Shown: positions 1 to 64,000 of the stretch, in pieces | Layout: every line of letters starts with the position of its first letter | Numbering within the stretch: the first letter of the stretch is position 1 | Source: Gammaproteobacteria bacterium | Lineage (GTDB): Bacteria; Pseudomonadota; Gammaproteobacteria; Steroidobacterales; Woeseiaceae | DNA: 64,000 nucleotides | Assembly (NCBI GenBank): GCA_029861535.1 | Contig: JAOTZC010000009.1 | Span: 1-64,000 of the forward strand | Direction: 5' to 3' | Notes under the pieces: model-generated | Database searches by the model: none | Seen by the model: the letters and a program-made list of their open reading frames with translations, nothing else | What the model was told of the DNA's origin: nothing | Made by a program: the position numbers and the translations under genes

Positions 1-723
1 TGCGGCCAGCTCGCTGTCATTTAGGTCGCCCTTTATGCGCAACATCAAGCGCGACCGGCTGGATACTTCGACTTCGGTGACGGATGCGAAGTCATCGCCA
101 TTCGAAACTGCGACATCACTGGCCGATAACTCATCCACACGTCTTAGGTCGAACTTGACGATGTCGCCTTCCTGCGTCCGAATACGAATCGTCGATCGTT
201 GCTTGCTGCGCGTGTCCACGGCCAGCACAGATGCCGACGATTCCCGGTTAGCTGCGACTTCTTCATCAAACGCATCAAGGCCTTCGTCAACTTTCGCAAG
301 CGCGTCGTCGACTTCCGCAACGTCGTCCTGGGCGCCGACCGTTTGCCGGACATAGGACGCGGCCTCATGCACTTTCGCGCGAAACGTAATGAGTGATTTC
401 GCGGCTGTGGTCGGTGCTTCGTCGACGAGCTGTTTCGCGCTACCTAGCGCTTCGCTGGCGACATCGTCAGATGTTGGTCGGCTATGCAATTGCAGATATT
501 CCTGCTGCGCGGCCGCGAATCTGGCGTGAAACTGTGCTCTCAGTGTGATTCGCAATTCCTGTCGAAAAATGCCGAGTGCGCGTCCATGATGCCCGCGTCG
601 GCCGTGGGAATGTTCATGGCGTATTTCGCTCGGCGATCTGCCCTGGTCTTGGGGCTGGATGTCAGCCTGCCTCGTTAACGGTGCCGCCGCGCCGGTCGAC
701 GCTGAAATTCCTGTGATGTCCAT
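1..723 (-). CDS. Unrecognised protein, cut by the left window edge
   Basis: The reverse strand is open from an ATG at 723 to the window edge (241 codons, no stop reached). An AGGAG-type ribosome binding site lies 8 bases upstream of the ATG. The predicted protein begins MDITGISASTGAAAPL, has a basic His/Arg-rich stretch around residues 30-55, then a long charged, Ala/Glu/Asp-rich section that looks alpha-helical. It ends in a beta-rich part with alternating charged residues (RSTIRIRTQEGDIVKFDLRR). No signal peptide or membrane segment is visible. I do not recognise the family. It is divergent from the small gene at 869. The coding call rests on the unbroken frame, the good ribosome binding site and normal-looking composition. 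Confidence 0.6.
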   Translation of the reverse strand, partial: MDITGISASTGAAAPLTRQADIQPQDQGRSPSEIRHEHSHGRRGHHGRALGIFRQELRITLRAQFHARFAAAQQEYLQLHSRPTSDDVASEALGSAKQLVDEAPTTAAKSLITFRAKVHEAASYVRQTVGAQDDVAEVDDALAKVDEGLDAFDEEVAANRESSASVLAVDTRSKQRSTIRIRTQEGDIVKFDLRRVDELSASDVAVSNGDDFASVTEVEVSSRSRLMLRIKGDLNDSELAA

Positions 724-868
724 TTCAATCGCTCCTATGTCTTTTGTGCGTATCGGCACGGTTTTGAGGAACTTTAGATTAGTCAAACACCGCGAGACTC
801 AAGTAACACAAAGCCCGGCCGATACCGGGAAGTATCAAGTAGTGTTTCGGTTCTGCTGAGGACTAAAG

Positions 869-1105
869 GTGGACGAGAAAAAACTCGCGAAGCTATTTTA
901 CGAGCAAGCGAAAACCTTCGCGGAAATCCACAATGTGCCTAAATCTTCGATCGCGGCTGCTCAGTTTCACGCCAGCGTGCAGATGACCTTGCAGCTGAAT
1001 GGGCCGGACAATGTTGCCAATTGGATCGAACTTCGGGCTGCCGAATTTCGTGAGACGCTACGCAATTATCCGACGTGGTTCGACCGAGGTGCGTCTGCCA
1101 AATAG
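869..1105 (+). CDS. Small conserved-looking hypothetical protein (78 aa)
   Basis: Starts at GTG 869 just after a purine-rich AGGACTAAAG stretch. It encodes a soluble, mostly helical, charged protein (MDEKKLAKLFYEQAKTFAEI) with no signal peptide or cysteine pairs. The function is unknown. It stands alone between a divergent gene on the left and a non-coding stretch on the right, so context gives no clue. The initiation signal and amphipathic composition favour a real gene, but it could be spurious. Confidence 0.5.
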   Translation: MDEKKLAKLFYEQAKTFAEIHNVPKSSIAAAQFHASVQMTLQLNGPDNVANWIELRAAEFRETLRNYPTWFDRGASAK

Positions 1106-1521
1106 AATCTGGCATGAGCGAGACAAGAGACTCACATCGCGCGTTACTTTCAAACACATGATGGGCTACCGTATTGAGCCGGCCCTCAGTTTCACTTTCC
1201 CAAAAGTCGCTTTACCGTCGGCTCCATCGCCTCAGCCCAATTTCTGGAGGCCGAAGGGCATGCCGAGGGCGATAATCTGGTTGCCCATCCATTATGAACC
1301 CGGAATCCGAAAGTGTTTGATGTCGGCGAACAAGCCGAAGACGGCGTTACCCTTTGAAAATATTGATTTATTATCGAAACCACAAACCCTCTCGGTCGCA
1401 CGCTTTGGCTATCGATGATCGCGGCGCGTCTATCGGACCGGCCGGTTATTGTCCGATAACTCTAATTCTGCCATGCTGAACTCTGGCAGCTAGGCGAGCC
1501 AGACAGGAGGAGAAATTTAGA
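1106..1521. other. Gene-free stretch with one inverted repeat
   Basis: No convincing gene was found here; short open frames on both strands have poor composition. An 8-bp inverted repeat, TATCGGAC (1431-1438) and GTCCGATA (1451-1458), surrounds a 12-base GC-rich loop about 65 bases before the DUF2380 gene. It could be an operator or an RNA hairpin in the leader of that gene. There is no T-tract, so a terminator is unlikely. A strong AGGAGGAG ribosome binding site precedes the ATG at 1522. Confidence 0.35.
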
Positions 1522-2094
1522 ATGCATGTGCCAGCGACACACTGGACCGCTTCGCGGCAAGGTCGACGCTTGATGCCTCTACGAGGCGTCGTTATCGGCT
1601 GTGCTGTTCTCATCGCAACGCAGTTGGCGGCAGCGCCTGTAAATGCGGCGCCAGCGAGCGAATCTGCGATCGCCGTGCTTGATTTCGAGCTTTATGATCT
1701 GACACTCGCGCCCGGCTTGGCTGCGGAACAGGAGCGTACGGAGTCGATCGGCCCGATGTTACGTCAAATCCTGGGTACTCAATACGGGTTCCAGCTGGTG
1801 ACCATCGAATCGGAAACCCAGAAAACGGCTGACAAGGGAACCGGATATCTCTTCGAACACCACGATGTTGCGGCCGAGCTCGGGCGTGAAGCTGCTAGCG
1901 ACTGGGTCATCGTAGGACGGGTGCATAAGGCGAGTTTTTTGTTTGTTTACTTCAAAGCACTCGTAATAGACACGAAGACTGAGCGGCCCATTGCGGACCT
2001 TGTCGTCGAGGTCAAGGGCACGCAGAAACGCTTAACCGAGAAGGGCGTCGAATCACTGGCCGCGCAGATCGCGGCAGCGATCAACGAAGCGTAA
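1522..2094 (+). CDS. DUF2380-family exported protein, quinoprotein-cluster associated
   Basis: A 190-aa protein with an N-terminal hydrophobic export segment (residues about 18-42, ending APVNAAPAS). The body begins with AIAVLDFELYD, a pattern typical of DUF2380 proteins, followed by an alpha/beta domain with a conserved GREAASDWVIVGRVHKAS stretch. DUF2380 members are, to my knowledge, repeatedly found near PQQ-dependent alcohol dehydrogenase genes; their biochemical role is unknown. A TonB receptor gene follows after about 70 bases, which suggests joint work in the periplasm, perhaps on cofactor or metal supply. The start is supported by AGGAGGAG about 10 bases before the ATG. Confidence 0.7.
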   Translation: MHVPATHWTASRQGRRLMPLRGVVIGCAVLIATQLAAAPVNAAPASESAIAVLDFELYDLTLAPGLAAEQERTESIGPMLRQILGTQYGFQLVTIESETQKTADKGTGYLFEHHDVAAELGREAASDWVIVGRVHKASFLFVYFKALVIDTKTERPIADLVVEVKGTQKRLTEKGVESLAAQIAAAINEA

Positions 2095-2163
2095 GTGCCG
2101 TTATGGTTTGTGAAGGTTTAGTATTGCCTGGCAGATTGTCGGCTGCATAGACTGGAAACGAAA

Positions 2164-4638
2164 ATTCTCTGCGCAAAGTCAATAAAAACAACGGCGCTTC
2201 CGTGGCTCATTGTTATTCTCATCACAGCCGACGCAATCGCGCAAGATGAGGAAATCATCGTATTCGGGGTCACGCCGAGCCAAAGTGTGGGTCTGCCTGA
2301 GGACAAAATTCCGTATAACGTGCAAGCCGCATTGGCGGAAGATATCGAACGCGCACAGAGCCTTGCTCTGAGTGACTTCCTCAACTACAAGCTCGGCAGC
2401 GTTAGCGTGAATGAGGCGCAAAACAATCCATTGCAGCCGGATGTGCAGTTTCGGGGCTACACGGCATCGCCGCTGCTTGGTTTGGCGCAGGGATTAGCCG
2501 TGTACCAAAATGGTGTGCGTATCAATGAACCACTGGGCGATACGGTCAATTGGGATTTGATACCGCAGTCGGCCATTCACGGTATAAACCTGATCGGCGG
2601 CACGAATCCCGTGTTCGGTTTGAACACGCTTGGCGGCGCTCTCACGATTCAGATGAAAAATGGATTCAACACTGAAGGTCACAGCTTGAAGGTATCGGGT
2701 GGCTCCTTCGACCGCATTGTGGCTTCCGTCGACAGCAGTGGCAATAACGGCAGCTGGGGATATTTTGTCAACGTACATTATTTCGATGAAGAAGGCTGGC
2801 GCGAGCAATCTGAATCTGACGCCGTCAACTTATACGGCAGCATCGGGTGGCTCGATGCCAACTCCAAACTGAATCTTAATTTACAGCATGGCGACAGCAA
2901 TTTACTCGGCAACGGCCCGCTCCCGGTTGAGCTATTGGCCATCGACCGGGATACTATCTTTACAGGGCTTGATCGCACTGAAAACGGCATGACGATGCTG
3001 AGTATTGACGGCTCTCATAACTTCACCGACGCGATCATGCTCAGTGCGAATGCCTTCTACCGCGAGAACAAAACGGATTCACTAAATGGAGACGTGAGTG
3101 AATTAGCTGTGTGTGAATTGGGCGGTGCTGACGCCCTGCTCGAAGGCCTTGAAGACGATGGACTCGAAGAGATTGGGCTTGACGAGGACGATATTTGTCA
3201 AAGTCAGTTCACCAATGCTGCGGCGCTAGAGGCCTTCTTGAATGATACGGCCGCGGGAATGGGAATCGATGGAGATTTCAATGTAGAAGATCTTACTGGT
3301 GAACTTTCCGGCACTGGTGTGCTTGCCGATGAAGCGATCGAAAACGTCAGCAACCGGAATCAGGAAAGCTACGGCACTGACATTCAATTGTCGTTCAGCA
3401 ATGATCTCTTTAATCGAACCAACCAGTTTATATTCGGTGTTGCATTATTTGCCGGCGATTCCCGATTTGAATCTGAAACCGAGTTGTCCTTTCTAGATCC
3501 GATTACTCGCAGTACGACGGGACTGGGTACAGGGACGTTTGTGGACGAATTCGAGACCGACGTCGACGCGGAGACGACATCCTTGAGTCTCTATTTCATG
3601 GATGTAATGGAGTTAACGGAGCGGCTCACGTTAACGGCGTCCGGGCGCTTCAACGATACCGACGTGGAACTCCTCGACCGCTCCGGCGAACGACGTGAGC
3701 TAAATGGCAAGCACAATTTCTCGCGTTTCAATCCCGCTATAGGAGTGACCTACCAAGTCTCGAAGAAAGCAAACGTTTTCGGCAACTACAGTGAATCGAG
3801 CCGCGCGCCCACGCCGATAGAACTGGCCTGCAACGACGGTGTTTTCGATCTGGCGGTGGCGATTGCTATCGCCGAGGGCGAGGATCCCGATAATGTCGAG
3901 TTTGAATGCCGGCTGCCCAATGCGTTCCTGGCGGATCCGCCGTTGAATGAAGTAGTCACGAAGGGCTTCGAGGGCGGAATTCGTGGTGAAGTGGGTGCGG
4001 CCGAATACCATCTGGGATTCTTTCATTCAACCAACAAGGACGACATTATCTTTCAGACAACCGGCCGCTCCACTGGTCTGTTTGCCAATGTTAACGAAAC
4101 CCGGCGCATCGGCATCGAGGGACGGCTCGCGGGGGAGACGGAGCGGGCCGACTGGGTCCTTGCGTACACTTACCTCGATGCCACATTCGAAGACGATTTC
4201 GAGGTACTAAGCCCAAACCATCCGTTCGCGGACGAAGACGGTCAAATCAGGGTCCGCTCCGGTAACCGCATACCAGGTTTGTCTGAGCATATTCTGAAAC
4301 TCAGTACCGACTATGCGGTGTCTGCTAACTCGAGTGTTGGCCTAGATGTGTTGTACAACTCCGATCAGGTGCTTCGAGGTGATGAGTCCAACCAGGTTGA
4401 TACGCTGGACGGTTATGCCGTTGTTGATCTGCGTGGTCGCTATAGCATCAATGACAATATTGAATTGTTTGCGAGAGTGTCCAACCTGTTTGACCAGAAG
4501 TTTGAGACGTTCGGCTTGTTGGGAGAGGAGCCGAGTGAAGTCGAAGTGCCCCTGTTAGAAGATTTCACAAACCCCCGTTTTGTCGGGCCCGCGCCGCCGC
4601 GCGCCGTATTTGTCGGCATTACTCTGCGAGCGTTGTGA
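2164..4638 (+). CDS. TonB-dependent outer-membrane receptor (candidate metal/cofactor receptor)
   Basis: An outer-membrane receptor of about 824 aa: plug domain (PYNVQ..., DVQFRGYTASPL, QGLAVYQNGVRINEP, INLIGGTNPVFGLNTLGGAL), then a beta-barrel ending in a C-terminal aromatic-type strand (AVFVGITLRAL). A signal peptide is clearly encoded upstream of the first ordinary start codon (GTG 2287): hydrophobic PWLIVILITADAIA followed by QDEEIIVFG. In that frame there is no ATG, GTG or TTG between the stop at 2119 and the signal peptide, so the true start is non-standard (ATT 2164, CTG 2152 or ATA 2182) or the sequence has an error; 2164 is a compromise. An unusually acidic extracellular-loop-like insert (about 3091-3345) has two flanking cysteines. 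Its position in a XoxF cluster resembles LutH-type lanthanide receptors, but the ligand is inferred only. Confidence 0.75.
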   Translation: MLCAKSIKTTALPWLIVILITADAIAQDEEIIVFGVTPSQSVGLPEDKIPYNVQAALAEDIERAQSLALSDFLNYKLGSVSVNEAQNNPLQPDVQFRGYTASPLLGLAQGLAVYQNGVRINEPLGDTVNWDLIPQSAIHGINLIGGTNPVFGLNTLGGALTIQMKNGFNTEGHSLKVSGGSFDRIVASVDSSGNNGSWGYFVNVHYFDEEGWREQSESDAVNLYGSIGWLDANSKLNLNLQHGDSNLLGNGPLPVELLAIDRDTIFTGLDRTENGMTMLSIDGSHNFTDAIMLSANAFYRENKTDSLNGDVSELAVCELGGADALLEGLEDDGLEEIGLDEDDICQSQFTNAAALEAFLNDTAAGMGIDGDFNVEDLTGELSGTGVLADEAIENVSNRNQESYGTDIQLSFSNDLFNRTNQFIFGVALFAGDSRFESETELSFLDPITRSTTGLGTGTFVDEFETDVDAETTSLSLYFMDVMELTERLTLTASGRFNDTDVELLDRSGERRELNGKHNFSRFNPAIGVTYQVSKKANVFGNYSESSRAPTPIELACNDGVFDLAVAIAIAEGEDPDNVEFECRLPNAFLADPPLNEVVTKGFEGGIRGEVGAAEYHLGFFHSTNKDDIIFQTTGRSTGLFANVNETRRIGIEGRLAGETERADWVLAYTYLDATFEDDFEVLSPNHPFADEDGQIRVRSGNRIPGLSEHILKLSTDYAVSANSSVGLDVLYNSDQVLRGDESNQVDTLDGYAVVDLRGRYSINDNIELFARVSNLFDQKFETFGLLGEEPSEVEVPLLEDFTNPRFVGPAPPRAVFVGITLRAL

Positions 4639-4641
4639 ATC

Positions 4642-5181
4642 GTGGCACAATCACATGCCGACAGAGGTGGGGTCTTGAGCGCTTCTAGCCTCATGCAACA
4701 CCCTGACCGCTGGCTGGCCGTACTGCGGATCGCAACCGGCGCTTGGTTCATCAAAGCGATCGGCAGCAAATGGTTACTGCTCGGTGGTGTACTGCCAATG
4801 CCAATGGCATCCGGGCGATGGATTGAGACTCTACCGCGTATTCTCGAAGGGTATGCAGAATCGAATCCCATCGCTTTACTCCAAGCATTACTGCACGACG
4901 TTCTAATTCCCAACGCAGAATTGCTCGCGCATTTGACCGCGGTTGGTGAAGGGCTAGTCGGCATCGGGCTGACGTTCGGCTTTTTGACCAGGACGTCGGC
5001 AGTCGGCGGACTATTTCTGCTCGTGGTTTATGAGCTTGCTGCTCTGGGCTTGCCGTTTCCCAGACACGGACTCAAGCTATTTATGATTGTGGCTTTTCTC
5101 GCATTCTTCTTCACCCGCGCGGGTATGATCTGGGGTCTTGACGGCTGGTTGCGTCGCCGCACCGCCTCCGCTGCGACTTGA
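4642..5181 (+). CDS. DoxX-family membrane protein
   Basis: A 179-aa protein with four hydrophobic segments, WLAVLRIATGAWFIKAIGSK at the start and SAVGGLFLLVVYELAALGLP and LKLFMIVAFLAFFFTRAGMI near the end, typical of the DoxX/DoxD membrane family. Family members are small inner-membrane proteins sometimes tied to quinone or thiol redox chemistry. It begins at GTG 4642, three bases after the TonB receptor stop, so the two are probably co-transcribed; a TTG further in could be an alternative start. The exact role beside a quinoprotein cluster is unknown. Confidence 0.7.
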   Translation: MAQSHADRGGVLSASSLMQHPDRWLAVLRIATGAWFIKAIGSKWLLLGGVLPMPMASGRWIETLPRILEGYAESNPIALLQALLHDVLIPNAELLAHLTAVGEGLVGIGLTFGFLTRTSAVGGLFLLVVYELAALGLPFPRHGLKLFMIVAFLAFFFTRAGMIWGLDGWLRRRTASAAT

Positions 5182-5190
5182 TTTTCCGGA

Positions 5191-6321
5191 CTAGCGCGGG
5201 ATCGGTCCAATCGCAATACCCCACGGCGTCTCGCCGACCTTGATCGTGGCAATGACTTGCATCGATTCGGTATCGATGACGGACACATCGTCCGATGGGC
5301 CGTTCGCCGTGTACAGGAAGCGCTCGTCATCGGTTAGGCCGATACCCCAGGGTCGTGGGCCGACTTCGACCGTGCCTATGATGTCGAAGGTAGTCAGATC
5401 GACTGCCGAAACCGTTTTGCCGCGACCGTTGGCCACGTAGAGGCGCTGGTTGTCGGATGTGACTGCCATGCCCACGGGCTTGGCCGTCTCGTCCAGTTCG
5501 ATTGTCGCGACAACGTCGTGCTTCTTAACATCGACCACGGCGATCGAGTGTGCTAGTTCGGCTGATACAAACGCTCTCAATCCGTCTGATGCGAACACCG
5601 CATCACGCGGGCGCAAACCGACGCCGATGGTTGCGACGACCGCGCCACTGGTGCCATCGAGCACCGTGACATCGTGATCGGTTTCACCCGTAACATACAC
5701 CAATGCGCCATCAGGGCTGACTCTCACACCCTCCGGTTCACGTGCCACCGGAATCGTCCTTAAGACTTCGCCGCTGACGGTATCGACAATGGTTGCCTGG
5801 TCTGAGTCTTCATTGGAGACAAACAGACGTCGGTTGTCGGCACTGATATCGAACTGTTCGGGGTCCGAGCCGCCCGGCAACACACGCTCCAGCTTGGCCG
5901 TTAGCAAGTCAACGACGGCGATGCCATCTTTGGTTTTGTCGGTAGCCTGCTTTTCGCACTCTTCGTCCGGCATGGACGGAGGGCATTTGGGCGAGCCCGA
6001 CAACGCGACAAATAGTTTTTTCCCGTCATGACTGACCTTGATGCCTCTCGGCCGGCGGCCCACGCTGATCGATGTTACGACTTGATTGGTCGCGGTCGAA
6101 ATGATCGTGACGTCGCCGGAATCCTCGTTGCTGACATAGACCAGATCGCCATCCGTGGGCCATTCGGGCATTTCTCGCACGGATGCGGCCTGTTCGCTTG
6201 TCTCCGACAGCGGGGCATCGACGTCGGATTTCGACGCCGGGTCGCAGCCGCCGAGGAATGCTAAGCCGATGAGCAGTTGCAGGCAGGAACATTGCGAGAT
6301 GGAGGTTTGTGCTGTGGTCAT
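5191..6321 (-). CDS. PQQ-catabolism-associated YVTN beta-propeller lipoprotein
   Basis: A 376-aa protein with repeated YVTN-type blades (YVSNEDSGDVTIISTATNQV, LFVSNEDSDQATIVDTVSG, LYVANGRGKTVSAVDLTTFD, LYTANGPSDDVSVIDTESMQ), about seven repeats forming one beta-propeller. The N-terminus has a hydrophobic segment ending FLGGC, an acceptable lipobox, so it is probably an outer-membrane or periplasmic lipoprotein. This matches the family described as PQQ-dependent catabolism-associated beta-propeller proteins. It lies on the opposite strand to the DoxX gene, ending 9 bases after it. A scaffold or binding role in the periplasmic alcohol-oxidation system is likely; no enzymatic residues stand out. 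Confidence 0.8.
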   Translation of the reverse strand: MTTAQTSISQCSCLQLLIGLAFLGGCDPASKSDVDAPLSETSEQAASVREMPEWPTDGDLVYVSNEDSGDVTIISTATNQVVTSISVGRRPRGIKVSHDGKKLFVALSGSPKCPPSMPDEECEKQATDKTKDGIAVVDLLTAKLERVLPGGSDPEQFDISADNRRLFVSNEDSDQATIVDTVSGEVLRTIPVAREPEGVRVSPDGALVYVTGETDHDVTVLDGTSGAVVATIGVGLRPRDAVFASDGLRAFVSAELAHSIAVVDVKKHDVVATIELDETAKPVGMAVTSDNQRLYVANGRGKTVSAVDLTTFDIIGTVEVGPRPWGIGLTDDERFLYTANGPSDDVSVIDTESMQVIATIKVGETPWGIAIGPIPR

Positions 6322-6417
6322 TTTTTCGCCTGTTGAATTGACACCAAGATGTTGAGCATGCGCAGTTCGCCGGGCCCTAGCTCATCGGGCTCGGAATACA
6401 CGCGCGTTGCGGTCAGA

Positions 6418-6978
6418 TTACGCCGACTTAAAAGCGTGCGTGGCGATCACATCCATCAGCGGCGGTGACAGGCAGTCATAAGGCTCCAGACCCAACACCC
6501 GCAGTCTCGCTCTAACGTCATCCATGCCGTCTGCGGGATATCCGCCTTCAATGACAGATGAGACGAAAGCGGCGAATTCCGGCGCTGACCAACCCGTATC
6601 GTCCGACAGTTCCGTATGGATGAAGTCCAGACCATGGAACGGATGTCCGGTATTTTCGATTCGCCCGTACATGTGCACGCCACAGGTCTTGCAGGCATAC
6701 CGCTGAATCGCCGCCGATTCATCGACGATAGCAAGTCTATCTTCGTTGGCGGTGACGCTGACGCTGTCCCTGGGAACAACGGCCACCATCGATAACAACG
6801 AGCCCTTGGGCTTCCAACACTTGGTGCAGCCACATACATGGTTGTGCGCCGATTGAGACTTAATTGTGACCTCGACGGGATCGGACCCGCATTTACATTT
6901 CAACGTTCCACCGGCAAAGTCGTCACTACCGGGCTGGATGCCGTTATCGATAGAGGGATGTAACGTCGGAGTAGTCAT
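6418..6978 (-). CDS. gfa: S-(hydroxymethyl)glutathione synthase (Gfa)
   Basis: A 186-aa GFA-domain protein, close to the usual length of Gfa. It would speed the condensation of formaldehyde with glutathione to give S-hydroxymethylglutathione in the cytoplasm, the substrate of FrmA at 26155. Zinc-binding cysteines are visible: CKC at residues 28-30, CGCTKC at 49-54 and CKTCG near 96-99. The C-terminal [16 protein letters not shown] is also typical of Gfa. No signal peptide is present. It lies within the quinoprotein cluster on the same strand as the beta-propeller gene, consistent with detoxifying or oxidising formaldehyde made by XoxF. Confidence 0.88.
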
Positions 6979-7068
6979 AGCTAGTTACCTCAGAGTTTTT
7001 GGGTTTTAGTTTCTCCGTGCGGCAATTACAATTTTAGCGCAAACGGATCGGATAGTCAGACAATGGCT

Positions 7069-7608
7069 CTAATCGTTGTCGGATTGCCGTTGCGGACGCC
7101 CCTGCCCGAGAGCCCCATCGGCTCTAGCGCGAAGGTAGGCGTAAATATCCAGCACATGTGGGCGGACGTTGAGATCTTGATCCCACGCCGGCATCAGGAC
7201 CTCACCGCGTTCGCGGCGCAACACCTGCTCCAGGAATGCTGCACGCATCTCCGTTTGATCGTCGCCAGCAGCCGCTTCAGCGCTCATGGTGATGCGATAT
7301 CGCGATAACACTTTGATACTGAAGTCCCGGGACGATAGCTTCTTAACGCGCTCGGTAAGATCCGGAGCAACGCTAGTGCCCGTGGCATCGACACCATGGC
7401 AGCCATGACAGGTCGAGTGAAAGATCCGCCAGCCCAGGTAGGTCGATTCGTCGACTGCGCCATTCTCGACCGAGTAGGGGAGCGCGTCATATTCCTGTGC
7501 CGAAACGACGCATGCGAAAAAAGCCAACACGAAACCCAGCAGCACGCGCTGCCTCAAAGTCGGCGACAACCGCTGTCGACGACAGCCGAATGTTCCGGTC
7601 TCGTGCAT
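7069..7608 (-). CDS. XoxG-like cytochrome c (cL type), second copy
   Basis: A 179-aa exported monohaem cytochrome. A signal peptide runs to about residue 37 (LLGFVLAFFACVVSA|QE), followed by LPYSVENGAVDESTYLGWRIF and the haem motif CHGCH at 67-71. It also shares the APDLTERVKKL and IYAYLRARADGALGQGRP segments with XoxG at 12490. It should pass electrons from a periplasmic quinoprotein dehydrogenase to the respiratory chain. Because XoxF has its own XoxG, this copy may serve the second alcohol dehydrogenase at 9791. The start was placed at ATG 7608; GTG 7641 upstream is an alternative with a longer n-region. Confidence 0.8.
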   Translation of the reverse strand: MHETGTFGCRRQRLSPTLRQRVLLGFVLAFFACVVSAQEYDALPYSVENGAVDESTYLGWRIFHSTCHGCHGVDATGTSVAPDLTERVKKLSSRDFSIKVLSRYRITMSAEAAAGDDQTEMRAAFLEQVLRRERGEVLMPAWDQDLNVRPHVLDIYAYLRARADGALGQGRPQRQSDND

Positions 7609-7656
7609 GGCTAGACAGTAATTGGCGCCGATTGATGTCACTATCCGTAATACTAC

Positions 7657-8064
7657 TTAATCCGATTCATTTATGGTCCACTTACCACCGCCGCTCAGGC
7701 ATTGCTTCTTCGCCCGTTCCAAAACTTGCACCGATCGATCGTAAATGAAAATTTTCACCGGTGCGATCATCTGCGGGCCCAGTACTAGTCGATCGCAGAA
7801 GGCGCTGTAAGTCGCCGGGCATTGTGCTACAAACTGTGTCGTTGTTTGTACATCCGCTACGGCCTGAGCGTCACTCTTCCACTGGCAAACGCCAGATTCG
7901 AACGATGTTCTCTCCAGTGCGATATTCTCGAAGCAGGTTGTCGTTTTTTCGGCCTGTGCGTCTTTTTCATGAACGACAACACAACTCGCGGCCGCCTCGA
8001 CTGCATCTTCGCCGAACGCGGTTCCCGACAGTAAAATCATCAGGTAAATTACTAGATTTCGCAC
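7657..8064 (-). CDS. Small exported cysteine-containing protein, unrecognised
   Basis: A 135-aa protein with a clear signal peptide (MRNLVIYLMILLSGTAFGED). The mature part has six cysteines (SCVVV, TTCFEN, SGVCQW, AQCPA, AFCDR, KQCLS), suggesting disulfides in the periplasm. I do not recognise the family. It is upstream of, and on the same strand as, the second XoxG-like cytochrome, about 48 bases away, so a shared transcript and an accessory role in periplasmic alcohol oxidation are possible. Confidence 0.6.
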   Translation of the reverse strand: MRNLVIYLMILLSGTAFGEDAVEAAASCVVVHEKDAQAEKTTTCFENIALERTSFESGVCQWKSDAQAVADVQTTTQFVAQCPATYSAFCDRLVLGPQMIAPVKIFIYDRSVQVLERAKKQCLSGGGKWTINESD

Positions 8065-8155
8065 AGTAGTCGATCTCTCGTTTCAGAATGTCAATATCGA
8101 ACGATAGCACTATGTGCGTATAATTTTGAGAAAACAAACGTGAGAGGGCAAAAAC

Positions 8156-9043
8156 GTGCTGATGCGGTGCCGGACAACGGCAACAAGAATATTCCTCAAA
8201 TGTATTGTCATTCTCTTAGTTGGCGTTGGCACAACGACCGCTGCAACTGATCCGCGAGCGCTGAACCTGAGTCTGCTTGATGCGGCAAAACGAGGGGAGT
8301 GGGAACTTGTCGCCTCGAGTCTGTCGGATGGCGCATCCATTACCACTCGCGATCGCTTCGGCAACACCGCTTTAATTTATGCGGCGCGAGGCGGGCATGT
8401 GAAGACAGCCCGGGTCCTAATTGAGGCTGGAGCGGACGCGAATCAGGCCAACCTTAACGGGAATACACCGTTATTTGAGGCGGCGGGCAATGGCACACTC
8501 GATGTCGTCAGATTCCTTCTCCAGCAAAATGCCGATCCCAATCTCGTTAATATGAAACAGGTGTCGCCGCTGTCGAGCGCGATATTCCACGGGCATGCCG
8601 CGATTGCCGAACTGCTGTTGCAAAGTGGTGCTAGGGCCGATTTCGTCGATAGCACGGGCAAAACCAGCACCGTCTATGCCGCTGCCAATGGTGATGCGCA
8701 CATGCTCCGACAACTATTGGACTCAAATAATGGGCCAACAATTTCTGTCGATGCGCGGTACTCGCACGAGCTCACGCTCTTGATGTGGGCAGCAGGTTAT
8801 GGCCATCGCGACGTTGTCGAAATGCTAACGGCGCGCGGTGCTGCCGTAGACCTAGTCGACGACCGTGGCAAATCCGCGTTGATGATGGCGGCCGAACAAG
8901 GCCATTCGGCTGTGGTCCGGCACTTAGTGGATCAGGATAGCGACACAAACTTACGCGATAACAATGGTGAAACAGCGAAAAATCTCGCGTTGTCTGCTGG
9001 TCACACGGAAACAGCTCGTGTTCTCGAGCAACAGCTGCAATGA
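8156..9043 (+). CDS. Exported ankyrin-repeat protein
   Basis: A 295-aa protein with an N-terminal hydrophobic export segment (IFLKCIVILLVGVGTTTAAT) followed by about seven ankyrin repeats (DRFGNTALIYAARGGHVKTA, NLNGNTPLFEAAGNGTLDVV, DRGKSALMMAAEQGHSAVV, and others). Ankyrin repeats act as protein-binding scaffolds; no catalytic motif is seen. It probably acts in the periplasm. It is transcribed against its neighbours and ends 8 bases before the dihaem cytochrome gene (convergent). GTG 8156 is used as start; ATG 8162 is almost equivalent. Confidence 0.78.
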   Translation: MLMRCRTTATRIFLKCIVILLVGVGTTTAATDPRALNLSLLDAAKRGEWELVASSLSDGASITTRDRFGNTALIYAARGGHVKTARVLIEAGADANQANLNGNTPLFEAAGNGTLDVVRFLLQQNADPNLVNMKQVSPLSSAIFHGHAAIAELLLQSGARADFVDSTGKTSTVYAAANGDAHMLRQLLDSNNGPTISVDARYSHELTLLMWAAGYGHRDVVEMLTARGAAVDLVDDRGKSALMMAAEQGHSAVVRHLVDQDSDTNLRDNNGETAKNLALSAGHTETARVLEQQLQ

Positions 9044-9051
9044 GGCTGGTG

Positions 9052-9651
9052 CTAGAGGCTGCTTAAATACTCAGCGACATCGACCAATTCCTGGTCGGCG
9101 AATGATGCCAGCAGCGACCCTTTGGCTGGCGAATTTTGTCGCGCTTTCGACTTGAAATCCAGCATCGTCTTCGCAAGGTATTCCGGATGCTGCCCCGCAA
9201 GCCGCGGCACACGACTGTTACCGTGAAATGCACCCAAATGGCAAGCGACGCATTGTCCCGCCGTGATGACGCTTTTAGCGGTTTGAGTCGCCTGTTCCTG
9301 ATTCATGTATTCCGTATCTCGCCATTCCTGCGCTGAAAAATACTTGGCAATAAGTTGCATGGACTCTTTATCAAGCGCAGAGGACAGTGGCCCCATAATC
9401 GGATCTGCACGAAGTCCCGATTTGAAGTCTTTAAGTTGAACGTAGAGGTAGTAGAACTCTTGCCCCGCTAAGATCGGGTACTGTTGTTGAGTCGATGCTC
9501 CGCCTTCGCCGTGACAGACTTCGCAGGATTTGAGTATCCCGGCGACGGGCGCGAATTCATCGCAATTAGCATCGTCGGCCAGCGCAATAACCGGGCCCAA
9601 ATAGCTGCTGCAACACAGGAATAAAAAGAAATTTAAATATTTGCTAGGCAT
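9052..9651 (-). CDS. Dihaem cytochrome c4-like protein
   Basis: A 199-aa exported cytochrome: signal peptide to about residue 25 (FFLFLCCSSYLGPVIALA), haem motif CEVCH at 43-47 and a second, CVACH, at 134-138. It has the duplicated fold pattern of cytochrome c4, with PILAGQEFYYLYVQLKDFK and PRLAGQHPEYLAKTMLDFK in each half. It is a likely periplasmic electron carrier between quinoprotein dehydrogenases and the terminal oxidase. The open frame extends further upstream, but that part overlaps a terminator and the preceding gene, so the start was set at ATG 9651. Confidence 0.82.
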   Translation of the reverse strand: MPSKYLNFFLFLCCSSYLGPVIALADDANCDEFAPVAGILKSCEVCHGEGGASTQQQYPILAGQEFYYLYVQLKDFKSGLRADPIMGPLSSALDKESMQLIAKYFSAQEWRDTEYMNQEQATQTAKSVITAGQCVACHLGAFHGNSRVPRLAGQHPEYLAKTMLDFKSKARQNSPAKGSLLASFADQELVDVAEYLSSL

Positions 9652-9730
9652 GGACAATCTCGCGTGAAGCCGACAACGGTTTTGACCGGCATTCACTTCG
9701 ATCGGTTCCGCCACGGTGTCGATCGCTTCG

Positions 9731-9770
9731 AAAAAATCCCGGCGGCCAAGAAATGTCGGCCGCCGGGGAT
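9731..9770 (-). terminator. Rho-independent terminator after the second PQQ alcohol dehydrogenase
   Basis: A 12-bp GC-rich stem (9736-9747 against 9758-9770, one bulged G) with a 10-base loop, followed on the reverse strand by a T-run (the A-run at 9731-9736). It is positioned just downstream of the quinoprotein gene that ends at 9791. It may only attenuate transcription into the dihaem cytochrome gene. Confidence 0.8.
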
Positions 9771-9790
9771 TACGTTCAATGCCTATCGAT

Positions 9791-11506
9791 CTACCTGTCG
9801 AGCTTGAAGGCGAGTATTTGATTTCCGCGCTTGAAATCAAGTTGCACATTACCGCCTGCTCCGACGACGATGTATTGGCTGCCGCCGACATTAAATGAAG
9901 CGGGTGGAGCATTGACTCCGGCGCTCGCCTTGTACTGCCACATAAGCTCACCTGACGCTGAATCGTATGCCCGAAACCAACCATTGCCTTCACCGGTGAA
10001 TACGAGACCGCCGCCAGTCGCCAAAATGCCGCCTATCATCGGCTGCTGAGTTTTGACCTTCCATTTAATGCGCCCGGTGTTGTAGTCGACTGCGGTGATA
10101 TTGCCCCATTGCTGCTCGGACGGGATGACTTTGAACGCGCCACCAAGCCAAAGTTTGCCACCCGGATACGGTGTTTCTTCGACGTGGTAGGTCATTGGCT
10201 GATGCAGATTGATCGCATACGCCAAATTAAGGTTCGGATCGATGGCCATCGGTGACCATTCCACCCCGCCGTTGGCACCCGGCAACATGCGTGCGCCCGT
10301 TGTGGTTGGCAGGACCCAGCGGTTTTCTTGACTGACCATAGGCTCGGAGAAGCGGATCAGGCTACAGTCATCTGCGCGGTGCACATAGACGTAACCGGTC
10401 TTACCACCATGCAGCACGCCTTTCACCGAATTGCCGCGTTTATCCGAAACGGTCGTCAATATCGGCGGACTCACCGCATCGAGATCCCATACGTCATGCG
10501 CGATGTACTGAAAATGACACTTGTAGTCACCCGTATCCAAATCGACCGCCACGAGTGAATTTGTGTACAGGTTGTCCCCCGGCCGAATCGCACCATACAG
10601 GTCGGGGGATGGATTACCGACGACGAAATACACAGTCCCCGAGTCCCGGTCGATCGCCATGTTCTGCCAAACACCGCCGCCAAGTGTCTTATAAGGATCA
10701 CCAAGTTTTTTCAGTGCTGCTTTTTCAGCTTTGATATCTCGCAACATGTCCCGACCGGTTGCATCCTTGGTGGCCCATACGCCAACGGACTTCTCGGGCG
10801 TCGTGTTAAAAGTCCATAACAGCTTGCCGGAATTCGCATCGTAGGCCTTGACGAATCCCCGAATTCCATACTCACCGCCGTTAGTTCCGATAAGGATTTT
10901 TCCGTCAACCGCGGTCGGCGCCATTGTTTCGCTGTAGCCGAGTTCGGGATCGGCTATCTGGACTTCCCATTCGAGCGCCCCCGTTTTGGCGTCTAGTGCC
11001 ACGAGTTTTGCATCCAGCGTGCCCATATACAGTCGATCGCCGTATGGAAATACACCGCGATTATTCGGGCCGCAGCAATAGGTCGTGATCGGACCCATTT
11101 TGTGTTTGAAATGCCAGATCTGTTTGCCCGTTTCCGCATTCAACGCATAGACATGGTTGAATGACGTCGTGATATACATGGTGCCGTTCACGACAATTGG
11201 CGTCGTTTCCAGAGACTCGACAATTTCTGTCTCAAACGTCCAAGCGCGCTTCAATCGGTCAACATTGCCAACGTTAATCTGGCGACCCGGATAATAACGT
11301 GTCTGCTTGTAATTACCGTTGGTATGCAGGAAGTTATTGGAATCACCCGCTGCGTGATCCAACATATCCTGCGTAACCGTCAGCATGTCCCCATAGAGCG
11401 TGCCGCCCTCGACCTCCTGAGAATGTGCCGAGCTGACACCGAAAAGCGCCATGCTCGTCGCAATCAGTAGATTGAGAAAAAGATTTTTTTCGAATTTGCT
11501 ACTCAT
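9791..11506 (-). CDS. PQQ-dependent alcohol dehydrogenase, lanthanide type by motif
   Basis: A 571-aa periplasmic quinoprotein of the methanol/ethanol family. The start at ATG 11506 is supported by GGAGG and a signal peptide ([17 protein letters not shown]). It shows beta-propeller W-type repeats ([32 protein letters not shown]) and the adjacent cysteine pair CC at 144-145. Expected metal ligands Glu212 (GGEYGIRG) and Asn298 (GNPSPD) are present, with catalytic Asp341. A second Asp at +2 (WDLD, Asp343) is the hallmark of lanthanide-dependent members. It differs from XoxF in length and sequence, so the substrate may be a larger alcohol; this is inferred. Neighbouring xoxJ/xoxG genes upstream and a terminator downstream suggest it is the last gene of the xoxG-xoxJ transcript. 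Confidence 0.87.
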
Positions 11507-11611
11507 TATTGTGTCCTCCGAACCTCCCAATTGACCGCGCAAAGTTTGCGATCGGCCAGTCACCTTTCAGTATAGACGTTAATTGCCACGCTGGCTTTTC
11601 GACGTCGCGGC

Positions 11612-12484
11612 CTAATCGTCATCGGGCAACTGAGCGGTATTTGTGGCTCGTACAGGATCGAGCAATGGGACGTTGTATGCTTCCAGCACTTCTCGCATCG
11701 GCGCAGCCGTCGAGCGGATCAGTCCTTCCAATACGTCTTTGCGTTCGCCATCGCCGTACCTGACACCCGCAGAAATCGCGAAATCAAATTGAATGCCAGG
11801 CTCCGATACGAGGGGAATTACGACCATCTCTACTTCTGAGCGTTTGGCAAAGAAACCGGCTATCGGCCCCCATACAATTGCAGCATCCAGGTTGCCGCTG
11901 GCGAGCTCCTTTTCGATGATCTCGCCCGGGTACGCTTCCGGATCGCCAGACATGGCGAGGAATGGGACCAGTTGTTCCGTCATGCCATAACGCGCGAGCC
12001 ATTTGACACCGGGCGTCGGCGTAAACGCGCCAATCTTGAGCTGGTCACGTACTTCTGGATTCAAGTTGACGAATTGCCGACCGCTTGTCACATCGTCAAG
12101 GCCGCGTCCCTTTACGAAGACCAGCGCGTATGTTGATCGATAGTAAGGCATCGTCGTCGCAAGCTGGTCGAACCCGGCCGCGACGCCCATCACGACATCG
12201 CATTTGTAAGCGCTTCCCGATTCATTCAATGCTTTTAGGGTGTTACGGATAAATCCGCGCCGTTGTGGGAACCAGGTGTACTGCAGCGGCAAGCCAAGTT
12301 TCTTGGCCCAGATTTCTGCGATCTTGTTTTCCAGGCCGTCAAGCGACTTTGCCGACAAAGGCAAGTTGTTAGGATCAGCGCAAACTCGAAATGCTCGTCC
12401 TTCGTTGGCCGATGAATTGCTGGACAGGACACATGCGACAATTAGCAACAGCCCTTGGCGATATATAGAGCTACGGACCTTCAT
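11612..12484 (-). CDS. xoxJ: XoxJ-like periplasmic binding protein
   Basis: A 290-aa exported protein (signal peptide GLLLIVACVLSSNSSA) of the quinoprotein-dehydrogenase-associated substrate-binding family. It starts with FRVCADPNNLPLSAKSLDG, includes a long KCDVVMGVAAGFDQLATTMPYYRSTY segment and lies between xoxG and a PQQ dehydrogenase gene. XoxJ/MxaJ proteins are thought to help activate or mature the apo-dehydrogenase rather than transport a solute; no permease or ATPase gene is nearby, in line with this. It begins 5 bases after the xoxG stop. Confidence 0.9.
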   Translation of the reverse strand: MKVRSSIYRQGLLLIVACVLSSNSSANEGRAFRVCADPNNLPLSAKSLDGLENKIAEIWAKKLGLPLQYTWFPQRRGFIRNTLKALNESGSAYKCDVVMGVAAGFDQLATTMPYYRSTYALVFVKGRGLDDVTSGRQFVNLNPEVRDQLKIGAFTPTPGVKWLARYGMTEQLVPFLAMSGDPEAYPGEIIEKELASGNLDAAIVWGPIAGFFAKRSEVEMVVIPLVSEPGIQFDFAISAGVRYGDGERKDVLEGLIRSTAAPMREVLEAYNVPLLDPVRATNTAQLPDDD

Positions 12485-12489
12485 TAATC

Positions 12490-13047
12490 TTATTTTGGAA
12501 ACCTTTTCGGTCGACCCGGCGGCAATGCCTTGTCAGCGCGAGCCCGCAAATAACTGAATAGCTCATTATAGCGTTTACTGACATTCGGATTGTCTTTCCA
12601 GGGAGGCATTACGCCCACTTGTCCGGTGAATCCGTTTGCCAGTCTGTCTACAAATAGATCCCGCGTCATATCAGACTCTCGCATTCGGTCGAGCAAGTTC
12701 GGCGCAAATGTGCTGCCCACAGCGTCCTGCGCATGACAGACATGGCAAAAACCGTGGAAAGTTCGCCAGCCGATATAGGTATCGGCATCGACATAACAAA
12801 ATGCTTCACCGGCGTCATTAACCTGTCCGCATTCAACCGAGTACGGTGCCGCTGCGTCGGACCCTGATTCCACGTCTGCAGACTTCGCCGTGCCTGCCGT
12901 ATTTTCGGCTGCCACCGAATTTGCGTTTCCGGGCTGAGGATTTTGCGTTTGGTCCATCGCGCAAGCGACCAGCAGCAACGGTATCGTGATATACATCATG
13001 TGTATCGATTTCGGTCTATACGCTCGATTTAAGCTATGTAATCTCAT
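12490..13047 (-). CDS. xoxG: XoxG cytochrome cL, predicted lipoprotein
   Basis: A 185-aa monohaem cytochrome, the electron acceptor of XoxF. The haem motif is CHVCH at residues 101-105, preceded by PYSVECGQVNDAGEAFCY and followed by APNLLDRM and GVMPPWKDNPNVSKRYNELF, with the C-terminal LPPGRPKRF of the family. The N-terminus has a basic region, then ITIPLLLVAC, which fits a lipobox with the lipidated Cys at 29. A membrane-anchored XoxG would be unusual, since the ones I know are soluble. The start was taken at ATG 13047; ATG 12999 is an alternative that keeps the lipobox. It lies downstream of xoxF beyond a terminator. Confidence 0.88.
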   Translation of the reverse strand: MRLHSLNRAYRPKSIHMMYITIPLLLVACAMDQTQNPQPGNANSVAAENTAGTAKSADVESGSDAAAPYSVECGQVNDAGEAFCYVDADTYIGWRTFHGFCHVCHAQDAVGSTFAPNLLDRMRESDMTRDLFVDRLANGFTGQVGVMPPWKDNPNVSKRYNELFSYLRARADKALPPGRPKRFPK

Positions 13048-13071
13048 GGTATTCCGAAGCATTGTTGTGTC

Positions 13072-13103
13072 AAAAAAATCCCCCGGCCGCATGCGGCCGG
13101 GGG
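13072..13103 (-). terminator. Strong rho-independent terminator/attenuator between xoxF and xoxG
   Basis: An 11-bp perfect GC stem (13080-13090 and 13093-13103, tiny loop) followed on the reverse strand by a T-run (A-run at 13072-13078). It lies between the xoxF stop and the xoxG start. It can allow a high level of xoxF message and a lower level of xoxG-xoxJ message by partial read-through. Confidence 0.9.
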
Positions 13104-13140
13104 TCTAATCATTAACAATCCGTCGATAAGGCGCCGCAGA

Positions 13141-14943
13141 TTAATCCGGCAGAGCAAATACCGTCATTACTCCGCCAAGCTGCGTATATTTGTCCAGCGC
13201 TTTGTATGCGCCGACCGCACCGAGCCCATCGGTGTCGCCCTCCAGGCCTGCAGCCATACCAATGCCGGCCCATCCGCCGATTCCGGAGAGCACGCCGATG
13301 TACTGCTTGCCTTTGTGGTTCCAGGTGTTCACGTTGCCGATGATTCCAGACGGTGTCTTGAACTTGTACAGTTCCTTACCGGTCTTGGCATCAACCGCTT
13401 TCAGATAGCCTTCGAGCGTACCGTAGAACACGACGTCTCCTGCCGTCGCCAACGCACCGCTCCATACAGAGAAGCGCTCAGGCAAAGACCAAACAATTTT
13501 GCCTTTTGACGCATCCCAGGCGATGAAGTTGCCAAGGTTGTTGGTCCCGTCGCCTGTGACTCGACCTGCCGGGAACATGCTAAGCGTCGCACCAACATAA
13601 GGCTGACCGGCCGTGTATTCCACTTCGAACGGCTCATAATCCATGCACACATGGTTTGTCGGCACGTAGAACAGGTTGGTACGCGGCGAGAACGCCGCTG
13701 GTTGCTGGTCCTTGCTTCCCAATGCGGCTGGGCAGATGTTTTCCGTGTTGACGTCCTGACCATTCTGGTCAGTGCTGTACTTCGCAACAACTTTCGGCCG
13801 ACCCGACTTCATGTCCACGTGAGTTGCCCAGTTGACCGCGGGATCGTATTTCTCCGCGACGAGAAGCTCACCGGTTATACGATCGAGCGTATATCCGAAT
13901 CCGTTACGATCAAAGTGCACGAGGACCTTGCGGTCTTTGCCTTTGACCTTAATGTCGGCGAGGATCATCTCGTTGATGCCGTCATAGTCCCACTCGTCGT
14001 GGGGCGTCATCTGATACACCCACTTAGCCATACCTGTATCAAGGTCGCGGGCGAAGATTGTCATGGACCAGCGGTTATCGCCAGGGCGGACCACAGGATT
14101 CCAGGTGCTTGGATTGCCAGTGCCGTAATACACCAGGTTGACATCCGGATCGTAGCTGTACCAGCCCCAAGTCGTGCCGCCACCGATCTTCCACTGATCG
14201 CCTTTCCAGGTCTTGGTGCCGGAGTTCTTGCCGACCGCCTTGCCGAGGTGCGTGGTCTTGCGTGGATCGATCAGCGTCTGATCGTCCGGCCCGGTGCTAT
14301 AGCCCTTCCATGCGAGCGATCCGTCACTGGTGTTGTAAGCTGCCAGGAATCCCTGCACGCCGAACTCACCGCCGCTGATACCGGTTATGACTTTGTCTTT
14401 AATGACGACCGGCGCGTTGGTGTTGGTGCTGCCCTTCTTTGGATCCCCGTTCTTGACGCGCCAGATCATCTTGCCGGACTTGGCATCTAGCGCCACCAGG
14501 TGCGTATCAGCCTGCTGCAGGAAGATTTTCCCGTCGCCATACGCCAGACCACGATAGACCGTGTCGCAGCACATCACCGGAATGGTGTCCGGATTCTGTT
14601 TCGGCTCATATCGCCAAATGATGCTCTGATCGTTCAGATCAAGGGCGAACACCTTATTTGGAAACGGCGTGTGCACATACAGTGTGTCGCCAATGACCAA
14701 TGGCCCGCCTTCGTGCCCGCGCAGAACTCCGGTCGAAAACGTCCAGGCTACCTGCAAATCGCCAACGTTTCGGCTGTTGATCTCATTCAGTTTACTGTAA
14801 CGGGTGCCGGCGTAATCGCCCCCCCAACTCGCCCAGTTGTCTGGGTTATCCATGAGCTTCATCAGCTCAGGGTTTGCACTCGATATCCCTGGCACTGCTA
14901 GCATGAGTGCGATGCTAAGTGTTGCAACTAAACGCTTCGTCAT
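13141..14943 (-). CDS. xoxF: XoxF lanthanide-dependent methanol dehydrogenase
   Basis: A 600-aa periplasmic quinoprotein, the normal length for XoxF5-type enzymes. It oxidises methanol to formaldehyde (or on to formate) with PQQ and a lanthanide. Visible features are a signal peptide to about residue 23, the vicinal disulfide Cys125-Cys126 (VMCCDTV), Glu193 (GGEFGVQG), Asn277 ([10 protein letters not shown]), catalytic Asp319 and the lanthanide-specific Asp321 (WDYDGINE; calcium enzymes have Ala there). The [18 protein letters not shown] segment is typical of the family. The start has GGAGGAGC just upstream. It is followed by a terminator, then xoxG and xoxJ; the mxaRSACKL operon lies upstream on the other strand. 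No mxaF or mxaI is present in the window. Confidence 0.96.
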
Positions 14944-15081
14944 GTCGCTCCTCCGATGATCGATTTAAAATTTTAACGGCCGCGCCCGATCTAGCGTGGA
15001 ACCGCCGCATATCGCATTGCCTTGTTAATCCATCAATGGCAGCAATTTGCCCTTTTCAAATAACGACCGCGTTGCTACTCC

Positions 15082-15447
15082 CTAATCGGCGGTATGTCCG
15101 TTCAATGCCACGAAGCACGACTTCTCCGCAACTTCGGTGACATCTTTCAATTTTTTGACTAGCAGACTTGCTCGATCAGGATCGCGAAATACGCCCCCGC
15201 GTTCACCAGGCGTTGAGCGCAACTGCGCGAACACTTCTGCCTCCGAGTATTCGTCATAGGCGAGCGTCTCTGCTATCTTGTCAATGACGCATATGCACGA
15301 ATACAAATTTTCGTAATTCTGTCCCCCACGGGAATCCATGCAACGCAACACGTATTCCACTCGAGCCTGAGTTGGAAAGTCGTTTGCGTGGGCGGGGAAC
15401 GGTAGCCAAGCGGTAAAAAAGATGGTCGTGACAACCACAATCCGCAC
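15082..15447 (-). CDS. Small exported cysteine protein next to xoxF
   Basis: A 121-aa protein with a signal peptide (VVTTIFFTAWLPFPAHA|ND) and a compact domain: VEYVLRCMDSRGGQNYENLYSCICVIDKIA, then an acidic helix (YDEYSEAEVFAQLRSTPGERGG) and a last Cys in EKSCF. I cannot name the family. It starts at GTG 15447 and ends about 140 bases before xoxF on the same strand, so it could be the first gene of the xoxF transcript. Four cysteines in the mature part suggest disulfides. An accessory role in methanol oxidation is inferred only from position. Confidence 0.65.
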   Translation of the reverse strand: MRIVVVTTIFFTAWLPFPAHANDFPTQARVEYVLRCMDSRGGQNYENLYSCICVIDKIAETLAYDEYSEAEVFAQLRSTPGERGGVFRDPDRASLLVKKLKDVTEVAEKSCFVALNGHTAD

Positions 15448-15625
15448 AACCCCAAAACCCCCGGAATTACTTTTATACTGATTCTACGTAGATGCTAGCA
15501 GAGCAAATTTGCCATGTCAGCCCACAACGGATACTCGGCCAGGCTTTGCGATACGCAAAAGTAAAAATGTCCCTAAAAATCAATATTTATCGCAAAGAAA
15601 TTGAAGTAATTTCGTGGGAGGTATT

Positions 15626-16645
15626 TTGAACGCGGATCAGCAGCTTGCGGACTGGCACGCCCAGGCACTGGCGATCGAAGCGGCGGTCAGGACGGTGATG
15701 GTCGGGCAGGACAGACCAATTCGACTGCTTTGCATCGCAACGTTTACTCGTGGCCACGTCATTCTTGAGGGCAGCGTCGGTGTTGGCAAGACGACTCTGC
15801 TTCGCGCCGTTGCCCGCACACTTGGCGGTGGTTACGAACGTATCGAAGGCACCGTCGACCTCATGCCGAGTGACCTCGTTTACCACACGTATGTCAGTGC
15901 GGATGGAAAACCGCAAGTTGCCCCGGGACCGCTGCTGAAACACGGCGAAGCGCTTGCGATGTTTTTTTTCAACGAGATCAATCGCGCCCGACCGCAGATG
16001 CATTCGTTGATGCTACGCGTCATGGCTGAGCGCACTGTTTCGGCGTTCAATCGTGAATATCGGTTTCCCCACCTGCTGGTCGTCGCCGATCGCAATCGAG
16101 TTGAACGTGAGGAAACGTTTGAGGTTCCGGCGGCTGCGCGTGACCGTTTCCTGATGGAAATTGAAATTAATTCGCCGACGGGTGTGACGTTGCTGCAACA
16201 GCTAATGGTAGACACACGATTTCACGATACGGAACGACTGCTAAATCAGGTTCCTGCGGACATCGTTGACTACCGCGACTTGAATGGAGTTTCCCGGGTT
16301 ATTCAGGGCAACATACAGACGAGTGATGCGATCCAGCAATACGCTCTCAATCTCTGTCGCGCGAGTTCAGACCCGGGTGCTTTTGGTATCGTGCTTGAAG
16401 ACACAGAAATGTCGAGACTGATTCAGGCAGGCGTCAGTCCGCGTGGAATGAGTTACCTGCTGCGGGCGGCGCGGGTGGCCGCCTGGTTGAACGGACGGGC
16501 CAGTGTATTACCTGAAGACATTCACGAGGTGTTTTTTGCGGTAGTGGCACACCGGATATTTTTTAGGCCGGCCTTCGAACTGCGGCGAGCGGAACTGGCG
16601 AAGCAACTGACAGACCGGATACTGCAATCGGTCGCTGCGCCGTAG
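15626..16645 (+). CDS. mxaR: MoxR-family AAA ATPase (MxaR)
   Basis: A 339-aa cytoplasmic ATPase. The Walker A motif GSVGVGKTT lies near residue 50, FFNEINRARPQMHSL is the Walker B region, and sensor and arginine motifs follow. MoxR proteins act as chaperones with von Willebrand A proteins; MxaR is tied to maturation of methanol dehydrogenase. The start TTG 15626 was chosen because GGGAGGT lies 5 bases upstream; GTG 15614 is less likely. It is the first gene of a compact mxaR-S-A-C-K-L operon with overlapping stops and starts. Confidence 0.87.
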   Translation: MNADQQLADWHAQALAIEAAVRTVMVGQDRPIRLLCIATFTRGHVILEGSVGVGKTTLLRAVARTLGGGYERIEGTVDLMPSDLVYHTYVSADGKPQVAPGPLLKHGEALAMFFFNEINRARPQMHSLMLRVMAERTVSAFNREYRFPHLLVVADRNRVEREETFEVPAAARDRFLMEIEINSPTGVTLLQQLMVDTRFHDTERLLNQVPADIVDYRDLNGVSRVIQGNIQTSDAIQQYALNLCRASSDPGAFGIVLEDTEMSRLIQAGVSPRGMSYLLRAARVAAWLNGRASVLPEDIHEVFFAVVAHRIFFRPAFELRRAELAKQLTDRILQSVAAP

Positions 16646-16678
16646 CCAGGTATTTTGGGGAGCATAAGGACTCGACCT

Positions 16679-17518
16679 ATGGAGAGCGCGACAGCGTTTC
16701 AATACCGTGCTCCCTGGCCTGCCGTGTCGTGCTTTCCGGGCAGCCACCAAGGTGTGCAGCGCGGCGGTGGGTACGAAGTTTACGGCACAGCGCCACTGTA
16801 TGCGGGCGATCCGCGCAGATTCGACTTACGCGCTTCGCTTAAAGATCCCTTTGGGCAGCTGCTGGTTCGGGTTTATAAGCAGCGCAGCATCGTACCCGTG
16901 TTCGTGCTCGCCGATGTATCTGCGTCGATGAGTTTTGTTGGGCATGCACGCAAATTCGATATGCTGATCGAGTTTGTCGAATCGCTAGCGTACTCGGCAC
17001 AACTGGTTGGCGATTCTTTTGCATTCACGGCCTGCGATACGACGGTACGCGATGAGCTCTCGCTGCCGCTGACCCGAGCCCGTGGTGCCGGCATAGAGCT
17101 CGGCGAGCGTTTGCGCCGCTATGCGCCAAAGGGAGCAGACGCGTCGGGCCTGCTCGCGGGCGCCGAGCGAATTCCGGGCTCACGCGCGCTGGTCTTCTTA
17201 ATATCGGACTACTTCCTTCCGCTTCAGTTGTTGCGCAATATTTTGAACATTCTTTGCGTACACGCCGTAATCCCGGTGATTCTCGTCGACAGTGCGGATA
17301 GCCGGGTCCCGGGCACCGGCATTACCCATCTTTATGATCCGGAGACCCAGGCGCGACGCACAATACTCCTGCGGCGTTCATGGGCCACTCGCTTCGAACA
17401 GAGGCTATGTGAGCATCGCGAGCAGATAAGACGCTGTCTTGCCGATTACGATTTACGGCCGCTCGATGTTATCGATCGTTTCGAAGCCGAAGCCGTCAGT
17501 CGATACTTTAATGAGTAA
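16679..17518 (+). CDS. mxaS: MxaS, DUF58 protein
   Basis: A 279-aa DUF58-type protein with a VWA-like fold: VFVLADVSASMSF (DxSxS metal site), a family pattern for partners of MoxR ATPases. There is no signal peptide, so it acts in the cytoplasm. It begins at ATG 16679 after AAGGA, 33 bases from mxaR, and its end overlaps the start of mxaA (ATGAGTAA). It belongs to the methanol dehydrogenase maturation operon; the precise step is unknown. Confidence 0.85.
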   Translation: MESATAFQYRAPWPAVSCFPGSHQGVQRGGGYEVYGTAPLYAGDPRRFDLRASLKDPFGQLLVRVYKQRSIVPVFVLADVSASMSFVGHARKFDMLIEFVESLAYSAQLVGDSFAFTACDTTVRDELSLPLTRARGAGIELGERLRRYAPKGADASGLLAGAERIPGSRALVFLISDYFLPLQLLRNILNILCVHAVIPVILVDSADSRVPGTGITHLYDPETQARRTILLRRSWATRFEQRLCEHREQIRRCLADYDLRPLDVIDRFEAEAVSRYFNE

Positions 17519-18446
17519 CGGCGTGGGGCAACATTCACGGCTCATGCGGTTATTGTCGCGCATTACGCCGCTCGTATGCCTTCTTCCTCCGGTGCTTGTT
17601 GCGCAGGCGATTTCCGACATTCGGATCGTCACACCGAGAGAATTCGGATATACGATTGGCGAAACGATTCGACATGAAATGCACCTCAGTCTCGCAGGCA
17701 CGTATCGACTCGACACGACGACCCTGCCGACAAGCGGCCGACTGAACCACTGGCTCGAAATATCGCGAGCAGAGGCCCAAATCGAGCATCGAAATAACGG
17801 AGTTACGTATCACATCGTCGTCGATTATCAAATCTTTAACGCCCCGCGACAGCTGACGTCAGTCACGATTCCACAGCTCGAATTCCTAACGACGGGCGAA
17901 GCGAACTCCATTCCCGTTTTCCTTCCAGCGTGGACGTTTACTATTGGGCCGATCACGCCCTCAGACGCAGACGAAATTATCAGCTTGCGGCCGGATCGCA
18001 AGCCGCAACCGATTCCGGTCATTACCCGGCGTGTCCGCCTGATAATTTCGACGCTGCTGCTTGTCGGCTTGCTGATTTACTTCGTTTATCGGCGGCTTTT
18101 GCTGCCACGACTGGAGCGCGACCGATACCCGTTTTCCGAAGCGCTGCTCGAATTGCGCAAATTGCAGCGCCGGGACGCTGACCCCGAAATCTACCGACGC
18201 GGCCTGCAAACGTTTCACGCGGCGATGAACGCCACGGCCGGCCGGGTTGTCTTCACTGCAAATTTGCAGGACTTCCTTGCCGCTAACTCAAAATTTGCGA
18301 TGTTGAAAACTGAGCTTGTGGCGCTTTACGCCAGGTCTCAGGACATTTTCTTCAAGAACGCAGAGGTCGCGGAATCAGCCACGTCACTACAGGAACTTGT
18401 CGAGCTATGTCGACGGTGCCGCAGGCTTGAGAGATCCGTAGCGTGA
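17511..18446 (+). CDS. mxaA: MxaA-like methanol dehydrogenase maturation protein
   Basis: A 311-aa membrane-anchored protein: N-terminal hydrophobic segment (TPLVCLLPPVLVAQA), a periplasmic beta-rich domain with IVTPREFGYTIGETIRHEM, then one transmembrane helix (RLIISTLLLVGLLIYFVYRRLL) and a cytoplasmic helical tail. This arrangement matches MxaA, needed for metal insertion into calcium methanol dehydrogenases. The start ATG 17511 overlaps the mxaS stop, and its own stop overlaps mxaC. Since only lanthanide-type enzymes are encoded here, it may serve lanthanide insertion; that is an inference. Confidence 0.82.
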   Translation: MSNGVGQHSRLMRLLSRITPLVCLLPPVLVAQAISDIRIVTPREFGYTIGETIRHEMHLSLAGTYRLDTTTLPTSGRLNHWLEISRAEAQIEHRNNGVTYHIVVDYQIFNAPRQLTSVTIPQLEFLTTGEANSIPVFLPAWTFTIGPITPSDADEIISLRPDRKPQPIPVITRRVRLIISTLLLVGLLIYFVYRRLLLPRLERDRYPFSEALLELRKLQRRDADPEIYRRGLQTFHAAMNATAGRVVFTANLQDFLAANSKFAMLKTELVALYARSQDIFFKNAEVAESATSLQELVELCRRCRRLERSVA

Positions 18447-19438
18447 ATATTTCCGTTGCGTACCCGTGGGTCCTCTTTCTACTGGTGCTTGCCGCGGTGC
18501 CGTTATTCACGGCGGAAAAAGCGCTGGTTCGCTACTCCACGCTTACCCTGGTCCCGGACGATAAAGTCTCTGTGCTGATCGGAATTGTCTTGCGCTTATC
18601 ACGCAGCGCAGTGCTGGCACTGCTTGCATTAGCGCTGAGTGGTCCATTTCTGCCCGAAAAAGAAATAGAACGAATCGGGGAGGGCGCACAGATCGTTCTT
18701 CTGCTTGACCGAAGCCGAAGCATGGATCAGCCGTTTGGCGGCCAGCCATTTTCTAATCCGCTGGAGACACGAGGTTCAGAGCCAAAAGGCGCGGTTGCGC
18801 GGCGGCTTTTGTCTCAATTCGTCGCAGACCGGCGCAATGATAAATACGGGATGCTTGCATTCAGCACGCAGCCAATACAGGTGCTGCCGTTGACGGACAA
18901 GACACAGATCATCCGCGCTGCCATCGATGCGGGCAATATCGGCCGCGGGCTGTCCGAGACCGATGTCGGCGCGGGAATCCTCAATGCCATCAGGTTTTTT
19001 GAAGCGCAGCCGTATACGGGTTCGCGAGTCGTTATGCTTGTTTCAGACGGTGGGGCCAGACTGGATCAGACGACGCGTCTGCACATAGCAGACATGTTAA
19101 AACGCTACCGTGTTGCGCTTTATTGGCTATATATCCGTTCGAGAAACAGTCCCGGCATTATCGCTGGGAGCACCGATGACACGCCGGACGATGTGGCGCC
19201 GGCGCGCGTGTTGCACGACTATTTTGAAACGCTTGAGACTCCATACCGTGCGTTCGATGCGGAAGATCCGAACGCCCTCGCCGCAGCGATCGCAGAAGTA
19301 AATGAACTGCAAAGTCTACCGATCCGTTACCTCGATGTTGTTCCAAAGAAGAACATCGCGTCCTGGTTTTACGTTGCCGCAATGGTATTGATTGCGATGC
19401 TGTTGCTCGCAGAGCGAACGGAGATTAAGCGATGGTGA
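18443..19438 (+). CDS. mxaC: MxaC, membrane VWA-domain protein
   Basis: A 331-aa protein with two N-terminal hydrophobic helices, a VWA domain beginning IVLLLDRSRSMDQP (DxSxS metal-ion-dependent adhesion site) and a C-terminal helix (ASWFYVAAMVLIAMLLLAER). This is the BatA/BatB-like layout of MxaC. The start GTG 18443 overlaps the mxaA stop by 4 bases, and the end overlaps mxaK. It probably forms a membrane complex with MxaL and MxaA acting with MxaR. Confidence 0.85.
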   Translation: MNISVAYPWVLFLLVLAAVPLFTAEKALVRYSTLTLVPDDKVSVLIGIVLRLSRSAVLALLALALSGPFLPEKEIERIGEGAQIVLLLDRSRSMDQPFGGQPFSNPLETRGSEPKGAVARRLLSQFVADRRNDKYGMLAFSTQPIQVLPLTDKTQIIRAAIDAGNIGRGLSETDVGAGILNAIRFFEAQPYTGSRVVMLVSDGGARLDQTTRLHIADMLKRYRVALYWLYIRSRNSPGIIAGSTDDTPDDVAPARVLHDYFETLETPYRAFDAEDPNALAAAIAEVNELQSLPIRYLDVVPKKNIASWFYVAAMVLIAMLLLAERTEIKRW

Positions 19439-19974
19439 GTTCCAAATTCAGCATGCCTCTGGCAGCACTTGTCGCTGCCCTCTTGATTGCGATCGCTTAC
19501 GACGGTAGTCGACTGCTGCAACATCAGCGATTCAATGACTCCCTGACGAAAGACGATAAAACCGTCGTCGACGGCCCGGACAACGCGCACCGGCAGTTCG
19601 AAAGAGCATATGCACTCAAACACAAACAAGACTTTAGAGCAGCCGTTAAAGCCTATGCGGCAATTGAGCCGCAGCCGAATAGTTCGCTGCAGATGGACAT
19701 CAAATTCAATCTAGCGAATCTGTACTTCCGCGAGGCATTACGTTTGCGTGACACTGGTGATGACGACCTCGCAATGCCACTGATCGAATTGGCGAAGGAA
19801 AACTACAAGGAAATACTGCGTGCCGAAAATACATATTGGGATGCAAAATTCAACCTGGAATTGGCACTGATCGTGGCTCCGGAAACGGATCCGGTTGATC
19901 CGACGGGCGAACTTAATCCCGAGCGGAGTCCACGGGCAATAACCAAGATTAACGCACGCGAATCCTTGCCATGA
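19432..19974 (+). CDS. mxaK: MxaK-like protein
   Basis: A 180-aa protein with an N-terminal membrane anchor (PLAALVAALLIAIAYDGSRL) and a helical periplasmic domain with TPR-like features (RQFERAYALKHKQDFRAAVKAYA, KFNLANLYFREALRLRD, AKFNLELALIVAPE). It sits between mxaC and mxaL with overlaps on both sides, as MxaK does in mxa operons. Its sequence is less conserved than those of its neighbours, so the assignment leans on position. Confidence 0.78.
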   Translation: MVSSKFSMPLAALVAALLIAIAYDGSRLLQHQRFNDSLTKDDKTVVDGPDNAHRQFERAYALKHKQDFRAAVKAYAAIEPQPNSSLQMDIKFNLANLYFREALRLRDTGDDDLAMPLIELAKENYKEILRAENTYWDAKFNLELALIVAPETDPVDPTGELNPERSPRAITKINARESLP

Positions 19975-20960
19975 AATCGTACCGATTCGCCGTCAATTAC
20001 TTATCCGTGCAGACCTGGCCGTGGCTCGTTCTGTCTTTGCTCCTGCTTGGCATCGCGACGACGCGTTCGTCGATTCGCCTGCCTCACGATACGTATCGAT
20101 ACCTGTTTGTCATGGATATTACGCAAAGCATGAACGTGGACGACATCGAATTCGACGATGTGGCGACAACCAGACTCGAGTTTGCGAAGTCGGTAGTCGC
20201 AAGCGCTTTCCAAGAACTCCCGTGTGGATCAGACGTTGGGCTCGCAATCTTTGCCGAGCATCGCACGTTTGTTTTGTTTACACCGGTCGAGGTTTGCGAC
20301 CACTATCGCGCGTTAGACGATATGCTCGAAAAGGTCGATTGGCGTATAGCTTGGGCAGCGCGCAGCGAAATTGCTAAGGGCCTTTACTCTGCGATCGACG
20401 CTGCGCACAAAAGCGATCACGATACGCGCCTGGTATTCCTCACCGATGGTCACGAGGCGCCGCCGATCAACAAAGACATTAGGCCTCCTTATGGTGGGGA
20501 TCCGGGTTCCGTTGCAGGTTTCATCGGCGGCATCGGCGGGCCCGTGCCAAGCAGGATTCCGCATTTAGACGACAACGATAATATCGTTGGATACTGGGGT
20601 CGCGACGAAGTTATGCAGATTGACGTTTACAGTCTCGGACGCGCGACAACGGAGCAAGGGGAGGCGATGGTCGGTGTCAATATGGTGGACGTCGCACGCC
20701 GAATCGCGCTGGGCCAGGAACACCTATCGTCGCTTCGGGAGAATTATTTGCGGGAACTTGCGATGCAGACGGGACTCGACTATGCCCGCATTGATTCGCC
20801 ATCTGCGTTCATCAAAGGCCTTCGTCAGCAGGCGTATGCCAGGCGTACGCCGGTCGTTTCAGACCTCGGCTGGATTCCGACAACACTTGCGTTTATTTGT
20901 CTGACGTATTGTTTTGTGCTGCAACCGCGGGTGTGTCATGCGCCGACAATCCCACGCTAA
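19971..20960 (+). CDS. mxaL: MxaL, membrane VWA-domain protein
   Basis: A 329-aa protein with an N-terminal helix (WPWLVLSLLLLGIATTRSSI), a VWA domain with FVMDITQSMNVDD (DxTxS site), and a C-terminal hydrophobic segment (GWIPTTLAFICLTYCFVLQP). It overlaps mxaK by 4 bases and ends the operon; no mxaD follows. VWA domains of MxaC and MxaL are thought to be clients of the MoxR ATPase during cofactor-metal insertion. It ends 10 bases before a convergent hydrolase gene. Confidence 0.85.
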   Translation: MKSYRFAVNYLSVQTWPWLVLSLLLLGIATTRSSIRLPHDTYRYLFVMDITQSMNVDDIEFDDVATTRLEFAKSVVASAFQELPCGSDVGLAIFAEHRTFVLFTPVEVCDHYRALDDMLEKVDWRIAWAARSEIAKGLYSAIDAAHKSDHDTRLVFLTDGHEAPPINKDIRPPYGGDPGSVAGFIGGIGGPVPSRIPHLDDNDNIVGYWGRDEVMQIDVYSLGRATTEQGEAMVGVNMVDVARRIALGQEHLSSLRENYLRELAMQTGLDYARIDSPSAFIKGLRQQAYARRTPVVSDLGWIPTTLAFICLTYCFVLQPRVCHAPTIPR

Positions 20961-20970
20961 TACGATCAAA

Positions 20971-21900
20971 CTATAGTCGTTCGATTACATCTCTGATTGA
21001 TTCAACCACTAATTGTGGCTGGCTCAAGTGAATATAGTGGTCCTCGGTTGCGGCAATCACATGTCTTCCTTGCGCTGCCCGACCGGCAAGCTCGGATTGC
21101 ATATCCATCCAGATTCTGGCGCGTGCCGCTGTCGAGTCAGAGCCGCGTAATTGATCGATGCTGTGAGAAATTACGACGACCGGAACATTCGGCAACAGCG
21201 GCGCGTTTTGCAGCTGCTCCGCGCTATTGCGAAGATGCCGTAGTTCGCTTAGAAAAGCCGCCATACTACTGCGTGAAACTGCAAAAGATTTTGCGACAGG
21301 AACGATGTCTTTCGGCAACGCGTCCGGGATCTGGAAAGCGTTTCCCACAAAGAAAGAATTACCGCGCGGTGCACTTGACTTCACGCCAGCTTGTTTGAAC
21401 CGTCGAAACTGATCCTCGTGCGAGGAATCGACAAGTACCATACCCGCGACCTTTTGCGGGTTATTGTGACTGTATAGCCGAACATTCAAGCCGCCGAATG
21501 AATGGCCGACAAGTAGATACGGTGCCGGGACACTGCCATTGCCCAATAGAATTTCGAGTTCGCGGGAAATATTTTCGCTATCGCGCGGTAGTGGTCCCGT
21601 ATCGCTCCATCCGTATCCCGCGCGATCGTAACTGCAGGCGCGCGTGAACGAAGCGACCTCCGGTTGGACGCGCACCCAGTCTAAGGAGCTGCCGCCGAGT
21701 CCGGAATCAAAAATGACCGTCGGCAATCCTTGGCCAATACAATTCAAATGCAGACGATGACTGCCGACCCATATATAGGTTCCCGGCGCCGCCGGCCGTG
21801 CGGCCGAGGTGTCGATCGTTGCATCACTCCGCTGTGTGCCGGCTGTTGCTAATACCAATGTCAGGATTGCGAGCGGGGTGGCGCATCGCATGGACTTCAC
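20971..21900 (-). CDS. Exported alpha/beta hydrolase
   Basis: A 309-aa protein with a signal peptide (CATPLAILTLVLATAGTQRSDA). It has an alpha/beta hydrolase fold: nucleophile elbow GHSFGG, FDSGLGGSSLDWVRVQP near the oxyanion region, acid in VVISHSIDQLRG, and the likely catalytic His in TEDHYIHLSQP. It would hydrolyse an ester or similar bond in the periplasm; the substrate is unknown. Its start overlaps the stop of the SoxYZ-like gene, so they are co-transcribed on the reverse strand with the metallo-hydrolase gene. It lacks the look of a cytoplasmic S-formylglutathione hydrolase. Confidence 0.8.
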   Translation of the reverse strand: MKSMRCATPLAILTLVLATAGTQRSDATIDTSAARPAAPGTYIWVGSHRLHLNCIGQGLPTVIFDSGLGGSSLDWVRVQPEVASFTRACSYDRAGYGWSDTGPLPRDSENISRELEILLGNGSVPAPYLLVGHSFGGLNVRLYSHNNPQKVAGMVLVDSSHEDQFRRFKQAGVKSSAPRGNSFFVGNAFQIPDALPKDIVPVAKSFAVSRSSMAAFLSELRHLRNSAEQLQNAPLLPNVPVVVISHSIDQLRGSDSTAARARIWMDMQSELAGRAAQGRHVIAATEDHYIHLSQPQLVVESIRDVIERL

Positions 21901-22751
21901 TCCTGCGCGAGTTTCTGCTGCCCAGGCGCCGAAACCCGGAGGGTCTGACTGAAATGCAAGTCTTTGGTATCAGTAACGTCTGCTGTGAGTTCGCCATCAC
22001 CTTCCGGCACAAAGTAAAATCGAAAGCTTGGGTTTTCACTGATGCCGAATCCAGTCTCTGCGGAAAAGACTTCTTCGCCGTCCAAACTGACTTTGATGTG
22101 GCGAACGAAATGGGCTGGGGCATACAAACGTGTCACCTGGTCCATTTGTAATCCGTTAAGGTTCGGGTGACTAATCATGAGCTGAGCCAGTGTCGGCTCG
22201 GTAGGCTTCATTTCCCCTTGCGTTTTGAGTTTGATTTTGCCAAGCCGCGCCATTGCTGCATCAAGGTCAGAACCTGCGGGCGCAGAGCATCCACCCGACG
22301 CTTTGATAAAGCGCCGGCTCATGTACAGCTCGCCGTCATTCATTTCTGCGATTGCGCGCACCGGGGTGTAGGCATCGACCCTAACTCGAAACGCCAAATC
22401 TGCGCGGCCACTTTTCGGTGTGAAGTGAAATTTGCCGGCTAGAGCGCCTGGATTCTTGTCGATGATCAAATAAATGGTTTTGATATACCGATCGGTCGTC
22501 TGCGGAATCTGTGCGGTGATCGATATCGGCACAATGGCCGCGTTTTCGGCGCGCTTTGGTATATCCAGCACAATCAAATCATCCGATTCGGTTATCGGAC
22601 GGTCTCCGAAATAGGCGTCTCGCAGACCGCCGGTCCAAAGCATGTCCTCTTCGACCGTTGTTGCCTCACCCGCGACCGGTGCAAGCATCAGGATTAGGGT
22701 TGACCATGCGAGTAGACTGGCGAACGCGTTCGAGTGCAGACCGTTCAACAT
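21897..22751 (-). CDS. Quinoprotein dehydrogenase-associated SoxYZ-like carrier protein
   Basis: A 284-aa exported protein (signal peptide LLAWSTLILMLAPVAGEA). It fuses a SoxY-like half, with a carrier cysteine in SGGCSAPAG, and a SoxZ-like half (ISHPNLNGLQMDQVTRLYAPAHFVRHIKVSLDGEEVF). In Sox systems the carrier cysteine binds sulfur intermediates; the fused version is known from clusters of PQQ dehydrogenases, where the cargo is not established. The start ATG 22751 lies 4 bases after the stop of the metallohydrolase gene. Confidence 0.85.
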   Translation of the reverse strand: MLNGLHSNAFASLLAWSTLILMLAPVAGEATTVEEDMLWTGGLRDAYFGDRPITESDDLIVLDIPKRAENAAIVPISITAQIPQTTDRYIKTIYLIIDKNPGALAGKFHFTPKSGRADLAFRVRVDAYTPVRAIAEMNDGELYMSRRFIKASGGCSAPAGSDLDAAMARLGKIKLKTQGEMKPTEPTLAQLMISHPNLNGLQMDQVTRLYAPAHFVRHIKVSLDGEEVFSAETGFGISENPSFRFYFVPEGDGELTADVTDTKDLHFSQTLRVSAPGQQKLAQE

Positions 22752-22755
22752 GGTT

Positions 22756-23727
22756 TCAGTCCTCCCATTCCAGTTCCGCGAATGCGGCGCCCACATTGCG
22801 CTCGTGATAGCGCTCGACCAAAGGCCATTGCGCTTTTTGCGGTGCGTCAATGGTAGCTTGAGCCGAGGCCAAATCACCACCTTTCGCGATCCAGGCCCGG
22901 ACTTTGGCCCGCAGTTCGGTCAGATACTGAAGCGTCGGGGCCATCGCTGCGGGCCAGCGCGCGCTGGTCGGACCATGGCCGGGAACGACATAATCCAATG
23001 GTATGGCCGATAACTGCTCGAGTTCGTCGATCCAGCCGTTGATGCTGCCGTCTATGACGGGCAGATGCTCCAAAAACACCAGGTCACCGACAAACGCCGT
23101 ATTCGTTCTGCTATCCAATATGCTCAAATCGTGGTCAGTATGCGCGCTATCGTGGGCCCGCAGTGTCAAGACGCGTCCACCAATATCTAATTCGACCGTC
23201 TCCGCGACTACGCGTTCCGGAAAGACGATATTCGACGCGTCAAGCTCGTGGCCCGCGTGAGCCGATGCACGCTCGAGGTAGAGATCGCCGCGTAGTGCCA
23301 ACGCGCGTGGTAGTTTCGCATGGCCGATGAATTCAACTCCCGGTCGCACGAACGCCGCGTTGCCCAGCAGATGATCCGGATGCACATGCGTATTGATCAC
23401 ATAGCATACGGGGCGACCCGTTACGCCGCGGATTGCGCAATCCAGCGCTCGACCTTCGGCGATACTGCCGCCGGTGTCGATGATCGCAACGCAGCGATCG
23501 CCGACGATAAAGCCGAGGTTTGCAATTTCGTCACCTTCGAATACGACTGCGGCATGGCCGGGCCGAACATACATGCCCGGAGCGACTTGCACGATGTCGG
23601 TTGATGGCGAGCAAGTCTCGCGCTCGGGTGTCGTAGCAGCGCAAGACAGCGCGAGAAAACCACAACTCAGCTGAGATATCAGCAATTTTCGAGCGTTCGA
23701 TTTTCGTGGTTTGCTGGGCATGGACAT
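22756..23727 (-). CDS. Quinoprotein relay system zinc metallohydrolase (MBL fold)
   Basis: A 323-aa exported protein of the metallo-beta-lactamase fold. The zinc motif HVHPDH lies at residues 114-119, with DTGGS and LRAHDSAHTDHDL and the late motif VVPGHGP. The N-terminus ends FLALSC, a plausible lipobox, so it may be a lipoprotein. This matches the SoxH-like proteins that pair with SoxYZ-like carriers in quinoprotein clusters. It is the first gene of a three-gene operon with the carrier and the alpha/beta hydrolase. The substrate, perhaps a thioester on the carrier, is unknown. Confidence 0.85.
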   Translation of the reverse strand: MSMPSKPRKSNARKLLISQLSCGFLALSCAATTPERETCSPSTDIVQVAPGMYVRPGHAAVVFEGDEIANLGFIVGDRCVAIIDTGGSIAEGRALDCAIRGVTGRPVCYVINTHVHPDHLLGNAAFVRPGVEFIGHAKLPRALALRGDLYLERASAHAGHELDASNIVFPERVVAETVELDIGGRVLTLRAHDSAHTDHDLSILDSRTNTAFVGDLVFLEHLPVIDGSINGWIDELEQLSAIPLDYVVPGHGPTSARWPAAMAPTLQYLTELRAKVRAWIAKGGDLASAQATIDAPQKAQWPLVERYHERNVGAAFAELEWED

Positions 23728-24029
23728 TGGTTAAGCTCATAAAAATCTGGGCAATTCTATTGCAGCTGGTGTCCAATGGCACTTGCTGGGTCAGCAAGTT
23801 CTGAACGATGCGGTTTCCGGATCGCCCAAAGGCCTTGTAGACCAAGTCTAAAATGGGTAGCGTTCCGAGGCTACGTGCGCCGCGTTGATTTCGGCGCCGC
23901 GGGCGATCGTATGCCAACGCGGGAAAATCCAAGACTGGGGCGCTGATGCGCAAAACAAAACCCCGCTAGTTGGCCGCATGCAGTGCGATATGCTGTCTAA
24001 CGATAATAGATAACGGCGAGAGAAAGCAC
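23728..24029. other. Divergent intergenic region, 302 bases
   Basis: This is the shared upstream region of the metallohydrolase operon (leftward) and the TonB receptor (rightward). No gene was seen. A short inverted repeat, GTAGC at 23857-23861 with GCTAC 8 bases on, is present; its meaning is unknown. No convincing promoter could be assigned by eye. Confidence 0.3.
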
Positions 24030-27264
<3,235 letters not shown>

Positions 27265-27620
27265 CGCCGGAAAGTACCGTGTAGTTGCCGTCAAGTCGGT
27301 GCCTTAGGACGCTGGAGTGAGCCCAGAGAAATTCAGACAAATCGTGAAGTTGACTTGCGGCCGGCGTCCACGCATTCTGTTAAGTGCCAATCAAGAAAAA
27401 TCACCGTGATGACGGGCGTGTTGAGGGGAATCGTTGCGTCTGAAACAAAATGCTTACCGCAACCCGATCCTTAAGCAAACAAAAGTAGCTCATCGCTGAG
27501 CCTTGGCGCAATTGTTACGGTGACGCGAAGAATATCGCGGCTGGTTTTTTTCGCACACATCATTGGTCTTTAGTGCCGGAAGTTGCCGGCATTTTTTGCG
27601 GATCATGGGGAGATTTTAAG
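27265..27620. other. Gene-free region before the porin
   Basis: No gene was seen in this 356-base region. It is A/T-richer than its surroundings towards the right and contains a T-run at about 27545-27551 after a weak GCGA/TCGC hairpin. It probably holds the promoter and leader of the porin gene. GGGGAG before the ATG at 27621 acts as the ribosome binding site. Confidence 0.3.
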
Positions 27621-28910
27621 ATGGCTACAAAACAAACGAATAGCTGGATTTCCGCTTTGATGGGCATGACTGCTCTGCTCGTCGCATCTATCAATGCTCA
27701 GGCTTTCGAGTCGATGAAGATGGGCGACTGGGATGTCGCCATAAGCGGCAATGTCAATGCATTTTGGACGAACATTGACTGTGACACGAATGGCAACGGC
27801 CTGGTATCGTCCGGCCTGGCGTGCGGCTCGTTAGTAAGCTCAGACTATAAGTCGGGCAACGTGCAGACCGGATTGTTGCCGTCCTGGTTTGGGCTCAATG
27901 CCAAACAGGAAAGCAACGGCCTAAAAACAGAAATCAACATCGGCTTTCAACCGGGTGTCGATTCCGGGGGTGGGGCCATTGACACCGGCTTACGTTTGAA
28001 TTCGGAAAACCTGCGGCAAGTTAATATCAAGTTCGGTGCCGACTGGGGCATGCTCACACTCGGGCGTGACCTCGGCGTTTATGGATCTGACGCGATCCTG
28101 TCGGACATGACCTTGTTGGGCGTAGGCACCGTGTCCGATTTAGCTGTTTTTGGCGGTAATACGACACTAGGTCGAATTGGGGTCGGTTATCTCTACGCGG
28201 ACTGGAAAGCCCAGATTCAGTATGCGTCACCGAACTGGGACGGTTTTTCATTCAACGTGGCTATCGTCGATCCCTGGGCCCCCGTCAACCTGTCTGGTCT
28301 GAGTCTCGACCAGAATTCCTTCAGTCAGGATGCCGATACCTACGGCTTCGAAGGTAAAGGCGCCTACACATGGGGTGACGATACGTCGACGACGACTGGC
28401 AAAGTGTGGGCCGGCTTTATATCGCAATCCCTTGATACCAGCAGCACGTCATTTTCAAACCAGGATGCCACGGGATTTGATGTCGGCGGCAAAGTCGCAT
28501 TCAGTGGGTTGGAGCTCGTCGGCTATTTTTACAGCGGCGACGGTATCGGCACGCTTGGTTTCATGTGGGACGGCCTGGATACCAGTGGCGCGACTCGCGA
28601 TTCGGACGGCTTCTATGTGCAGGGAACCTACAAGTTTCCCGACGTGGGTACGAAGGTGGGCATCAGCTTTGGCGAGAGCAATCTCGATCTTGGCCCCGGC
28701 GATACAGCGACAGGGGGTATTTGTGATCCGGTGACCAGCGCGGCGTGTACGCTGGTCGAAACCAACGAGTCATTCGTCATTGGCGTGTATCATCCGGTGA
28801 CTCCATCGCTGAACCTGGTGTTCGAGTACACGAAAACGGAAGCGACAGCACACAATGGCAATAGCGCCGAAGAGAGTACCATCGCATTAGGTGCTATCCT
28901 TTTCTACTGA
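27621..28910 (+). CDS. Outer-membrane porin
   Basis: A 429-aa protein with a signal peptide (LMGMTALLVASINAQA|FE). It has a barrel-like alternating sequence with family-typical pieces: MGDWDVAISGNVNAFW, VQTGLLPSWFGLNAKQES, ADWGMLTLGRDLGVYG and a C-terminal IALGAILFY ending in an aromatic residue. It is a general or small-solute diffusion channel of the Gram-negative porin type. It is isolated, with its own leader and terminator. A position after frmA could link it to C1 substrate entry, but that is weak. Confidence 0.8.
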   Translation: MATKQTNSWISALMGMTALLVASINAQAFESMKMGDWDVAISGNVNAFWTNIDCDTNGNGLVSSGLACGSLVSSDYKSGNVQTGLLPSWFGLNAKQESNGLKTEINIGFQPGVDSGGGAIDTGLRLNSENLRQVNIKFGADWGMLTLGRDLGVYGSDAILSDMTLLGVGTVSDLAVFGGNTTLGRIGVGYLYADWKAQIQYASPNWDGFSFNVAIVDPWAPVNLSGLSLDQNSFSQDADTYGFEGKGAYTWGDDTSTTTGKVWAGFISQSLDTSSTSFSNQDATGFDVGGKVAFSGLELVGYFYSGDGIGTLGFMWDGLDTSGATRDSDGFYVQGTYKFPDVGTKVGISFGESNLDLGPGDTATGGICDPVTSAACTLVETNESFVIGVYHPVTPSLNLVFEYTKTEATAHNGNSAEESTIALGAILFY

Positions 28911-28944
28911 TTGGGGCTGTGCTTAAGAGGCAAGATAACGGTAA

Positions 28945-28972
28945 GGGCGGCGCTTTCGGGCGCCGTCTTTAT
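28945..28972 (+). terminator. Rho-independent terminator after the porin gene
   Basis: The stem CGGCGC (28948-28953) and GCGCCG (28960-28965) has a TTTCGG loop, is extended by G-T pairs, and is followed by TTTATT. It lies 35 bases after the porin stop. Confidence 0.75.
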
Positions 28973-29023
28973 TCGACAAGACTGTTCGTGATAGAGGCAT
29001 GCGCGCGTTGAGAGGATCTAAAG

Positions 29024-30055
29024 TTGCTAAATGAACACACTCAGCTGCCGCATCAGTCGCGACGCCGGCGCGGTGCCACGGTCTCAGTGGGATGGACGAT
29101 TGCTATTTTCTGTTGCTTGTCGAGCGCTTATGCCGCTTCAAATTCGGTAATTTGGGAGCGTGGCGATCAGATCGTTAAGCTCGTAAAACAAGACGACGAG
29201 TCCGCCCCACCGAATGATCATCCGATGACTATGACCGCCGACGAAATTGAGGCGATGCTGAATATCCTGCGCCTGCGCTACACCGATGAAGATTCCGATG
29301 TTGCCCCGCTGTCCGTATTCACACAGGAGGAGATAGAAAATCTCGGCAAAGCCGTCGCAACTGGGCTTGGACGTGCCGCATCGTCGCAGGACGTCATTTT
29401 TCATGTGATTGGCGCCCGCCGTCTGTCTCCAGGAGCGTTTGCGAAAAGAAACCGCGTATCGGCTGGGCGCATTTTTTATCGAGATGGAAACTTAAATATT
29501 ATTTTCGGTCAGGTCCAAACACCGTACCGAAAGAAAAACGTGTATGGACAGGTCGATGAAGATTTTTATCCGCGCAATTACGGTAGCCGAACTGTGGCGG
29601 CAGAACACGATGTTGTTTTACTGACGAACAGCGTTATCCATTTCAATCAAGATAGCTCCGGTGTGCGCGGTGATTGGATCGTCATCGAGCCCAGCGCGGC
29701 CGTAGCCGGCGGCCGGCCGGACGCCGCGCCCGAACCGGCACCCGTAGCAACTCCTGCAAGCGCAGCTGCTCCCGCTGTGCGTGCCGAAGCGCCCGTGATA
29801 CCTGCATCGTCGGCGGCCAACAGCACTGATATGGAGGTCGCGCAGCGCGAAGCGACAGCTGCAATAGCAGCACCGTCGGCAACCAAGAGCACCGATAGAG
29901 AGGCTGCGCAGCGCGAAGCAGCGCCCGCCCCAGCTGCGTCATCGACGGACGATGTGGAACAGCGCCTGGAAGCACTGAAGCGTTTGCGCGAGCGCGAGCT
30001 GATCTCCGAGGATGCGTACCAAACTAAGATGAAAGAGATTTTGCAGGATCTCTGA
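29024..30055 (+). CDS. Exported protein with a low-complexity Ala/Pro linker and SHOCT-like tail
   Basis: A 343-aa protein starting at TTG 29024, with a signal segment (VGWTIAIFCCLSSAYAAS). The N-terminal globular part contains IWERGDQIVKLVKQ and QEEIENLGKAVATGLGRA, then VIFHVIGARRLSPG and VSAGRIFYRDGNLNIIFG. An Ala/Pro/Glu linker (about residues 225-310) carries two near-repeats (STDMEVAQREA, STDREAAQREA). The end, EQRLEALKRLRERELISEDA, resembles a SHOCT motif. The function is unknown. It is followed 10 bases later by another exported protein. Confidence 0.7.
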   Translation: MLNEHTQLPHQSRRRRGATVSVGWTIAIFCCLSSAYAASNSVIWERGDQIVKLVKQDDESAPPNDHPMTMTADEIEAMLNILRLRYTDEDSDVAPLSVFTQEEIENLGKAVATGLGRAASSQDVIFHVIGARRLSPGAFAKRNRVSAGRIFYRDGNLNIIFGQVQTPYRKKNVYGQVDEDFYPRNYGSRTVAAEHDVVLLTNSVIHFNQDSSGVRGDWIVIEPSAAVAGGRPDAAPEPAPVATPASAAAPAVRAEAPVIPASSAANSTDMEVAQREATAAIAAPSATKSTDREAAQREAAPAPAASSTDDVEQRLEALKRLRERELISEDAYQTKMKEILQDL

Positions 30056-30065
30056 GGAGCGTCGT

Positions 30066-30830
30066 ATGAGGTTCTGCCTCCTGCTTTGTATAGCCCTGCT
30101 GCATCCTTGTTTTGCGCTGGCCGAGCCGACCGACATCACTGTTCGTGTTATCGCTCGAAACGCTCAATACGTCGGCGACCTTATCGACGGCGCGTTCGTC
30201 ACAATCACGGACGCCGCGAGTGGTGAGATGTTGGCGCAAGGCATAACATCTGGCAACGCCGGTAATCCGAAACGCACGATGCAAACGGCACGCAAGCGCG
30301 GCGAACCGATGGCTGTCAATAGCGATGCAAAATTTGTTGCGACTTTGGATATCGACGAGCCGCGTTACCTGCAGGTAACGGCATACGGTCCACTGAACAA
30401 TCATTTCTCCGCGAATCGGGCTTCAGCAACCCAGTGGATTGTGCCGGGCAAACACATCTCTGGCGGCGATGGTTGGGTGTTGGAATTGCCGGGACTGCTG
30501 GTCGCACCGAACCTTGCAGAGAGCTCCGTCTCGATATCAAAAGCGGCGCGCGGCATCGTCATCGAGGCTGAAGTGATGTTGATGTGCGGTTGCCCGATTA
30601 AGCCGGATTTCTATTGGGATCCAACGGACTATGAGGTAGTCGCGATCGTACGCCGAGGCGATGACGAAGTTGGGCGGTTTCCGCTCGACTACGCGGGTGC
30701 CGCCAGTGAATTTGAAACGGAAATTACAGCACGCCTTCCTGGTGTTTATGACGTTACTGTCTATGCCTATGATTCGGCGTCCGGGAATACCGGTGTCGGT
30801 CAAATCGAACTAACTGTGACCGAAGATTGA
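30066..30830 (+). CDS. Exported beta-rich protein with a CGCP motif, unrecognised
   Basis: A 254-aa protein with a signal peptide (FCLLLCIALLHPCFALAE). The mature part looks like two immunoglobulin-like halves; the second contains MLMCGCPIKPDFYWDP, where two cysteines and nearby Asp could bind a metal, and the end DVTVYAYDSASGNTGVG is typical of extracellular beta-sandwich domains. I do not recognise the family. It lies in a two-gene unit with the preceding exported protein (10-base gap). Confidence 0.7.
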   Translation: MRFCLLLCIALLHPCFALAEPTDITVRVIARNAQYVGDLIDGAFVTITDAASGEMLAQGITSGNAGNPKRTMQTARKRGEPMAVNSDAKFVATLDIDEPRYLQVTAYGPLNNHFSANRASATQWIVPGKHISGGDGWVLELPGLLVAPNLAESSVSISKAARGIVIEAEVMLMCGCPIKPDFYWDPTDYEVVAIVRRGDDEVGRFPLDYAGAASEFETEITARLPGVYDVTVYAYDSASGNTGVGQIELTVTED

Positions 30831-30864
30831 GTTTCCGGCGCAAATATCGAGCAGCGGCTCAACC

Positions 30865-31674
30865 TCAGTCGATCGTCGCTTCGCCAAGATTCTTGACGTT
30901 GTCCAAGCCGATCATTTGATCCTTACCGGACAACTGCATGAGATAGGCGCCAGAAACGTCGGAACCGCTCAGGTCCAGGCCCGCGACGGACGCATTCGTA
31001 AGGTCCGCGCCCGTTAGTTCCACGCCGCGAAAACTCGCATTGTCCAGTAAAGCGCCGCGCATTGAGGCGAACTCGGCGTCCATGCGCATGGCGTTTACAT
31101 TGCGCAAATCGGCGCCATCCAGTGTAGCCATTCGCAGCACCGTACGCATAAGACCCATCGACTGATTCTTCATGTCGGCACCCATATTTGCATTACTCAA
31201 ATTGGCGTTGCGCAAATCGGCGCGCTGAAGATTCGCAACGATTCGAGCCCCAGAGAGATTCGCGTTTTGTAGATTCGCGCGTCGCATTTGAGTCGACGCG
31301 AGGTTTGCACCCTGTAAATTCGCATATTCCAGGTTCGCATCGATTAGCCACGCTGAATCCAAAACGACATTGCTGAGATTAGCGCCTCGAAGATCCGTAT
31401 TGTTCATTCGCGCCCAGCGAAGATTGGCCGACTTGAAATCAACATTTCTAAGATCGAGCCCAGACAGTCGCTTGCTCGTCAAATCAATGGGTTGATCGGC
31501 GCAGGCGCTGGACAATAACGCCAATAATTCCTCGCGCGTCAGTTCCGATTCGGTCATTTCAGCGCTGGTCATGTCGACATGATCCATCACATCCTGCCCG
31601 GCGGCTTGATCGGGCTGAACAAACAGGATCCCGCCTGCCACCAACAAGCAAAACAAGCTGCGACACGAAAACAT
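30865..31674 (-). CDS. Exported pentapeptide-repeat protein
   Basis: A 269-aa protein with a signal peptide (SLFCLLVAGGILFVQPDQAA). From about residue 65 it is a run of pentapeptide repeats of the A(D/N)LXX type (LDLRNVDFKSANLRWARM, ANLQNANLSGARI, and many more), forming a right-handed beta-helix. Pentapeptide proteins usually act by shape, as scaffolds or DNA mimics; export makes a scaffold role more likely. It is transcribed towards the exported-protein pair (convergent). Confidence 0.85.
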   Translation of the reverse strand: MFSCRSLFCLLVAGGILFVQPDQAAGQDVMDHVDMTSAEMTESELTREELLALLSSACADQPIDLTSKRLSGLDLRNVDFKSANLRWARMNNTDLRGANLSNVVLDSAWLIDANLEYANLQGANLASTQMRRANLQNANLSGARIVANLQRADLRNANLSNANMGADMKNQSMGLMRTVLRMATLDGADLRNVNAMRMDAEFASMRGALLDNASFRGVELTGADLTNASVAGLDLSGSDVSGAYLMQLSGKDQMIGLDNVKNLGEATID

Positions 31675-31994
31675 CTTAGTCTCTCTAGGCTGAATGAGTG
31701 TCGATTATATGTGGATTCATTCCTTGCGAGCGGGCGACGATTAATTCCTGTAAAAACAGGCAATTAGACGCCGACTTATCTAAGTGCACGAGTATTTCGG
31801 GGAATTGTGATCTGAGTCACACACTTTTCCCAATTTGATTTCTCTATCCGTGCGGTGAGGCACGGCATTTAGTACGCATTCAAAGCAAACTGTATCTCGA
31901 CAAGCGGCCGTTTCGGGCCACAACAAATGGCCTGTCGCTGGCCGCTTTATGTTGAAGAGCAATACGGCTGTCAACGTGAGTGTGGTAAGCGAAT
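31675..31994. other. Divergent intergenic region, 320 bases
   Basis: The region lies between the leftward pentapeptide gene and the rightward HExxH gene. One short reverse-strand frame runs through it but lacks a plausible initiation signal. I see no gene, repeat or clear regulatory site; the promoters of both neighbours must lie here. Confidence 0.3.
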
Positions 31995-32429
31995 ATGGAG
32001 TTTGATTCCATCTTAGCAATTCTTTTGAGCTGGGCATCGCATCTGTCCGGCTACCCTATGCCGGCTGACGCACCCGAAGTTAGATTCGAACAACACGAAT
32101 TCTTTGTTGAGAATGTCTGCAGCGGTAGGGAGTGTAACGTCGTTGGTTGGTACAACGACGCTGACATCGTTTATATCGATGAACAGTATCGCGATGTTGA
32201 AGATGGATTCGCTTCAGGTTTGGTCGTACACGAATTCACCCACTACCTGCAACATCAGAGTGGTGCCTTCGACTCATTGTCGTGCGAGGATAGCGTTGCG
32301 CGCGAGCGCGAGGCCTATGACGTTCAAAATCGCTATAACATCGAGACACTCGGCTCCGTCACATTGATCCTACCGGGTCAAACGACCTGCGCTTATGGCA
32401 ACGCCGGCACGGACAAACACACGCATTAG
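31995..32429 (+). CDS. Small HExxH protein, zinc-peptidase-like
   Basis: A 144-aa protein with the motif HEFTH at residues 79-83, inside GLVVHEFTHYLQHQSGAF, the zinc site of gluzincin-type peptidases. Three further residues that could complete the site are in the following EREAYDVQNRY helix. The N-terminal SILAILLSWASHLSGYP is moderately hydrophobic. It is shorter than most peptidases and may be a DUF6647-type protein; the substrate is unknown. It is transcribed in the direction of selD but separated from it by 225 bases. Confidence 0.7.
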   Translation: MEFDSILAILLSWASHLSGYPMPADAPEVRFEQHEFFVENVCSGRECNVVGWYNDADIVYIDEQYRDVEDGFASGLVVHEFTHYLQHQSGAFDSLSCEDSVAREREAYDVQNRYNIETLGSVTLILPGQTTCAYGNAGTDKHTH

Positions 32430-32654
32430 TCGCCTGCGCATCCCTTAGCGCCTTGCCCTTGGCCGACTACGCTACCTCGAACTAGTCGACGGACAGAATA
32501 ACTAGCTACCTTGTAACGCGCCCCACGTCGTGGACGTGGCCGCATAGACCGTGGGGGTGTGCGGTGCAACAAATCCGTAGTTGTCGCGCCCGTTGCCGTA
32601 AACTATGCTGGCACGAAACGGCCTGATGTGCAGACGTTCAGCTGCAGCGAATCG

Positions 32655-33707
32655 ATGAGCAACGAAATTAAGCTGACTGAGTATAGTCACGGTGCCGGAT
32701 GTGGTTGCAAGATCTCTCCCAAGGTGCTGGACGTGATCCTGGAAGGCAATGTAAGCATTGCCGATGCGCGGTTGTTGGTGGGCAACACTTCCCGGGATGA
32801 CGCAGCTGTGTACGACATGGGCAACGGTCAGGCGGTCATCTCCACGACCGATTTTTTCATGCCGATTGTCGACGACCCGGTGGAATTCGGGCGCGTTGCG
32901 GCTACCAATGCTATCAGCGACGTGTATGCGATGGGCGGCACGCCGCTCATGGCGATCGCGATTCTCGGTTGGCCGATAAATACGCTGTCCGCGCAGATCG
33001 CGAGGCAAGTCGTCGAAGGAGGTCGGCAGGCGTGCAAGGACGCTGGCATTTCGCTTGCCGGCGGTCACAGTATCGACGCACCCGAGCCGATCTTCGGGCT
33101 CGCCGTCACTGGGTCCGTGGAACGGCGACATCTCAAGCGCAACGATACGGCCGCCGCCGGTAACCGTCTGTACCTGACCAAACCGTTAGGAATAGGCATT
33201 CTGACCACCGCCCAAAAGCAGAAGAAGCTGCGGTCGAAGCATCGGCACATAGCCAAGGATGCGATGTGCGAGCTCAATGACATCGGACCGAAGCTGGCCA
33301 GGATCGATGGCGTCACGGCGATGACCGATGTCACAGGATTCGGTTTGCTGGGCCATCTCAGTGAGATGTGCGAAGGAAGCGGGCTGCGTGCCCGTATCCG
33401 TTTTGATCGAATTACGCAGCTCGAGGGGACGGAAGAGTACCGGCAGCAACATTGCATACCTGGTGGCACCGAGAGGAACTTCGCAAGCTACGGTGCGGCA
33501 ATCGGGGCGATGACCGAAGCAGAAAAACAGATTCTCTGTGATCCACAAACGAGCGGTGGCCTTCTTGTAGCGGTCGCGCCGCATGCGGAAGCCGACGTGC
33601 TAACGATTGCGCGATGCTCGGGGCGTTCGGTCGCGCACATTGGCGAGTTCATGAATTTGGACGGCGATACGTTGGTAGAAATCGTGAGCGACGCGTCCGC
33701 AGCATGA
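32655..33707 (+). CDS. selD: Selenide, water dikinase
   Basis: A 350-aa protein making selenophosphate from selenide and ATP, the selenium donor for SelA. The N-terminus is almost identical in pattern to E. coli Sel[18 protein letters not shown], with the active-site pair Cys16 and Lys19 (cysteine, not selenocysteine). [11 protein letters not shown] and [10 protein letters not shown] are also diagnostic. ATG 32655 was chosen because it matches the family N-terminus; the frame is open further upstream. It is the first gene of the selD-selA-selB-selC-fdn module. Confidence 0.96.
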
Positions 33708-33742
33708 TATAAATACTGGCCGACATCCAGACAAAAAGAAAA

Positions 33743-35128
33743 ATGTCTCACGCACTCAGGCAATTACCCGCCGTAGACCGCTGGCTGCGCTCAGACTTCG
33801 CATCCGGCCTTTGCGCCGAGTTCGGCCGCAGCGAAGTCGCCGCAGTCATGCGCACCCGCCTGGACCGTATTCGTGCCAACTTAGTCGAAGGTGTCGATCC
33901 GCCCGCCGGACTCGAAGATGCTGCATATTTTGAGTTGCTCCGCGCCGACCTCGTGAAGCGCCGCTGCGACAGTTTTCGCCGCGTCATCAACGCAACCGGG
34001 ATCGTAATTCACACAAATCTCGGCCGGGCGCCGTTGGCAGATGAAGCTATCGAAGCCATGAACAGAGTCGCAGGTGGCTATTCGAATCTGGAACTCAGTT
34101 TGGACACCGGTAAGCGCAGCTCGCGGTATCAGCATGTCGAGGCGCTGCTTGCGCGACTCAGCGGCGCGGAGTCTGCAGTCGTTGTCAATAATTGTGCCGC
34201 CGCGGTCTTGCTGGCGCTCAACGCGTTCTGTCGTGAAGGTGAGGTCGTAATCTCGAGAGGCGAACTCATTGAGATCGGCGGCTCTTTTCGCATGCCGGAC
34301 GTCATCGCAAGGAGCGGTGCATGCATGGTTGAGGTCGGTACAACAAACCGGACCCACTTGCGGGATTTCTCGAGTGCCCTGACCGATGAGACCCGAGTTA
34401 TTCTCAGTTCCCACCCGAGTAACTACCGAATATCAGGTTTTACGGCGAAGCCCAGCCTCAAGGCATTGGCGGAACTCGCGCGCGAAAATAACCTGCTCCT
34501 GATGCACGACCTCGGCAGCGGCGCGTTTGTCGATCTCAAGATGACCGATAATTCAGCGGAGCCATCTATACAGGCGTGTGTTGCTGCCGGCGCAGATGTC
34601 GTGATGTGCAGCGGTGACAAGCTATTGGGCGGTCCTCAGGCCGGGCTCATTCTCGGTCGGGCCGAACTCATCGCCCGCATCAAGCAAAATCCGATGTTGC
34701 GCGCGATGCGTATCGACAAATTGTCACTGGCCGCCTTGAACGCGACCTTACAACTCTATCTCCCGCCGCATGATCCCCTGACACGGATTCCGGTGCTTAG
34801 GATGATCTGCGAAGACAACGCGAGCATTAAACGTCGTTCGAGCCGCGCACTAAAGAAACTGATCGCTATTCCCGGGCTCAAGGGGTGCCTTAAGGAGGAC
34901 GAAAGCTACGTCGGTGGGGGCTCCCTGCCGATGAGCGGCATCCCGAGCACAGTCATGCAGCTGCACCACGAAACCATCGGTGCCGCCGCGTTCGCAAAGC
35001 GCTTACGCATGGGCGATCCGCCAATCATTGGCCGAATCGCCAACAATCGGTTTCACCTGAGTCTACGGACTGTACTTGAGAGAGACACGGAGGATCTCAT
35101 CGGCGCTATCGAGCGCGCGCTGGCGTGA
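33743..35128 (+). CDS. selA: L-seryl-tRNA(Sec) selenium transferase
   Basis: A 461-aa PLP enzyme converting seryl-tRNA(Sec) to selenocysteyl-tRNA(Sec). Key segments are NATGIVIHTNLGRAPL, VVVNNCAAAVLLAL and the PLP-lysine segment SGDKLLGGPQAG. Its length is as in E. coli SelA (463). It starts 36 bases after selD and overlaps selB by four bases (GTGA). Confidence 0.97.
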   Translation: MSHALRQLPAVDRWLRSDFASGLCAEFGRSEVAAVMRTRLDRIRANLVEGVDPPAGLEDAAYFELLRADLVKRRCDSFRRVINATGIVIHTNLGRAPLADEAIEAMNRVAGGYSNLELSLDTGKRSSRYQHVEALLARLSGAESAVVVNNCAAAVLLALNAFCREGEVVISRGELIEIGGSFRMPDVIARSGACMVEVGTTNRTHLRDFSSALTDETRVILSSHPSNYRISGFTAKPSLKALAELARENNLLLMHDLGSGAFVDLKMTDNSAEPSIQACVAAGADVVMCSGDKLLGGPQAGLILGRAELIARIKQNPMLRAMRIDKLSLAALNATLQLYLPPHDPLTRIPVLRMICEDNASIKRRSSRALKKLIAIPGLKGCLKEDESYVGGGSLPMSGIPSTVMQLHHETIGAAAFAKRLRMGDPPIIGRIANNRFHLSLRTVLERDTEDLIGAIERALA

Positions 35129-37050
35129 CCGGGCAACTCACGCTCGGTGTTATCGGTCATGTCGATCACGGCAAGACCGCCCTGGTCCATGCCCTGACGG
35201 GGATCGACACGGATCGCCTGCAAGAGGAGAAAGAGCGTGGCCTCTCTATCGTCTTGGGCTTTTCCTACCTGCAAGGCAGGCACCGGACGATCGATCTCAT
35301 AGACGTTCCTGGCCACCAGAACTTCGTTCGAACGATGATCTCCGGCGCCACGGGAATCGACGGCGCTCTGCTCGTCGTCGCGGCAAATGAAGGCATCATG
35401 CCGCAGACCCGTGAGCATCTCGCGATTGCCGAACTACTCGGTGTGGCGCACGGCTTGATCGTGATCACGAAGCAGGATCTAGTGAGCGCCGATGAGCTTG
35501 AACTCGCGACCGACAAGGTTCGCTCCTTCGTGGCGGGCACGTTTCTTGCTGACGCAGACATTGTATGCACCTCCACTGTGGCAAACGACGGCCTGCGCGA
35601 GCTTCGAGTGGCGCTGGATACTCTGGAGCCGGTCCGCGATCGAGGCGCCGGCGTCGGTAATCCTTTTTTGCCTATCGATCGGGTTTTTGTCATGCACGGT
35701 TTCGGTCCGGTGGTGACCGGAACACTGCGTGGAGGACCGCTCATCGCCAATCAAAAAATTGAACTGCTTCCCAGCCGGCTCGCCGCTACGATACGCGGCC
35801 TGCAAGTGCATAACAAAGCTGTTGAGCGTGCGGCGCCCGGCCAGCGCGTCGCCGTCAATCTGCGCAACATCAAGCGAGACGATATTCGGCGAGGCGATAG
35901 CATCGTGTTGCCAGGTCGCATGCGCACGACGCGGCGCATTGACTCGGAGCTGCACTTGCTCAAGAACCATAAAAGTCCTTTGAAAAACGCCACTACGGTT
36001 CGATTGCTGGTGGGAACCATTGAGGTCATGGCCAAAGTCAGGCTGCTCGACCGCGAGTCACTTGAGCCCGGTGCGACGGGTCTCGTCCAGCTGCGCATTG
36101 ACCGCGTGGTAGCGCTCCATCCGCTGGAACGGTTCATCATTCGCAGCTACTCGCCAATGCGGACCATCGGCGGCGGTCGCGTCCTCGACGTGCACCCGAG
36201 CCGGCACAAGCGGTTCGACACGGCGGTGACCAACCGCTTGCAGACCGCTGCTTCTGGCAGCCTGAATGAGAAAGCGCGAATGCTGCTCGCCGAAGCCGGC
36301 CTGGCTGGAACCACGCTCGATGAACTGAGTGACTTACTGGGGCTCACGGCAGAAGCAGTTAGTGAAACGCTAGCCGCTAGCAATCCCGTGGCTATTGGTG
36401 TCGGCAGGCTACTCGACGCCGCGGCCTACACGGGGCTCGAGAATGCGATCCTCACCGAGGTCGCTCGCTACCACGACGAGCATGCGCATCATCAAGGAAT
36501 GGCGGTAGTGAAGCTGCGTATTGAGCTTCCGGCCGAGCTCGCGGACGATGTATTCGAGCACGCGCTCGGCCAGTTGCGATCGGAGGGGCGCATCGGAATT
36601 CAGGACGGCATCCTGCGCCTGACAGGCTTCGATCCGCTTGCGGCACTGACCGAACAAGAACGCCGCCTGGCAGCCGAGATCGAGGAGAGGATTCGTGGCA
36701 GTGGGCTGGCGGCGCCCGCGTTTGATCAGCTATTGGGCCGCGACGAAACGAAGCAAGAGCTATTCGAGCTGCTCTGCGACACGGGCCGGCTAGTGCGGCT
36801 CAGAACAAATTACCGTTATCGCAGTTATGTACTTCACGCCGAGACGATCGACGACGCGATCGCCGAAGTCAGAACGCATTTCAAATATCCGCGAAAGTTT
36901 GCTATGTCGGAGGTGCGTCAATTGCTGGGCTCAACCAGAAAGTACACCGTGCCCCTGATGGAACATCTCGATGCGACTGGTGTTACGCTGCGCATGGGTA
37001 ACCTGCGTCAACTTGGCAACCCGGATCACTTTAACAATGGAGGTGAATGA
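35125..37050 (+). CDS. selB: Selenocysteine-specific elongation factor
   Basis: A 641-aa translation factor that brings Sec-tRNA to UGA codons by binding the SECIS hairpin. The G domain has GHVDHGKT at residues 9-16, DVPGHQNF and TKQDL; EF-Tu-like domains 2-3 follow, then C-terminal winged-helix repeats that bind the mRNA hairpin (LRSEGRIGIQDGILRLTGF, PRKFAMSEVRQLLGSTRKYT). It starts at GTG 35125. The last 12 bases of the gene are also the first 12 bases of the tRNA-Sec gene. Confidence 0.96.
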   Translation: MTGQLTLGVIGHVDHGKTALVHALTGIDTDRLQEEKERGLSIVLGFSYLQGRHRTIDLIDVPGHQNFVRTMISGATGIDGALLVVAANEGIMPQTREHLAIAELLGVAHGLIVITKQDLVSADELELATDKVRSFVAGTFLADADIVCTSTVANDGLRELRVALDTLEPVRDRGAGVGNPFLPIDRVFVMHGFGPVVTGTLRGGPLIANQKIELLPSRLAATIRGLQVHNKAVERAAPGQRVAVNLRNIKRDDIRRGDSIVLPGRMRTTRRIDSELHLLKNHKSPLKNATTVRLLVGTIEVMAKVRLLDRESLEPGATGLVQLRIDRVVALHPLERFIIRSYSPMRTIGGGRVLDVHPSRHKRFDTAVTNRLQTAASGSLNEKARMLLAEAGLAGTTLDELSDLLGLTAEAVSETLAASNPVAIGVGRLLDAAAYTGLENAILTEVARYHDEHAHHQGMAVVKLRIELPAELADDVFEHALGQLRSEGRIGIQDGILRLTGFDPLAALTEQERRLAAEIEERIRGSGLAAPAFDQLLGRDETKQELFELLCDTGRLVRLRTNYRYRSYVLHAETIDDAIAEVRTHFKYPRKFAMSEVRQLLGSTRKYTVPLMEHLDATGVTLRMGNLRQLGNPDHFNNGGE

Positions 37051-37131
37051 AGTCTGGTGACTTCCCTGGTCTTCAAAACCAGCGACTTGCCGAACGCGAG
37101 TGGTGGGTTCGATTCCCATCCACCTCCGCCA
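37039..37131 (+). tRNA. selC: tRNA-Sec (anticodon TCA)
   Basis: A 93-base tRNA gene with selenocysteine features: 6-bp D stem (GAAGTC/GACTTC) with a four-base loop, anticodon stem CTGGT/ACCAG around CTTCAAA, a long variable arm (ACTTGC/GCGAGT) and a T arm with TTCGATT. The acceptor stem is GGAGGTG/CACCTCC, discriminator G, with CCA encoded. The eighth acceptor pair (A37046-C37120) is mismatched, so the acceptor-T stack is about 12 rather than 13 pairs. The 5' end overlaps selB by 12 bases. Confidence 0.96.
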
Positions 37132-37238
37132 CGACGCTTTCTTGATCCAATGTGTCATATGCTCTATCCTTTTTGTGCTCTCATGCGCACCAGGTCATCT
37201 TCGTTACTTTGCTGGGAGTACCAATAAGGAGGGCCACG

Positions 37239-40200
37239 ATGGGTTTGAAACTAAGTCGTCGGCAGTTCTTCAAGGTCTGTGCAACCGGACTCGCGACGTC
37301 GAGCGTCGCGGCGCTTGGCTTCACGCCAAATGCAGCACTCGCGGAAGTTCGCGAATTTAAGCTGAGTGGCGCGAAGGAAACCCGCAATACCTGTCCTTAT
37401 TGCTCGGTCAGTTGCGGTGTCCTGATGTACAGCTTGGGCAGCAACGCAAAGAACGCCAAGCAAGAAATTTTCCATATCGAAGGCGATCCGGATCATCCGA
37501 TCAATCGCGGCACGCTGTGTCCAAAGGGAGCGGCATTGCTCGATTTTGTGCACAGCTCCAGCCGGCTCAGGCGACCAGAATACCGCCCGAACGGCGCCAG
37601 CGACTGGCAACCGATTTCCTGGGAAGAAGCGTTTGAGCGCATTGCGCGGCACATGAAGAGCGACCGTGATCGAAATTTCGAAGCGACCAACGAGCAAGGC
37701 GCAACCGTTAACCGCTGGCTGTCATGCGGCATGCTCGCGGCGTCGGCCTCGTCGAACGAAAGCGGTTACCTGACACACAAATTTGCCCGCTCGATCGGGT
37801 TACTGGCATTCGATAATCAGGCGCGCGTTTGACACGGACCTACGGTGGCAAGTCTTGCCCCTACGTTCGGTCGCGGCGCGATGACCAACCACTGGGTTGA
37901 TATCAAGAATAGCAACCTGGTGCTCATCATGGGCGGCAATGCCGCCGAGGCTCACCCTTGCGGTTTCAAATGGGTCACCGAAGCGAAGGCGCACAATAAT
38001 GCCCGGCTGATCGTTGTCGATCCGCGCTTCACCCGGTCGGCCGCGCTCGCCGACTTTTACGCTCCAATTCGTGCTGGCACCGATATCGCTTTCCTGGGCG
38101 GAGTGATCAATTACCTGATAAAGACCGGCAATGTTCACCAGGAATACGTCAACGCTTACACAGATGCGACGTTCATCGTCCGTGAAGACTTTGATTTTCA
38201 AGACGGATTATTCTCCGGATACGACGCAGCCTCGCGCAGCTATGATCGCGGCACCTGGATGTACGAGCTTGGTGAGGACGGTTACGCACGCACCGATCCG
38301 ACACTTCAGCACCCGCGCTGCGTCTTTAATCTTCTGCAGCGCCATTACGCGCGCTACACGCCCGACGTGGTCAGCGATGTCACCGGCACGCCCGAGGAAG
38401 ATTTCCTCATGGTCTGCAAGATGATTGCGGAGACCGCTGCGCCCGATCGTACGATGACCGTCATGTACGCACTCGGCTGGACGCAGCACTCGAAAGGTTC
38501 ACAGATGATCCGCTGCGCGGCGATGGTGCAGTTGTTGCTCGGTAATATTGGCCAGAGTGGTGGCGGCATGAATGCGCTTCGCGGCCACTCCAACATCCAG
38601 GGTCTCACCGACCTGGGTTTGTTGTCGGATTTGCTGCCTGGTTATTTGACCCTGCCAAAAGAATCCGAAACGGACTATGACCCTTATATCGCCGCGCGTG
38701 CGTTTAAGCCTCTGCGCCCGAACCAGATGAGCTACTGGCAGAATTACTCCAAGTTCTTCGTGAGTCTCATGAAAGCGTGGTTCGGCAATGCGGCGATGCC
38801 AGAAAACAACTGGTGCTTCGATTGGCTGCCGAAACTCGACAAAGTGCATGACGTGCTGCAGGTGTTCGAAGACATGCATCAGGGTCACCTGAACGGCTAC
38901 ATCTGCCAGGGTTTCAATCCACTCGCGGCCTTTCCCGATAAACGCAAGCTCGGAGAAGCGCTCGCGAATCTCGACTATCTCGTTATCATCGATCCTCTCG
39001 AAACCGAGACGTCCGAGTTCTGGAAAGATTACGGCGAATTCAATCCCGCCGATTCCAAGTCCATCGCAACCGAAGTATTTCGATTGCCATCGACATGTTT
39101 CGCTGAAGAACAAGGCTCGCTAGTAAACTCCGGGCGTTGGCTGCAATGGCATTGGAAAGGCGCGGAGCCACCCGGAAAAGCCAAGGGAGACGCCGAAATC
39201 ATCGCAGGCATATTCCTGAAATTGCGCGATTTATATCGAGAGGAAGGCGGCGCGTTTCCCGAGCCGATTGTGAACTTAAGCTGGAATCACCTGAGTCCGG
39301 AGGAGCCATCGGCCGAGGAACTCGCGCGGGAATTCAACGGCAGGGCGCTCGTCGATCTCACCGATACAGAGGAACCAAACAAGGTGTTGCGGAGGGCCGG
39401 GCAACAACTGAGCAGCTTCGGCGAGCTTCGGGATGACGGATCGACCGCGTGCGGCTGCTGGCTGTTCTGCGGCGCGTGGACCGAAGAGGGCAATTTGATG
39501 GCTCGGCGCGACAACTCGGATCCGAGCGGCCTGGGCAACACCCTCGGCTGGGCGTTCTCATGGCCGGCCAATCGGCGCATTCTCTATAACCGCGCTTCGG
39601 CTGATCCGAATGGCAAGCCTTGGGACTCCCGTCGTCGCGTCATCAGTTGGGACAGTGAGCGCTGGACCGGGATCGACGTGCCGGATTTCAGTCGCACCTC
39701 GCCGCCGTCACAAGGCATGGGGCCGTTCATCATGAATCCCGAAGGTGTGGCGCGCCTGTTCGCCGTCGACAAAATGGCTGAAGGTCCGTTCCCCGAACAC
39801 TATGAGCCGTTCGAATCGCCGCTACCTGTAAACCCGCTGCATCCGGAAAAGCCCGCTGCGCGCAACAATCCCGCGGCGCGTGTCTTCGCGAGCGATCTCG
39901 AGAAAATGGGCGATGCAGGCGCGTATCCATATGTTGCTACAACTTATCGGCTGACCGAGCATTTCCATTATTGGACCAAGCACGTTGAAATCAATGCCAT
40001 ATTGCAGCCCGAGCAGTTTGTCGAAATCGGCGCGTCGCTGGCCGAAGAGAAAGGCATATACGCTGGTGACAGGGTGCGTATCAGTTCGAAGCGGGGAGAA
40101 ATCGTCGCGAAGGCAGTCGTCACGAAGCGTCTGCGTGCACTGATGGTACACGGCCGCATCGTGCATCAGGTCGGTCTGCCTATCCACTGGGGCTTTAAGG

Positions 40201-40310
40201 GTCGCGCGAAGCCAGGCTACTTGACAAACACGCTAACGCCATTCGTCGGCGATGCAAACACAAATACGCCGGAGTTCAAGGCGTTCCTCGTCAACGTCGA
40301 AAAGGCTTGA
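37239..40310 (+). CDS. fdnG: Formate dehydrogenase major subunit, selenocysteine-containing (FdnG/FdoG type)
   Basis: A 1023-aa molybdopterin (or tungsten) enzyme oxidising formate to CO2 on the periplasmic side. A Tat signal (LSRRQFFK) is followed by a [4Fe-4S] motif CPYCSVSCG plus a later CPKG. The active-site codon is UGA at 37830-37832, giving Sec198 in the context DNQARV-Sec-HGPTVASLAPTFGRG, the same as E. coli FdnG (Sec196). The frame continues to 40310 without other stops; a naive reading splits it into two genes. The start at ATG 37239 has AAGGAGGG. Downstream fdnH, fdnI and fdhE complete the complex and its maturation; upstream genes supply selenocysteine. Confidence 0.97.
37830..37870 (+). 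promoter_or_regulatory. Selenocysteine UGA codon with SECIS hairpin
   Basis: The UGA codon is at 37830-37832, and a hairpin follows at once: stem GGCA (37847-37850) and TGCC (37856-37859), apical loop AGTCT, with further pairing between the sequences around ACGG and CCTACGT. The loop keeps the GTCT core of the E. coli fdnG SECIS (GGUCU). Spacing from UGA to the apical loop is 19 bases, as expected for a bacterial SECIS. Confidence 0.9.
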
Positions 40311-40318
40311 GGTAATCC

Positions 40319-41194
40319 ATGGCATTGCAGTCTCTCGACATCAAAGCGCGCTCGGCGACCACGACGGAAAGTCCATCCGTGCGTAAAACGACTCGGGTCG
40401 CCAAGCTCATTGACATATCGAAATGCATAGGCTGTAAGGCATGTGAAGCCGCGTGCATGGAGTGGAATGACCTGCGCGACGTGGTCGGTGTCAATAAAGG
40501 CGAATTCGATAGTCCGCGGGATTTGAGCGATCAGTCGTGGACGGTCATGCGGTTTTACGAAGAGGAGCCGAACGGCCAATTCGAATGGTTGATCCGCAAA
40601 GACGGCTGTCTGCACTGCGAGGACCCGGGCTGCCTTGCGGCATGTCCAGCGCCGGGTGCGATCGTCCAGTACGCGAACGGCTTAGTCGATTTTCACGAGG
40701 AACATTGCATCGGCTGTGGTTACTGCATCACGGGTTGTCCGTTCGATATCCCGCGTATCTCGAAGAAGGACTCCAAAGCCTACAAATGCACATTGTGCTC
40801 CGATCGTGTCGCAGTTGGACTCGAGCCAGCATGCATCAAAGCCTGCCCGACGGGGGCCTTGGTATTCGGTTCCAAAGAAGACATGATCGATCATGCCGAC
40901 GAGCGGGTGGCCGATCTAAAAGGTCGCGGCTTCGAGAATGCTGGATTGTACGACCCGGCAGGCGTCGGCGGCACGCACGTCATGTATGTCCTGCAGCACG
41001 CGGATCGACCGCAGCTATACGGGTTGCCGATCGATCCGATTATCAGTCCACTCGTCAGCCTCTGGAAAGGCGTCACGAAGCCGATCGCAATGCTTTTGCT
41101 CGGCCTCACGGTGCTCGGGTCGTTTTTTCATTACATCCACGTAGGACCGAACGAGACCGATGAGGACGAGGAAGAAAACGAGGCCGCGTCATGA
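40319..41194 (+). CDS. fdnH: Formate dehydrogenase iron-sulfur subunit
   Basis: A 291-aa electron-transfer subunit with four [4Fe-4S] cysteine sets: [48 protein letters not shown] and CTLCSDR...[12 protein letters not shown]-terminal helix ([20 protein letters not shown]) anchors it in the membrane. It passes electrons from FdnG to the cytochrome b subunit. It starts 8 bases after fdnG and overlaps fdnI by four bases. The length and layout match E. coli FdnH (294 aa). Confidence 0.95.
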
Positions 41195-41808
41195 GAAAGG
41201 TAATCGAGCGTTATTCGGCTAACGAGCGTTTGAATCACTGGTTCACTGCAATTACGTTCGTCATACTGGCGTTATCCGGTCTCGCTCTGTTTCATCCGTC
41301 GATGTACTGGCTCACGAACCTGTTGGGTGGCGGCACCTGGACGCGTATTCTGCATCCGTTTATCGGCGTCGCGATGTTCCTGTCTTTCTTGGTTTTGGTC
41401 AGTCGATTCTGGGCGCATAACAAACTGACGCGAAACGATGCAAGGTGGCTCGCGCGGTGGCGAGACGTTCTGAACAATCGCGAGGAGGGGCTACCCGAAG
41501 TCGGACGTTTCAACGCCGGCCAGAAGCTACTTTTCTGGGCGATGTTGTTGACCATGTTACTGCTGCTCATCTCCGGTTTCGTCATCTGGCAGCCGTACTT
41601 TGCACCGGTTTTTCCGATCACGCTCGTGCGCCTTGCCGTGCTGACGCATGCGATCTCTGCGTTCGTGCTGATACTCGGTATCATCGTCCATATCTACGCC
41701 TCGTTGTGGATCAAAGGCAGCGTACGCGCGATGACGCGCGGCTATGTCCCTTCCGCATGGGCCAAGAAGCATCACGCCGCGTGGTATCGTGATGTCAGTG
41801 GTTCTTGA
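41191..41808 (+). CDS. fdnI: Formate dehydrogenase cytochrome b556 subunit
   Basis: A 205-aa membrane subunit with four helices, among them [56 protein letters not shown] and [25 protein letters not shown]. Histidines in NHWFTA, HPFIG and VHIYA are likely haem b ligands. It would reduce the quinone pool. It starts by overlapping fdnH (ATGA) and precedes fdhE by 7 bases. Confidence 0.94.
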
Positions 41809-41815
41809 TTGACAA

Positions 41816-42709
41816 ATGCCTGACTCAGTGCTGGCCGGCGGCGTCCCCTCCATCCCGGAGTTTCGACCGACCCGAAAATCGGTCTTCACCGATCGTGCCC
41901 AACGGCTGCGTGACCTCGCCGATGGGCATGCAATGCAAGAGTATCTCTTGTTTGCGTCTGCCCTTGCTCGGGCACAAGCCGCCGAGCTTGAGGTATATCC
42001 TGACACTCCGGTTCCGGATCCCGCGCAACTCGAACATTGCCAGCAACATGGACTACCGCCGCTGTCGATTGATAGTGCGCAACCCGCCGGGTGGCAACAA
42101 GGATTGCTGCGCTTGCTGGACGCATTGAATCAGGACGCATTGCCGCCGGAGGCAGTGCGCATCGCTAACGAGTTGCGTGATGAGGACAACACTGCGCTGG
42201 AACGGGACCAAGAACACATGTTCGCTGGCGCTTATGCGGAAATCGACTCCGGACGCGCACCTTTTATCGGCGCAGCGTTGCAGGTTCACTGGGTCAAAAT
42301 GGCGCTGCGGCTAGGCGAGCGTGGCAGGAGCGCGGGCGTCGATTTCGGTCTGTGCCCCGTTTGCGGTTCGCCGCCGGTCGTTAGCGTGGTACGGAGCGGC
42401 GGTGCGGAACAGGGATTACGCTATCTAGTGTGCTCGCTGTGCGCGAGCGAGTGGCATGTCGTGCGCGTCAAGTGCACCTCCTGCGCGTCGACGAAGAACA
42501 TATCTTACCTATTTATCGAGGGCAGCAATGACGCCGTTAAGGCGGAGTGCTGCGACGAGTGCAAGACATACCGGAAAATCCTTTACCTCGACAAGGACAA
42601 TCACATGGAAAGCATTGCCGACGATCTTGCAACACTCGCTCTTGACATGCTTGTCGATCAGAAAGGCTTCCGGCGAGTCGGGCCAAACTTGCTGCTATCA
42701 CCTGGCTGA
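41816..42709 (+). CDS. fdhE: FdhE, formate dehydrogenase maturation protein
   Basis: A 297-aa cytosolic protein required for assembly of formate dehydrogenases N and O. It has rubredoxin-like zinc/iron cysteine pairs: CPVCGSPP, CSLCASEW, CTSCAS and CCDECKTY. The N-terminal half is helical. It is the last gene of the selenium/formate module, starting 7 bases after fdnI; the next gene to the right is on the opposite strand. Confidence 0.93.
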   Translation: MPDSVLAGGVPSIPEFRPTRKSVFTDRAQRLRDLADGHAMQEYLLFASALARAQAAELEVYPDTPVPDPAQLEHCQQHGLPPLSIDSAQPAGWQQGLLRLLDALNQDALPPEAVRIANELRDEDNTALERDQEHMFAGAYAEIDSGRAPFIGAALQVHWVKMALRLGERGRSAGVDFGLCPVCGSPPVVSVVRSGGAEQGLRYLVCSLCASEWHVVRVKCTSCASTKNISYLFIEGSNDAVKAECCDECKTYRKILYLDKDNHMESIADDLATLALDMLVDQKGFRRVGPNLLLSPG

Positions 42710-42874
42710 GCGTTAGCATTGGAATAGGAACTTGGGCAAGATCGACTTGATTATTACGCAACGTCAACGTTCACCGTCAACGATGGCGGCGAGATGGCAT
42801 CAATGACGATTTTTCTTTGATAACGATCATTAACACACGTTGACCGAACTTCGAGCGGGGTGGTCATCAGGATT

Positions 42875-43105
42875 TTACTGCCGACCGCAGGCAGTACTCT
42901 TCTGATGTAAATCCTTATCACCGTATTTATTTAACCTGGCAATCTTTTCTGGGTCAATTTCCCCCATCGAGGTATCGGTCGGCGTCATTAGCCAGCCGAC
43001 ATCGATGCGCACGCTGATGTTGCCGGTTGACCCGAAAGTCAGTCCACGTGAATAAAGAGATGCTGCCGGCGCCACGATACGGTCGCGGAATCTTGTCTTA
43101 TTCAT
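42875..43105 (-). pseudogene. otnC: Truncated otnC-like gene (3-oxo-tetronate 4-phosphate decarboxylase remnant)
   Basis: The 76-aa frame matches the start of class II aldolase-type OtnC proteins (RDRIVAPAASLYSRGLTFGSTGNISVRIDVGWLMTPTD). It then leaves the family pattern after about residue 60 and stops. Full OtnC proteins are about 210-220 aa, and the lost part includes the metal-binding histidines. It begins by overlapping the otnK stop by four bases, the normal operon junction, so a real gene has lost its 3' end. The break is close to the end of the selenium/formate module. Confidence 0.8.
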
Positions 43106-44367
43106 GGCAGCATGCTGATTGCTTTGTCAAAAAAATCGTCGCTACCGAAATTTCCCGACTTGAGTGCAAGTGCAATTCGCGGTTCATCGAGGGTCTCTGT
43201 CCATGGTACGCCGGGATCGATCTCGGCACCGATTCTCAAGCATTGTACGTTCAGTGCCGACACCACGGCACCGGAGGTCTCCCCGCCGGCGACGACTATT
43301 CGACGCACACCATTTGCGACCAATCCTGCCGCAATGCGGGCAAATGCATTCTCGATCATCTCGCTTGCTTGCTGGCGCCCGTATTGGTCCTGTATTGCTG
43401 CGACTTCATCAGGTTCGGTGGATGAATAAATGAGCACCGGTTTGTCATTTGCGTGTTCTTGCGCCCATGACAGCACCTGATCAACGACCGGGGCTTGGGC
43501 CGCGATGCGATGCGCGTCCAGTTTTTGATGTGGCCACATTCGTTTGGCAAAGTCGATCTGTCTGTGGGTGGCTTCGGAACAGCTTCCCGCAAGCACCGCT
43601 GCCCGGCCTTTGATTGCCGGTACCTCAGATGCTGCCGGCGGCCCGAGCATGCGCCGGCGGCGAAAATTTTCCGGCAATCCGAGGGCAACGCCCGAAGCGC
43701 CGGTGACCAATCGGTGCTCGGATGCCGCCGCGCCGATAGTCTCGAGATGGTGATTTGTCAGCGCGTCTACCACTCCGTAGGACACTTCCGCCGCACGCAG
43801 CGATTCGAAAGCCGCTGCGGTCGCTTCGGTTCCGCCGGTAACCGTCGTATGCGGTACGAGACCCACGCGGCGTTGGCATTGGGCACCCATGAGTTTGACC
43901 AGATCCGAGTCGCGCATCGGTGTGAGCGGATGATCTTTCATCGATGAATCGGACAGCAGTTGCTCGCCAACATACAGGTGACCCTGACGTACTGTGCGGG
44001 CGTTGGCGGGAAACGCTGGACACACGAGCGCAAAATCAGCACCGAGGGCATCCAGCAACGCGTCGGCGACGGGACCGATGTTGCCGTTCGGAGTAGAGTC
44101 GAATGTTGAGCAGTACTTGAAGAAAAACTGTTGCGCGCCGAGGCCGCGCAGCCACTCCAAAGCAGCAACCGACGCGTTGACTGCATCCGCGACCGGCGAC
44201 GTTCTCGACTTTAGCGCAACGACAAGGGCGTCGGCATCGCCGAGATCGCTAGCTGCGGTCGGCACTCCGATGGTCAGCACCGTACGCATGCCTTGCTTCA
44301 CCAAGGTATTGGCAAGATCCGTTGCGCCGGTGAAGTCGTCAGCGATACAACCCAATAGTACGGTCAT
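43102..44367 (-). CDS. otnK: 3-oxo-tetronate kinase (OtnK)
   Basis: A 421-aa cytosolic kinase of the four-carbon acid sugar kinase family, phosphorylating 3-oxo-tetronate for OtnC. The N-terminus (CIADDFTGATDLANTL) contains the substrate-binding Asp pair; FFFKYCSTFDSTPNGNIGPV and the C-terminal ATP-binding VVAGGETSGAVVSAL are typical. It is part of a reverse-strand operon SDR - symporter - hydrolase - otnK - truncated otnC. Without intact OtnC its product would need another enzyme. Confidence 0.92.
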   Translation of the reverse strand: MTVLLGCIADDFTGATDLANTLVKQGMRTVLTIGVPTAASDLGDADALVVALKSRTSPVADAVNASVAALEWLRGLGAQQFFFKYCSTFDSTPNGNIGPVADALLDALGADFALVCPAFPANARTVRQGHLYVGEQLLSDSSMKDHPLTPMRDSDLVKLMGAQCQRRVGLVPHTTVTGGTEATAAAFESLRAAEVSYGVVDALTNHHLETIGAAASEHRLVTGASGVALGLPENFRRRRMLGPPAASEVPAIKGRAAVLAGSCSEATHRQIDFAKRMWPHQKLDAHRIAAQAPVVDQVLSWAQEHANDKPVLIYSSTEPDEVAAIQDQYGRQQASEMIENAFARIAAGLVANGVRRIVVAGGETSGAVVSALNVQCLRIGAEIDPGVPWTETLDEPRIALALKSGNFGSDDFFDKAISMLP

Positions 44368-44411
44368 TCGAAAGACCCCATCAGTAAGGCCAATGCTCGC
44401 CGGGATCTGCT

Positions 44412-45434
44412 CTAGGGCTGCCTATTTGTCAACAATGACTGGAAGAAGGCGACGTCGCGCGCAGCCGCCGCCCGCATCGTTTCGTCATCAAATAAGTGAT
44501 CCGAACCCGGGTACGAATAAAACTCGTAGGGCAGTGCTCGCAGGTAAAGTTCCCTCGCGAGGCGTTCCGAAGATTTGTATGGGGCACTACGATCGCCCAC
44601 CGAGTGATGAATAATGACCGGAGTGTGCAAATATTGGAGATTAAAAAGCGGCTCGACGTCAGCTGGGTCGAACTCTCCGTCAAGTTTTGCAATATCCCGT
44701 CGTAGGTCGTCAATCACCGATTTGGGTACGTCGCTACCGTCCGGCTCCAGGTCATTCTCGTAACGAGAATAATAGTAAGACTGGTCCCAAATTTCACCGC
44801 CGACCGTTGACCAGATCGTTGCGCCGCGGACGCGCTCGGTCACCAGCAGCGTTCGTAATGTAACCTCACCACCCATCGAGTGGCCCCACATGAAGACGTT
44901 GTCTAGATCGGCGTCTTCGATATCTGACAGACCCGCCAGCAACGTGGCCACATCTTCCGTGTAGTAGCTTGACTCGAGCATGCCTTCGGTAAACTCGAAG
45001 CCTTCTGAGTCGCTGTGACCGCGGTAGTCAGGCATCACGACAAGAAAACCCTGAGCAGCAAACAGGGCAGGGATTGCGCGATAGTAATCGCCCGGTCGCG
45101 AATCCGTACCGTCGGCAGTTATTCCGTACTTGGGTGGATCGGGATGGTGACCATGATTGGCGACGACAACCGGATAGCCATGAAGCGGTTTTTCGGATCT
45201 CGGCACGGCAACCATCGCATACACTTTTAGGCCGGCCGACTTGTACGAAACGAGATAGGCGCTGAAATTTGGACCATCGTTGAGATTGCGAACGAAGTCG
45301 AGCGATACATTTGTTGTCATACCGCGCAGCGCGTCGATCGATTTCGGTGCCGGTTTGCCGCACGCAGTTCCTGCCAGCGCACAAAACACAATGATCGCGA
45401 TGAGAGAGCACGATTTGTTGAGCATACCGTTCAT
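44412..45434 (-). CDS. Exported alpha/beta hydrolase lipoprotein
   Basis: A 340-aa hydrolase with a lipoprotein-type signal (IAIIVFCALAGTACGKP). The nucleophile elbow GHSMGG lies near residue 185, acid in HHSVGDRSAPY, and the catalytic His in GSDHLFDD. VVMPDYRGHSDS and YHxxP-like features fit dienelactone-hydrolase/prolyl-oligopeptidase-like esterases. It probably splits an ester in the periplasm before uptake by the neighbouring symporter. It starts 5 bases after the symporter gene stop. Confidence 0.82.
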   Translation of the reverse strand: MNGMLNKSCSLIAIIVFCALAGTACGKPAPKSIDALRGMTTNVSLDFVRNLNDGPNFSAYLVSYKSAGLKVYAMVAVPRSEKPLHGYPVVVANHGHHPDPPKYGITADGTDSRPGDYYRAIPALFAAQGFLVVMPDYRGHSDSEGFEFTEGMLESSYYTEDVATLLAGLSDIEDADLDNVFMWGHSMGGEVTLRTLLVTERVRGATIWSTVGGEIWDQSYYYSRYENDLEPDGSDVPKSVIDDLRRDIAKLDGEFDPADVEPLFNLQYLHTPVIIHHSVGDRSAPYKSSERLARELYLRALPYEFYSYPGSDHLFDDETMRAAAARDVAFFQSLLTNRQP

Positions 45435-45439
45435 CGTGT

Positions 45440-47047
45440 TTAGATCAGTTTTTCGAACGTAAACAGGAAAATGATCGTTAGGGCAAAGAAAACCAGCAGC
45501 AGATAGCTCACTTTGTCGATCTTGCCAGGCACTAGGTACCAGCCGTTTTCCTTTTCGGGGAGCCCTTGTTCTTTGAATTTCTTTTGCTGCCCCTTAATTG
45601 AGTACTCGGACCACTCGGTCTGAGTACCGTCGATCAGGCGGCTCGCAATCAATGCAACAATGATGTTCACGCCGCCGCCGAACAGGCAATACCATGGCCA
45701 GGCAATGTCGGTCTGCGTTGCCAAGTACCAGATCATGACGAATCCGACGGCGACACCGACCAAGAGACCCTTCTCCGTCGTCTGTTTCGAGAAGAAGCCG
45801 AGGCCGTACATGCTGAGCTTTGCCCCGACAAAATAGGACCCAATTTTGCTTAGCGTCTGCAGCACAGAACCTTCGAACGCTGAGTAGACAATCGCCGGCA
45901 CGATAATGACGATCGCCCAGAACACCGTAAACCAGCGCGATACCGCGAGGTAGTGCTCCGGTGACTCGTTTTTCTTGAAGTACTTTTCGTAAAAATCGAC
46001 CGTTGATATTGTCGCCAGCGAGTTGAACGAAGAATCGAGCGACGACATCGAAGCCGCAACAATCGCCGCAGCAATGATGCCCATCAGTCCGGGCAAACCG
46101 TAGTTGGCCGCAAAGTCCAGAATAATTGTGTTGCCGTTCGCGAACTCCTGCCCACCGTAATAGCCGTAAAACAGAATGCCGAGGAAGAAAAACAGGAAAT
46201 AAATAAAGAACGCGACGAAACCCATCAGCAGAAACGACTTTTTCGCATCACCAATGTTCTTCGCAGCAAGCGTTCGCTGCACCATCATCTGATTCGCACC
46301 GTAGACAGTGATATGGAAAATCGACATCGCGATGACACCGGACCAGACGGTTGCCTCAACGCTCAGGTCAAACGAAAAATTTAGAGGGTTCGTTTTTCCT
46401 TGCGCTTTCAGATCGGCGAGTACCTCGGCAAGCGGCATCGGCATACTGTCGAACAAGGCGAACAAAATGATGAATGCGCCGACAAACAGTACACCAGCTT
46501 GAATTACGTCTGTCCAGATGACGGCTGTGATGCCGCCCATCATTGTGTAGATCAACGCAACAACAGTAACAATGACAATCGCCGTTTTGACGTCGATACC
46601 GGTAATGAATTCGATGACGAGCGACGTCGCATAGAGTATCGCTGCCGAGGTCAGCGCCTGCGAAATCAGGAATACGCTTGAAATTACGACTCGCGAGGTC
46701 GGCCCGAAGCGCCGTTCCATGTAATCGTAAATAGACGCCACGCCGCTGTTGAAGAAGAACGGCAGGAATAACGTGATCACGACTAACACGACGATTGGGT
46801 AGTTCAGGTGGATTGCAATGACCGCAAGGCTTTCCGAATACGACCAGGCCGGGCCACCGAGGAATGACAGGGCGCTGACATAAGTCGCGATCACGGAAAT
46901 GCCGATAGCCCACCATGGCGTTGTTCTGCGTCCGAGGTAAAAGTCCTCCGCGGTGCTGACCCTCTTGCTTAGAACCCAGCCGAGGAGCAGGTTCAACAAA
47001 ATATAGGCAATCAAGATCGACCAGTTGAGTGTTCCAAAATTCGACAT
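45440..47047 (-). CDS. Sodium:solute symporter (SSS family)
   Basis: A 535-aa inner-membrane transporter with about 13 hydrophobic helices. Family features include FYLGRRTTPWWAIGISVIATYVSALSFLG, GGITAVIWTDVIQA and ASMSSLDSSFNSLATISTVDFY near the sodium site. It would import an organic solute with Na+. It lies 17 bases after the SDR gene stop and just before the hydrolase gene. The solute is unknown, but the operon suggests a sugar acid or polyol-like product. Confidence 0.9.
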   Translation of the reverse strand: MSNFGTLNWSILIAYILLNLLLGWVLSKRVSTAEDFYLGRRTTPWWAIGISVIATYVSALSFLGGPAWSYSESLAVIAIHLNYPIVVLVVITLFLPFFFNSGVASIYDYMERRFGPTSRVVISSVFLISQALTSAAILYATSLVIEFITGIDVKTAIVIVTVVALIYTMMGGITAVIWTDVIQAGVLFVGAFIILFALFDSMPMPLAEVLADLKAQGKTNPLNFSFDLSVEATVWSGVIAMSIFHITVYGANQMMVQRTLAAKNIGDAKKSFLLMGFVAFFIYFLFFFLGILFYGYYGGQEFANGNTIILDFAANYGLPGLMGIIAAAIVAASMSSLDSSFNSLATISTVDFYEKYFKKNESPEHYLAVSRWFTVFWAIVIIVPAIVYSAFEGSVLQTLSKIGSYFVGAKLSMYGLGFFSKQTTEKGLLVGVAVGFVMIWYLATQTDIAWPWYCLFGGGVNIIVALIASRLIDGTQTEWSEYSIKGQQKKFKEQGLPEKENGWYLVPGKIDKVSYLLLVFFALTIIFLFTFEKLI

Positions 47048-47064
47048 ACGTCCCCCGATTATTC

Positions 47065-47799
47065 TTAATGCGCCGTCCAGCCGCCGTCGACTTTGAGACT
47101 ATGACCGGTCACCATCCCCGCACCGGGTGATACCAGGTACAAAACGGCAGCGACGACGTCTTCATAGGTTGCGAGTTTCTTGAGCGGGATCATGCCGAAG
47201 ACGAATGCCTTGAACTCTGGGTCGTCGAGCATTGGTTTGGTCAATGGCGTTTCCACGAACGTCGGCGCAACCGTGTTTACCCGAATGCCGTGCGGCGCGA
47301 GTTCAACCGCCATTGCCTTGGTCAGGCCTTCGATTGCATGTTTGGTCATGCAGTAGACGGTCCGTTTCGGCGATCCGACGTGGCCCATTTGTGACGACAT
47401 GTTGACGATCGATCCCACGATGTTCTGCGTGAGCATAGCTTTGGCCGCCGCTTGCGCGACACGAAAGGCTGCACGCACATTTAAGTTGATGACGAAATCG
47501 AGCGATTCGGTGTCGACGTCGACAAATGCTTGTGGTTTGTTGCCGCCCGCGTTATTGACGAGAATGCTCAGCCCCTCGATTGCCTCGATGCGCCCGGTGA
47601 TGTCGTCGTCGGTAACGTCGGCCGCCCAGGTTTCAATGCGGGCTGACGCGTGCGCGCGGAGATTTGCAAGATCTTCTTTCGAACGCGCCACGGCGATTAC
47701 CTGTGCACCGGCAGCAGCCAGGCCCTCGGCACAAGCTCGCCCAATGCCGCGTCCCGCGCCTGTTACGAGGGCGACTTGTCCGTCAAGCACCGCCAACAT
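47065..47799 (-). CDS. Short-chain dehydrogenase/reductase
   Basis: A 244-aa SDR with the NAD(P)-binding motif TGAGRGIG near the N-terminus, NNAGG, active-site serine in SSQMGH, and YCMTK (YxxxK). It oxidises or reduces a hydroxyl/keto group of the catabolic substrate. ATG 47799 is preferred because GAGGAGCCC lies just upstream; the frame extends further. It is the first gene of the reverse-strand operon and shares its upstream gap, with an operator-like palindrome, with the LacI regulator. Confidence 0.9.
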   Translation of the reverse strand: MLAVLDGQVALVTGAGRGIGRACAEGLAAAGAQVIAVARSKEDLANLRAHASARIETWAADVTDDDITGRIEAIEGLSILVNNAGGNKPQAFVDVDTESLDFVINLNVRAAFRVAQAAAKAMLTQNIVGSIVNMSSQMGHVGSPKRTVYCMTKHAIEGLTKAMAVELAPHGIRVNTVAPTFVETPLTKPMLDDPEFKAFVFGMIPLKKLATYEDVVAAVLYLVSPGAGMVTGHSLKVDGGWTAH

Positions 47800-47812
47800 T
47801 GGGCTCCTCGGT

Positions 47813-47828
47813 TTGCATCCGAATGCAA
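47813..47828. promoter_or_regulatory. Operator-like palindrome, site 1
   Basis: TTGCATCCGAATGCAA is a near-perfect palindrome (TTGCAT/ATGCAA arms) in the gap between the SDR operon and the divergent lacI-type gene. It is the most symmetrical copy of a motif repeated at five other sites in this island, so it probably binds the adjacent regulator (autoregulation plus operon control). Confidence 0.7.
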
Positions 47829-47877
47829 TACTGCCTAGCATCTACCCCGATTGGAAGCCAGGTGCCAAAAACGCCGC

Positions 47878-48933
47878 ATGAGCAAAGCCGCGAAAACAGA
47901 CAATAATAAAGACCCGAAAGGGCGCAAGCGCGCAACTTCGTACGACGTCGCCGAGCTTGCCGGTGTGTCCCAATCGGCCGTATCGCGCGTTTTTCAAGAT
48001 GGCGCCAGCGCGTCGCAGGCTATGCGCAATCGGGTCATGACCGCCGCCGACACGCTAGGGTACCGGCCGAATGCGATCGCGCGCGGACTGATCACGCAAC
48101 GATCGAACATGGTTGCGGTCGTCATTTCCAAGCTAACGAATCTCTACTACCCAGAGGTTCTCGTGCAATTGACGCAGCGTTTTTCCGAGCATGACGTGCG
48201 AGTACTGCTATTCGCGCTCGAACATGAGGGCGATACTGGTACGGTAATCGAGCAGATGCTGCAGTACCGTGTCGACGGGATTGTGACTGCGGCGATGTTC
48301 ACGCCGGAGCAAATCAAGACGATCAACAATGCCCGGATTCCGCTCGTGTTCTACAACCGCACGCCGAGAGACCAGCTGGTCAGCTCAGTTCGCTGTGACC
48401 AAGAGGAAGGCGAGCGCTGGCTCGTCGATGAGCTGGTCAACGCCGGGCACAAGACATTCGGCATTGTTGCAGGGCCGCCTGACTCCGCGGTCGGCATCGC
48501 GCGAGAGATGGGCGCACTCAATGCACTGGCCGAGATGGGTGTCACCGATATCACGACCGTAAGTGGTGACTACGGGTACGAAACTGGCCGCGAGTGCTTC
48601 GCGCAACTGGTGCAAAAGCGTGGCAGCCCGCCCGATGCCATTATTGCCGGCAACGATGTAATGGCGATTGGTTGCATTGATGCGGCTCGCGAAAATTACG
48701 GGCTCAAGGTTCCGGACGACATATCGATCGTCGGCTTCGACGGTGTGGGTCCAGCGCGCTATGCCGCTTATGATGTTACGACGGTTCGTCAGCCTGTGCT
48801 GCGCATGACGCAATCCGCCGCGTCGATGCTGATTGAACGCATCGAAAACCCGGAACTTTCACCCGAGAAGCGCGCTTTCTCCGGCAGGCTGATTCGCGGC
48901 AGCTCGGCGCGTCTTCATTCCGAAGACGCGTAG
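47878..48933 (+). CDS. LacI-family transcriptional regulator
   Basis: A 351-aa regulator of the normal LacI length. The helix-turn-helix is ATSYDVAELAGVSQSAVSRVF near residues 18-38, the hinge helix is around YRPNAIARGL, and the periplasmic-binding-like effector domain ends SIVGFDGVGPARYAAYDVTTVRQP. LacI proteins usually repress catabolic genes until a sugar-like effector binds. ATG 47878 starts the typical N-terminus. It is divergent from the SDR operon, and the following hydrolase, MetE-like and aldolase genes continue on its strand. Confidence 0.94.
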   Translation: MSKAAKTDNNKDPKGRKRATSYDVAELAGVSQSAVSRVFQDGASASQAMRNRVMTAADTLGYRPNAIARGLITQRSNMVAVVISKLTNLYYPEVLVQLTQRFSEHDVRVLLFALEHEGDTGTVIEQMLQYRVDGIVTAAMFTPEQIKTINNARIPLVFYNRTPRDQLVSSVRCDQEEGERWLVDELVNAGHKTFGIVAGPPDSAVGIAREMGALNALAEMGVTDITTVSGDYGYETGRECFAQLVQKRGSPPDAIIAGNDVMAIGCIDAARENYGLKVPDDISIVGFDGVGPARYAAYDVTTVRQPVLRMTQSAASMLIERIENPELSPEKRAFSGRLIRGSSARLHSEDA

Positions 48934-48945
48934 TACGAGGCGCGC

Positions 48946-49641
48946 ATGCCGGCGGAGAATATCTTGCTGCTGCCGGGCATGATGTGCGATGAACGACTTT
49001 GGTTGCATCAAATCGCGGCAATCGACGTGCCAATTCACGTCGCTGATACGAGCAGGTCAGATAATTTTGCAGACATGGCGGCGCAGGCGCTTGCCGCAGC
49101 ACCACCGGAATTTGCGATGGCGGGCCTGTCGATGGGCGGCATTCTCGCCTTCGAAATCTGGCGGCAGGCATCCGAGCGTGTGACGCATCTTGCGTTACTT
49201 GACACAAATCCACATCCGGATGCTCCAAGCAGAAAATCCATGCGCTACGAGCAGATTGAGGAGGCAGCGTCTGGCAATCTTCACAAGCTCGCTGTCGAAT
49301 CATTAAAGCCATTGTATCTTGCTGAAAAAAATCGCGGTGACGAAGCGATTTTGGCGACAATCCTCGCTATGGCACTTAAGCTCGGCCCCGAGGTCTTTGA
49401 GCGACAGTCACTGGCCTTACTGAATCGTCCGGATAGCGCAGCAACGCTCGCAAACATTTCCTGTCCAACCAGCGTTATATGCGGTCGCGAGGATGCGATA
49501 TGCCCGGTGCGCTATCACGAATTCATGGCGCGTGAGATTTCTGGCGCAAATCTTGTCGTGATTGATGACTGTGGTCACCTTTCGACGATGGAACAACCCG
49601 AAGTGGTCACAGAAGAATTGTTGCGCCTCTTTGCGCAATAA
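48946..49641 (+). CDS. Alpha/beta hydrolase
   Basis: A 231-aa cytosolic hydrolase with GLSMGG as nucleophile elbow (around residue 63), a final acid/His region with CGREDAICPV and DDCGHLSTMEQP, and no signal peptide. It is similar in layout to small esterases and lactonases. It starts 12 bases after lacI and is likely co-transcribed. It could hydrolyse a lactone or ester intermediate; the substrate is not known. Confidence 0.83.
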   Translation: MPAENILLLPGMMCDERLWLHQIAAIDVPIHVADTSRSDNFADMAAQALAAAPPEFAMAGLSMGGILAFEIWRQASERVTHLALLDTNPHPDAPSRKSMRYEQIEEAASGNLHKLAVESLKPLYLAEKNRGDEAILATILAMALKLGPEVFERQSLALLNRPDSAATLANISCPTSVICGREDAICPVRYHEFMAREISGANLVVIDDCGHLSTMEQPEVVTEELLRLFAQ

Positions 49642-49657
49642 TAATAAAGGTATTCGC

Positions 49658-50797
49658 ATGCAATTAAGTACAGACAGAATCCTTACCTCTCATGTCGGCA
49701 GCCTGCCGCGCTCCGAGGCCGTAACAGACGTGGTGTTTTCGCATGAAAAAGGCGACGAAGTTGCCGACGCCAGCACGATTATTCGCGATGCCGTTAATGA
49801 TGTTGTCCGACATCAGGTGCAATCCGGTGTCGATCTCGTTAGCGACGGCGAAATGAGCAAGATTAGCTATGCGACGTATATCAAAGATCGGGTTTCCGGT
49901 TTCGATGGCGACAGCGAGCGCGATCCGCCGAGTGACCTTGAAGCGTTCCCGAGCTTTTTGGAACGCCAGGCAAGAACGGGCGGAACACCAACGCATAGCC
50001 GGCCATGCTGCGTCGGCGAAATCAACGTCAAAGACATGGGCCCGGTTGAAACCGACATCGCCAATTTGCAGGCCGCAATTGAAGCCCATCATCCGACCGG
50101 CGCGTTCATGAACGCAGCGTCACCCGGAGTGATTGCGTTGTTCCAGCCTAATCGACATTACTCGTCTCACGAGGCCTATCTCGAGGCGCTGGCGGATGCG
50201 ATGTCACATGAATACAAGGCAATCGTGGACAGCGGCCTCATTCTGCAGATCGACTCCCCCGATCTGGGCCTCGGTCGCCACATGATGTTCAAGAACAAGC
50301 CCGATGAAGAGTATCGCAAGTTGGCCAGCCTGCATGTCGATGCGCTCAATCATGCACTGGACGGATTACCCAAGGACCGGCTGCGTTTACACGTCTGCTG
50401 GGGAAATTACGAAGGTCCGCATCATCACGATGCGCCAATGGAGGTCGTCTTGCCAATCGCATCGAAAGCGAACGTCAGTGGACTGCTTTTTGAATCGGCC
50501 AATCCTCGACATGCGCATGAATGGACCGTGTTCGCGGACGCGGACCTTCCCGAAGATCTGGTGTTGATTCCCGGGGTTATCGATTCAACGACGAATTTCA
50601 TCGAGCACCCGAAACTTGTTGCAGAACGAATCACTCGCTTTGCCGATATCGTTGGGCGCGAGCGGGTCATTGCCGGCACCGATTGCGGCTTCTCGACATT
50701 CGCCGGCTTCGGTGTTGTCGATCCCGATATCGTCTATGCGAAACTAAAGAGTCTCGCCGATGGCGCTGCCATCGCGAGCGACAAGCTCTGGGGATAA
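49658..50797 (+). CDS. MetE C-terminal-domain-like protein (cobalamin-independent methionine synthase II family)
   Basis: A 379-aa protein equal to only the catalytic C-terminal half of MetE, beginning RILTSHVGSLPRSEAV. Zinc ligands can be seen: HVC (LHVCWGNYEG), Glu in LFESANPRH and Cys in GTDCGFSTF. Such stand-alone proteins act in thiol alkylation reactions other than methionine synthesis, for example methyl or alkyl transfer in catabolic clusters. It has a TAAAGG ribosome binding site before ATG 49658. Placed between a hydrolase and an aldolase, it may demethylate the substrate. Confidence 0.87.
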   Translation: MQLSTDRILTSHVGSLPRSEAVTDVVFSHEKGDEVADASTIIRDAVNDVVRHQVQSGVDLVSDGEMSKISYATYIKDRVSGFDGDSERDPPSDLEAFPSFLERQARTGGTPTHSRPCCVGEINVKDMGPVETDIANLQAAIEAHHPTGAFMNAASPGVIALFQPNRHYSSHEAYLEALADAMSHEYKAIVDSGLILQIDSPDLGLGRHMMFKNKPDEEYRKLASLHVDALNHALDGLPKDRLRLHVCWGNYEGPHHHDAPMEVVLPIASKANVSGLLFESANPRHAHEWTVFADADLPEDLVLIPGVIDSTTNFIEHPKLVAERITRFADIVGRERVIAGTDCGFSTFAGFGVVDPDIVYAKLKSLADGAAIASDKLWG

Positions 50798-50798
50798 G

Positions 50799-51560
50799 AT
50801 GATGGGAAACAGCACTAACACTTTTCGCAAGCGACTCACCGACGGCGACCTGCTGATCGGCACCTTCGTCAAGACGCCGTCTCCAATTGTCGCCGAGGTA
50901 TTGAGCCTCTCTGAACTCGACGCGTTTTGTATCGATACAGAGCACGCACCGTTTGGAAGACTCGAACTTGATCTCTGCGTCAGCGCATTTCGCGCAGCGG
51001 ATCGGCCGAGTCTCGTGCGCACCGCAAACGATTCGTCGACAGAAATTCGCAATGCGCTAGACAGCGGCGCCACCGGCATTCTCGTCCCGCATGTCACGAG
51101 TGCCAAGCAAGCAGCGGCGATCGTTAAAGCCGCTCACTTCGGTAACGAGGGCCGCGGCTACGCCGGATCATCTCGCGCCGCGGAATACACAACCAAGTCC
51201 ATGGCCGATCATATCGCTGATAGTCGTGAACAGACCGTGGTCGTCGTGCAGATTGAAGATATTGCCGCTCTAAATCACGTTGCGCAGATTGCCGCCGTCG
51301 AGGGCGTAGACGCGTTGTTTGTCGGCCGCTTCGATCTTGCCGTTGCGATGCAGAAAAGTCCGTCGGACACCGAAGTTATTGCGACCGTTCGAGATATTTG
51401 TGCGGCCGGGCAAAGTGCTGGCACTGCGGTCGGCATGTTCACGGCAGATCTCGATGAGATCCCCGACTGGCGGGCAGCCGGTGCCAACCTGTTCTTGCTG
51501 AATTCCGATCAGTCAATGCTGCTGGCGGGGGCGAACGCGCTGGCTCAATCGATCCGATAA
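50799..51560 (+). CDS. HpcH/HpaI-family aldolase
   Basis: A 253-aa class II pyruvate-type aldolase. Motifs are FCIDTEHAPFG, VVVVQIEDIAALNHV (metal Glu) and VDALFVGRFDLAVAM (metal Asp), with the Arg of LVRTAND. It splits 2-oxo-4-hydroxy acids, giving pyruvate and an aldehyde. It starts directly after the MetE-like stop (ATG 50799, or 50802). Its end converges on the amidohydrolase gene across a long inverted repeat. Confidence 0.88.
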   Translation: MMGNSTNTFRKRLTDGDLLIGTFVKTPSPIVAEVLSLSELDAFCIDTEHAPFGRLELDLCVSAFRAADRPSLVRTANDSSTEIRNALDSGATGILVPHVTSAKQAAAIVKAAHFGNEGRGYAGSSRAAEYTTKSMADHIADSREQTVVVVQIEDIAALNHVAQIAAVEGVDALFVGRFDLAVAMQKSPSDTEVIATVRDICAAGQSAGTAVGMFTADLDEIPDWRAAGANLFLLNSDQSMLLAGANALAQSIR

Positions 51561-51563
51561 GAT

Positions 51564-51604
51564 TGGGGACATTCTGCTTTTTAAGGAAAAGCAGAATGTC
51601 CCCA
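51564..51604. repeat. Long perfect inverted repeat between convergent genes
   Basis: An 18-bp perfect stem, arms at 51564-51581 and 51587-51604 with a 5-base loop, beginning TGGGGACATTCTGC. It fills the gap between the aldolase and amidohydrolase stops. It can act as a two-way terminator. The GGGGACATTCT arm also resembles the palindromic repeats that accompany tyrosine transposases (REP-type), but no such transposase is nearby. Confidence 0.8.
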
Positions 51605-52492
51605 TTACATGCGGTAAAAGTCGCGCGCCGTGTCGCGGAACAGCCGCGCTTGCTCGTTTTCGCTTAAACCTGGCGTAATTTCCTCGTACGCACGCCATAC
51701 CTGGCTGTAACTCGCGTGCAGCTTGTCGACTGGAAAGTTCGACCCAAACATACAGCGATCGACGCCGAAGATCTCTATGCAGGACTCGACGATCGGACGA
51801 ATCGAATCGACCGTCCAGTTATGATCGAACATGCCGAGGCCGGAGATCTTGCAATACACGTTCGGTAGCGATGCCAGCAGACGAAGTCCTTTACGCCATG
51901 CCTCGATCCCGGCCTTGGACTGATCCCACGGCGAGCCGCAATGACACAATGCGACCTTTGTGTCGGGCGTTTTCGCCAGCACCTCGGCGATGCGGGGAAC
52001 TTGCGCCGGTGTTAGCTGCAAGTCAAAGGAAAGCCCGAGTTCACCGAGCAGGCCGAGATTCTCACGCCAAACCGGCTGGTCGACCAGCCCGCCGCTGCCG
52101 GTGATCGCGTCTTCTTCGTCCGAACGACCGACGATCTGGCGCGCGCCTCGAAGACGCGAGTGTGTGAGCTGCGCATCGAGAAAACTGGGTGCCTCCGGAC
52201 TATCGAGTTCGCAGAAAGCAATGATTGCCGTGGGCAAGCCGGTGTCGTCGCCCGTTTCTTGCAGCCAAGCTGTCTCTTTCAGCTCATCACCTGGCGCGGC
52301 GCCGACCTGAACGTGAACCGATGCCACTAAGTCATAGTCGACGGCATCCTGGCGAAAATCGGCGACGAGGTAATTCTTCTGGATGGGCGTCGGGTCGCCA
52401 AAAAAGCGCGTAACGCCACGCGCCATCAGCCACGGATAGTGGCAAGCGTTCAGATCCCAGAGATGGTGATGCGCATCGACAATTCGTCGCAT
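51605..52492 (-). CDS. Amidohydrolase 2 family lactonase-like enzyme
   Basis: A 295-aa metal hydrolase of the L-fuconolactonase/2-pyrone-dicarboxylate lactonase type: starts RRIVDAHHHLWDLNACHYPW (HxH metal site), with VALCHCGSPWDQ and RCMFGSNFPVDKLHASY (late Asp region). It probably opens a lactone ring. Its ATG overlaps the stop of the upstream SnoaL-like gene (TAATG), so the two are one operon read leftwards from the gap at 53.5 kb. Confidence 0.88.
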   Translation of the reverse strand: MRRIVDAHHHLWDLNACHYPWLMARGVTRFFGDPTPIQKNYLVADFRQDAVDYDLVASVHVQVGAAPGDELKETAWLQETGDDTGLPTAIIAFCELDSPEAPSFLDAQLTHSRLRGARQIVGRSDEEDAITGSGGLVDQPVWRENLGLLGELGLSFDLQLTPAQVPRIAEVLAKTPDTKVALCHCGSPWDQSKAGIEAWRKGLRLLASLPNVYCKISGLGMFDHNWTVDSIRPIVESCIEIFGVDRCMFGSNFPVDKLHASYSQVWRAYEEITPGLSENEQARLFRDTARDFYRM

Positions 52493-53493
52493 TATTCGAC
52501 CAACGTCTGACTCAGCACGGCGAGATCATCAAAGATCGTCATTTCGAACGCGATGCGATCGTTGATGCAGCGCCAGTGTGTGACAGCCATGATGAACATT
52601 GGTTTGCCGGTCGGCGCCACGCCTAATACCTCGCCCTTGTGAATACCGGCAGCCGTCCAACGCACGGCGATGTCTACGCCATTCTCGGCGAACGGCTGGC
52701 TCGCAATATGATCAACGCTGAAATGTACGTCGCCGATAATTTTCCGGAGGTTCTGGTAGTAGCCATAGATATCGCCGCGCCCCGAATAGTGCCGCAATGG
52801 CGAGCGATGCAGCACGCTGTACGGTGCATGAGTCGTGTCGAAGATGGTCCGGTCGCCGCGCCAGCAACTGTTTAGGACCCGCCAGGCAAATGCCGTCGGA
52901 TCTTCGCGCGGTGTGACGGACTGGTTCACCGATTCCGGTGCCTGCACGGCGCGAACTCGCGTGGTCTCAGCTGCGAGCCATTCGTCGAGCTCCGGACTGC
53001 GCCGCTCGGCCATATCACGCGCCGCGGCAACCGGTTCTGCGCCAAGTTGCGTCGCTAATGTCATGTTGTCGCGCACCAGCCATTCTTTGACGACCATGCC
53101 GTCTTCAATGACGCAATCGGCGATGTTGGTCATGCGTATGCGTAAGCCCGTCGCCGGCCCGTAGATGGTCGGTCCCTTGTTCGTCGCGAGGCTTAACAGC
53201 CGGTGCGATGAGTAGTAACCGTCCGCTCGACTACCGGACCAAATGACGTTTTCGGCCAACAGCAGCCGGTCCGGAAAACCTCGCAATGTGGTGCGCGTGT
53301 CATCGACAACTGCGGCGGCGCCATGTGTGACGCCGTCCAGTCCCCAGACGATGGAATCCGCGGCGTAATACTGATGAATCAAGTCAACGCCGCCTTCCTC
53401 CCAGATCTCGAAGGTAATGCCGAGGATGAAATCGACGATGTCGTCGTCGGCGCTATAGGCGCCTTTCCGTATGTCATTCATTGCAAAGCCCAT
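52492..53493 (-). CDS. Tandem SnoaL-like protein (333 aa)
   Basis: A cytosolic protein made of two SnoaL/NTF2-like domains (about residues 10-160 and 200-333). Domain 1 has YYAADSIVWGLDGVTHG and ends DGMVVKEWLVRDN; domain 2 has HRSPLRHYSGRGDIYGYYQNL and GVAPTGKPMFIMAVTHWRCINDRI. SnoaL folds occur in cyclases, isomerases and hydratases; the reaction here is unknown. It is the most divergent of four SnoaL-like proteins in the island. It starts at ATG 53493 (or 53481) and is followed by the amidohydrolase. Confidence 0.78.
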   Translation of the reverse strand: MGFAMNDIRKGAYSADDDIVDFILGITFEIWEEGGVDLIHQYYAADSIVWGLDGVTHGAAAVVDDTRTTLRGFPDRLLLAENVIWSGSRADGYYSSHRLLSLATNKGPTIYGPATGLRIRMTNIADCVIEDGMVVKEWLVRDNMTLATQLGAEPVAAARDMAERRSPELDEWLAAETTRVRAVQAPESVNQSVTPREDPTAFAWRVLNSCWRGDRTIFDTTHAPYSVLHRSPLRHYSGRGDIYGYYQNLRKIIGDVHFSVDHIASQPFAENGVDIAVRWTAAGIHKGEVLGVAPTGKPMFIMAVTHWRCINDRIAFEMTIFDDLAVLSQTLVE

Positions 53494-53528
53494 TTTCGAT
53501 GTCTCTTATGGCGGCGAGCCGGCGCGGA

Positions 53529-53546
53529 TTGTACTCCGAATGCAGG
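53529..53546 (-). promoter_or_regulatory. Operator-like motif, site 2
   Basis: On the reverse strand it reads CCTGCATTCGGAGTACAA, 36 bases upstream of the SnoaL/amidohydrolase operon. It is close to the motif at 53618 (TTGCATTCGAAGTACA), pointing the other way. Confidence 0.55.
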
Positions 53547-53617
53547 TAGAAAATACATAATATTCATAGCGTTCAGCGGATAATTTTGTAGGTATCCAAT
53601 TACCAGTTGTATTCAAC

Positions 53618-53633
53618 TTGCATTCGAAGTACA
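53618..53633 (+). promoter_or_regulatory. Operator-like motif, site 3
   Basis: TTGCATTCGAAGTACA, 51 bases before the bicupin gene. It matches the consensus half-site TTGCATTCGAA exactly. Together with site 2 it brackets the divergent promoter region. Confidence 0.65.
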
Positions 53634-53683
53634 TTTTCTTCGGACATGCTGCCGTCCACGGCAATCACGGAAACTAACGATTT

Positions 53684-54712
53684 ATGCCACATCCAGACAC
53701 TGAATCCGCTCGGTTCGAGGATTTGCTCGCCGAGCGCCTGGTGCGCTACGCCGAGCTTCGCCCGTGCACAACAGCGTTTATTGATACGCGTACGCCCGGA
53801 AGTGCGGAAAAAGAGAATTTTACGATCATTGGCCCGGGGGTCTCGGAAAGCCAGGATCAGCATGTGCACATCGAGACTCCGCACGGCTTTAACATCGGTG
53901 GTGCGCGTCAGCCGCCGGGTTGCGTCAACTCGCAACACAGCCATGAGACAGCAGAGGTCTTCGTTGTTTATTCTGGCCGCTGGGCCTTCTGTCTCGGGCC
54001 AAACAAAGAGGATGGCGAGGTCGTACTCGAACCCGGCGACACGATTTCCATTCCAATCCATATGTTCCGCGGTTTCAAGAATATCGGCAATGACTTCGGC
54101 TTCTTGTTCGGGGTACTCGGTGGCGATGATCCGGGTCACGTCACCTGGGCACCCTATGTGTTTGACAATGCAAAAGAATACGGCCTGATTCTGCTCGAAG
54201 ATGGCAGCCTCGTCGACACGGCGAAAGGCGAGCAGATACCCGAGGGAAAGCGGGCGATGCCGCCGACGACCGAAGCAGACGTTGCGCGCCTCAAGCGACT
54301 GACGGCCGAAGATCTGGCCGACTGCATTCTGCCGCACGACAAGTTGAAGCCTACGCGAGCTTCGGGCTTGCCGGAAATTAATGAGTCTCCGATCATCGGT
54401 GGCGCAAGTCCTGACGAAGGACTGGATGCCGGACAAATGACCTGGTCGCATGGCTTTCATCTCCGCCACCTTGCGATCGTCCCTGATGTCGTCACCAAGC
54501 CGCACACGCGAGCAGAAGAAGAGGTCATCCTGATGTACAAGGGCCAACTGAGCATTGATATTGCTGGCGGCAGCGTCGACCTTGGACCCGGTGATATTTT
54601 TACGGTTCCAATCGGCGCGCCACACCGATTTGCAAATCGTGGCGACGAGCTTGTTGAGGCCTATGTCGTCCGCGGCGGCGATCATCCCACGGCCGCGACT
54701 GTCGTCGAATGA
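53684..54712 (+). CDS. Bicupin protein
   Basis: A 342-aa protein with two cupin domains. Domain 1 has NSQHSHETAEVFVVYSG (HxH...E metal site) and PIHMFRGFKN; domain 2 has KPHTRAEEEVILMYKGQLSI and PIGAPHRFANRG. The arrangement is like that of dioxygenases of the gentisate/bicupin class, but the substrate cannot be read from the sequence. The start is ATG 53684. It leads a rightward operon with the HisD-like and SnoaL-like genes under sites 2-3. Confidence 0.82.
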   Translation: MPHPDTESARFEDLLAERLVRYAELRPCTTAFIDTRTPGSAEKENFTIIGPGVSESQDQHVHIETPHGFNIGGARQPPGCVNSQHSHETAEVFVVYSGRWAFCLGPNKEDGEVVLEPGDTISIPIHMFRGFKNIGNDFGFLFGVLGGDDPGHVTWAPYVFDNAKEYGLILLEDGSLVDTAKGEQIPEGKRAMPPTTEADVARLKRLTAEDLADCILPHDKLKPTRASGLPEINESPIIGGASPDEGLDAGQMTWSHGFHLRHLAIVPDVVTKPHTRAEEEVILMYKGQLSIDIAGGSVDLGPGDIFTVPIGAPHRFANRGDELVEAYVVRGGDHPTAATVVE

Positions 54713-54770
54713 AGATTGTCGATTGAAGCTCGCCATACACGAAAGTAGATGATTTTTTGAGGACCATACA

Positions 54771-56054
54771 GTGATTAAGCTTATCAAGGCCGGTATTAGC
54801 GACGAAGCTGCTGCCGAATTCGATGCGAAAGTACGGGCGACCGTCGAAGACATTTTGGGCGACATTGGATCGAGAGGTGATGATGCCGTTCGTGAGCTGT
54901 CGGAAAAATTCGATAAATGGTCGCCAGCGCGTTTCCGGCTGAGCGACGACGAAATCAAGGCTTGCGTCGCGCGTCTGCCAGAGCAAACGATTGACGACAT
55001 CAAATTTGCTCAGGCTAATATCCGCAAGTTTGCCGAGATTCAAAAAGCGGCACTTCAGGATGTCGAAGAAGAAACCTTACCTGGCGTAACGCTCGGGCAT
55101 AAGAATATTCCGGTTAACAGCGTTGGCTGTTATGTGCCGGGCGGAAAATACCCAATGGTGGCGAGCGCCCACATGAGCGTGCTAACGGCAAAAGTTGCCG
55201 GGGTCGAACGAGTAATCGCTTGCGCGCCACCGCATAACGGTGCGCCGCATGACGCGATCGTTGCAGCGATGCATCTGGCGGGGGCCGATGAGATCTATTG
55301 CCTCGGCGGCGTCCAGGCCATCGGTGCAATGGCGCTCGGCACTGAAACGATTTCGCCGGTCGACATGTTGGTCGGCCCCGGTAATGCGTTTGTGGCGGAA
55401 GCGAAACGACAGCTGTATGGGCGTGTCGGTATTGACCTGTTTGCCGGCCCGACAGAGACGCTGGTAATCGCGGACGATTGCTGTGACGGTGAAATGGCGG
55501 CAACCGATCTGCTCGGCCAAGCCGAACACGGCCCGAACTCGCCAGCGATTCTGTTGACCACGTCTGAAAAACTGGTCGCCGACACTGAGCGGGAAATTGA
55601 ACGTCAATTAAAAACGCTGGAGACCGCGGATGTCGCCGGCCAGGCGTGGCGCGACTACGGTCAGATCATTCTCTGCGATACGGACGAAGAAATGCTCGCT
55701 GAAGCAGAGAGAATCGCGAGCGAACATGTTCAAGTCATGACGCGCGACCCTGATTATTTTCTGAAGAATATGACCAACTACGGAGCATTGTTTCTGGGTC
55801 CGGAAACCAATGTCGCTTACGGCGATAAAGTAATCGGCACCAATCACACGCTGCCGACCAAGCTCGCGGCTCGATACACTGGTGGTCTTTGGGTGGGCAA
55901 ATTCATCAAGACCTGTACGTATCAGCGCGTATCACCGGAGGCGACCGCGACCATTGGGGAGTATTGCTCACGATTGTGCGCGCTTGAGGGATTTGCCGGC
56001 CATCAGGCACAAGCGGATCTCCGTGTCGCCCGATACAAATCGAAAGCGGCATAA
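54771..56054 (+). CDS. HisD-like dehydrogenase (sulfopropanediol dehydrogenase/histidinol dehydrogenase family)
   Basis: A 427-aa NAD-dependent zinc dehydrogenase of the histidinol dehydrogenase superfamily: [62 protein letters not shown] and [17 protein letters not shown]. It oxidises an alcohol through an aldehyde to an acid. No other his genes are nearby, and the catabolic context favours a specialised member such as the HpsN type. It starts at GTG 54771, 58 bases after the bicupin gene. Confidence 0.88.
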
Positions 56055-56086
56055 TTATTTGATCACGGACGATTAGGAAAAAAGTT

Positions 56087-57094
56087 GTGAGTAACCAGCA
56101 CGTAGAGAATAAGAAGGACGTTCACTACAAACTGATGGAACTGTGCGCCGCAACCGATCTCGACTCGGCTGCGGCGTCGATTTATGCGGACGATGCGATC
56201 TGCAATGCGTTTCATCCAGTCAACGGATTGTCCGGCCGAGATTCGATTGTCGAAAACTTATGGCGGCCCGTCCGCGATGCTCTGCCGGACGTTGAGCGCC
56301 ACGATTCAATTCTTATCGCTGGCGAGTACAAAGGCAACGATATTGTGTCGATGATGGGACACTATCAGGGCACGTTCTCCAACGCATTATTTGATATTCC
56401 AGCAACACACGAAAACGTACAACTTCGCTATTGTGAAGTGCACGAAATCGTTGACGGTCGAATCTCACAGTCATATGTATTGGTCGATTTGTTGGACCTC
56501 ATGCGTCAGGCGGGTTGTTGGCCTATCGCACCGTCGCTTGGTGCGGAAGGCAAATGGCCGGATCCGGCGACGTCAAATGGTGTGCGTCCCGACATAGTGG
56601 ATTCGGACGCCGGCGCGGTGGCACATGAAATCGTCAAACAGATGCATGCCGGTCTGCTTAGTTTTGACGGCAAGCATATTGAGAGTATGAATCACGAGAC
56701 TTATTGGACGAATGACTTCATGTGGTATGGGCCATCGGGCATCGGAACGACGCGCGGGCTGGACGGATTTCGGGCTCATCATCAATTCCCATTTCTTCGC
56801 GCTTTTCCGGATCGTGGACTCGTCGAACATATTGTCAGCATAGGCGATGGAAGCTTTGTCGTGACGGGAGGTTGGCCGAGCCTGCAAGCGACTCACACGG
56901 GCGGTGGTTGGCTCGGTTTGGCAGCAACAGGGAAACGCATCGGGATGCGCGTCATGGACTTCTACCGAACCGAGAACGGCCTGATTGCCGAAAACTGGGT
57001 GCCCATCGATATTCTTGACGTTTTCAGGCAGCTTGGCGTCGACGTGCTCGAACGCGTCAAACACCGAAACGGGTTTCCACGCATGGCACTGTAG
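56087..57094 (+). CDS. Tandem SnoaL-like protein (335 aa)
   Basis: Two SnoaL-like domains: one with YADDAICNAFHPVNGLSGRD and VDGRISQSYVLVDLLDLMRQAG, and one with WTNDFMWYGPSGIGTTRGLDGFRAHH, LGLAATGKRIGMRVMDFY and IAENWVPIDILDVFRQLGVD. It is clearly related to the proteins at 57190 and 59715. The domain ends (ENWV-DxxxxxxQLGVD) suggest conserved active-site or dimer contacts. It starts at GTG 56087, 33 bases after the HisD-like gene. The reaction is unknown. Confidence 0.82.
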   Translation: MSNQHVENKKDVHYKLMELCAATDLDSAAASIYADDAICNAFHPVNGLSGRDSIVENLWRPVRDALPDVERHDSILIAGEYKGNDIVSMMGHYQGTFSNALFDIPATHENVQLRYCEVHEIVDGRISQSYVLVDLLDLMRQAGCWPIAPSLGAEGKWPDPATSNGVRPDIVDSDAGAVAHEIVKQMHAGLLSFDGKHIESMNHETYWTNDFMWYGPSGIGTTRGLDGFRAHHQFPFLRAFPDRGLVEHIVSIGDGSFVVTGGWPSLQATHTGGGWLGLAATGKRIGMRVMDFYRTENGLIAENWVPIDILDVFRQLGVDVLERVKHRNGFPRMAL

Positions 57095-57189
57095 TGATCG
57101 CGTCGTCCGCGGGCGTGATAGCGGTGATCGATCTTTCGCTATTGCGTGTGGCTGCCTAAAATAAATACATTTCCATTGAGACTAGCATT

Positions 57190-57717
57190 ATGAAGGGTTC
57201 CCGTCCGGAGCAAGCACCACTCACCAAAAATAATAAGTTGGATAAAACCGACGCAACGCTGGCGACGATTGATGCGATGGCCGACGGCATGAACGATCAT
57301 GACATCGACAATATCGGTCGGTTTTTCAGCGAGACGTTTCGTTGGATGGGCAACGCTGGTTGCGGGTTCAAACAGGGACTAAAGGAATTCCAGGATCACT
57401 GGCAGCGACCGTTTCAAGCGGCGTTCTCGGACAAGGTTTGCATTGACGAGGCGCGCGTGACACAGGGCGAGTGGTGCGCAGCATTTGGGCGGCAGGAAGC
57501 CGTGCACAGCGGTCCGTTTATGGGCATAGAGCCGACCGGCAAGCGCGTCGAGATTCGCTACATGGACTTTTGGAAAGTTGTCGATGGCAAGATCGTCGAT
57601 AATTGGGTCATGGTCGACTTCCCGCATGTCATGCAACAGTTAGGCGTTGATCCCTTCAATGGGCAGGGCTGGGAAAAATTCGATTCTGGACGCATGCCCG
57701 TTCAGAACGGGGAGTAA
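57190..57717 (+). CDS. Single-domain SnoaL-like protein (175 aa)
   Basis: A one-domain relative of the second half of the 56087 and 59715 proteins: RFFSETFRWMGNAGCGFKQGL, MGIEPTGKRVEIRYMDFWKV and DNWVMVDFPHVMQQLGVDPF. It lies at the end of the bicupin operon and converges with the acyl-CoA synthetase gene 18 bases on. The role is unknown; it could form a hetero-oligomer with the tandem proteins. Confidence 0.8.
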   Translation: MKGSRPEQAPLTKNNKLDKTDATLATIDAMADGMNDHDIDNIGRFFSETFRWMGNAGCGFKQGLKEFQDHWQRPFQAAFSDKVCIDEARVTQGEWCAAFGRQEAVHSGPFMGIEPTGKRVEIRYMDFWKVVDGKIVDNWVMVDFPHVMQQLGVDPFNGQGWEKFDSGRMPVQNGE

Positions 57718-57734
57718 CGAGCGAACGACGTGTC

Positions 57735-59591
57735 TTAGGCGGAATCGTGAAGCTTGGCCAGAGCTTGCGATATTTCATCGAGAATGGCGGGCTCGTCGAT
57801 GGTCGCCGGCATTTGCCAGGATTCGCCGTCGGCTATACAACGCATCGTGCCCCGCAGGATCTTGCCAGAGCGGGTTTTGGGGAGTCGGTCGACGACAATG
57901 CACTTGCGAAAAGCGGCAACCGGGCCAATTTCATTGCGCACTTTTTGGATGACTTCTTCTTCGATGGTTTGTGAGGCTCGATCCACACCAGCGTTGAGGA
58001 CCAGCAGGCCAAGCGGCAACTGACCCTTCATCTCGTCTGCCACGCCGATGACCGCGCACTCGGCAACGTCTGCGTGGGCGGCCAGCACTTCCTCAATTGC
58101 ACCCGTCGAAAGGCGATGACCGGCGACATTAATGACATCGTCTGTGCGAGCCATAACGAACACGTAACCGTTTTCGTCGATGTAACCGGCGTCGCCTGTT
58201 TCGTAGTAGCCAGGATAGTTACTGAAATACGCGCTCACAAAACGATCGTCGGCATTCCACAAAGTCGTGAAAGTTCCGGGCGGCAGCGGTGACTTCAGAA
58301 CGAGTGCACCAATTTCTCCGGTGGCGACCGGTTTACCCGCCGTGTCGAGTACATCGACTTTGTAACCCGGCACGGGCCGGGCGGGCGAGCCGGGCACGAT
58401 CGGCAACAATTCGATGCCGAGGCAATTTGAACAGATCGGCCAACCCGTTTCCGTCTGCCACCAGTGGTCGATCACCGGAACCCCGAGCTTGTTGCTCGCC
58501 CAATTTAGGGTATCGGGGTCGCAGCGCTCGCCGGCCAGGAACAAGGATTTTAGGCCGCTAAGGTCGTAGTTTTCGATGTACTTGCCATGAGGGTCTTCCT
58601 TTTTGATCGCGCGAAACGCGGTAGGTGCGGTAAACAGCACTTTGACATCGTATTCAGAGATGACCCGCCAGAATGCACCGGGGTCGGGTGTGCCAACCGG
58701 TTTGCCCTCGTAAATTACGGTGGTGCAGCCGTTGAATAAGGGGCCGTAAACGATATAGGAATGGCCGACAACCCAGCCGACATCGGAGGCGGCCCAATAC
58801 ACATCGCCCGGTTGAACGTCGTATATCCGGGACATGCTCCACTTCAAAGCAACAATACTGCCGCCGGTATCCCGGACGACGCCTTTCGGTTGACCGGTCG
58901 TGCCGGACGTATACAGGATGTACAAAGGATCGTTTGCTGCTACTGGCACGCAATCGGCGGCGTCGGCGTTTTGAATTGCTTGCGCCCAATCCAGATCGCG
59001 CCCGGGAAGCAGGTCCGCGACTTTTTGACTGCGTTGCAGAATGATGCAACGCTCTGGTTTGTGCGTGGCGATCTCGATGGCGTGATCGAGCAGCGGCTTG
59101 TACGGCACGATTCGCGTCGGCTCCACGCCACACGATGCAGAAACGACTATTTTTGGCGTTGCGTCATCAATACGTACGGCCAGCTCATTGCTGGCGAAGC
59201 CGCCAAAGACCACCGAGTGAACAGCGCCCAGACGGGCGCAAGCCAGCATCGCGATCAGCGCTTCCGGAACCATCGGCATATAAATCAGAACACGATCACC
59301 TTTCTGGACCCCTTCTGCCGCCAGCACGCCGGCAAACCGACAAACACGATCCAGCAACTCGGCATAGGTGAGGGTGCTTTTTGAGCCAGTGATCGGGCTG
59401 TCGTAGATAACCGCCAACTGCTCGGCGCGACCGTCACGGACATGAATATCGAGAGCGTTGTAACAAGCGTTGGTTACGCCATCGGCATACCAACGCATAA
59501 ACGGCGGGTTGCTATCGTCCAGTATTGTTGTTGGCAACTGATACCAGAATATGTCCTTTCCGGCTGTCGCCCAGAGTTCTTGATTTTTCAC
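57735..59591 (-). CDS. Propionyl-CoA synthetase-like acyl-CoA synthetase (PrpE type)
   Basis: A 618-aa adenylate-forming enzyme. YTSGTTGQPKGVV is the nucleotide loop, DHWWQTETGWP and GYYETGDAGYIDENGYVF core motifs, and KTRSGKILRGTMR holds the catalytic lysine. GSPARPVPGYKVDVLD and SPLPPGTF favour the propionate-type branch over acetate. It would activate a short carboxylic acid released by the pathway. It starts at GTG 59591, with an operator-like motif 32 bases upstream shared with the divergent SnoaL-like gene. Confidence 0.88.
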   Translation of the reverse strand: MKNQELWATAGKDIFWYQLPTTILDDSNPPFMRWYADGVTNACYNALDIHVRDGRAEQLAVIYDSPITGSKSTLTYAELLDRVCRFAGVLAAEGVQKGDRVLIYMPMVPEALIAMLACARLGAVHSVVFGGFASNELAVRIDDATPKIVVSASCGVEPTRIVPYKPLLDHAIEIATHKPERCIILQRSQKVADLLPGRDLDWAQAIQNADAADCVPVAANDPLYILYTSGTTGQPKGVVRDTGGSIVALKWSMSRIYDVQPGDVYWAASDVGWVVGHSYIVYGPLFNGCTTVIYEGKPVGTPDPGAFWRVISEYDVKVLFTAPTAFRAIKKEDPHGKYIENYDLSGLKSLFLAGERCDPDTLNWASNKLGVPVIDHWWQTETGWPICSNCLGIELLPIVPGSPARPVPGYKVDVLDTAGKPVATGEIGALVLKSPLPPGTFTTLWNADDRFVSAYFSNYPGYYETGDAGYIDENGYVFVMARTDDVINVAGHRLSTGAIEEVLAAHADVAECAVIGVADEMKGQLPLGLLVLNAGVDRASQTIEEEVIQKVRNEIGPVAAFRKCIVVDRLPKTRSGKILRGTMRCIADGESWQMPATIDEPAILDEISQALAKLHDSA

Positions 59592-59622
59592 CGCGCCGCC
59601 CGCTCTAGGAAGGTCAATTCGT

Positions 59623-59638
59623 TTGCATTCGAAGTCAA
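59623..59638 (+). promoter_or_regulatory. Operator-like motif, site 4
   Basis: TTGCATTCGAAGTCAA, between the acyl-CoA synthetase gene (leftward) and the tandem SnoaL-like gene (rightward, start 85 bases away). It has the same TTGCATTCGAAGT core as site 3 and is nearly identical to site 6 over about 19 bases. Confidence 0.7.
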
Positions 59639-59714
59639 AATTGTAAAGTATGTGTCACTCGCCGTCTATTACCAACGACGGTACTTTTGTAAACCGCTGA
59701 GAAAAACGGACATT

Positions 59715-60737
59715 GTGAATAACGAACAGAATCAGCAAAACAAACAACTCGTGTGGGAATTCTGGCAATCGCTCGAAGCTGCCGGTAGCGAAAAAATAGA
59801 CGCAGTTGTTTGCGACTACATGTCACAGGATTGCGCGTGGCATGGACCTGATCCGATAAATCACTTACGCGGCATTGATGCTTTCGTGTCGGACTTTTGG
59901 CTACCGCTGCTACATTCGTTTCCCGATCTGACGCGTCAAACTCACATCTTTATTGGCGGCAAGTCGAATGGCCGCATCGATGGATTGCGAGACGGTCACA
60001 TGTGGGTTAGTGGCACGGGATATTTCAATGCCACGTTTGCCAATAACTATCTGACCATTCCCGCAAGCAACAAAGCGGTCAATATTCGGTGGGCCGAGTT
60101 CTGTCGCATGGAGCAGGGCAAAATTGTCGAAACTTATTTTTTGTTGGATCTAATTGATCTGATTCAACAGGCCGGTTTCCACGTATTGCCGACGAGTCGC
60201 GGCGTCGACGGCATGTATCCGCCGCCGCGTGCCAATGACGGCATACTGCTCGAGGCACAGGATGAGCAGGCATCCGCACACACGCTAGAGCACATCCGCC
60301 GTTTTATTTTTGATGCGCTGAATAGCTACGATCAATCCGAGCTCCACAGTATGGGGATAGCCGAATATTTCCATCCCGAGGTGCACTGGTACGGTCCGGG
60401 CGGCATCGGTGCATGTTTGAGTCTGCAGGAGTTTGAAGACAAACATCAAAAACATTGGTTGCACGCGTACCCGGACCGGCAAGTTCAAGACCTGGACGCG
60501 CTAATTGCAGCAGGTAGCTACTGCGGCGGGCCGGGCTGGGCCGGCGTAAAGGCAACCCATACGGGCGACTACCTCGATGCTCGGGCAACAATGAAGCCGA
60601 TTGTTTTCAACGGAATAGACTTCTGGAAGCTGGAGAACGATCGGTACATCGAGAACTGGGTTTTTGTGGACATGGTTCACTTGTTTCGCCAATTTGGCGT
60701 CGACCTGTTCGAGCGCCTGCGGCGACAAATCCGTTGA
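59715..60737 (+). CDS. Tandem SnoaL-like protein (340 aa)
   Basis: Two SnoaL-like domains: DAVVCDYMSQDCAWHGPDPI, GKIVETYFLLDLIDLIQQAGFHVLP, then YFHPEVHWYGPGGIGACLSLQEF, DARATMKPIVFNGIDFWKLEND and IENWVFVDMVHLFRQFGVDLFE. It is the closest relative of the protein at 56087. GTG 59715 is the natural start, since the frame further upstream runs through site 4. It probably works in the same pathway. The reaction is unknown. Confidence 0.82.
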   Translation: MNNEQNQQNKQLVWEFWQSLEAAGSEKIDAVVCDYMSQDCAWHGPDPINHLRGIDAFVSDFWLPLLHSFPDLTRQTHIFIGGKSNGRIDGLRDGHMWVSGTGYFNATFANNYLTIPASNKAVNIRWAEFCRMEQGKIVETYFLLDLIDLIQQAGFHVLPTSRGVDGMYPPPRANDGILLEAQDEQASAHTLEHIRRFIFDALNSYDQSELHSMGIAEYFHPEVHWYGPGGIGACLSLQEFEDKHQKHWLHAYPDRQVQDLDALIAAGSYCGGPGWAGVKATHTGDYLDARATMKPIVFNGIDFWKLENDRYIENWVFVDMVHLFRQFGVDLFERLRRQIR

Positions 60738-60743
60738 AGTGGG

Positions 60744-60758
60744 CACTTCGAATGCAAA
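60744..60758 (-). promoter_or_regulatory. Operator-like motif, site 5
   Basis: On the reverse strand it reads TTTGCATTCGAAGTG, lying 7 bases after the SnoaL-like stop and 196 bases before the TonB receptor gene. It pairs with site 6 in the same upstream region. Confidence 0.6.
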
Positions 60759-60838
60759 CCTGAAGACGCTCTAAGTTGTTAATAAAAAATGAAAAAGTCT
60801 ATGAGCTGATGCATCGATAGAGAATAATTGCATATGAA

Positions 60839-60854
60839 TTGCATTCGCAGTCAA
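60839..60854 (+). promoter_or_regulatory. Operator-like motif, site 6
   Basis: TTGCATTCGCAGTCAA, 100 bases before the TonB receptor start; one base differs from site 4 over its first 16. It probably controls the receptor and the downstream sulfatase. Confidence 0.65.
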
Positions 60855-60953
60855 AATCAGGCATAAATGCGCTCTCAAATACGTATAAACCGCAATCCCG
60901 ATCGGTGTAGTGCCACGGCAAGCGCAGGCCATCGATCGTCAAGGGGGAATTCT

Positions 60954-63404
60954 ATGAACAATCGGCCGATACGTTTCGTATTGCTCGCTACGCTGCTCGT
61001 CGCCATTTCGGTTCCCGCAGTGGCGCAAATTGAAGAAATTGTCGTTACTGCAGAAAAGCGCGAAGAAAGTCTGCAGGACGTCAGTATTTCCGTTACCGCG
61101 TTTAACGAGGAGCTTTTGAAGCTTGGCGGCATTGATGACGTTTCACGGCTGGAATTACTCGTGCCCGGTTTGAACTATGCATTTGCAGGCAATGACGCCA
61201 AATTCAACGTCCGCGGCGCGAACTCGACCAACACGTTTGGCGACAACAGCTCGATTGTGGGTGCGTTTGTGGATGGTGTGTACAAAGCGCGTGCGTCACA
61301 GCAAACGCGGGCATTTTTTGATGTCAAGGCGATTGAATTCCTCCGCGGGCCTCAAGGTACGCTGTATGGTCGAAATACGTTTGCCGGTGCGCTGAATGTC
61401 TATACACACATACCGGACACGCAAGAACTCAGCGGAGAAATAGGTATAAGCCATCAAGCTTTTGACCGACAACGTGGAGACGGTTATTTCAACCTGCCAA
61501 TCAGCGACAACTTCGCGGTTCGAGCTGCTGGTTTCTTCGACAAGAGCGATGGATACATCGACAATGTGGCCGGTCCGGATGTCGGCGCGCAGGACGACAA
61601 AGGTTTTCGCTTATCGGCACTGTGGAACCCATCGGACCGCGCGGACGTCATCGTGCGCTACACTCGGGTCGCCGAAGATGGCAATGAGGCAGGTTTGTTC
61701 GGCTATACATTCAACTGCCGATTCGAAACGGTCGATGGATTGACGGATGCTTTCGGATCGGAGCGTAATTGCACCAATCCGGTTCGTGGCTCCAGCGGTC
61801 TTGGGACGGCATCGAATGGCCCCGGCGGTAATCCTTGGACCATTAGCCAGGATTACATTAGGCCGGTCGACCTGGAGGATGAAGAGGTGTCCCTCCAGGT
61901 GATCTATGATTTCGATTCGTTCACGTTGAAGTCGATCACGTCCGTCAACGACTTCACCAATGACATCAACTTCGATTTTGATTTCGGTCCCACACCTAAT
62001 CAACACGGTGGCTATCTCGAGGAGTCAGAAGGCTGGTCGCAGGAGTTTGCGCTGCTTTCCAATAACGAAAGTAGTTTTCAATGGACGGCTGGCTTCTATT
62101 ACTCGGATCTCGAAGACTTCAGCAGCTTTTACATTTATGACAAGACCGTGCGGGAGGACACCGCTACGATACGTCCGACTGTGACGGTCGATATCAACGG
62201 CGTCCCGACCGATTTCACCGTGCTCACAGCCACAGGAATCGTTTCGGACGAGACGTTGCTGAACAACTTTTTTGCAAATGCCGTCCAAATTGACACTGAA
62301 TACTTTGGGGTATTCGGACAGGCCGAATTTTCGGTGAATGACCAACTTCGTCTGATTGGTGGATTGCGCTATAACGACGAAGAGAAAAAGGCGTCATGCG
62401 GCGGATCAAACTTCACCGGTGACACAAATATGGACGGCACTGTTGACCGGGTGGTGAACATTTTGCCGGGTGTTGAAGGAAGTTCGCCATTCATTTTGCC
62501 TGACAGTGCGATCGACGTATTTTCGATCAACTGCGGCGCGTCGGATGCGGTCACAAGCGCAATGACAACGATGGCAAGTAGCAGTTTCGGCGAATTCGAT
62601 AATGTAACCTGGCGTGCCGGCGTCGAGTATGACTTCAACGATGAAATCATGCTGTATGTAACGGGTTCTACCGGTTATTTGTCGGGCTCGGCTAGCACGC
62701 AGACAACCACCGATGAACAGGAATCGCAGGTTATCGAAGTCGGTTTCCGCGGCGTACTGCTGGACAATACGTTACAGTTCAACGGCGCCGTTCACTACAC
62801 GGAGTACACCAATCTGTTAACACAGCGACAGGAAATTGATCCGAACACGGGTATCGTTCTGACGTTTTCTGATAATGGTGGTGATATCGATGCCTTTGGT
62901 GTCGAGTTGGATGCGGTTTGGGTGCCCAATGATCAGCTGACGCTTTCGGGAACGTTGGCTTATCTCGACTCGGAATTCGGAACCTTCGGCCAAACGAACC
63001 CATATCAACTGTATAGGGGCGAGGTCTCGCCATTCGTCGATCAATCCGGCGAAACGACACCATGGTCGCCCGAACTGACCTTCAGCGGCAGCGCGGGGTA
63101 CCGATATGATTTGGGTGACAACGGCTGGTTTACGCCATATCTGCAGACTTATTATTCAGACGGCTATAACACGTCAAACCTGCTTGCGACTGATCCGGCA
63201 CATGATCAGGACTCGTATACGAAAACAGATGTTCGTCTGATCTGGGATTCACCGGACGAGACGTATTCGATCGAGGCGTTTGTAGAAAACATCGAAGATT
63301 CGGACGTATTAGCGCGCGGTAACAATAATAGCGATGACGTTGTCCAGACGTCCTATCTGTATCCACGAAATTACGGCGTCAAATTCAGGGCGCGTTTCTA
63401 CTAA
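60954..63404 (+). CDS. TonB-dependent outer-membrane receptor of the catabolic island
   Basis: An 816-aa receptor. The signal peptide (FVLLATLLVAISVPAVAQ) follows ATG 60954 with AAGGGGGA upstream. The TonB box region is IEEIVVTAEKREESLQDV, the plug includes FNVRGANSTNTFGDN and EFLRGPQGTLYGRN, and the barrel ends GVKFRARFY. This is the type used by many aquatic Gram-negatives to take up organic substrates such as oligosaccharides or aromatic compounds. Two operator-like motifs precede it, tying it to the LacI-controlled set; the substrate is presumably that of the pathway. A terminator follows. Confidence 0.88.
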   Translation: MNNRPIRFVLLATLLVAISVPAVAQIEEIVVTAEKREESLQDVSISVTAFNEELLKLGGIDDVSRLELLVPGLNYAFAGNDAKFNVRGANSTNTFGDNSSIVGAFVDGVYKARASQQTRAFFDVKAIEFLRGPQGTLYGRNTFAGALNVYTHIPDTQELSGEIGISHQAFDRQRGDGYFNLPISDNFAVRAAGFFDKSDGYIDNVAGPDVGAQDDKGFRLSALWNPSDRADVIVRYTRVAEDGNEAGLFGYTFNCRFETVDGLTDAFGSERNCTNPVRGSSGLGTASNGPGGNPWTISQDYIRPVDLEDEEVSLQVIYDFDSFTLKSITSVNDFTNDINFDFDFGPTPNQHGGYLEESEGWSQEFALLSNNESSFQWTAGFYYSDLEDFSSFYIYDKTVREDTATIRPTVTVDINGVPTDFTVLTATGIVSDETLLNNFFANAVQIDTEYFGVFGQAEFSVNDQLRLIGGLRYNDEEKKASCGGSNFTGDTNMDGTVDRVVNILPGVEGSSPFILPDSAIDVFSINCGASDAVTSAMTTMASSSFGEFDNVTWRAGVEYDFNDEIMLYVTGSTGYLSGSASTQTTTDEQESQVIEVGFRGVLLDNTLQFNGAVHYTEYTNLLTQRQEIDPNTGIVLTFSDNGGDIDAFGVELDAVWVPNDQLTLSGTLAYLDSEFGTFGQTNPYQLYRGEVSPFVDQSGETTPWSPELTFSGSAGYRYDLGDNGWFTPYLQTYYSDGYNTSNLLATDPAHDQDSYTKTDVRLIWDSPDETYSIEAFVENIEDSDVLARGNNNSDDVVQTSYLYPRNYGVKFRARFY

Positions 63405-63430
63405 GTGGTGCCGCGCCGTAACATGAGCTG

Positions 63431-63460
63431 GGAGAAGGGGCTTCGGCCCCTTCTTTCTTA
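63431..63460 (+). terminator. Rho-independent terminator after the TonB receptor
   Basis: An 8-bp stem GAAGGGGC/GCCCCTTC (63434-63441, 63446-63453) with a TTCG tetraloop and a following TTTCTTATT. It lies 27 bases after the receptor stop. The following sulfatase gene may be read at a lower level by read-through or from its own promoter. Confidence 0.85.
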
Positions 63461-63496
63461 TTGCAGTCAGAAAGGTCAGGCTAGTAAGGTTCAATA

Positions 63497-64000
63497 ATGA
63501 AACGACGGCAGTTCTTGCAACTGAGCGCCGCGGTTACCGCCACGATCACTGCGCCGGTGCCACGAGCGGCACGCAGCGCGGACGATGATTCAGCAGCACT
63601 CTCATCGGCTTGGCGCCCGCGCCAAGGTATTCGCAAACCCAATATTGTGATTGCGGTGCTTGATGACGTTGGATTTGGCGACCTCGGTTGCTACGGCGCC
63701 GAGCACCAAACGAACGCCATAGATTCTCTGGCCAAGACCGGCATCCGGTTTAACAACTTTCATGTCACGGCATTGTGTGCGCCCACACGCGCCTGTTTGT
63801 TAACGGGGCGGAATGCCCACGCGGTAGGTGTCGGTAATATTGCCGAGTGGGGGCGTGACCACCCCGGTTATCACGGCTGGATTCGAAATGACGCTGCAAC
63901 TCTGGCGGAATACCTACGCCCAGAAGCTTATACGACACTGGCTACCGGTAAGTGGCACTTGTCAGCCATTCATGATCAAAATGGCAGCGGTCCGTATGAC
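63497..64000 (+). CDS. Sulfatase, cut by the right window edge
   Basis: 168 codons are present. A Tat-like signal (MKRRQFLQLSAAVTATITAPV) precedes the sulfatase N-terminus: PNIVIAVLDDVGFGDLGCYG (metal Asp pair) and the formylglycine signature CAPTRACLLTGR, where the first Cys is converted to formylglycine. A TGKWHL segment holds an active-site Lys/His pair. It is exported, so it would remove sulfate from an ester in the periplasm. Its position after the TonB receptor suggests a sulfated substrate for the island. The gene continues beyond 64000. Confidence 0.9.
   Translation, partial: MKRRQFLQLSAAVTATITAPVPRAARSADDDSAALSSAWRPRQGIRKPNIVIAVLDDVGFGDLGCYGAEHQTNAIDSLAKTGIRFNNFHVTALCAPTRACLLTGRNAHAVGVGNIAEWGRDHPGYHGWIRNDAATLAEYLRPEAYTTLATGKWHLSAIHDQNGSGPYD

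Follow-up and report, generated by a model that had tools for sequence, protein, structure and literature searches.

An mxaRSACKL operon adjoining a lanthanide-type xoxF and lying outside the MxaFI-linked clade

The six mxaRSACKL genes form an operon of helpers, known for completing the methanol enzyme that uses calcium. Another MoxR system is the Bat operon (MoxR-DUF58-BatA). In M. extorquens AM1, La lowers mxaRSACKL (log2 change -4.3 to -7.0; PMC6414531), and a passage of a 2024 review states that XoxF does not require mxaACKLD and mxaRSEH (PMC11845868), a statement that we take to be based on strains in which the operon belongs to MxaFI. The presence of RSACKL without mxaFI in XoxF-only strains, and near xoxFJG, was already published in 2014: in excerpts of that report, Methylotenera mobilis JLW8 and M. 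versatilis 301 lack mxaFJGI and have two copies of the operon, M. mobilis 13 has one operon copy three genes from its xoxFJG cluster, and the Methylophilaceae RSACKL genes are termed MDH accessory genes, their copies not being assigned to XoxF in those excerpts (PMC4109929). These copies are a precedent for the operon described below, likened to it by description, with their sequences outside the trees used here. NorQ/NorD, a MoxR/VWA pair described in parts of two papers as inserting iron into NO reductase (PMC13036017, PMC9976466), is similar by description in that a MoxR AAA+ ATPase and a VWA partner act in metal insertion; it differs in its client, NO reductase, and in having two proteins rather than six.

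The window, that is, the whole 64,000-nucleotide stretch of DNA analysed, belongs to a MAG (G000; 76.18% complete). As the preliminary description had reported, it carries a full mxaRSACKL operon beside xoxF; the operon is intact, with six co-directional ORFs that adjoin or overlap (15614-20960, plus strand), and is transcribed divergently from the adjoining xoxF. The features are as follows.

9791 to 11563, minus strand: second quinoprotein dehydrogenase, motif HDVWDLDA with Asp at +2 (TIGR03075, 431.7 bits, below the cut-off of 480.05)
11612 to 12484, minus strand: xoxJ-like periplasmic binding protein (TIGR03871, 257.1 bits, above cut-off)
12490 to 13092, minus strand: c-type cytochrome beside xoxF, XoxG-like by position (TIGR03874, 71.4 bits, under the cut-off of 161.75)
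13141 to 14943, minus strand: xoxF, lanthanide-type PQQ methanol dehydrogenase and proposed client (TIGR03075, 765.7 bits; motif HDEWDYDG)
15082 to 15447, minus strand: gene between xoxF and mxaR for a small conserved protein that has four invariant Cys (in 34 of 69 XoxF loci scanned)
15614 to 16645, plus strand: mxaR, MoxR-family AAA+ ATPase (AAA_3 / AAA_lid_2; 118.9 bits to 2r44)
16655 to 17518, plus strand: mxaS, DUF58 protein with the DxSxS metal-site motif DVSASM (PF01882, E 2.4e-18)
17511 to 18446, plus strand: mxaA, homologous to annotated MxaA
18443 to 19438, plus strand: mxaC, membrane VWA protein with MIDAS-type motif DRSRS (VWA_2, E 5e-11)
19432 to 19974, plus strand: mxaK, small protein with weak TPR-like character, encoded between the two VWA genes and matching MxaK of other operons
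19971 to 20960, plus strand: mxaL, membrane VWA protein with motif DITQS (VWA_2, E 4.5e-9)
21897 to 23727, minus strand: quinoprotein-associated SoxYZ-like carrier and zinc metallohydrolase 2 (TIGR04557 and TIGR04559, above cut-offs)
15997 to 21933, no strand: stretch deleted in two related loci, L041 and L042 (blastn breakpoints)

Gene order and homology, together with an MxaC score apart from that of Bat VWA proteins, place the operon in the broad mxaRSACKL family. Its domains run MoxR ATPase, DUF58, MxaA-like, VWA, weakly TPR-like MxaK (all TPR-like matches being sub-threshold) and VWA, and all six genes are open with conserved motifs. MxaR has the Walker A sequence GSVGVGKT and, in the Walker B region, NEINRA; the Asn of that region is found in 14/14 MxaFI-side and 87/88 other MxaR proteins, whereas Asp occupies it in 5/5 Bat-type MoxR. 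The start of mxaA was set at the ATG at 17511, the longest ORF beginning with TTG at 17439. MxaA had no NCBIfam match, no Pfam match above cut-off, no match in a sequence search of the PDB and no Foldseek match with E <= 0.001; its predicted fold (AlphaFold2, mean pLDDT 88.5, pTM 0.54) consists of an N-terminal helix, a beta-sandwich, a TM-like helix and a helical domain. MxaC scores 485.3 bits on profile A3, which includes the window's own MxaC as a row. The small four-Cys protein had no NCBIfam match and no Pfam match above cut-off.

Compared with the mxaFJGIRSACKLD cluster, the six genes are homologous one by one and in the same order, as seen when they are matched gene by gene to those that follow mxaFJGI in Methylocystis iwaonis and Methylobacterium nodulans, and the motif types of MxaR and MxaS and the VWA metal-site frames are shared. 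The window operon differs in having no mxaFJGI or mxaD beside it, in lying outside the MxaFI-linked clade, and in residues of MxaL and MxaC within or beside the VWA metal-site motifs. The Gln of the MxaL motif, read from the motif columns, occurs in 74/88 rows outside the MxaFI clade and in 0/13 inside; at set thresholds, five clade-diagnostic residues were found in MxaC and one in MxaK, and none in MxaR, MxaS, MxaA or MxaL. None of the residues that differ between clades in the operon proteins shows the choice of metal.

The reported absence of mxaF and mxaI from the window was borne out, and neither these genes nor mxaJ and mxaG, which would link the operon to MxaFI, were found in the 76%-complete MAG; a profile search of the MAG with PF02315 returned no MxaI match, the same profile matching 6/6 control plasmid records that carry mxaFJGI. 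The window XoxF scores 1031.6 bits to 6dam and 959.3 bits to 6oc5, both solved lanthanide XoxF structures. The Asp at +2 described earlier for both window quinoproteins is present; the nearest solved structure to the second enzyme is 6zcv, a quinoprotein ethanol dehydrogenase (262.2 bits). The term 'lanthanide-only' used in the preliminary description is right for the window but not for the MAG, in which contig C6 encodes a third quinoprotein (L002, 711 aa). This protein has a CGSCH haem motif at its C-terminus and the sequence WDYN, whose Asn at +2 makes the site Ca-type.

The distribution of the operon, scored by the MxaC profile, was examined in 369 genomes sampled from the class. The scores split in two: 17 genomes reached at least 215 bits, and the next group about 86 or less. 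XoxF or MxaF was present in 16 of these 17 operon genomes, the remaining one being a 64%-complete MAG, G337. G207 and its genus-mate G337 were considered as cases of an operon without MxaF and were dropped, G207 having an Ala-type MxaF fragment. After removal of the window genome and of every genome with MxaI or MxaF, the operon MxaC was found in 8/27 XoxF genomes versus 0/333 others (1/334 counting G337), giving a Fisher value of 3e-10, or 3e-9 with G337, in which kinship is ignored; it follows from the same counts that 19/27 XoxF genomes without MxaI or MxaF lack the operon. Among the nearest MxaC relatives, MxaI was found in 1 of the 79 genomes that hold the 80 nearest MxaC loci. All six genes were present on 69 of these loci, XoxF on 31, and MxaF or MxaI on 0, and Asp was at +2 in 32/32 of their XoxF proteins. 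Where both flanks extended 9 kb or more (44 loci), XoxF was nearby in only 22. The arrangement in the window, an operon and XoxF with no MxaI, is thus not unique. Three 98-99% complete relatives (G043, G056 and G058) likewise have the operon and XoxF and gave no MxaI match, with XoxF and the operon on separate contigs in G058.

In an unrooted operon tree, a branch with SH-aLRT 99 sets the MxaFI-linked operons, together with L234, apart from the rest, and the window falls in a 26-row group that contains no MxaFI-linked operon (SH-aLRT 100). Joining the window trio, which was named after inspection of the tree, to the MxaFI clade was rejected (p-AU 0.0004). Five non-MxaFI rows, including the XoxF-linked L229 and L230 and the second copies L226 and L217, are nearer to the MxaFI clade than the window is, so that the non-MxaFI operons need not be a single lineage. 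Row labels count fetched DNA only, so that 60/110 loci are 'neither', many of them on short contigs, and 7/110 loci were omitted from one operon tree. A Bat-rooted tree gave the MxaFI group support of just 83/38 and favored neither the MxaFI nor the XoxF side as the older. Two genomes, G273 and G386, each have two operons, one MxaFI-linked and the other outside the MxaFI clade. Operon presence also varied with XoxF type, at 8/12 genomes versus 1/19 in one XoxF clade (p 0.0005, ignoring kinship, with the clade picked after tree inspection); an earlier XoxF tree that omitted short XoxF fragments gave 0/17 for this clade, and the figure with fragments, 1/19, is used. G335 has an operon together with a XoxF from this mostly operon-free clade.

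The operon has been lost naturally in L041 and L042, where the deleted stretch comprises the operon minus the 5' part of mxaR, plus an alpha/beta hydrolase gene. Both loci have 17 bases between the two aligned flanks and retain a decayed mxaR relic, and their xoxF is intact and under purifying selection (dN/dS 0.126). The two are about 98% identical despite coming from MAGs placed in different families, and they were therefore counted as one deletion event; one of the contigs may be mis-binned. Since xoxF was retained when the operon was lost, the operon is not universally required for XoxF.

We consider it probable that the window operon, a member of the mxaRSACKL family, is a MoxR/VWA maturation machine in a form associated with XoxF, one that helps to load or check the XoxF cofactor. 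The co-occurrence of XoxF and the operon, the tree position, the two-copy genomes, the tie to XoxF type and the absence of the operon from the 22 relatives that have other PQQ dehydrogenases above cut-off and no XoxF-like score count in its favor. Against it count the loss in L041/L042, the XoxF genomes that lack the operon, the La repression in AM1, the 2024 review, the loci with no XoxF nearby, the split contigs of G058, G335 and the five rows nearer to the MxaFI clade. The earlier suggestion that the operon serves lanthanide enzymes is upheld to the extent that operons of this family accompany lanthanide-type XoxF without MxaI, here and elsewhere; its companion idea that the operon was kept, read as a remnant of an mxaFI cluster, is not supported by the trees. 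Loss of mxaFI from an ancestral mxaFJGIRSACKL, with the operon lingering or co-opted for XoxF, has a counterpart in Methylosinus Ce-a6, for which part of a report describes a deletion truncating mxaF and mxaC as a loss of working mxaF (PMC7104280), and L041/L042 illustrate that the operon can decay near the window lineage. However, the window operon lies outside the MxaFI-linked clade, which makes a simple leftover unlikely, its six genes are open with conserved motifs, and the nearly complete relatives repeat the same gene content, so that such an origin is very unlikely.

A different quinoprotein as the client, either the second Asp-type enzyme, which adjoins xoxJ, or the contig C6 enzyme with the Ca-type site, is quite unlikely: both are in the MAG, but the best match to the second enzyme is on just 3/80 MxaC loci (L067, L103 and L114), L042 keeps that enzyme without the operon, and among 60 relatives the operon is in 0/22 of those with other PQQ dehydrogenases above cut-off and no XoxF-like score. 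It is highly improbable that the operon encodes a Bat-type machine for general redox or periplasmic stress whose link to methanol oxidation is loose. Gene order and domains do parallel those of the Bat operon (MoxR, DUF58, VWA), one of which is on contig C37 of the MAG; however, the window operon has neither a DEINRA-type Walker B nor a BatA-type VWA, and in 16 of 17 genomes the operon comes with XoxF or MxaF. Of six Bat loci fetched, four leave 443-500 bases from DUF58 to the VWA gene, which is not enough for MxaA, and DUF58 was not detected in the other two. On the MxaC profile, Bat-type VWA proteins belong to the low-scoring group of the class sample; a score of 91.5 bits was seen in a relative, G019. 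Service to XoxF only under calcium or scarce lanthanide, as rescue or proofreading rather than normal loading, is on the whole unlikely; it is a variant of the favored explanation, and the odds of the two overlap. It agrees with the dispensability of the operon in some lineages and with La repression of the homologous operon in AM1, and nothing here separates it from the favored explanation.

For the favored XoxF-associated machine, we infer the client, the metal step and the topology. By analogy to NorQ/NorD, the cytoplasmic ATPase MxaR, with MxaS, would drive a membrane assembly of MxaA, MxaC, MxaK and MxaL; the VWA and beta-sandwich domains of this assembly would act in the periplasm on apo-XoxF. 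Such an assembly might ease the entry of metal and PQQ or remove wrongly loaded XoxF, and the operon would improve XoxF maturation without being strictly needed.

These findings bear on how a lanthanide, and not the abundant calcium, comes to be inserted into a periplasmic enzyme. A broader proposal is tentative: XoxF-linked RSACKL may be dedicated maturases apart from the MxaFI branch, loading or proofreading lanthanide and PQQ in some XoxF, in which case some genomes would run calcium and lanthanide operons side by side and XoxF would split into chaperone-using and chaperone-free forms. The many XoxF genomes with the operon and no MxaI, the two genomes with two operons and the natural deletion provide testable strain pairs. 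Rare-earth enzymes in many bacteria may have assembly helpers of their own, yet not always need them.

The preliminary description placed a full mxaRSACKL operon beside xoxF, and the features of the window that bear on this placement, or that lie near it, are as follows:

9791-11563: second quinoprotein, Asp at +2
13141-14943, reverse strand: xoxF, 1031.6 bits to the solved lanthanide-dependent XoxF 6dam, motif HDEWDYDG
15082-15447, reverse strand: 121-aa gene, between xoxF and mxaR
15614-20960, forward strand: mxaR-S-A-C-K-L, six ORFs head to tail, overlapping or with short gaps
23970-26126, forward strand: TonB-dependent receptor, best NCBIfam match PqqU at 440.8 bits, far under the cut-off of 1200
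32559-42709, forward strand: selenium block: SelD, SelA, SelB and tRNA-Sec (37039-37131), followed by the alpha, beta and gamma subunits of formate dehydrogenase-N and FdhE; an in-frame TGA in the alpha subunit (37830-37832, residue 227) is read through

Domain searches of the six operon proteins returned, in order, a MoxR ATPase, a DUF58 protein, an orphan protein, a VWA protein, an orphan or weakly TPR-like protein, and a VWA protein. Annotated plasmids of Methylocystis iwaonis and Methylobacterium nodulans carry six such genes behind mxaFJGI, and the window's proteins match these in the same order, confirming the operon as described. The predicted structure of MxaA comprises an N-terminal helix, a beta-sandwich, a long TM-like helix and a helical domain. 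An Asp at +2 is the signature of lanthanide enzymes, an Ala there that of MxaF; both quinoproteins of the window carry the Asp, as had been claimed, and all six MxaF on the plasmid loci read DEWDYAG, which fits the rule. xoxF is neighboured by a cytochrome gene and an xoxJ-like gene. The 121-aa protein is small and secreted-looking, with four cysteines (C36, C51, C53 and C111) invariant in 35/35 aligned copies; it is present in 34 of 69 XoxF loci, has no NCBIfam match and no confident Pfam match, and is an unnamed XoxF-associated family.

The whole-genome search for MxaI that had been proposed was performed with PF02315, a model that was positive in 6/6 plasmid records with mxaFJGI. No match was found in the source MAG; because this MAG is 76.18% complete, absence of MxaI from the organism is not proven. 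Three genomes of the same order (G043, G056 and G058; 98-99% complete) with operon and XoxF, on separate contigs in G058, also gave no MxaI match. The third quinoprotein of the source MAG (L002, on G000:C6) is a quinohaemoprotein-type alcohol dehydrogenase of 711 aa with a C-terminal CGSCH and Asn at +2.

A scan of genome contigs for MxaC yielded 114 confirmed stretches, and the best 80 were kept, a set biased to the window's own type. Among these best 80 of 114, XoxF was on 31 loci and MxaF or MxaI on none. All six genes were present in 69 of the 80, XoxF was nearby in 22 of the 44 with at least 9 kb either side of MxaC, and Asp was at +2 in 32/32 XoxF. Variovorax, Methyloversatilis universalis, Rhizobacter, Piscinibacter and Rubrivivax are among the named carriers. 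MxaI was found in 1 of the 79 genomes behind these loci (L105 and L136 are a single genome), many of them MAGs of completeness not given. The operon of L095, from a record titled Klebsiella pneumoniae MAG, clusters with those of beta-proteobacterial MAGs; the record is probably a mislabelled bin. Two Caballeronia plasmids, L055 (9219-14422) and L059, hold all six genes. The stretches fetched from them carry neither XoxF nor MxaF nor MxaI, and the plasmids as a whole gave no MxaI match; the L055 operon is surrounded by heavy-metal and arsenic resistance genes.

A class sample of 369 genomes (400 requested) was then considered. An XoxF query matched 45 genomes at E<=1e-100; 35 with a match >450 bits were taken as XoxF/MxaF, and 10 with best matches of 352-394 bits were put aside. 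One of the 35, G450, had a 632-bit match in which the motif pattern found nothing. The MxaC profile scored at least 215 bits in 17 genomes, the next group lying at about 86 bits or less. The best 3 (XoxF) and 5 (MxaC) first-look candidates per genome were scored, leaving absences slightly less firm than in a scan of 60 relatives, where all were scored. XoxF or MxaF was present in 16 of the 17 MxaC genomes; the exception is G337, with a completeness of 64%, and an Ala-type MxaF is present in G207, of the same genus. Of 36 genomes tested, six had MxaI, and each of these had MxaC too. With the window genome and the MxaI/MxaF genomes excluded, MxaC occurred in 8/27 XoxF genomes vs 0/333 others (Fisher 3e-10, or 3e-9 counting G337, kinship uncorrected). 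These data therefore indicate that the operon goes with XoxF/MxaF enzymes, while 19 of the 27 XoxF genomes manage without it. G297 (L232, L233) has three MxaC copies and no MxaI match; its XoxF is divergent and long-branched.

Other PQQ dehydrogenases were weighed as clients among the 60 relatives, 28 of which had one over the cut-off. Six of the 28 had XoxF (at least 735 bits, seen on loci), four of them with the operon; the operon was in none of the other 22, whose non-XoxF status was judged by score, with G009 and G023 alone inspected. The MxaC match of G019 (91.5 bits) is near the range of Bat, another MoxR/DUF58/VWA operon type.

A natural deletion bears on whether XoxF needs the operon. 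Loci L041 (G016, of the window's genus) and L042 (G057) lack 5.9 kb, equivalent to window 15997-21933, and retain a frameshifted mxaR relic together with xoxF, cytochrome, xoxJ, the 121-aa gene, SoxYZ, hydrolase and receptor in unchanged order. MxaA and MxaC were not found elsewhere in these MAGs (85% and 94% complete). Both loci have an intact xoxF, which differs between them by 17.5 synonymous and 7.5 non-synonymous changes (dN/dS 0.126) and therefore stayed under selection after operon loss. Over about 16 kb surrounding xoxF they share ~98% identity, though the MAGs are assigned to different families; this reflects either recent transfer or mis-binning, and the deletions were counted as one event. 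The second quinoprotein gene of L041 has an internal deletion, and the xoxF block is accompanied by the receptor in L041, L042, L067 and L068. One XoxF clade of the class sample, selected with the tree in view (SH-aLRT 100), had a non-MxaFI operon in 1/19 genomes, vs 8/12 for the remaining XoxF rows of the main group (p 0.0005; window left out, long-branched G297 and G378 not counted).

Operon trees were built with FastTree (103 loci) and IQ-TREE (42 loci, four genes, quick search). A single branch (SH-aLRT 99, IQ-TREE) set apart all MxaFI-linked operons together with G337 (also G207 in FastTree), and the window fell in a group of 26 rows (SH-aLRT 100, IQ-TREE). Five non-MxaFI rows (L226, L217, L238, L229 and L230) were nearer the MxaFI clade than the window was in IQ-TREE, and the tree does not establish the non-MxaFI operons as one lineage. 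Two operons occur in G273 and in G386, one inside the mxaFJGI cluster and a second among these five rows (L226, and L217, where R, S, A and C alone were detected). Adding Bat operons as an outgroup did not resolve the root (MxaFI group support 83/38). Grouping the window trio with the MxaFI clade, a group chosen after the tree was seen, was rejected (p-AU 0.0004). MxaL reads D-[IV]-[TS]-Q-S in 74/88 rows outside the MxaFI clade, and Arg or Gly replaces that Gln in 13/13 inside; MxaC reads SDGA in 14/14 inside, and SDGG in 82/96 or SDGA in 13/96 outside. The MxaR Walker B motif has Asn in 14/14 inside and 87/88 outside, and Asp in 5/5 Bat MoxR.

Passages of the 2014 Lake Washington paper describe two mxaRSACKL copies and no mxaFJGI in M. 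mobilis JLW8 and M. versatilis 301, name MxaRSACKL and XoxFJG in the core genome, and locate an accessory cluster of strain 13 three genes away from xoxFJG (PMC4109929); parts of a 2026 Sphaerotilus paper describe XoxF5 genomes with partial mxa clusters and no mxaFI (PMC13300288). No report of separate MxaFI- and XoxF-linked operons was found among the titles and abstract openings listed, with subscription papers (e.g. Keltjens 2014) outside the search, so that such a report may already be in print. Excerpts of further papers state that La represses mxaRSACKL in AM1 (PMC6414531), and that in proteomes of MxaFI strains MxaR and MxaS (PMC9291206), and MxaA, C, K and L (MxaL in one of two treatments; PMC12482762), are lower with lanthanide; according to a review passage, XoxF does not require these mxa genes (PMC11845868). 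NorQ/NorD, the subject of two listed papers, is a MoxR/VWA pair for metal insertion (PMC13036017, PMC9976466). By analogy to this pair, the operon may help insert metal or PQQ into XoxF, or may clear misloaded enzyme; it is probably helpful, yet not universal.
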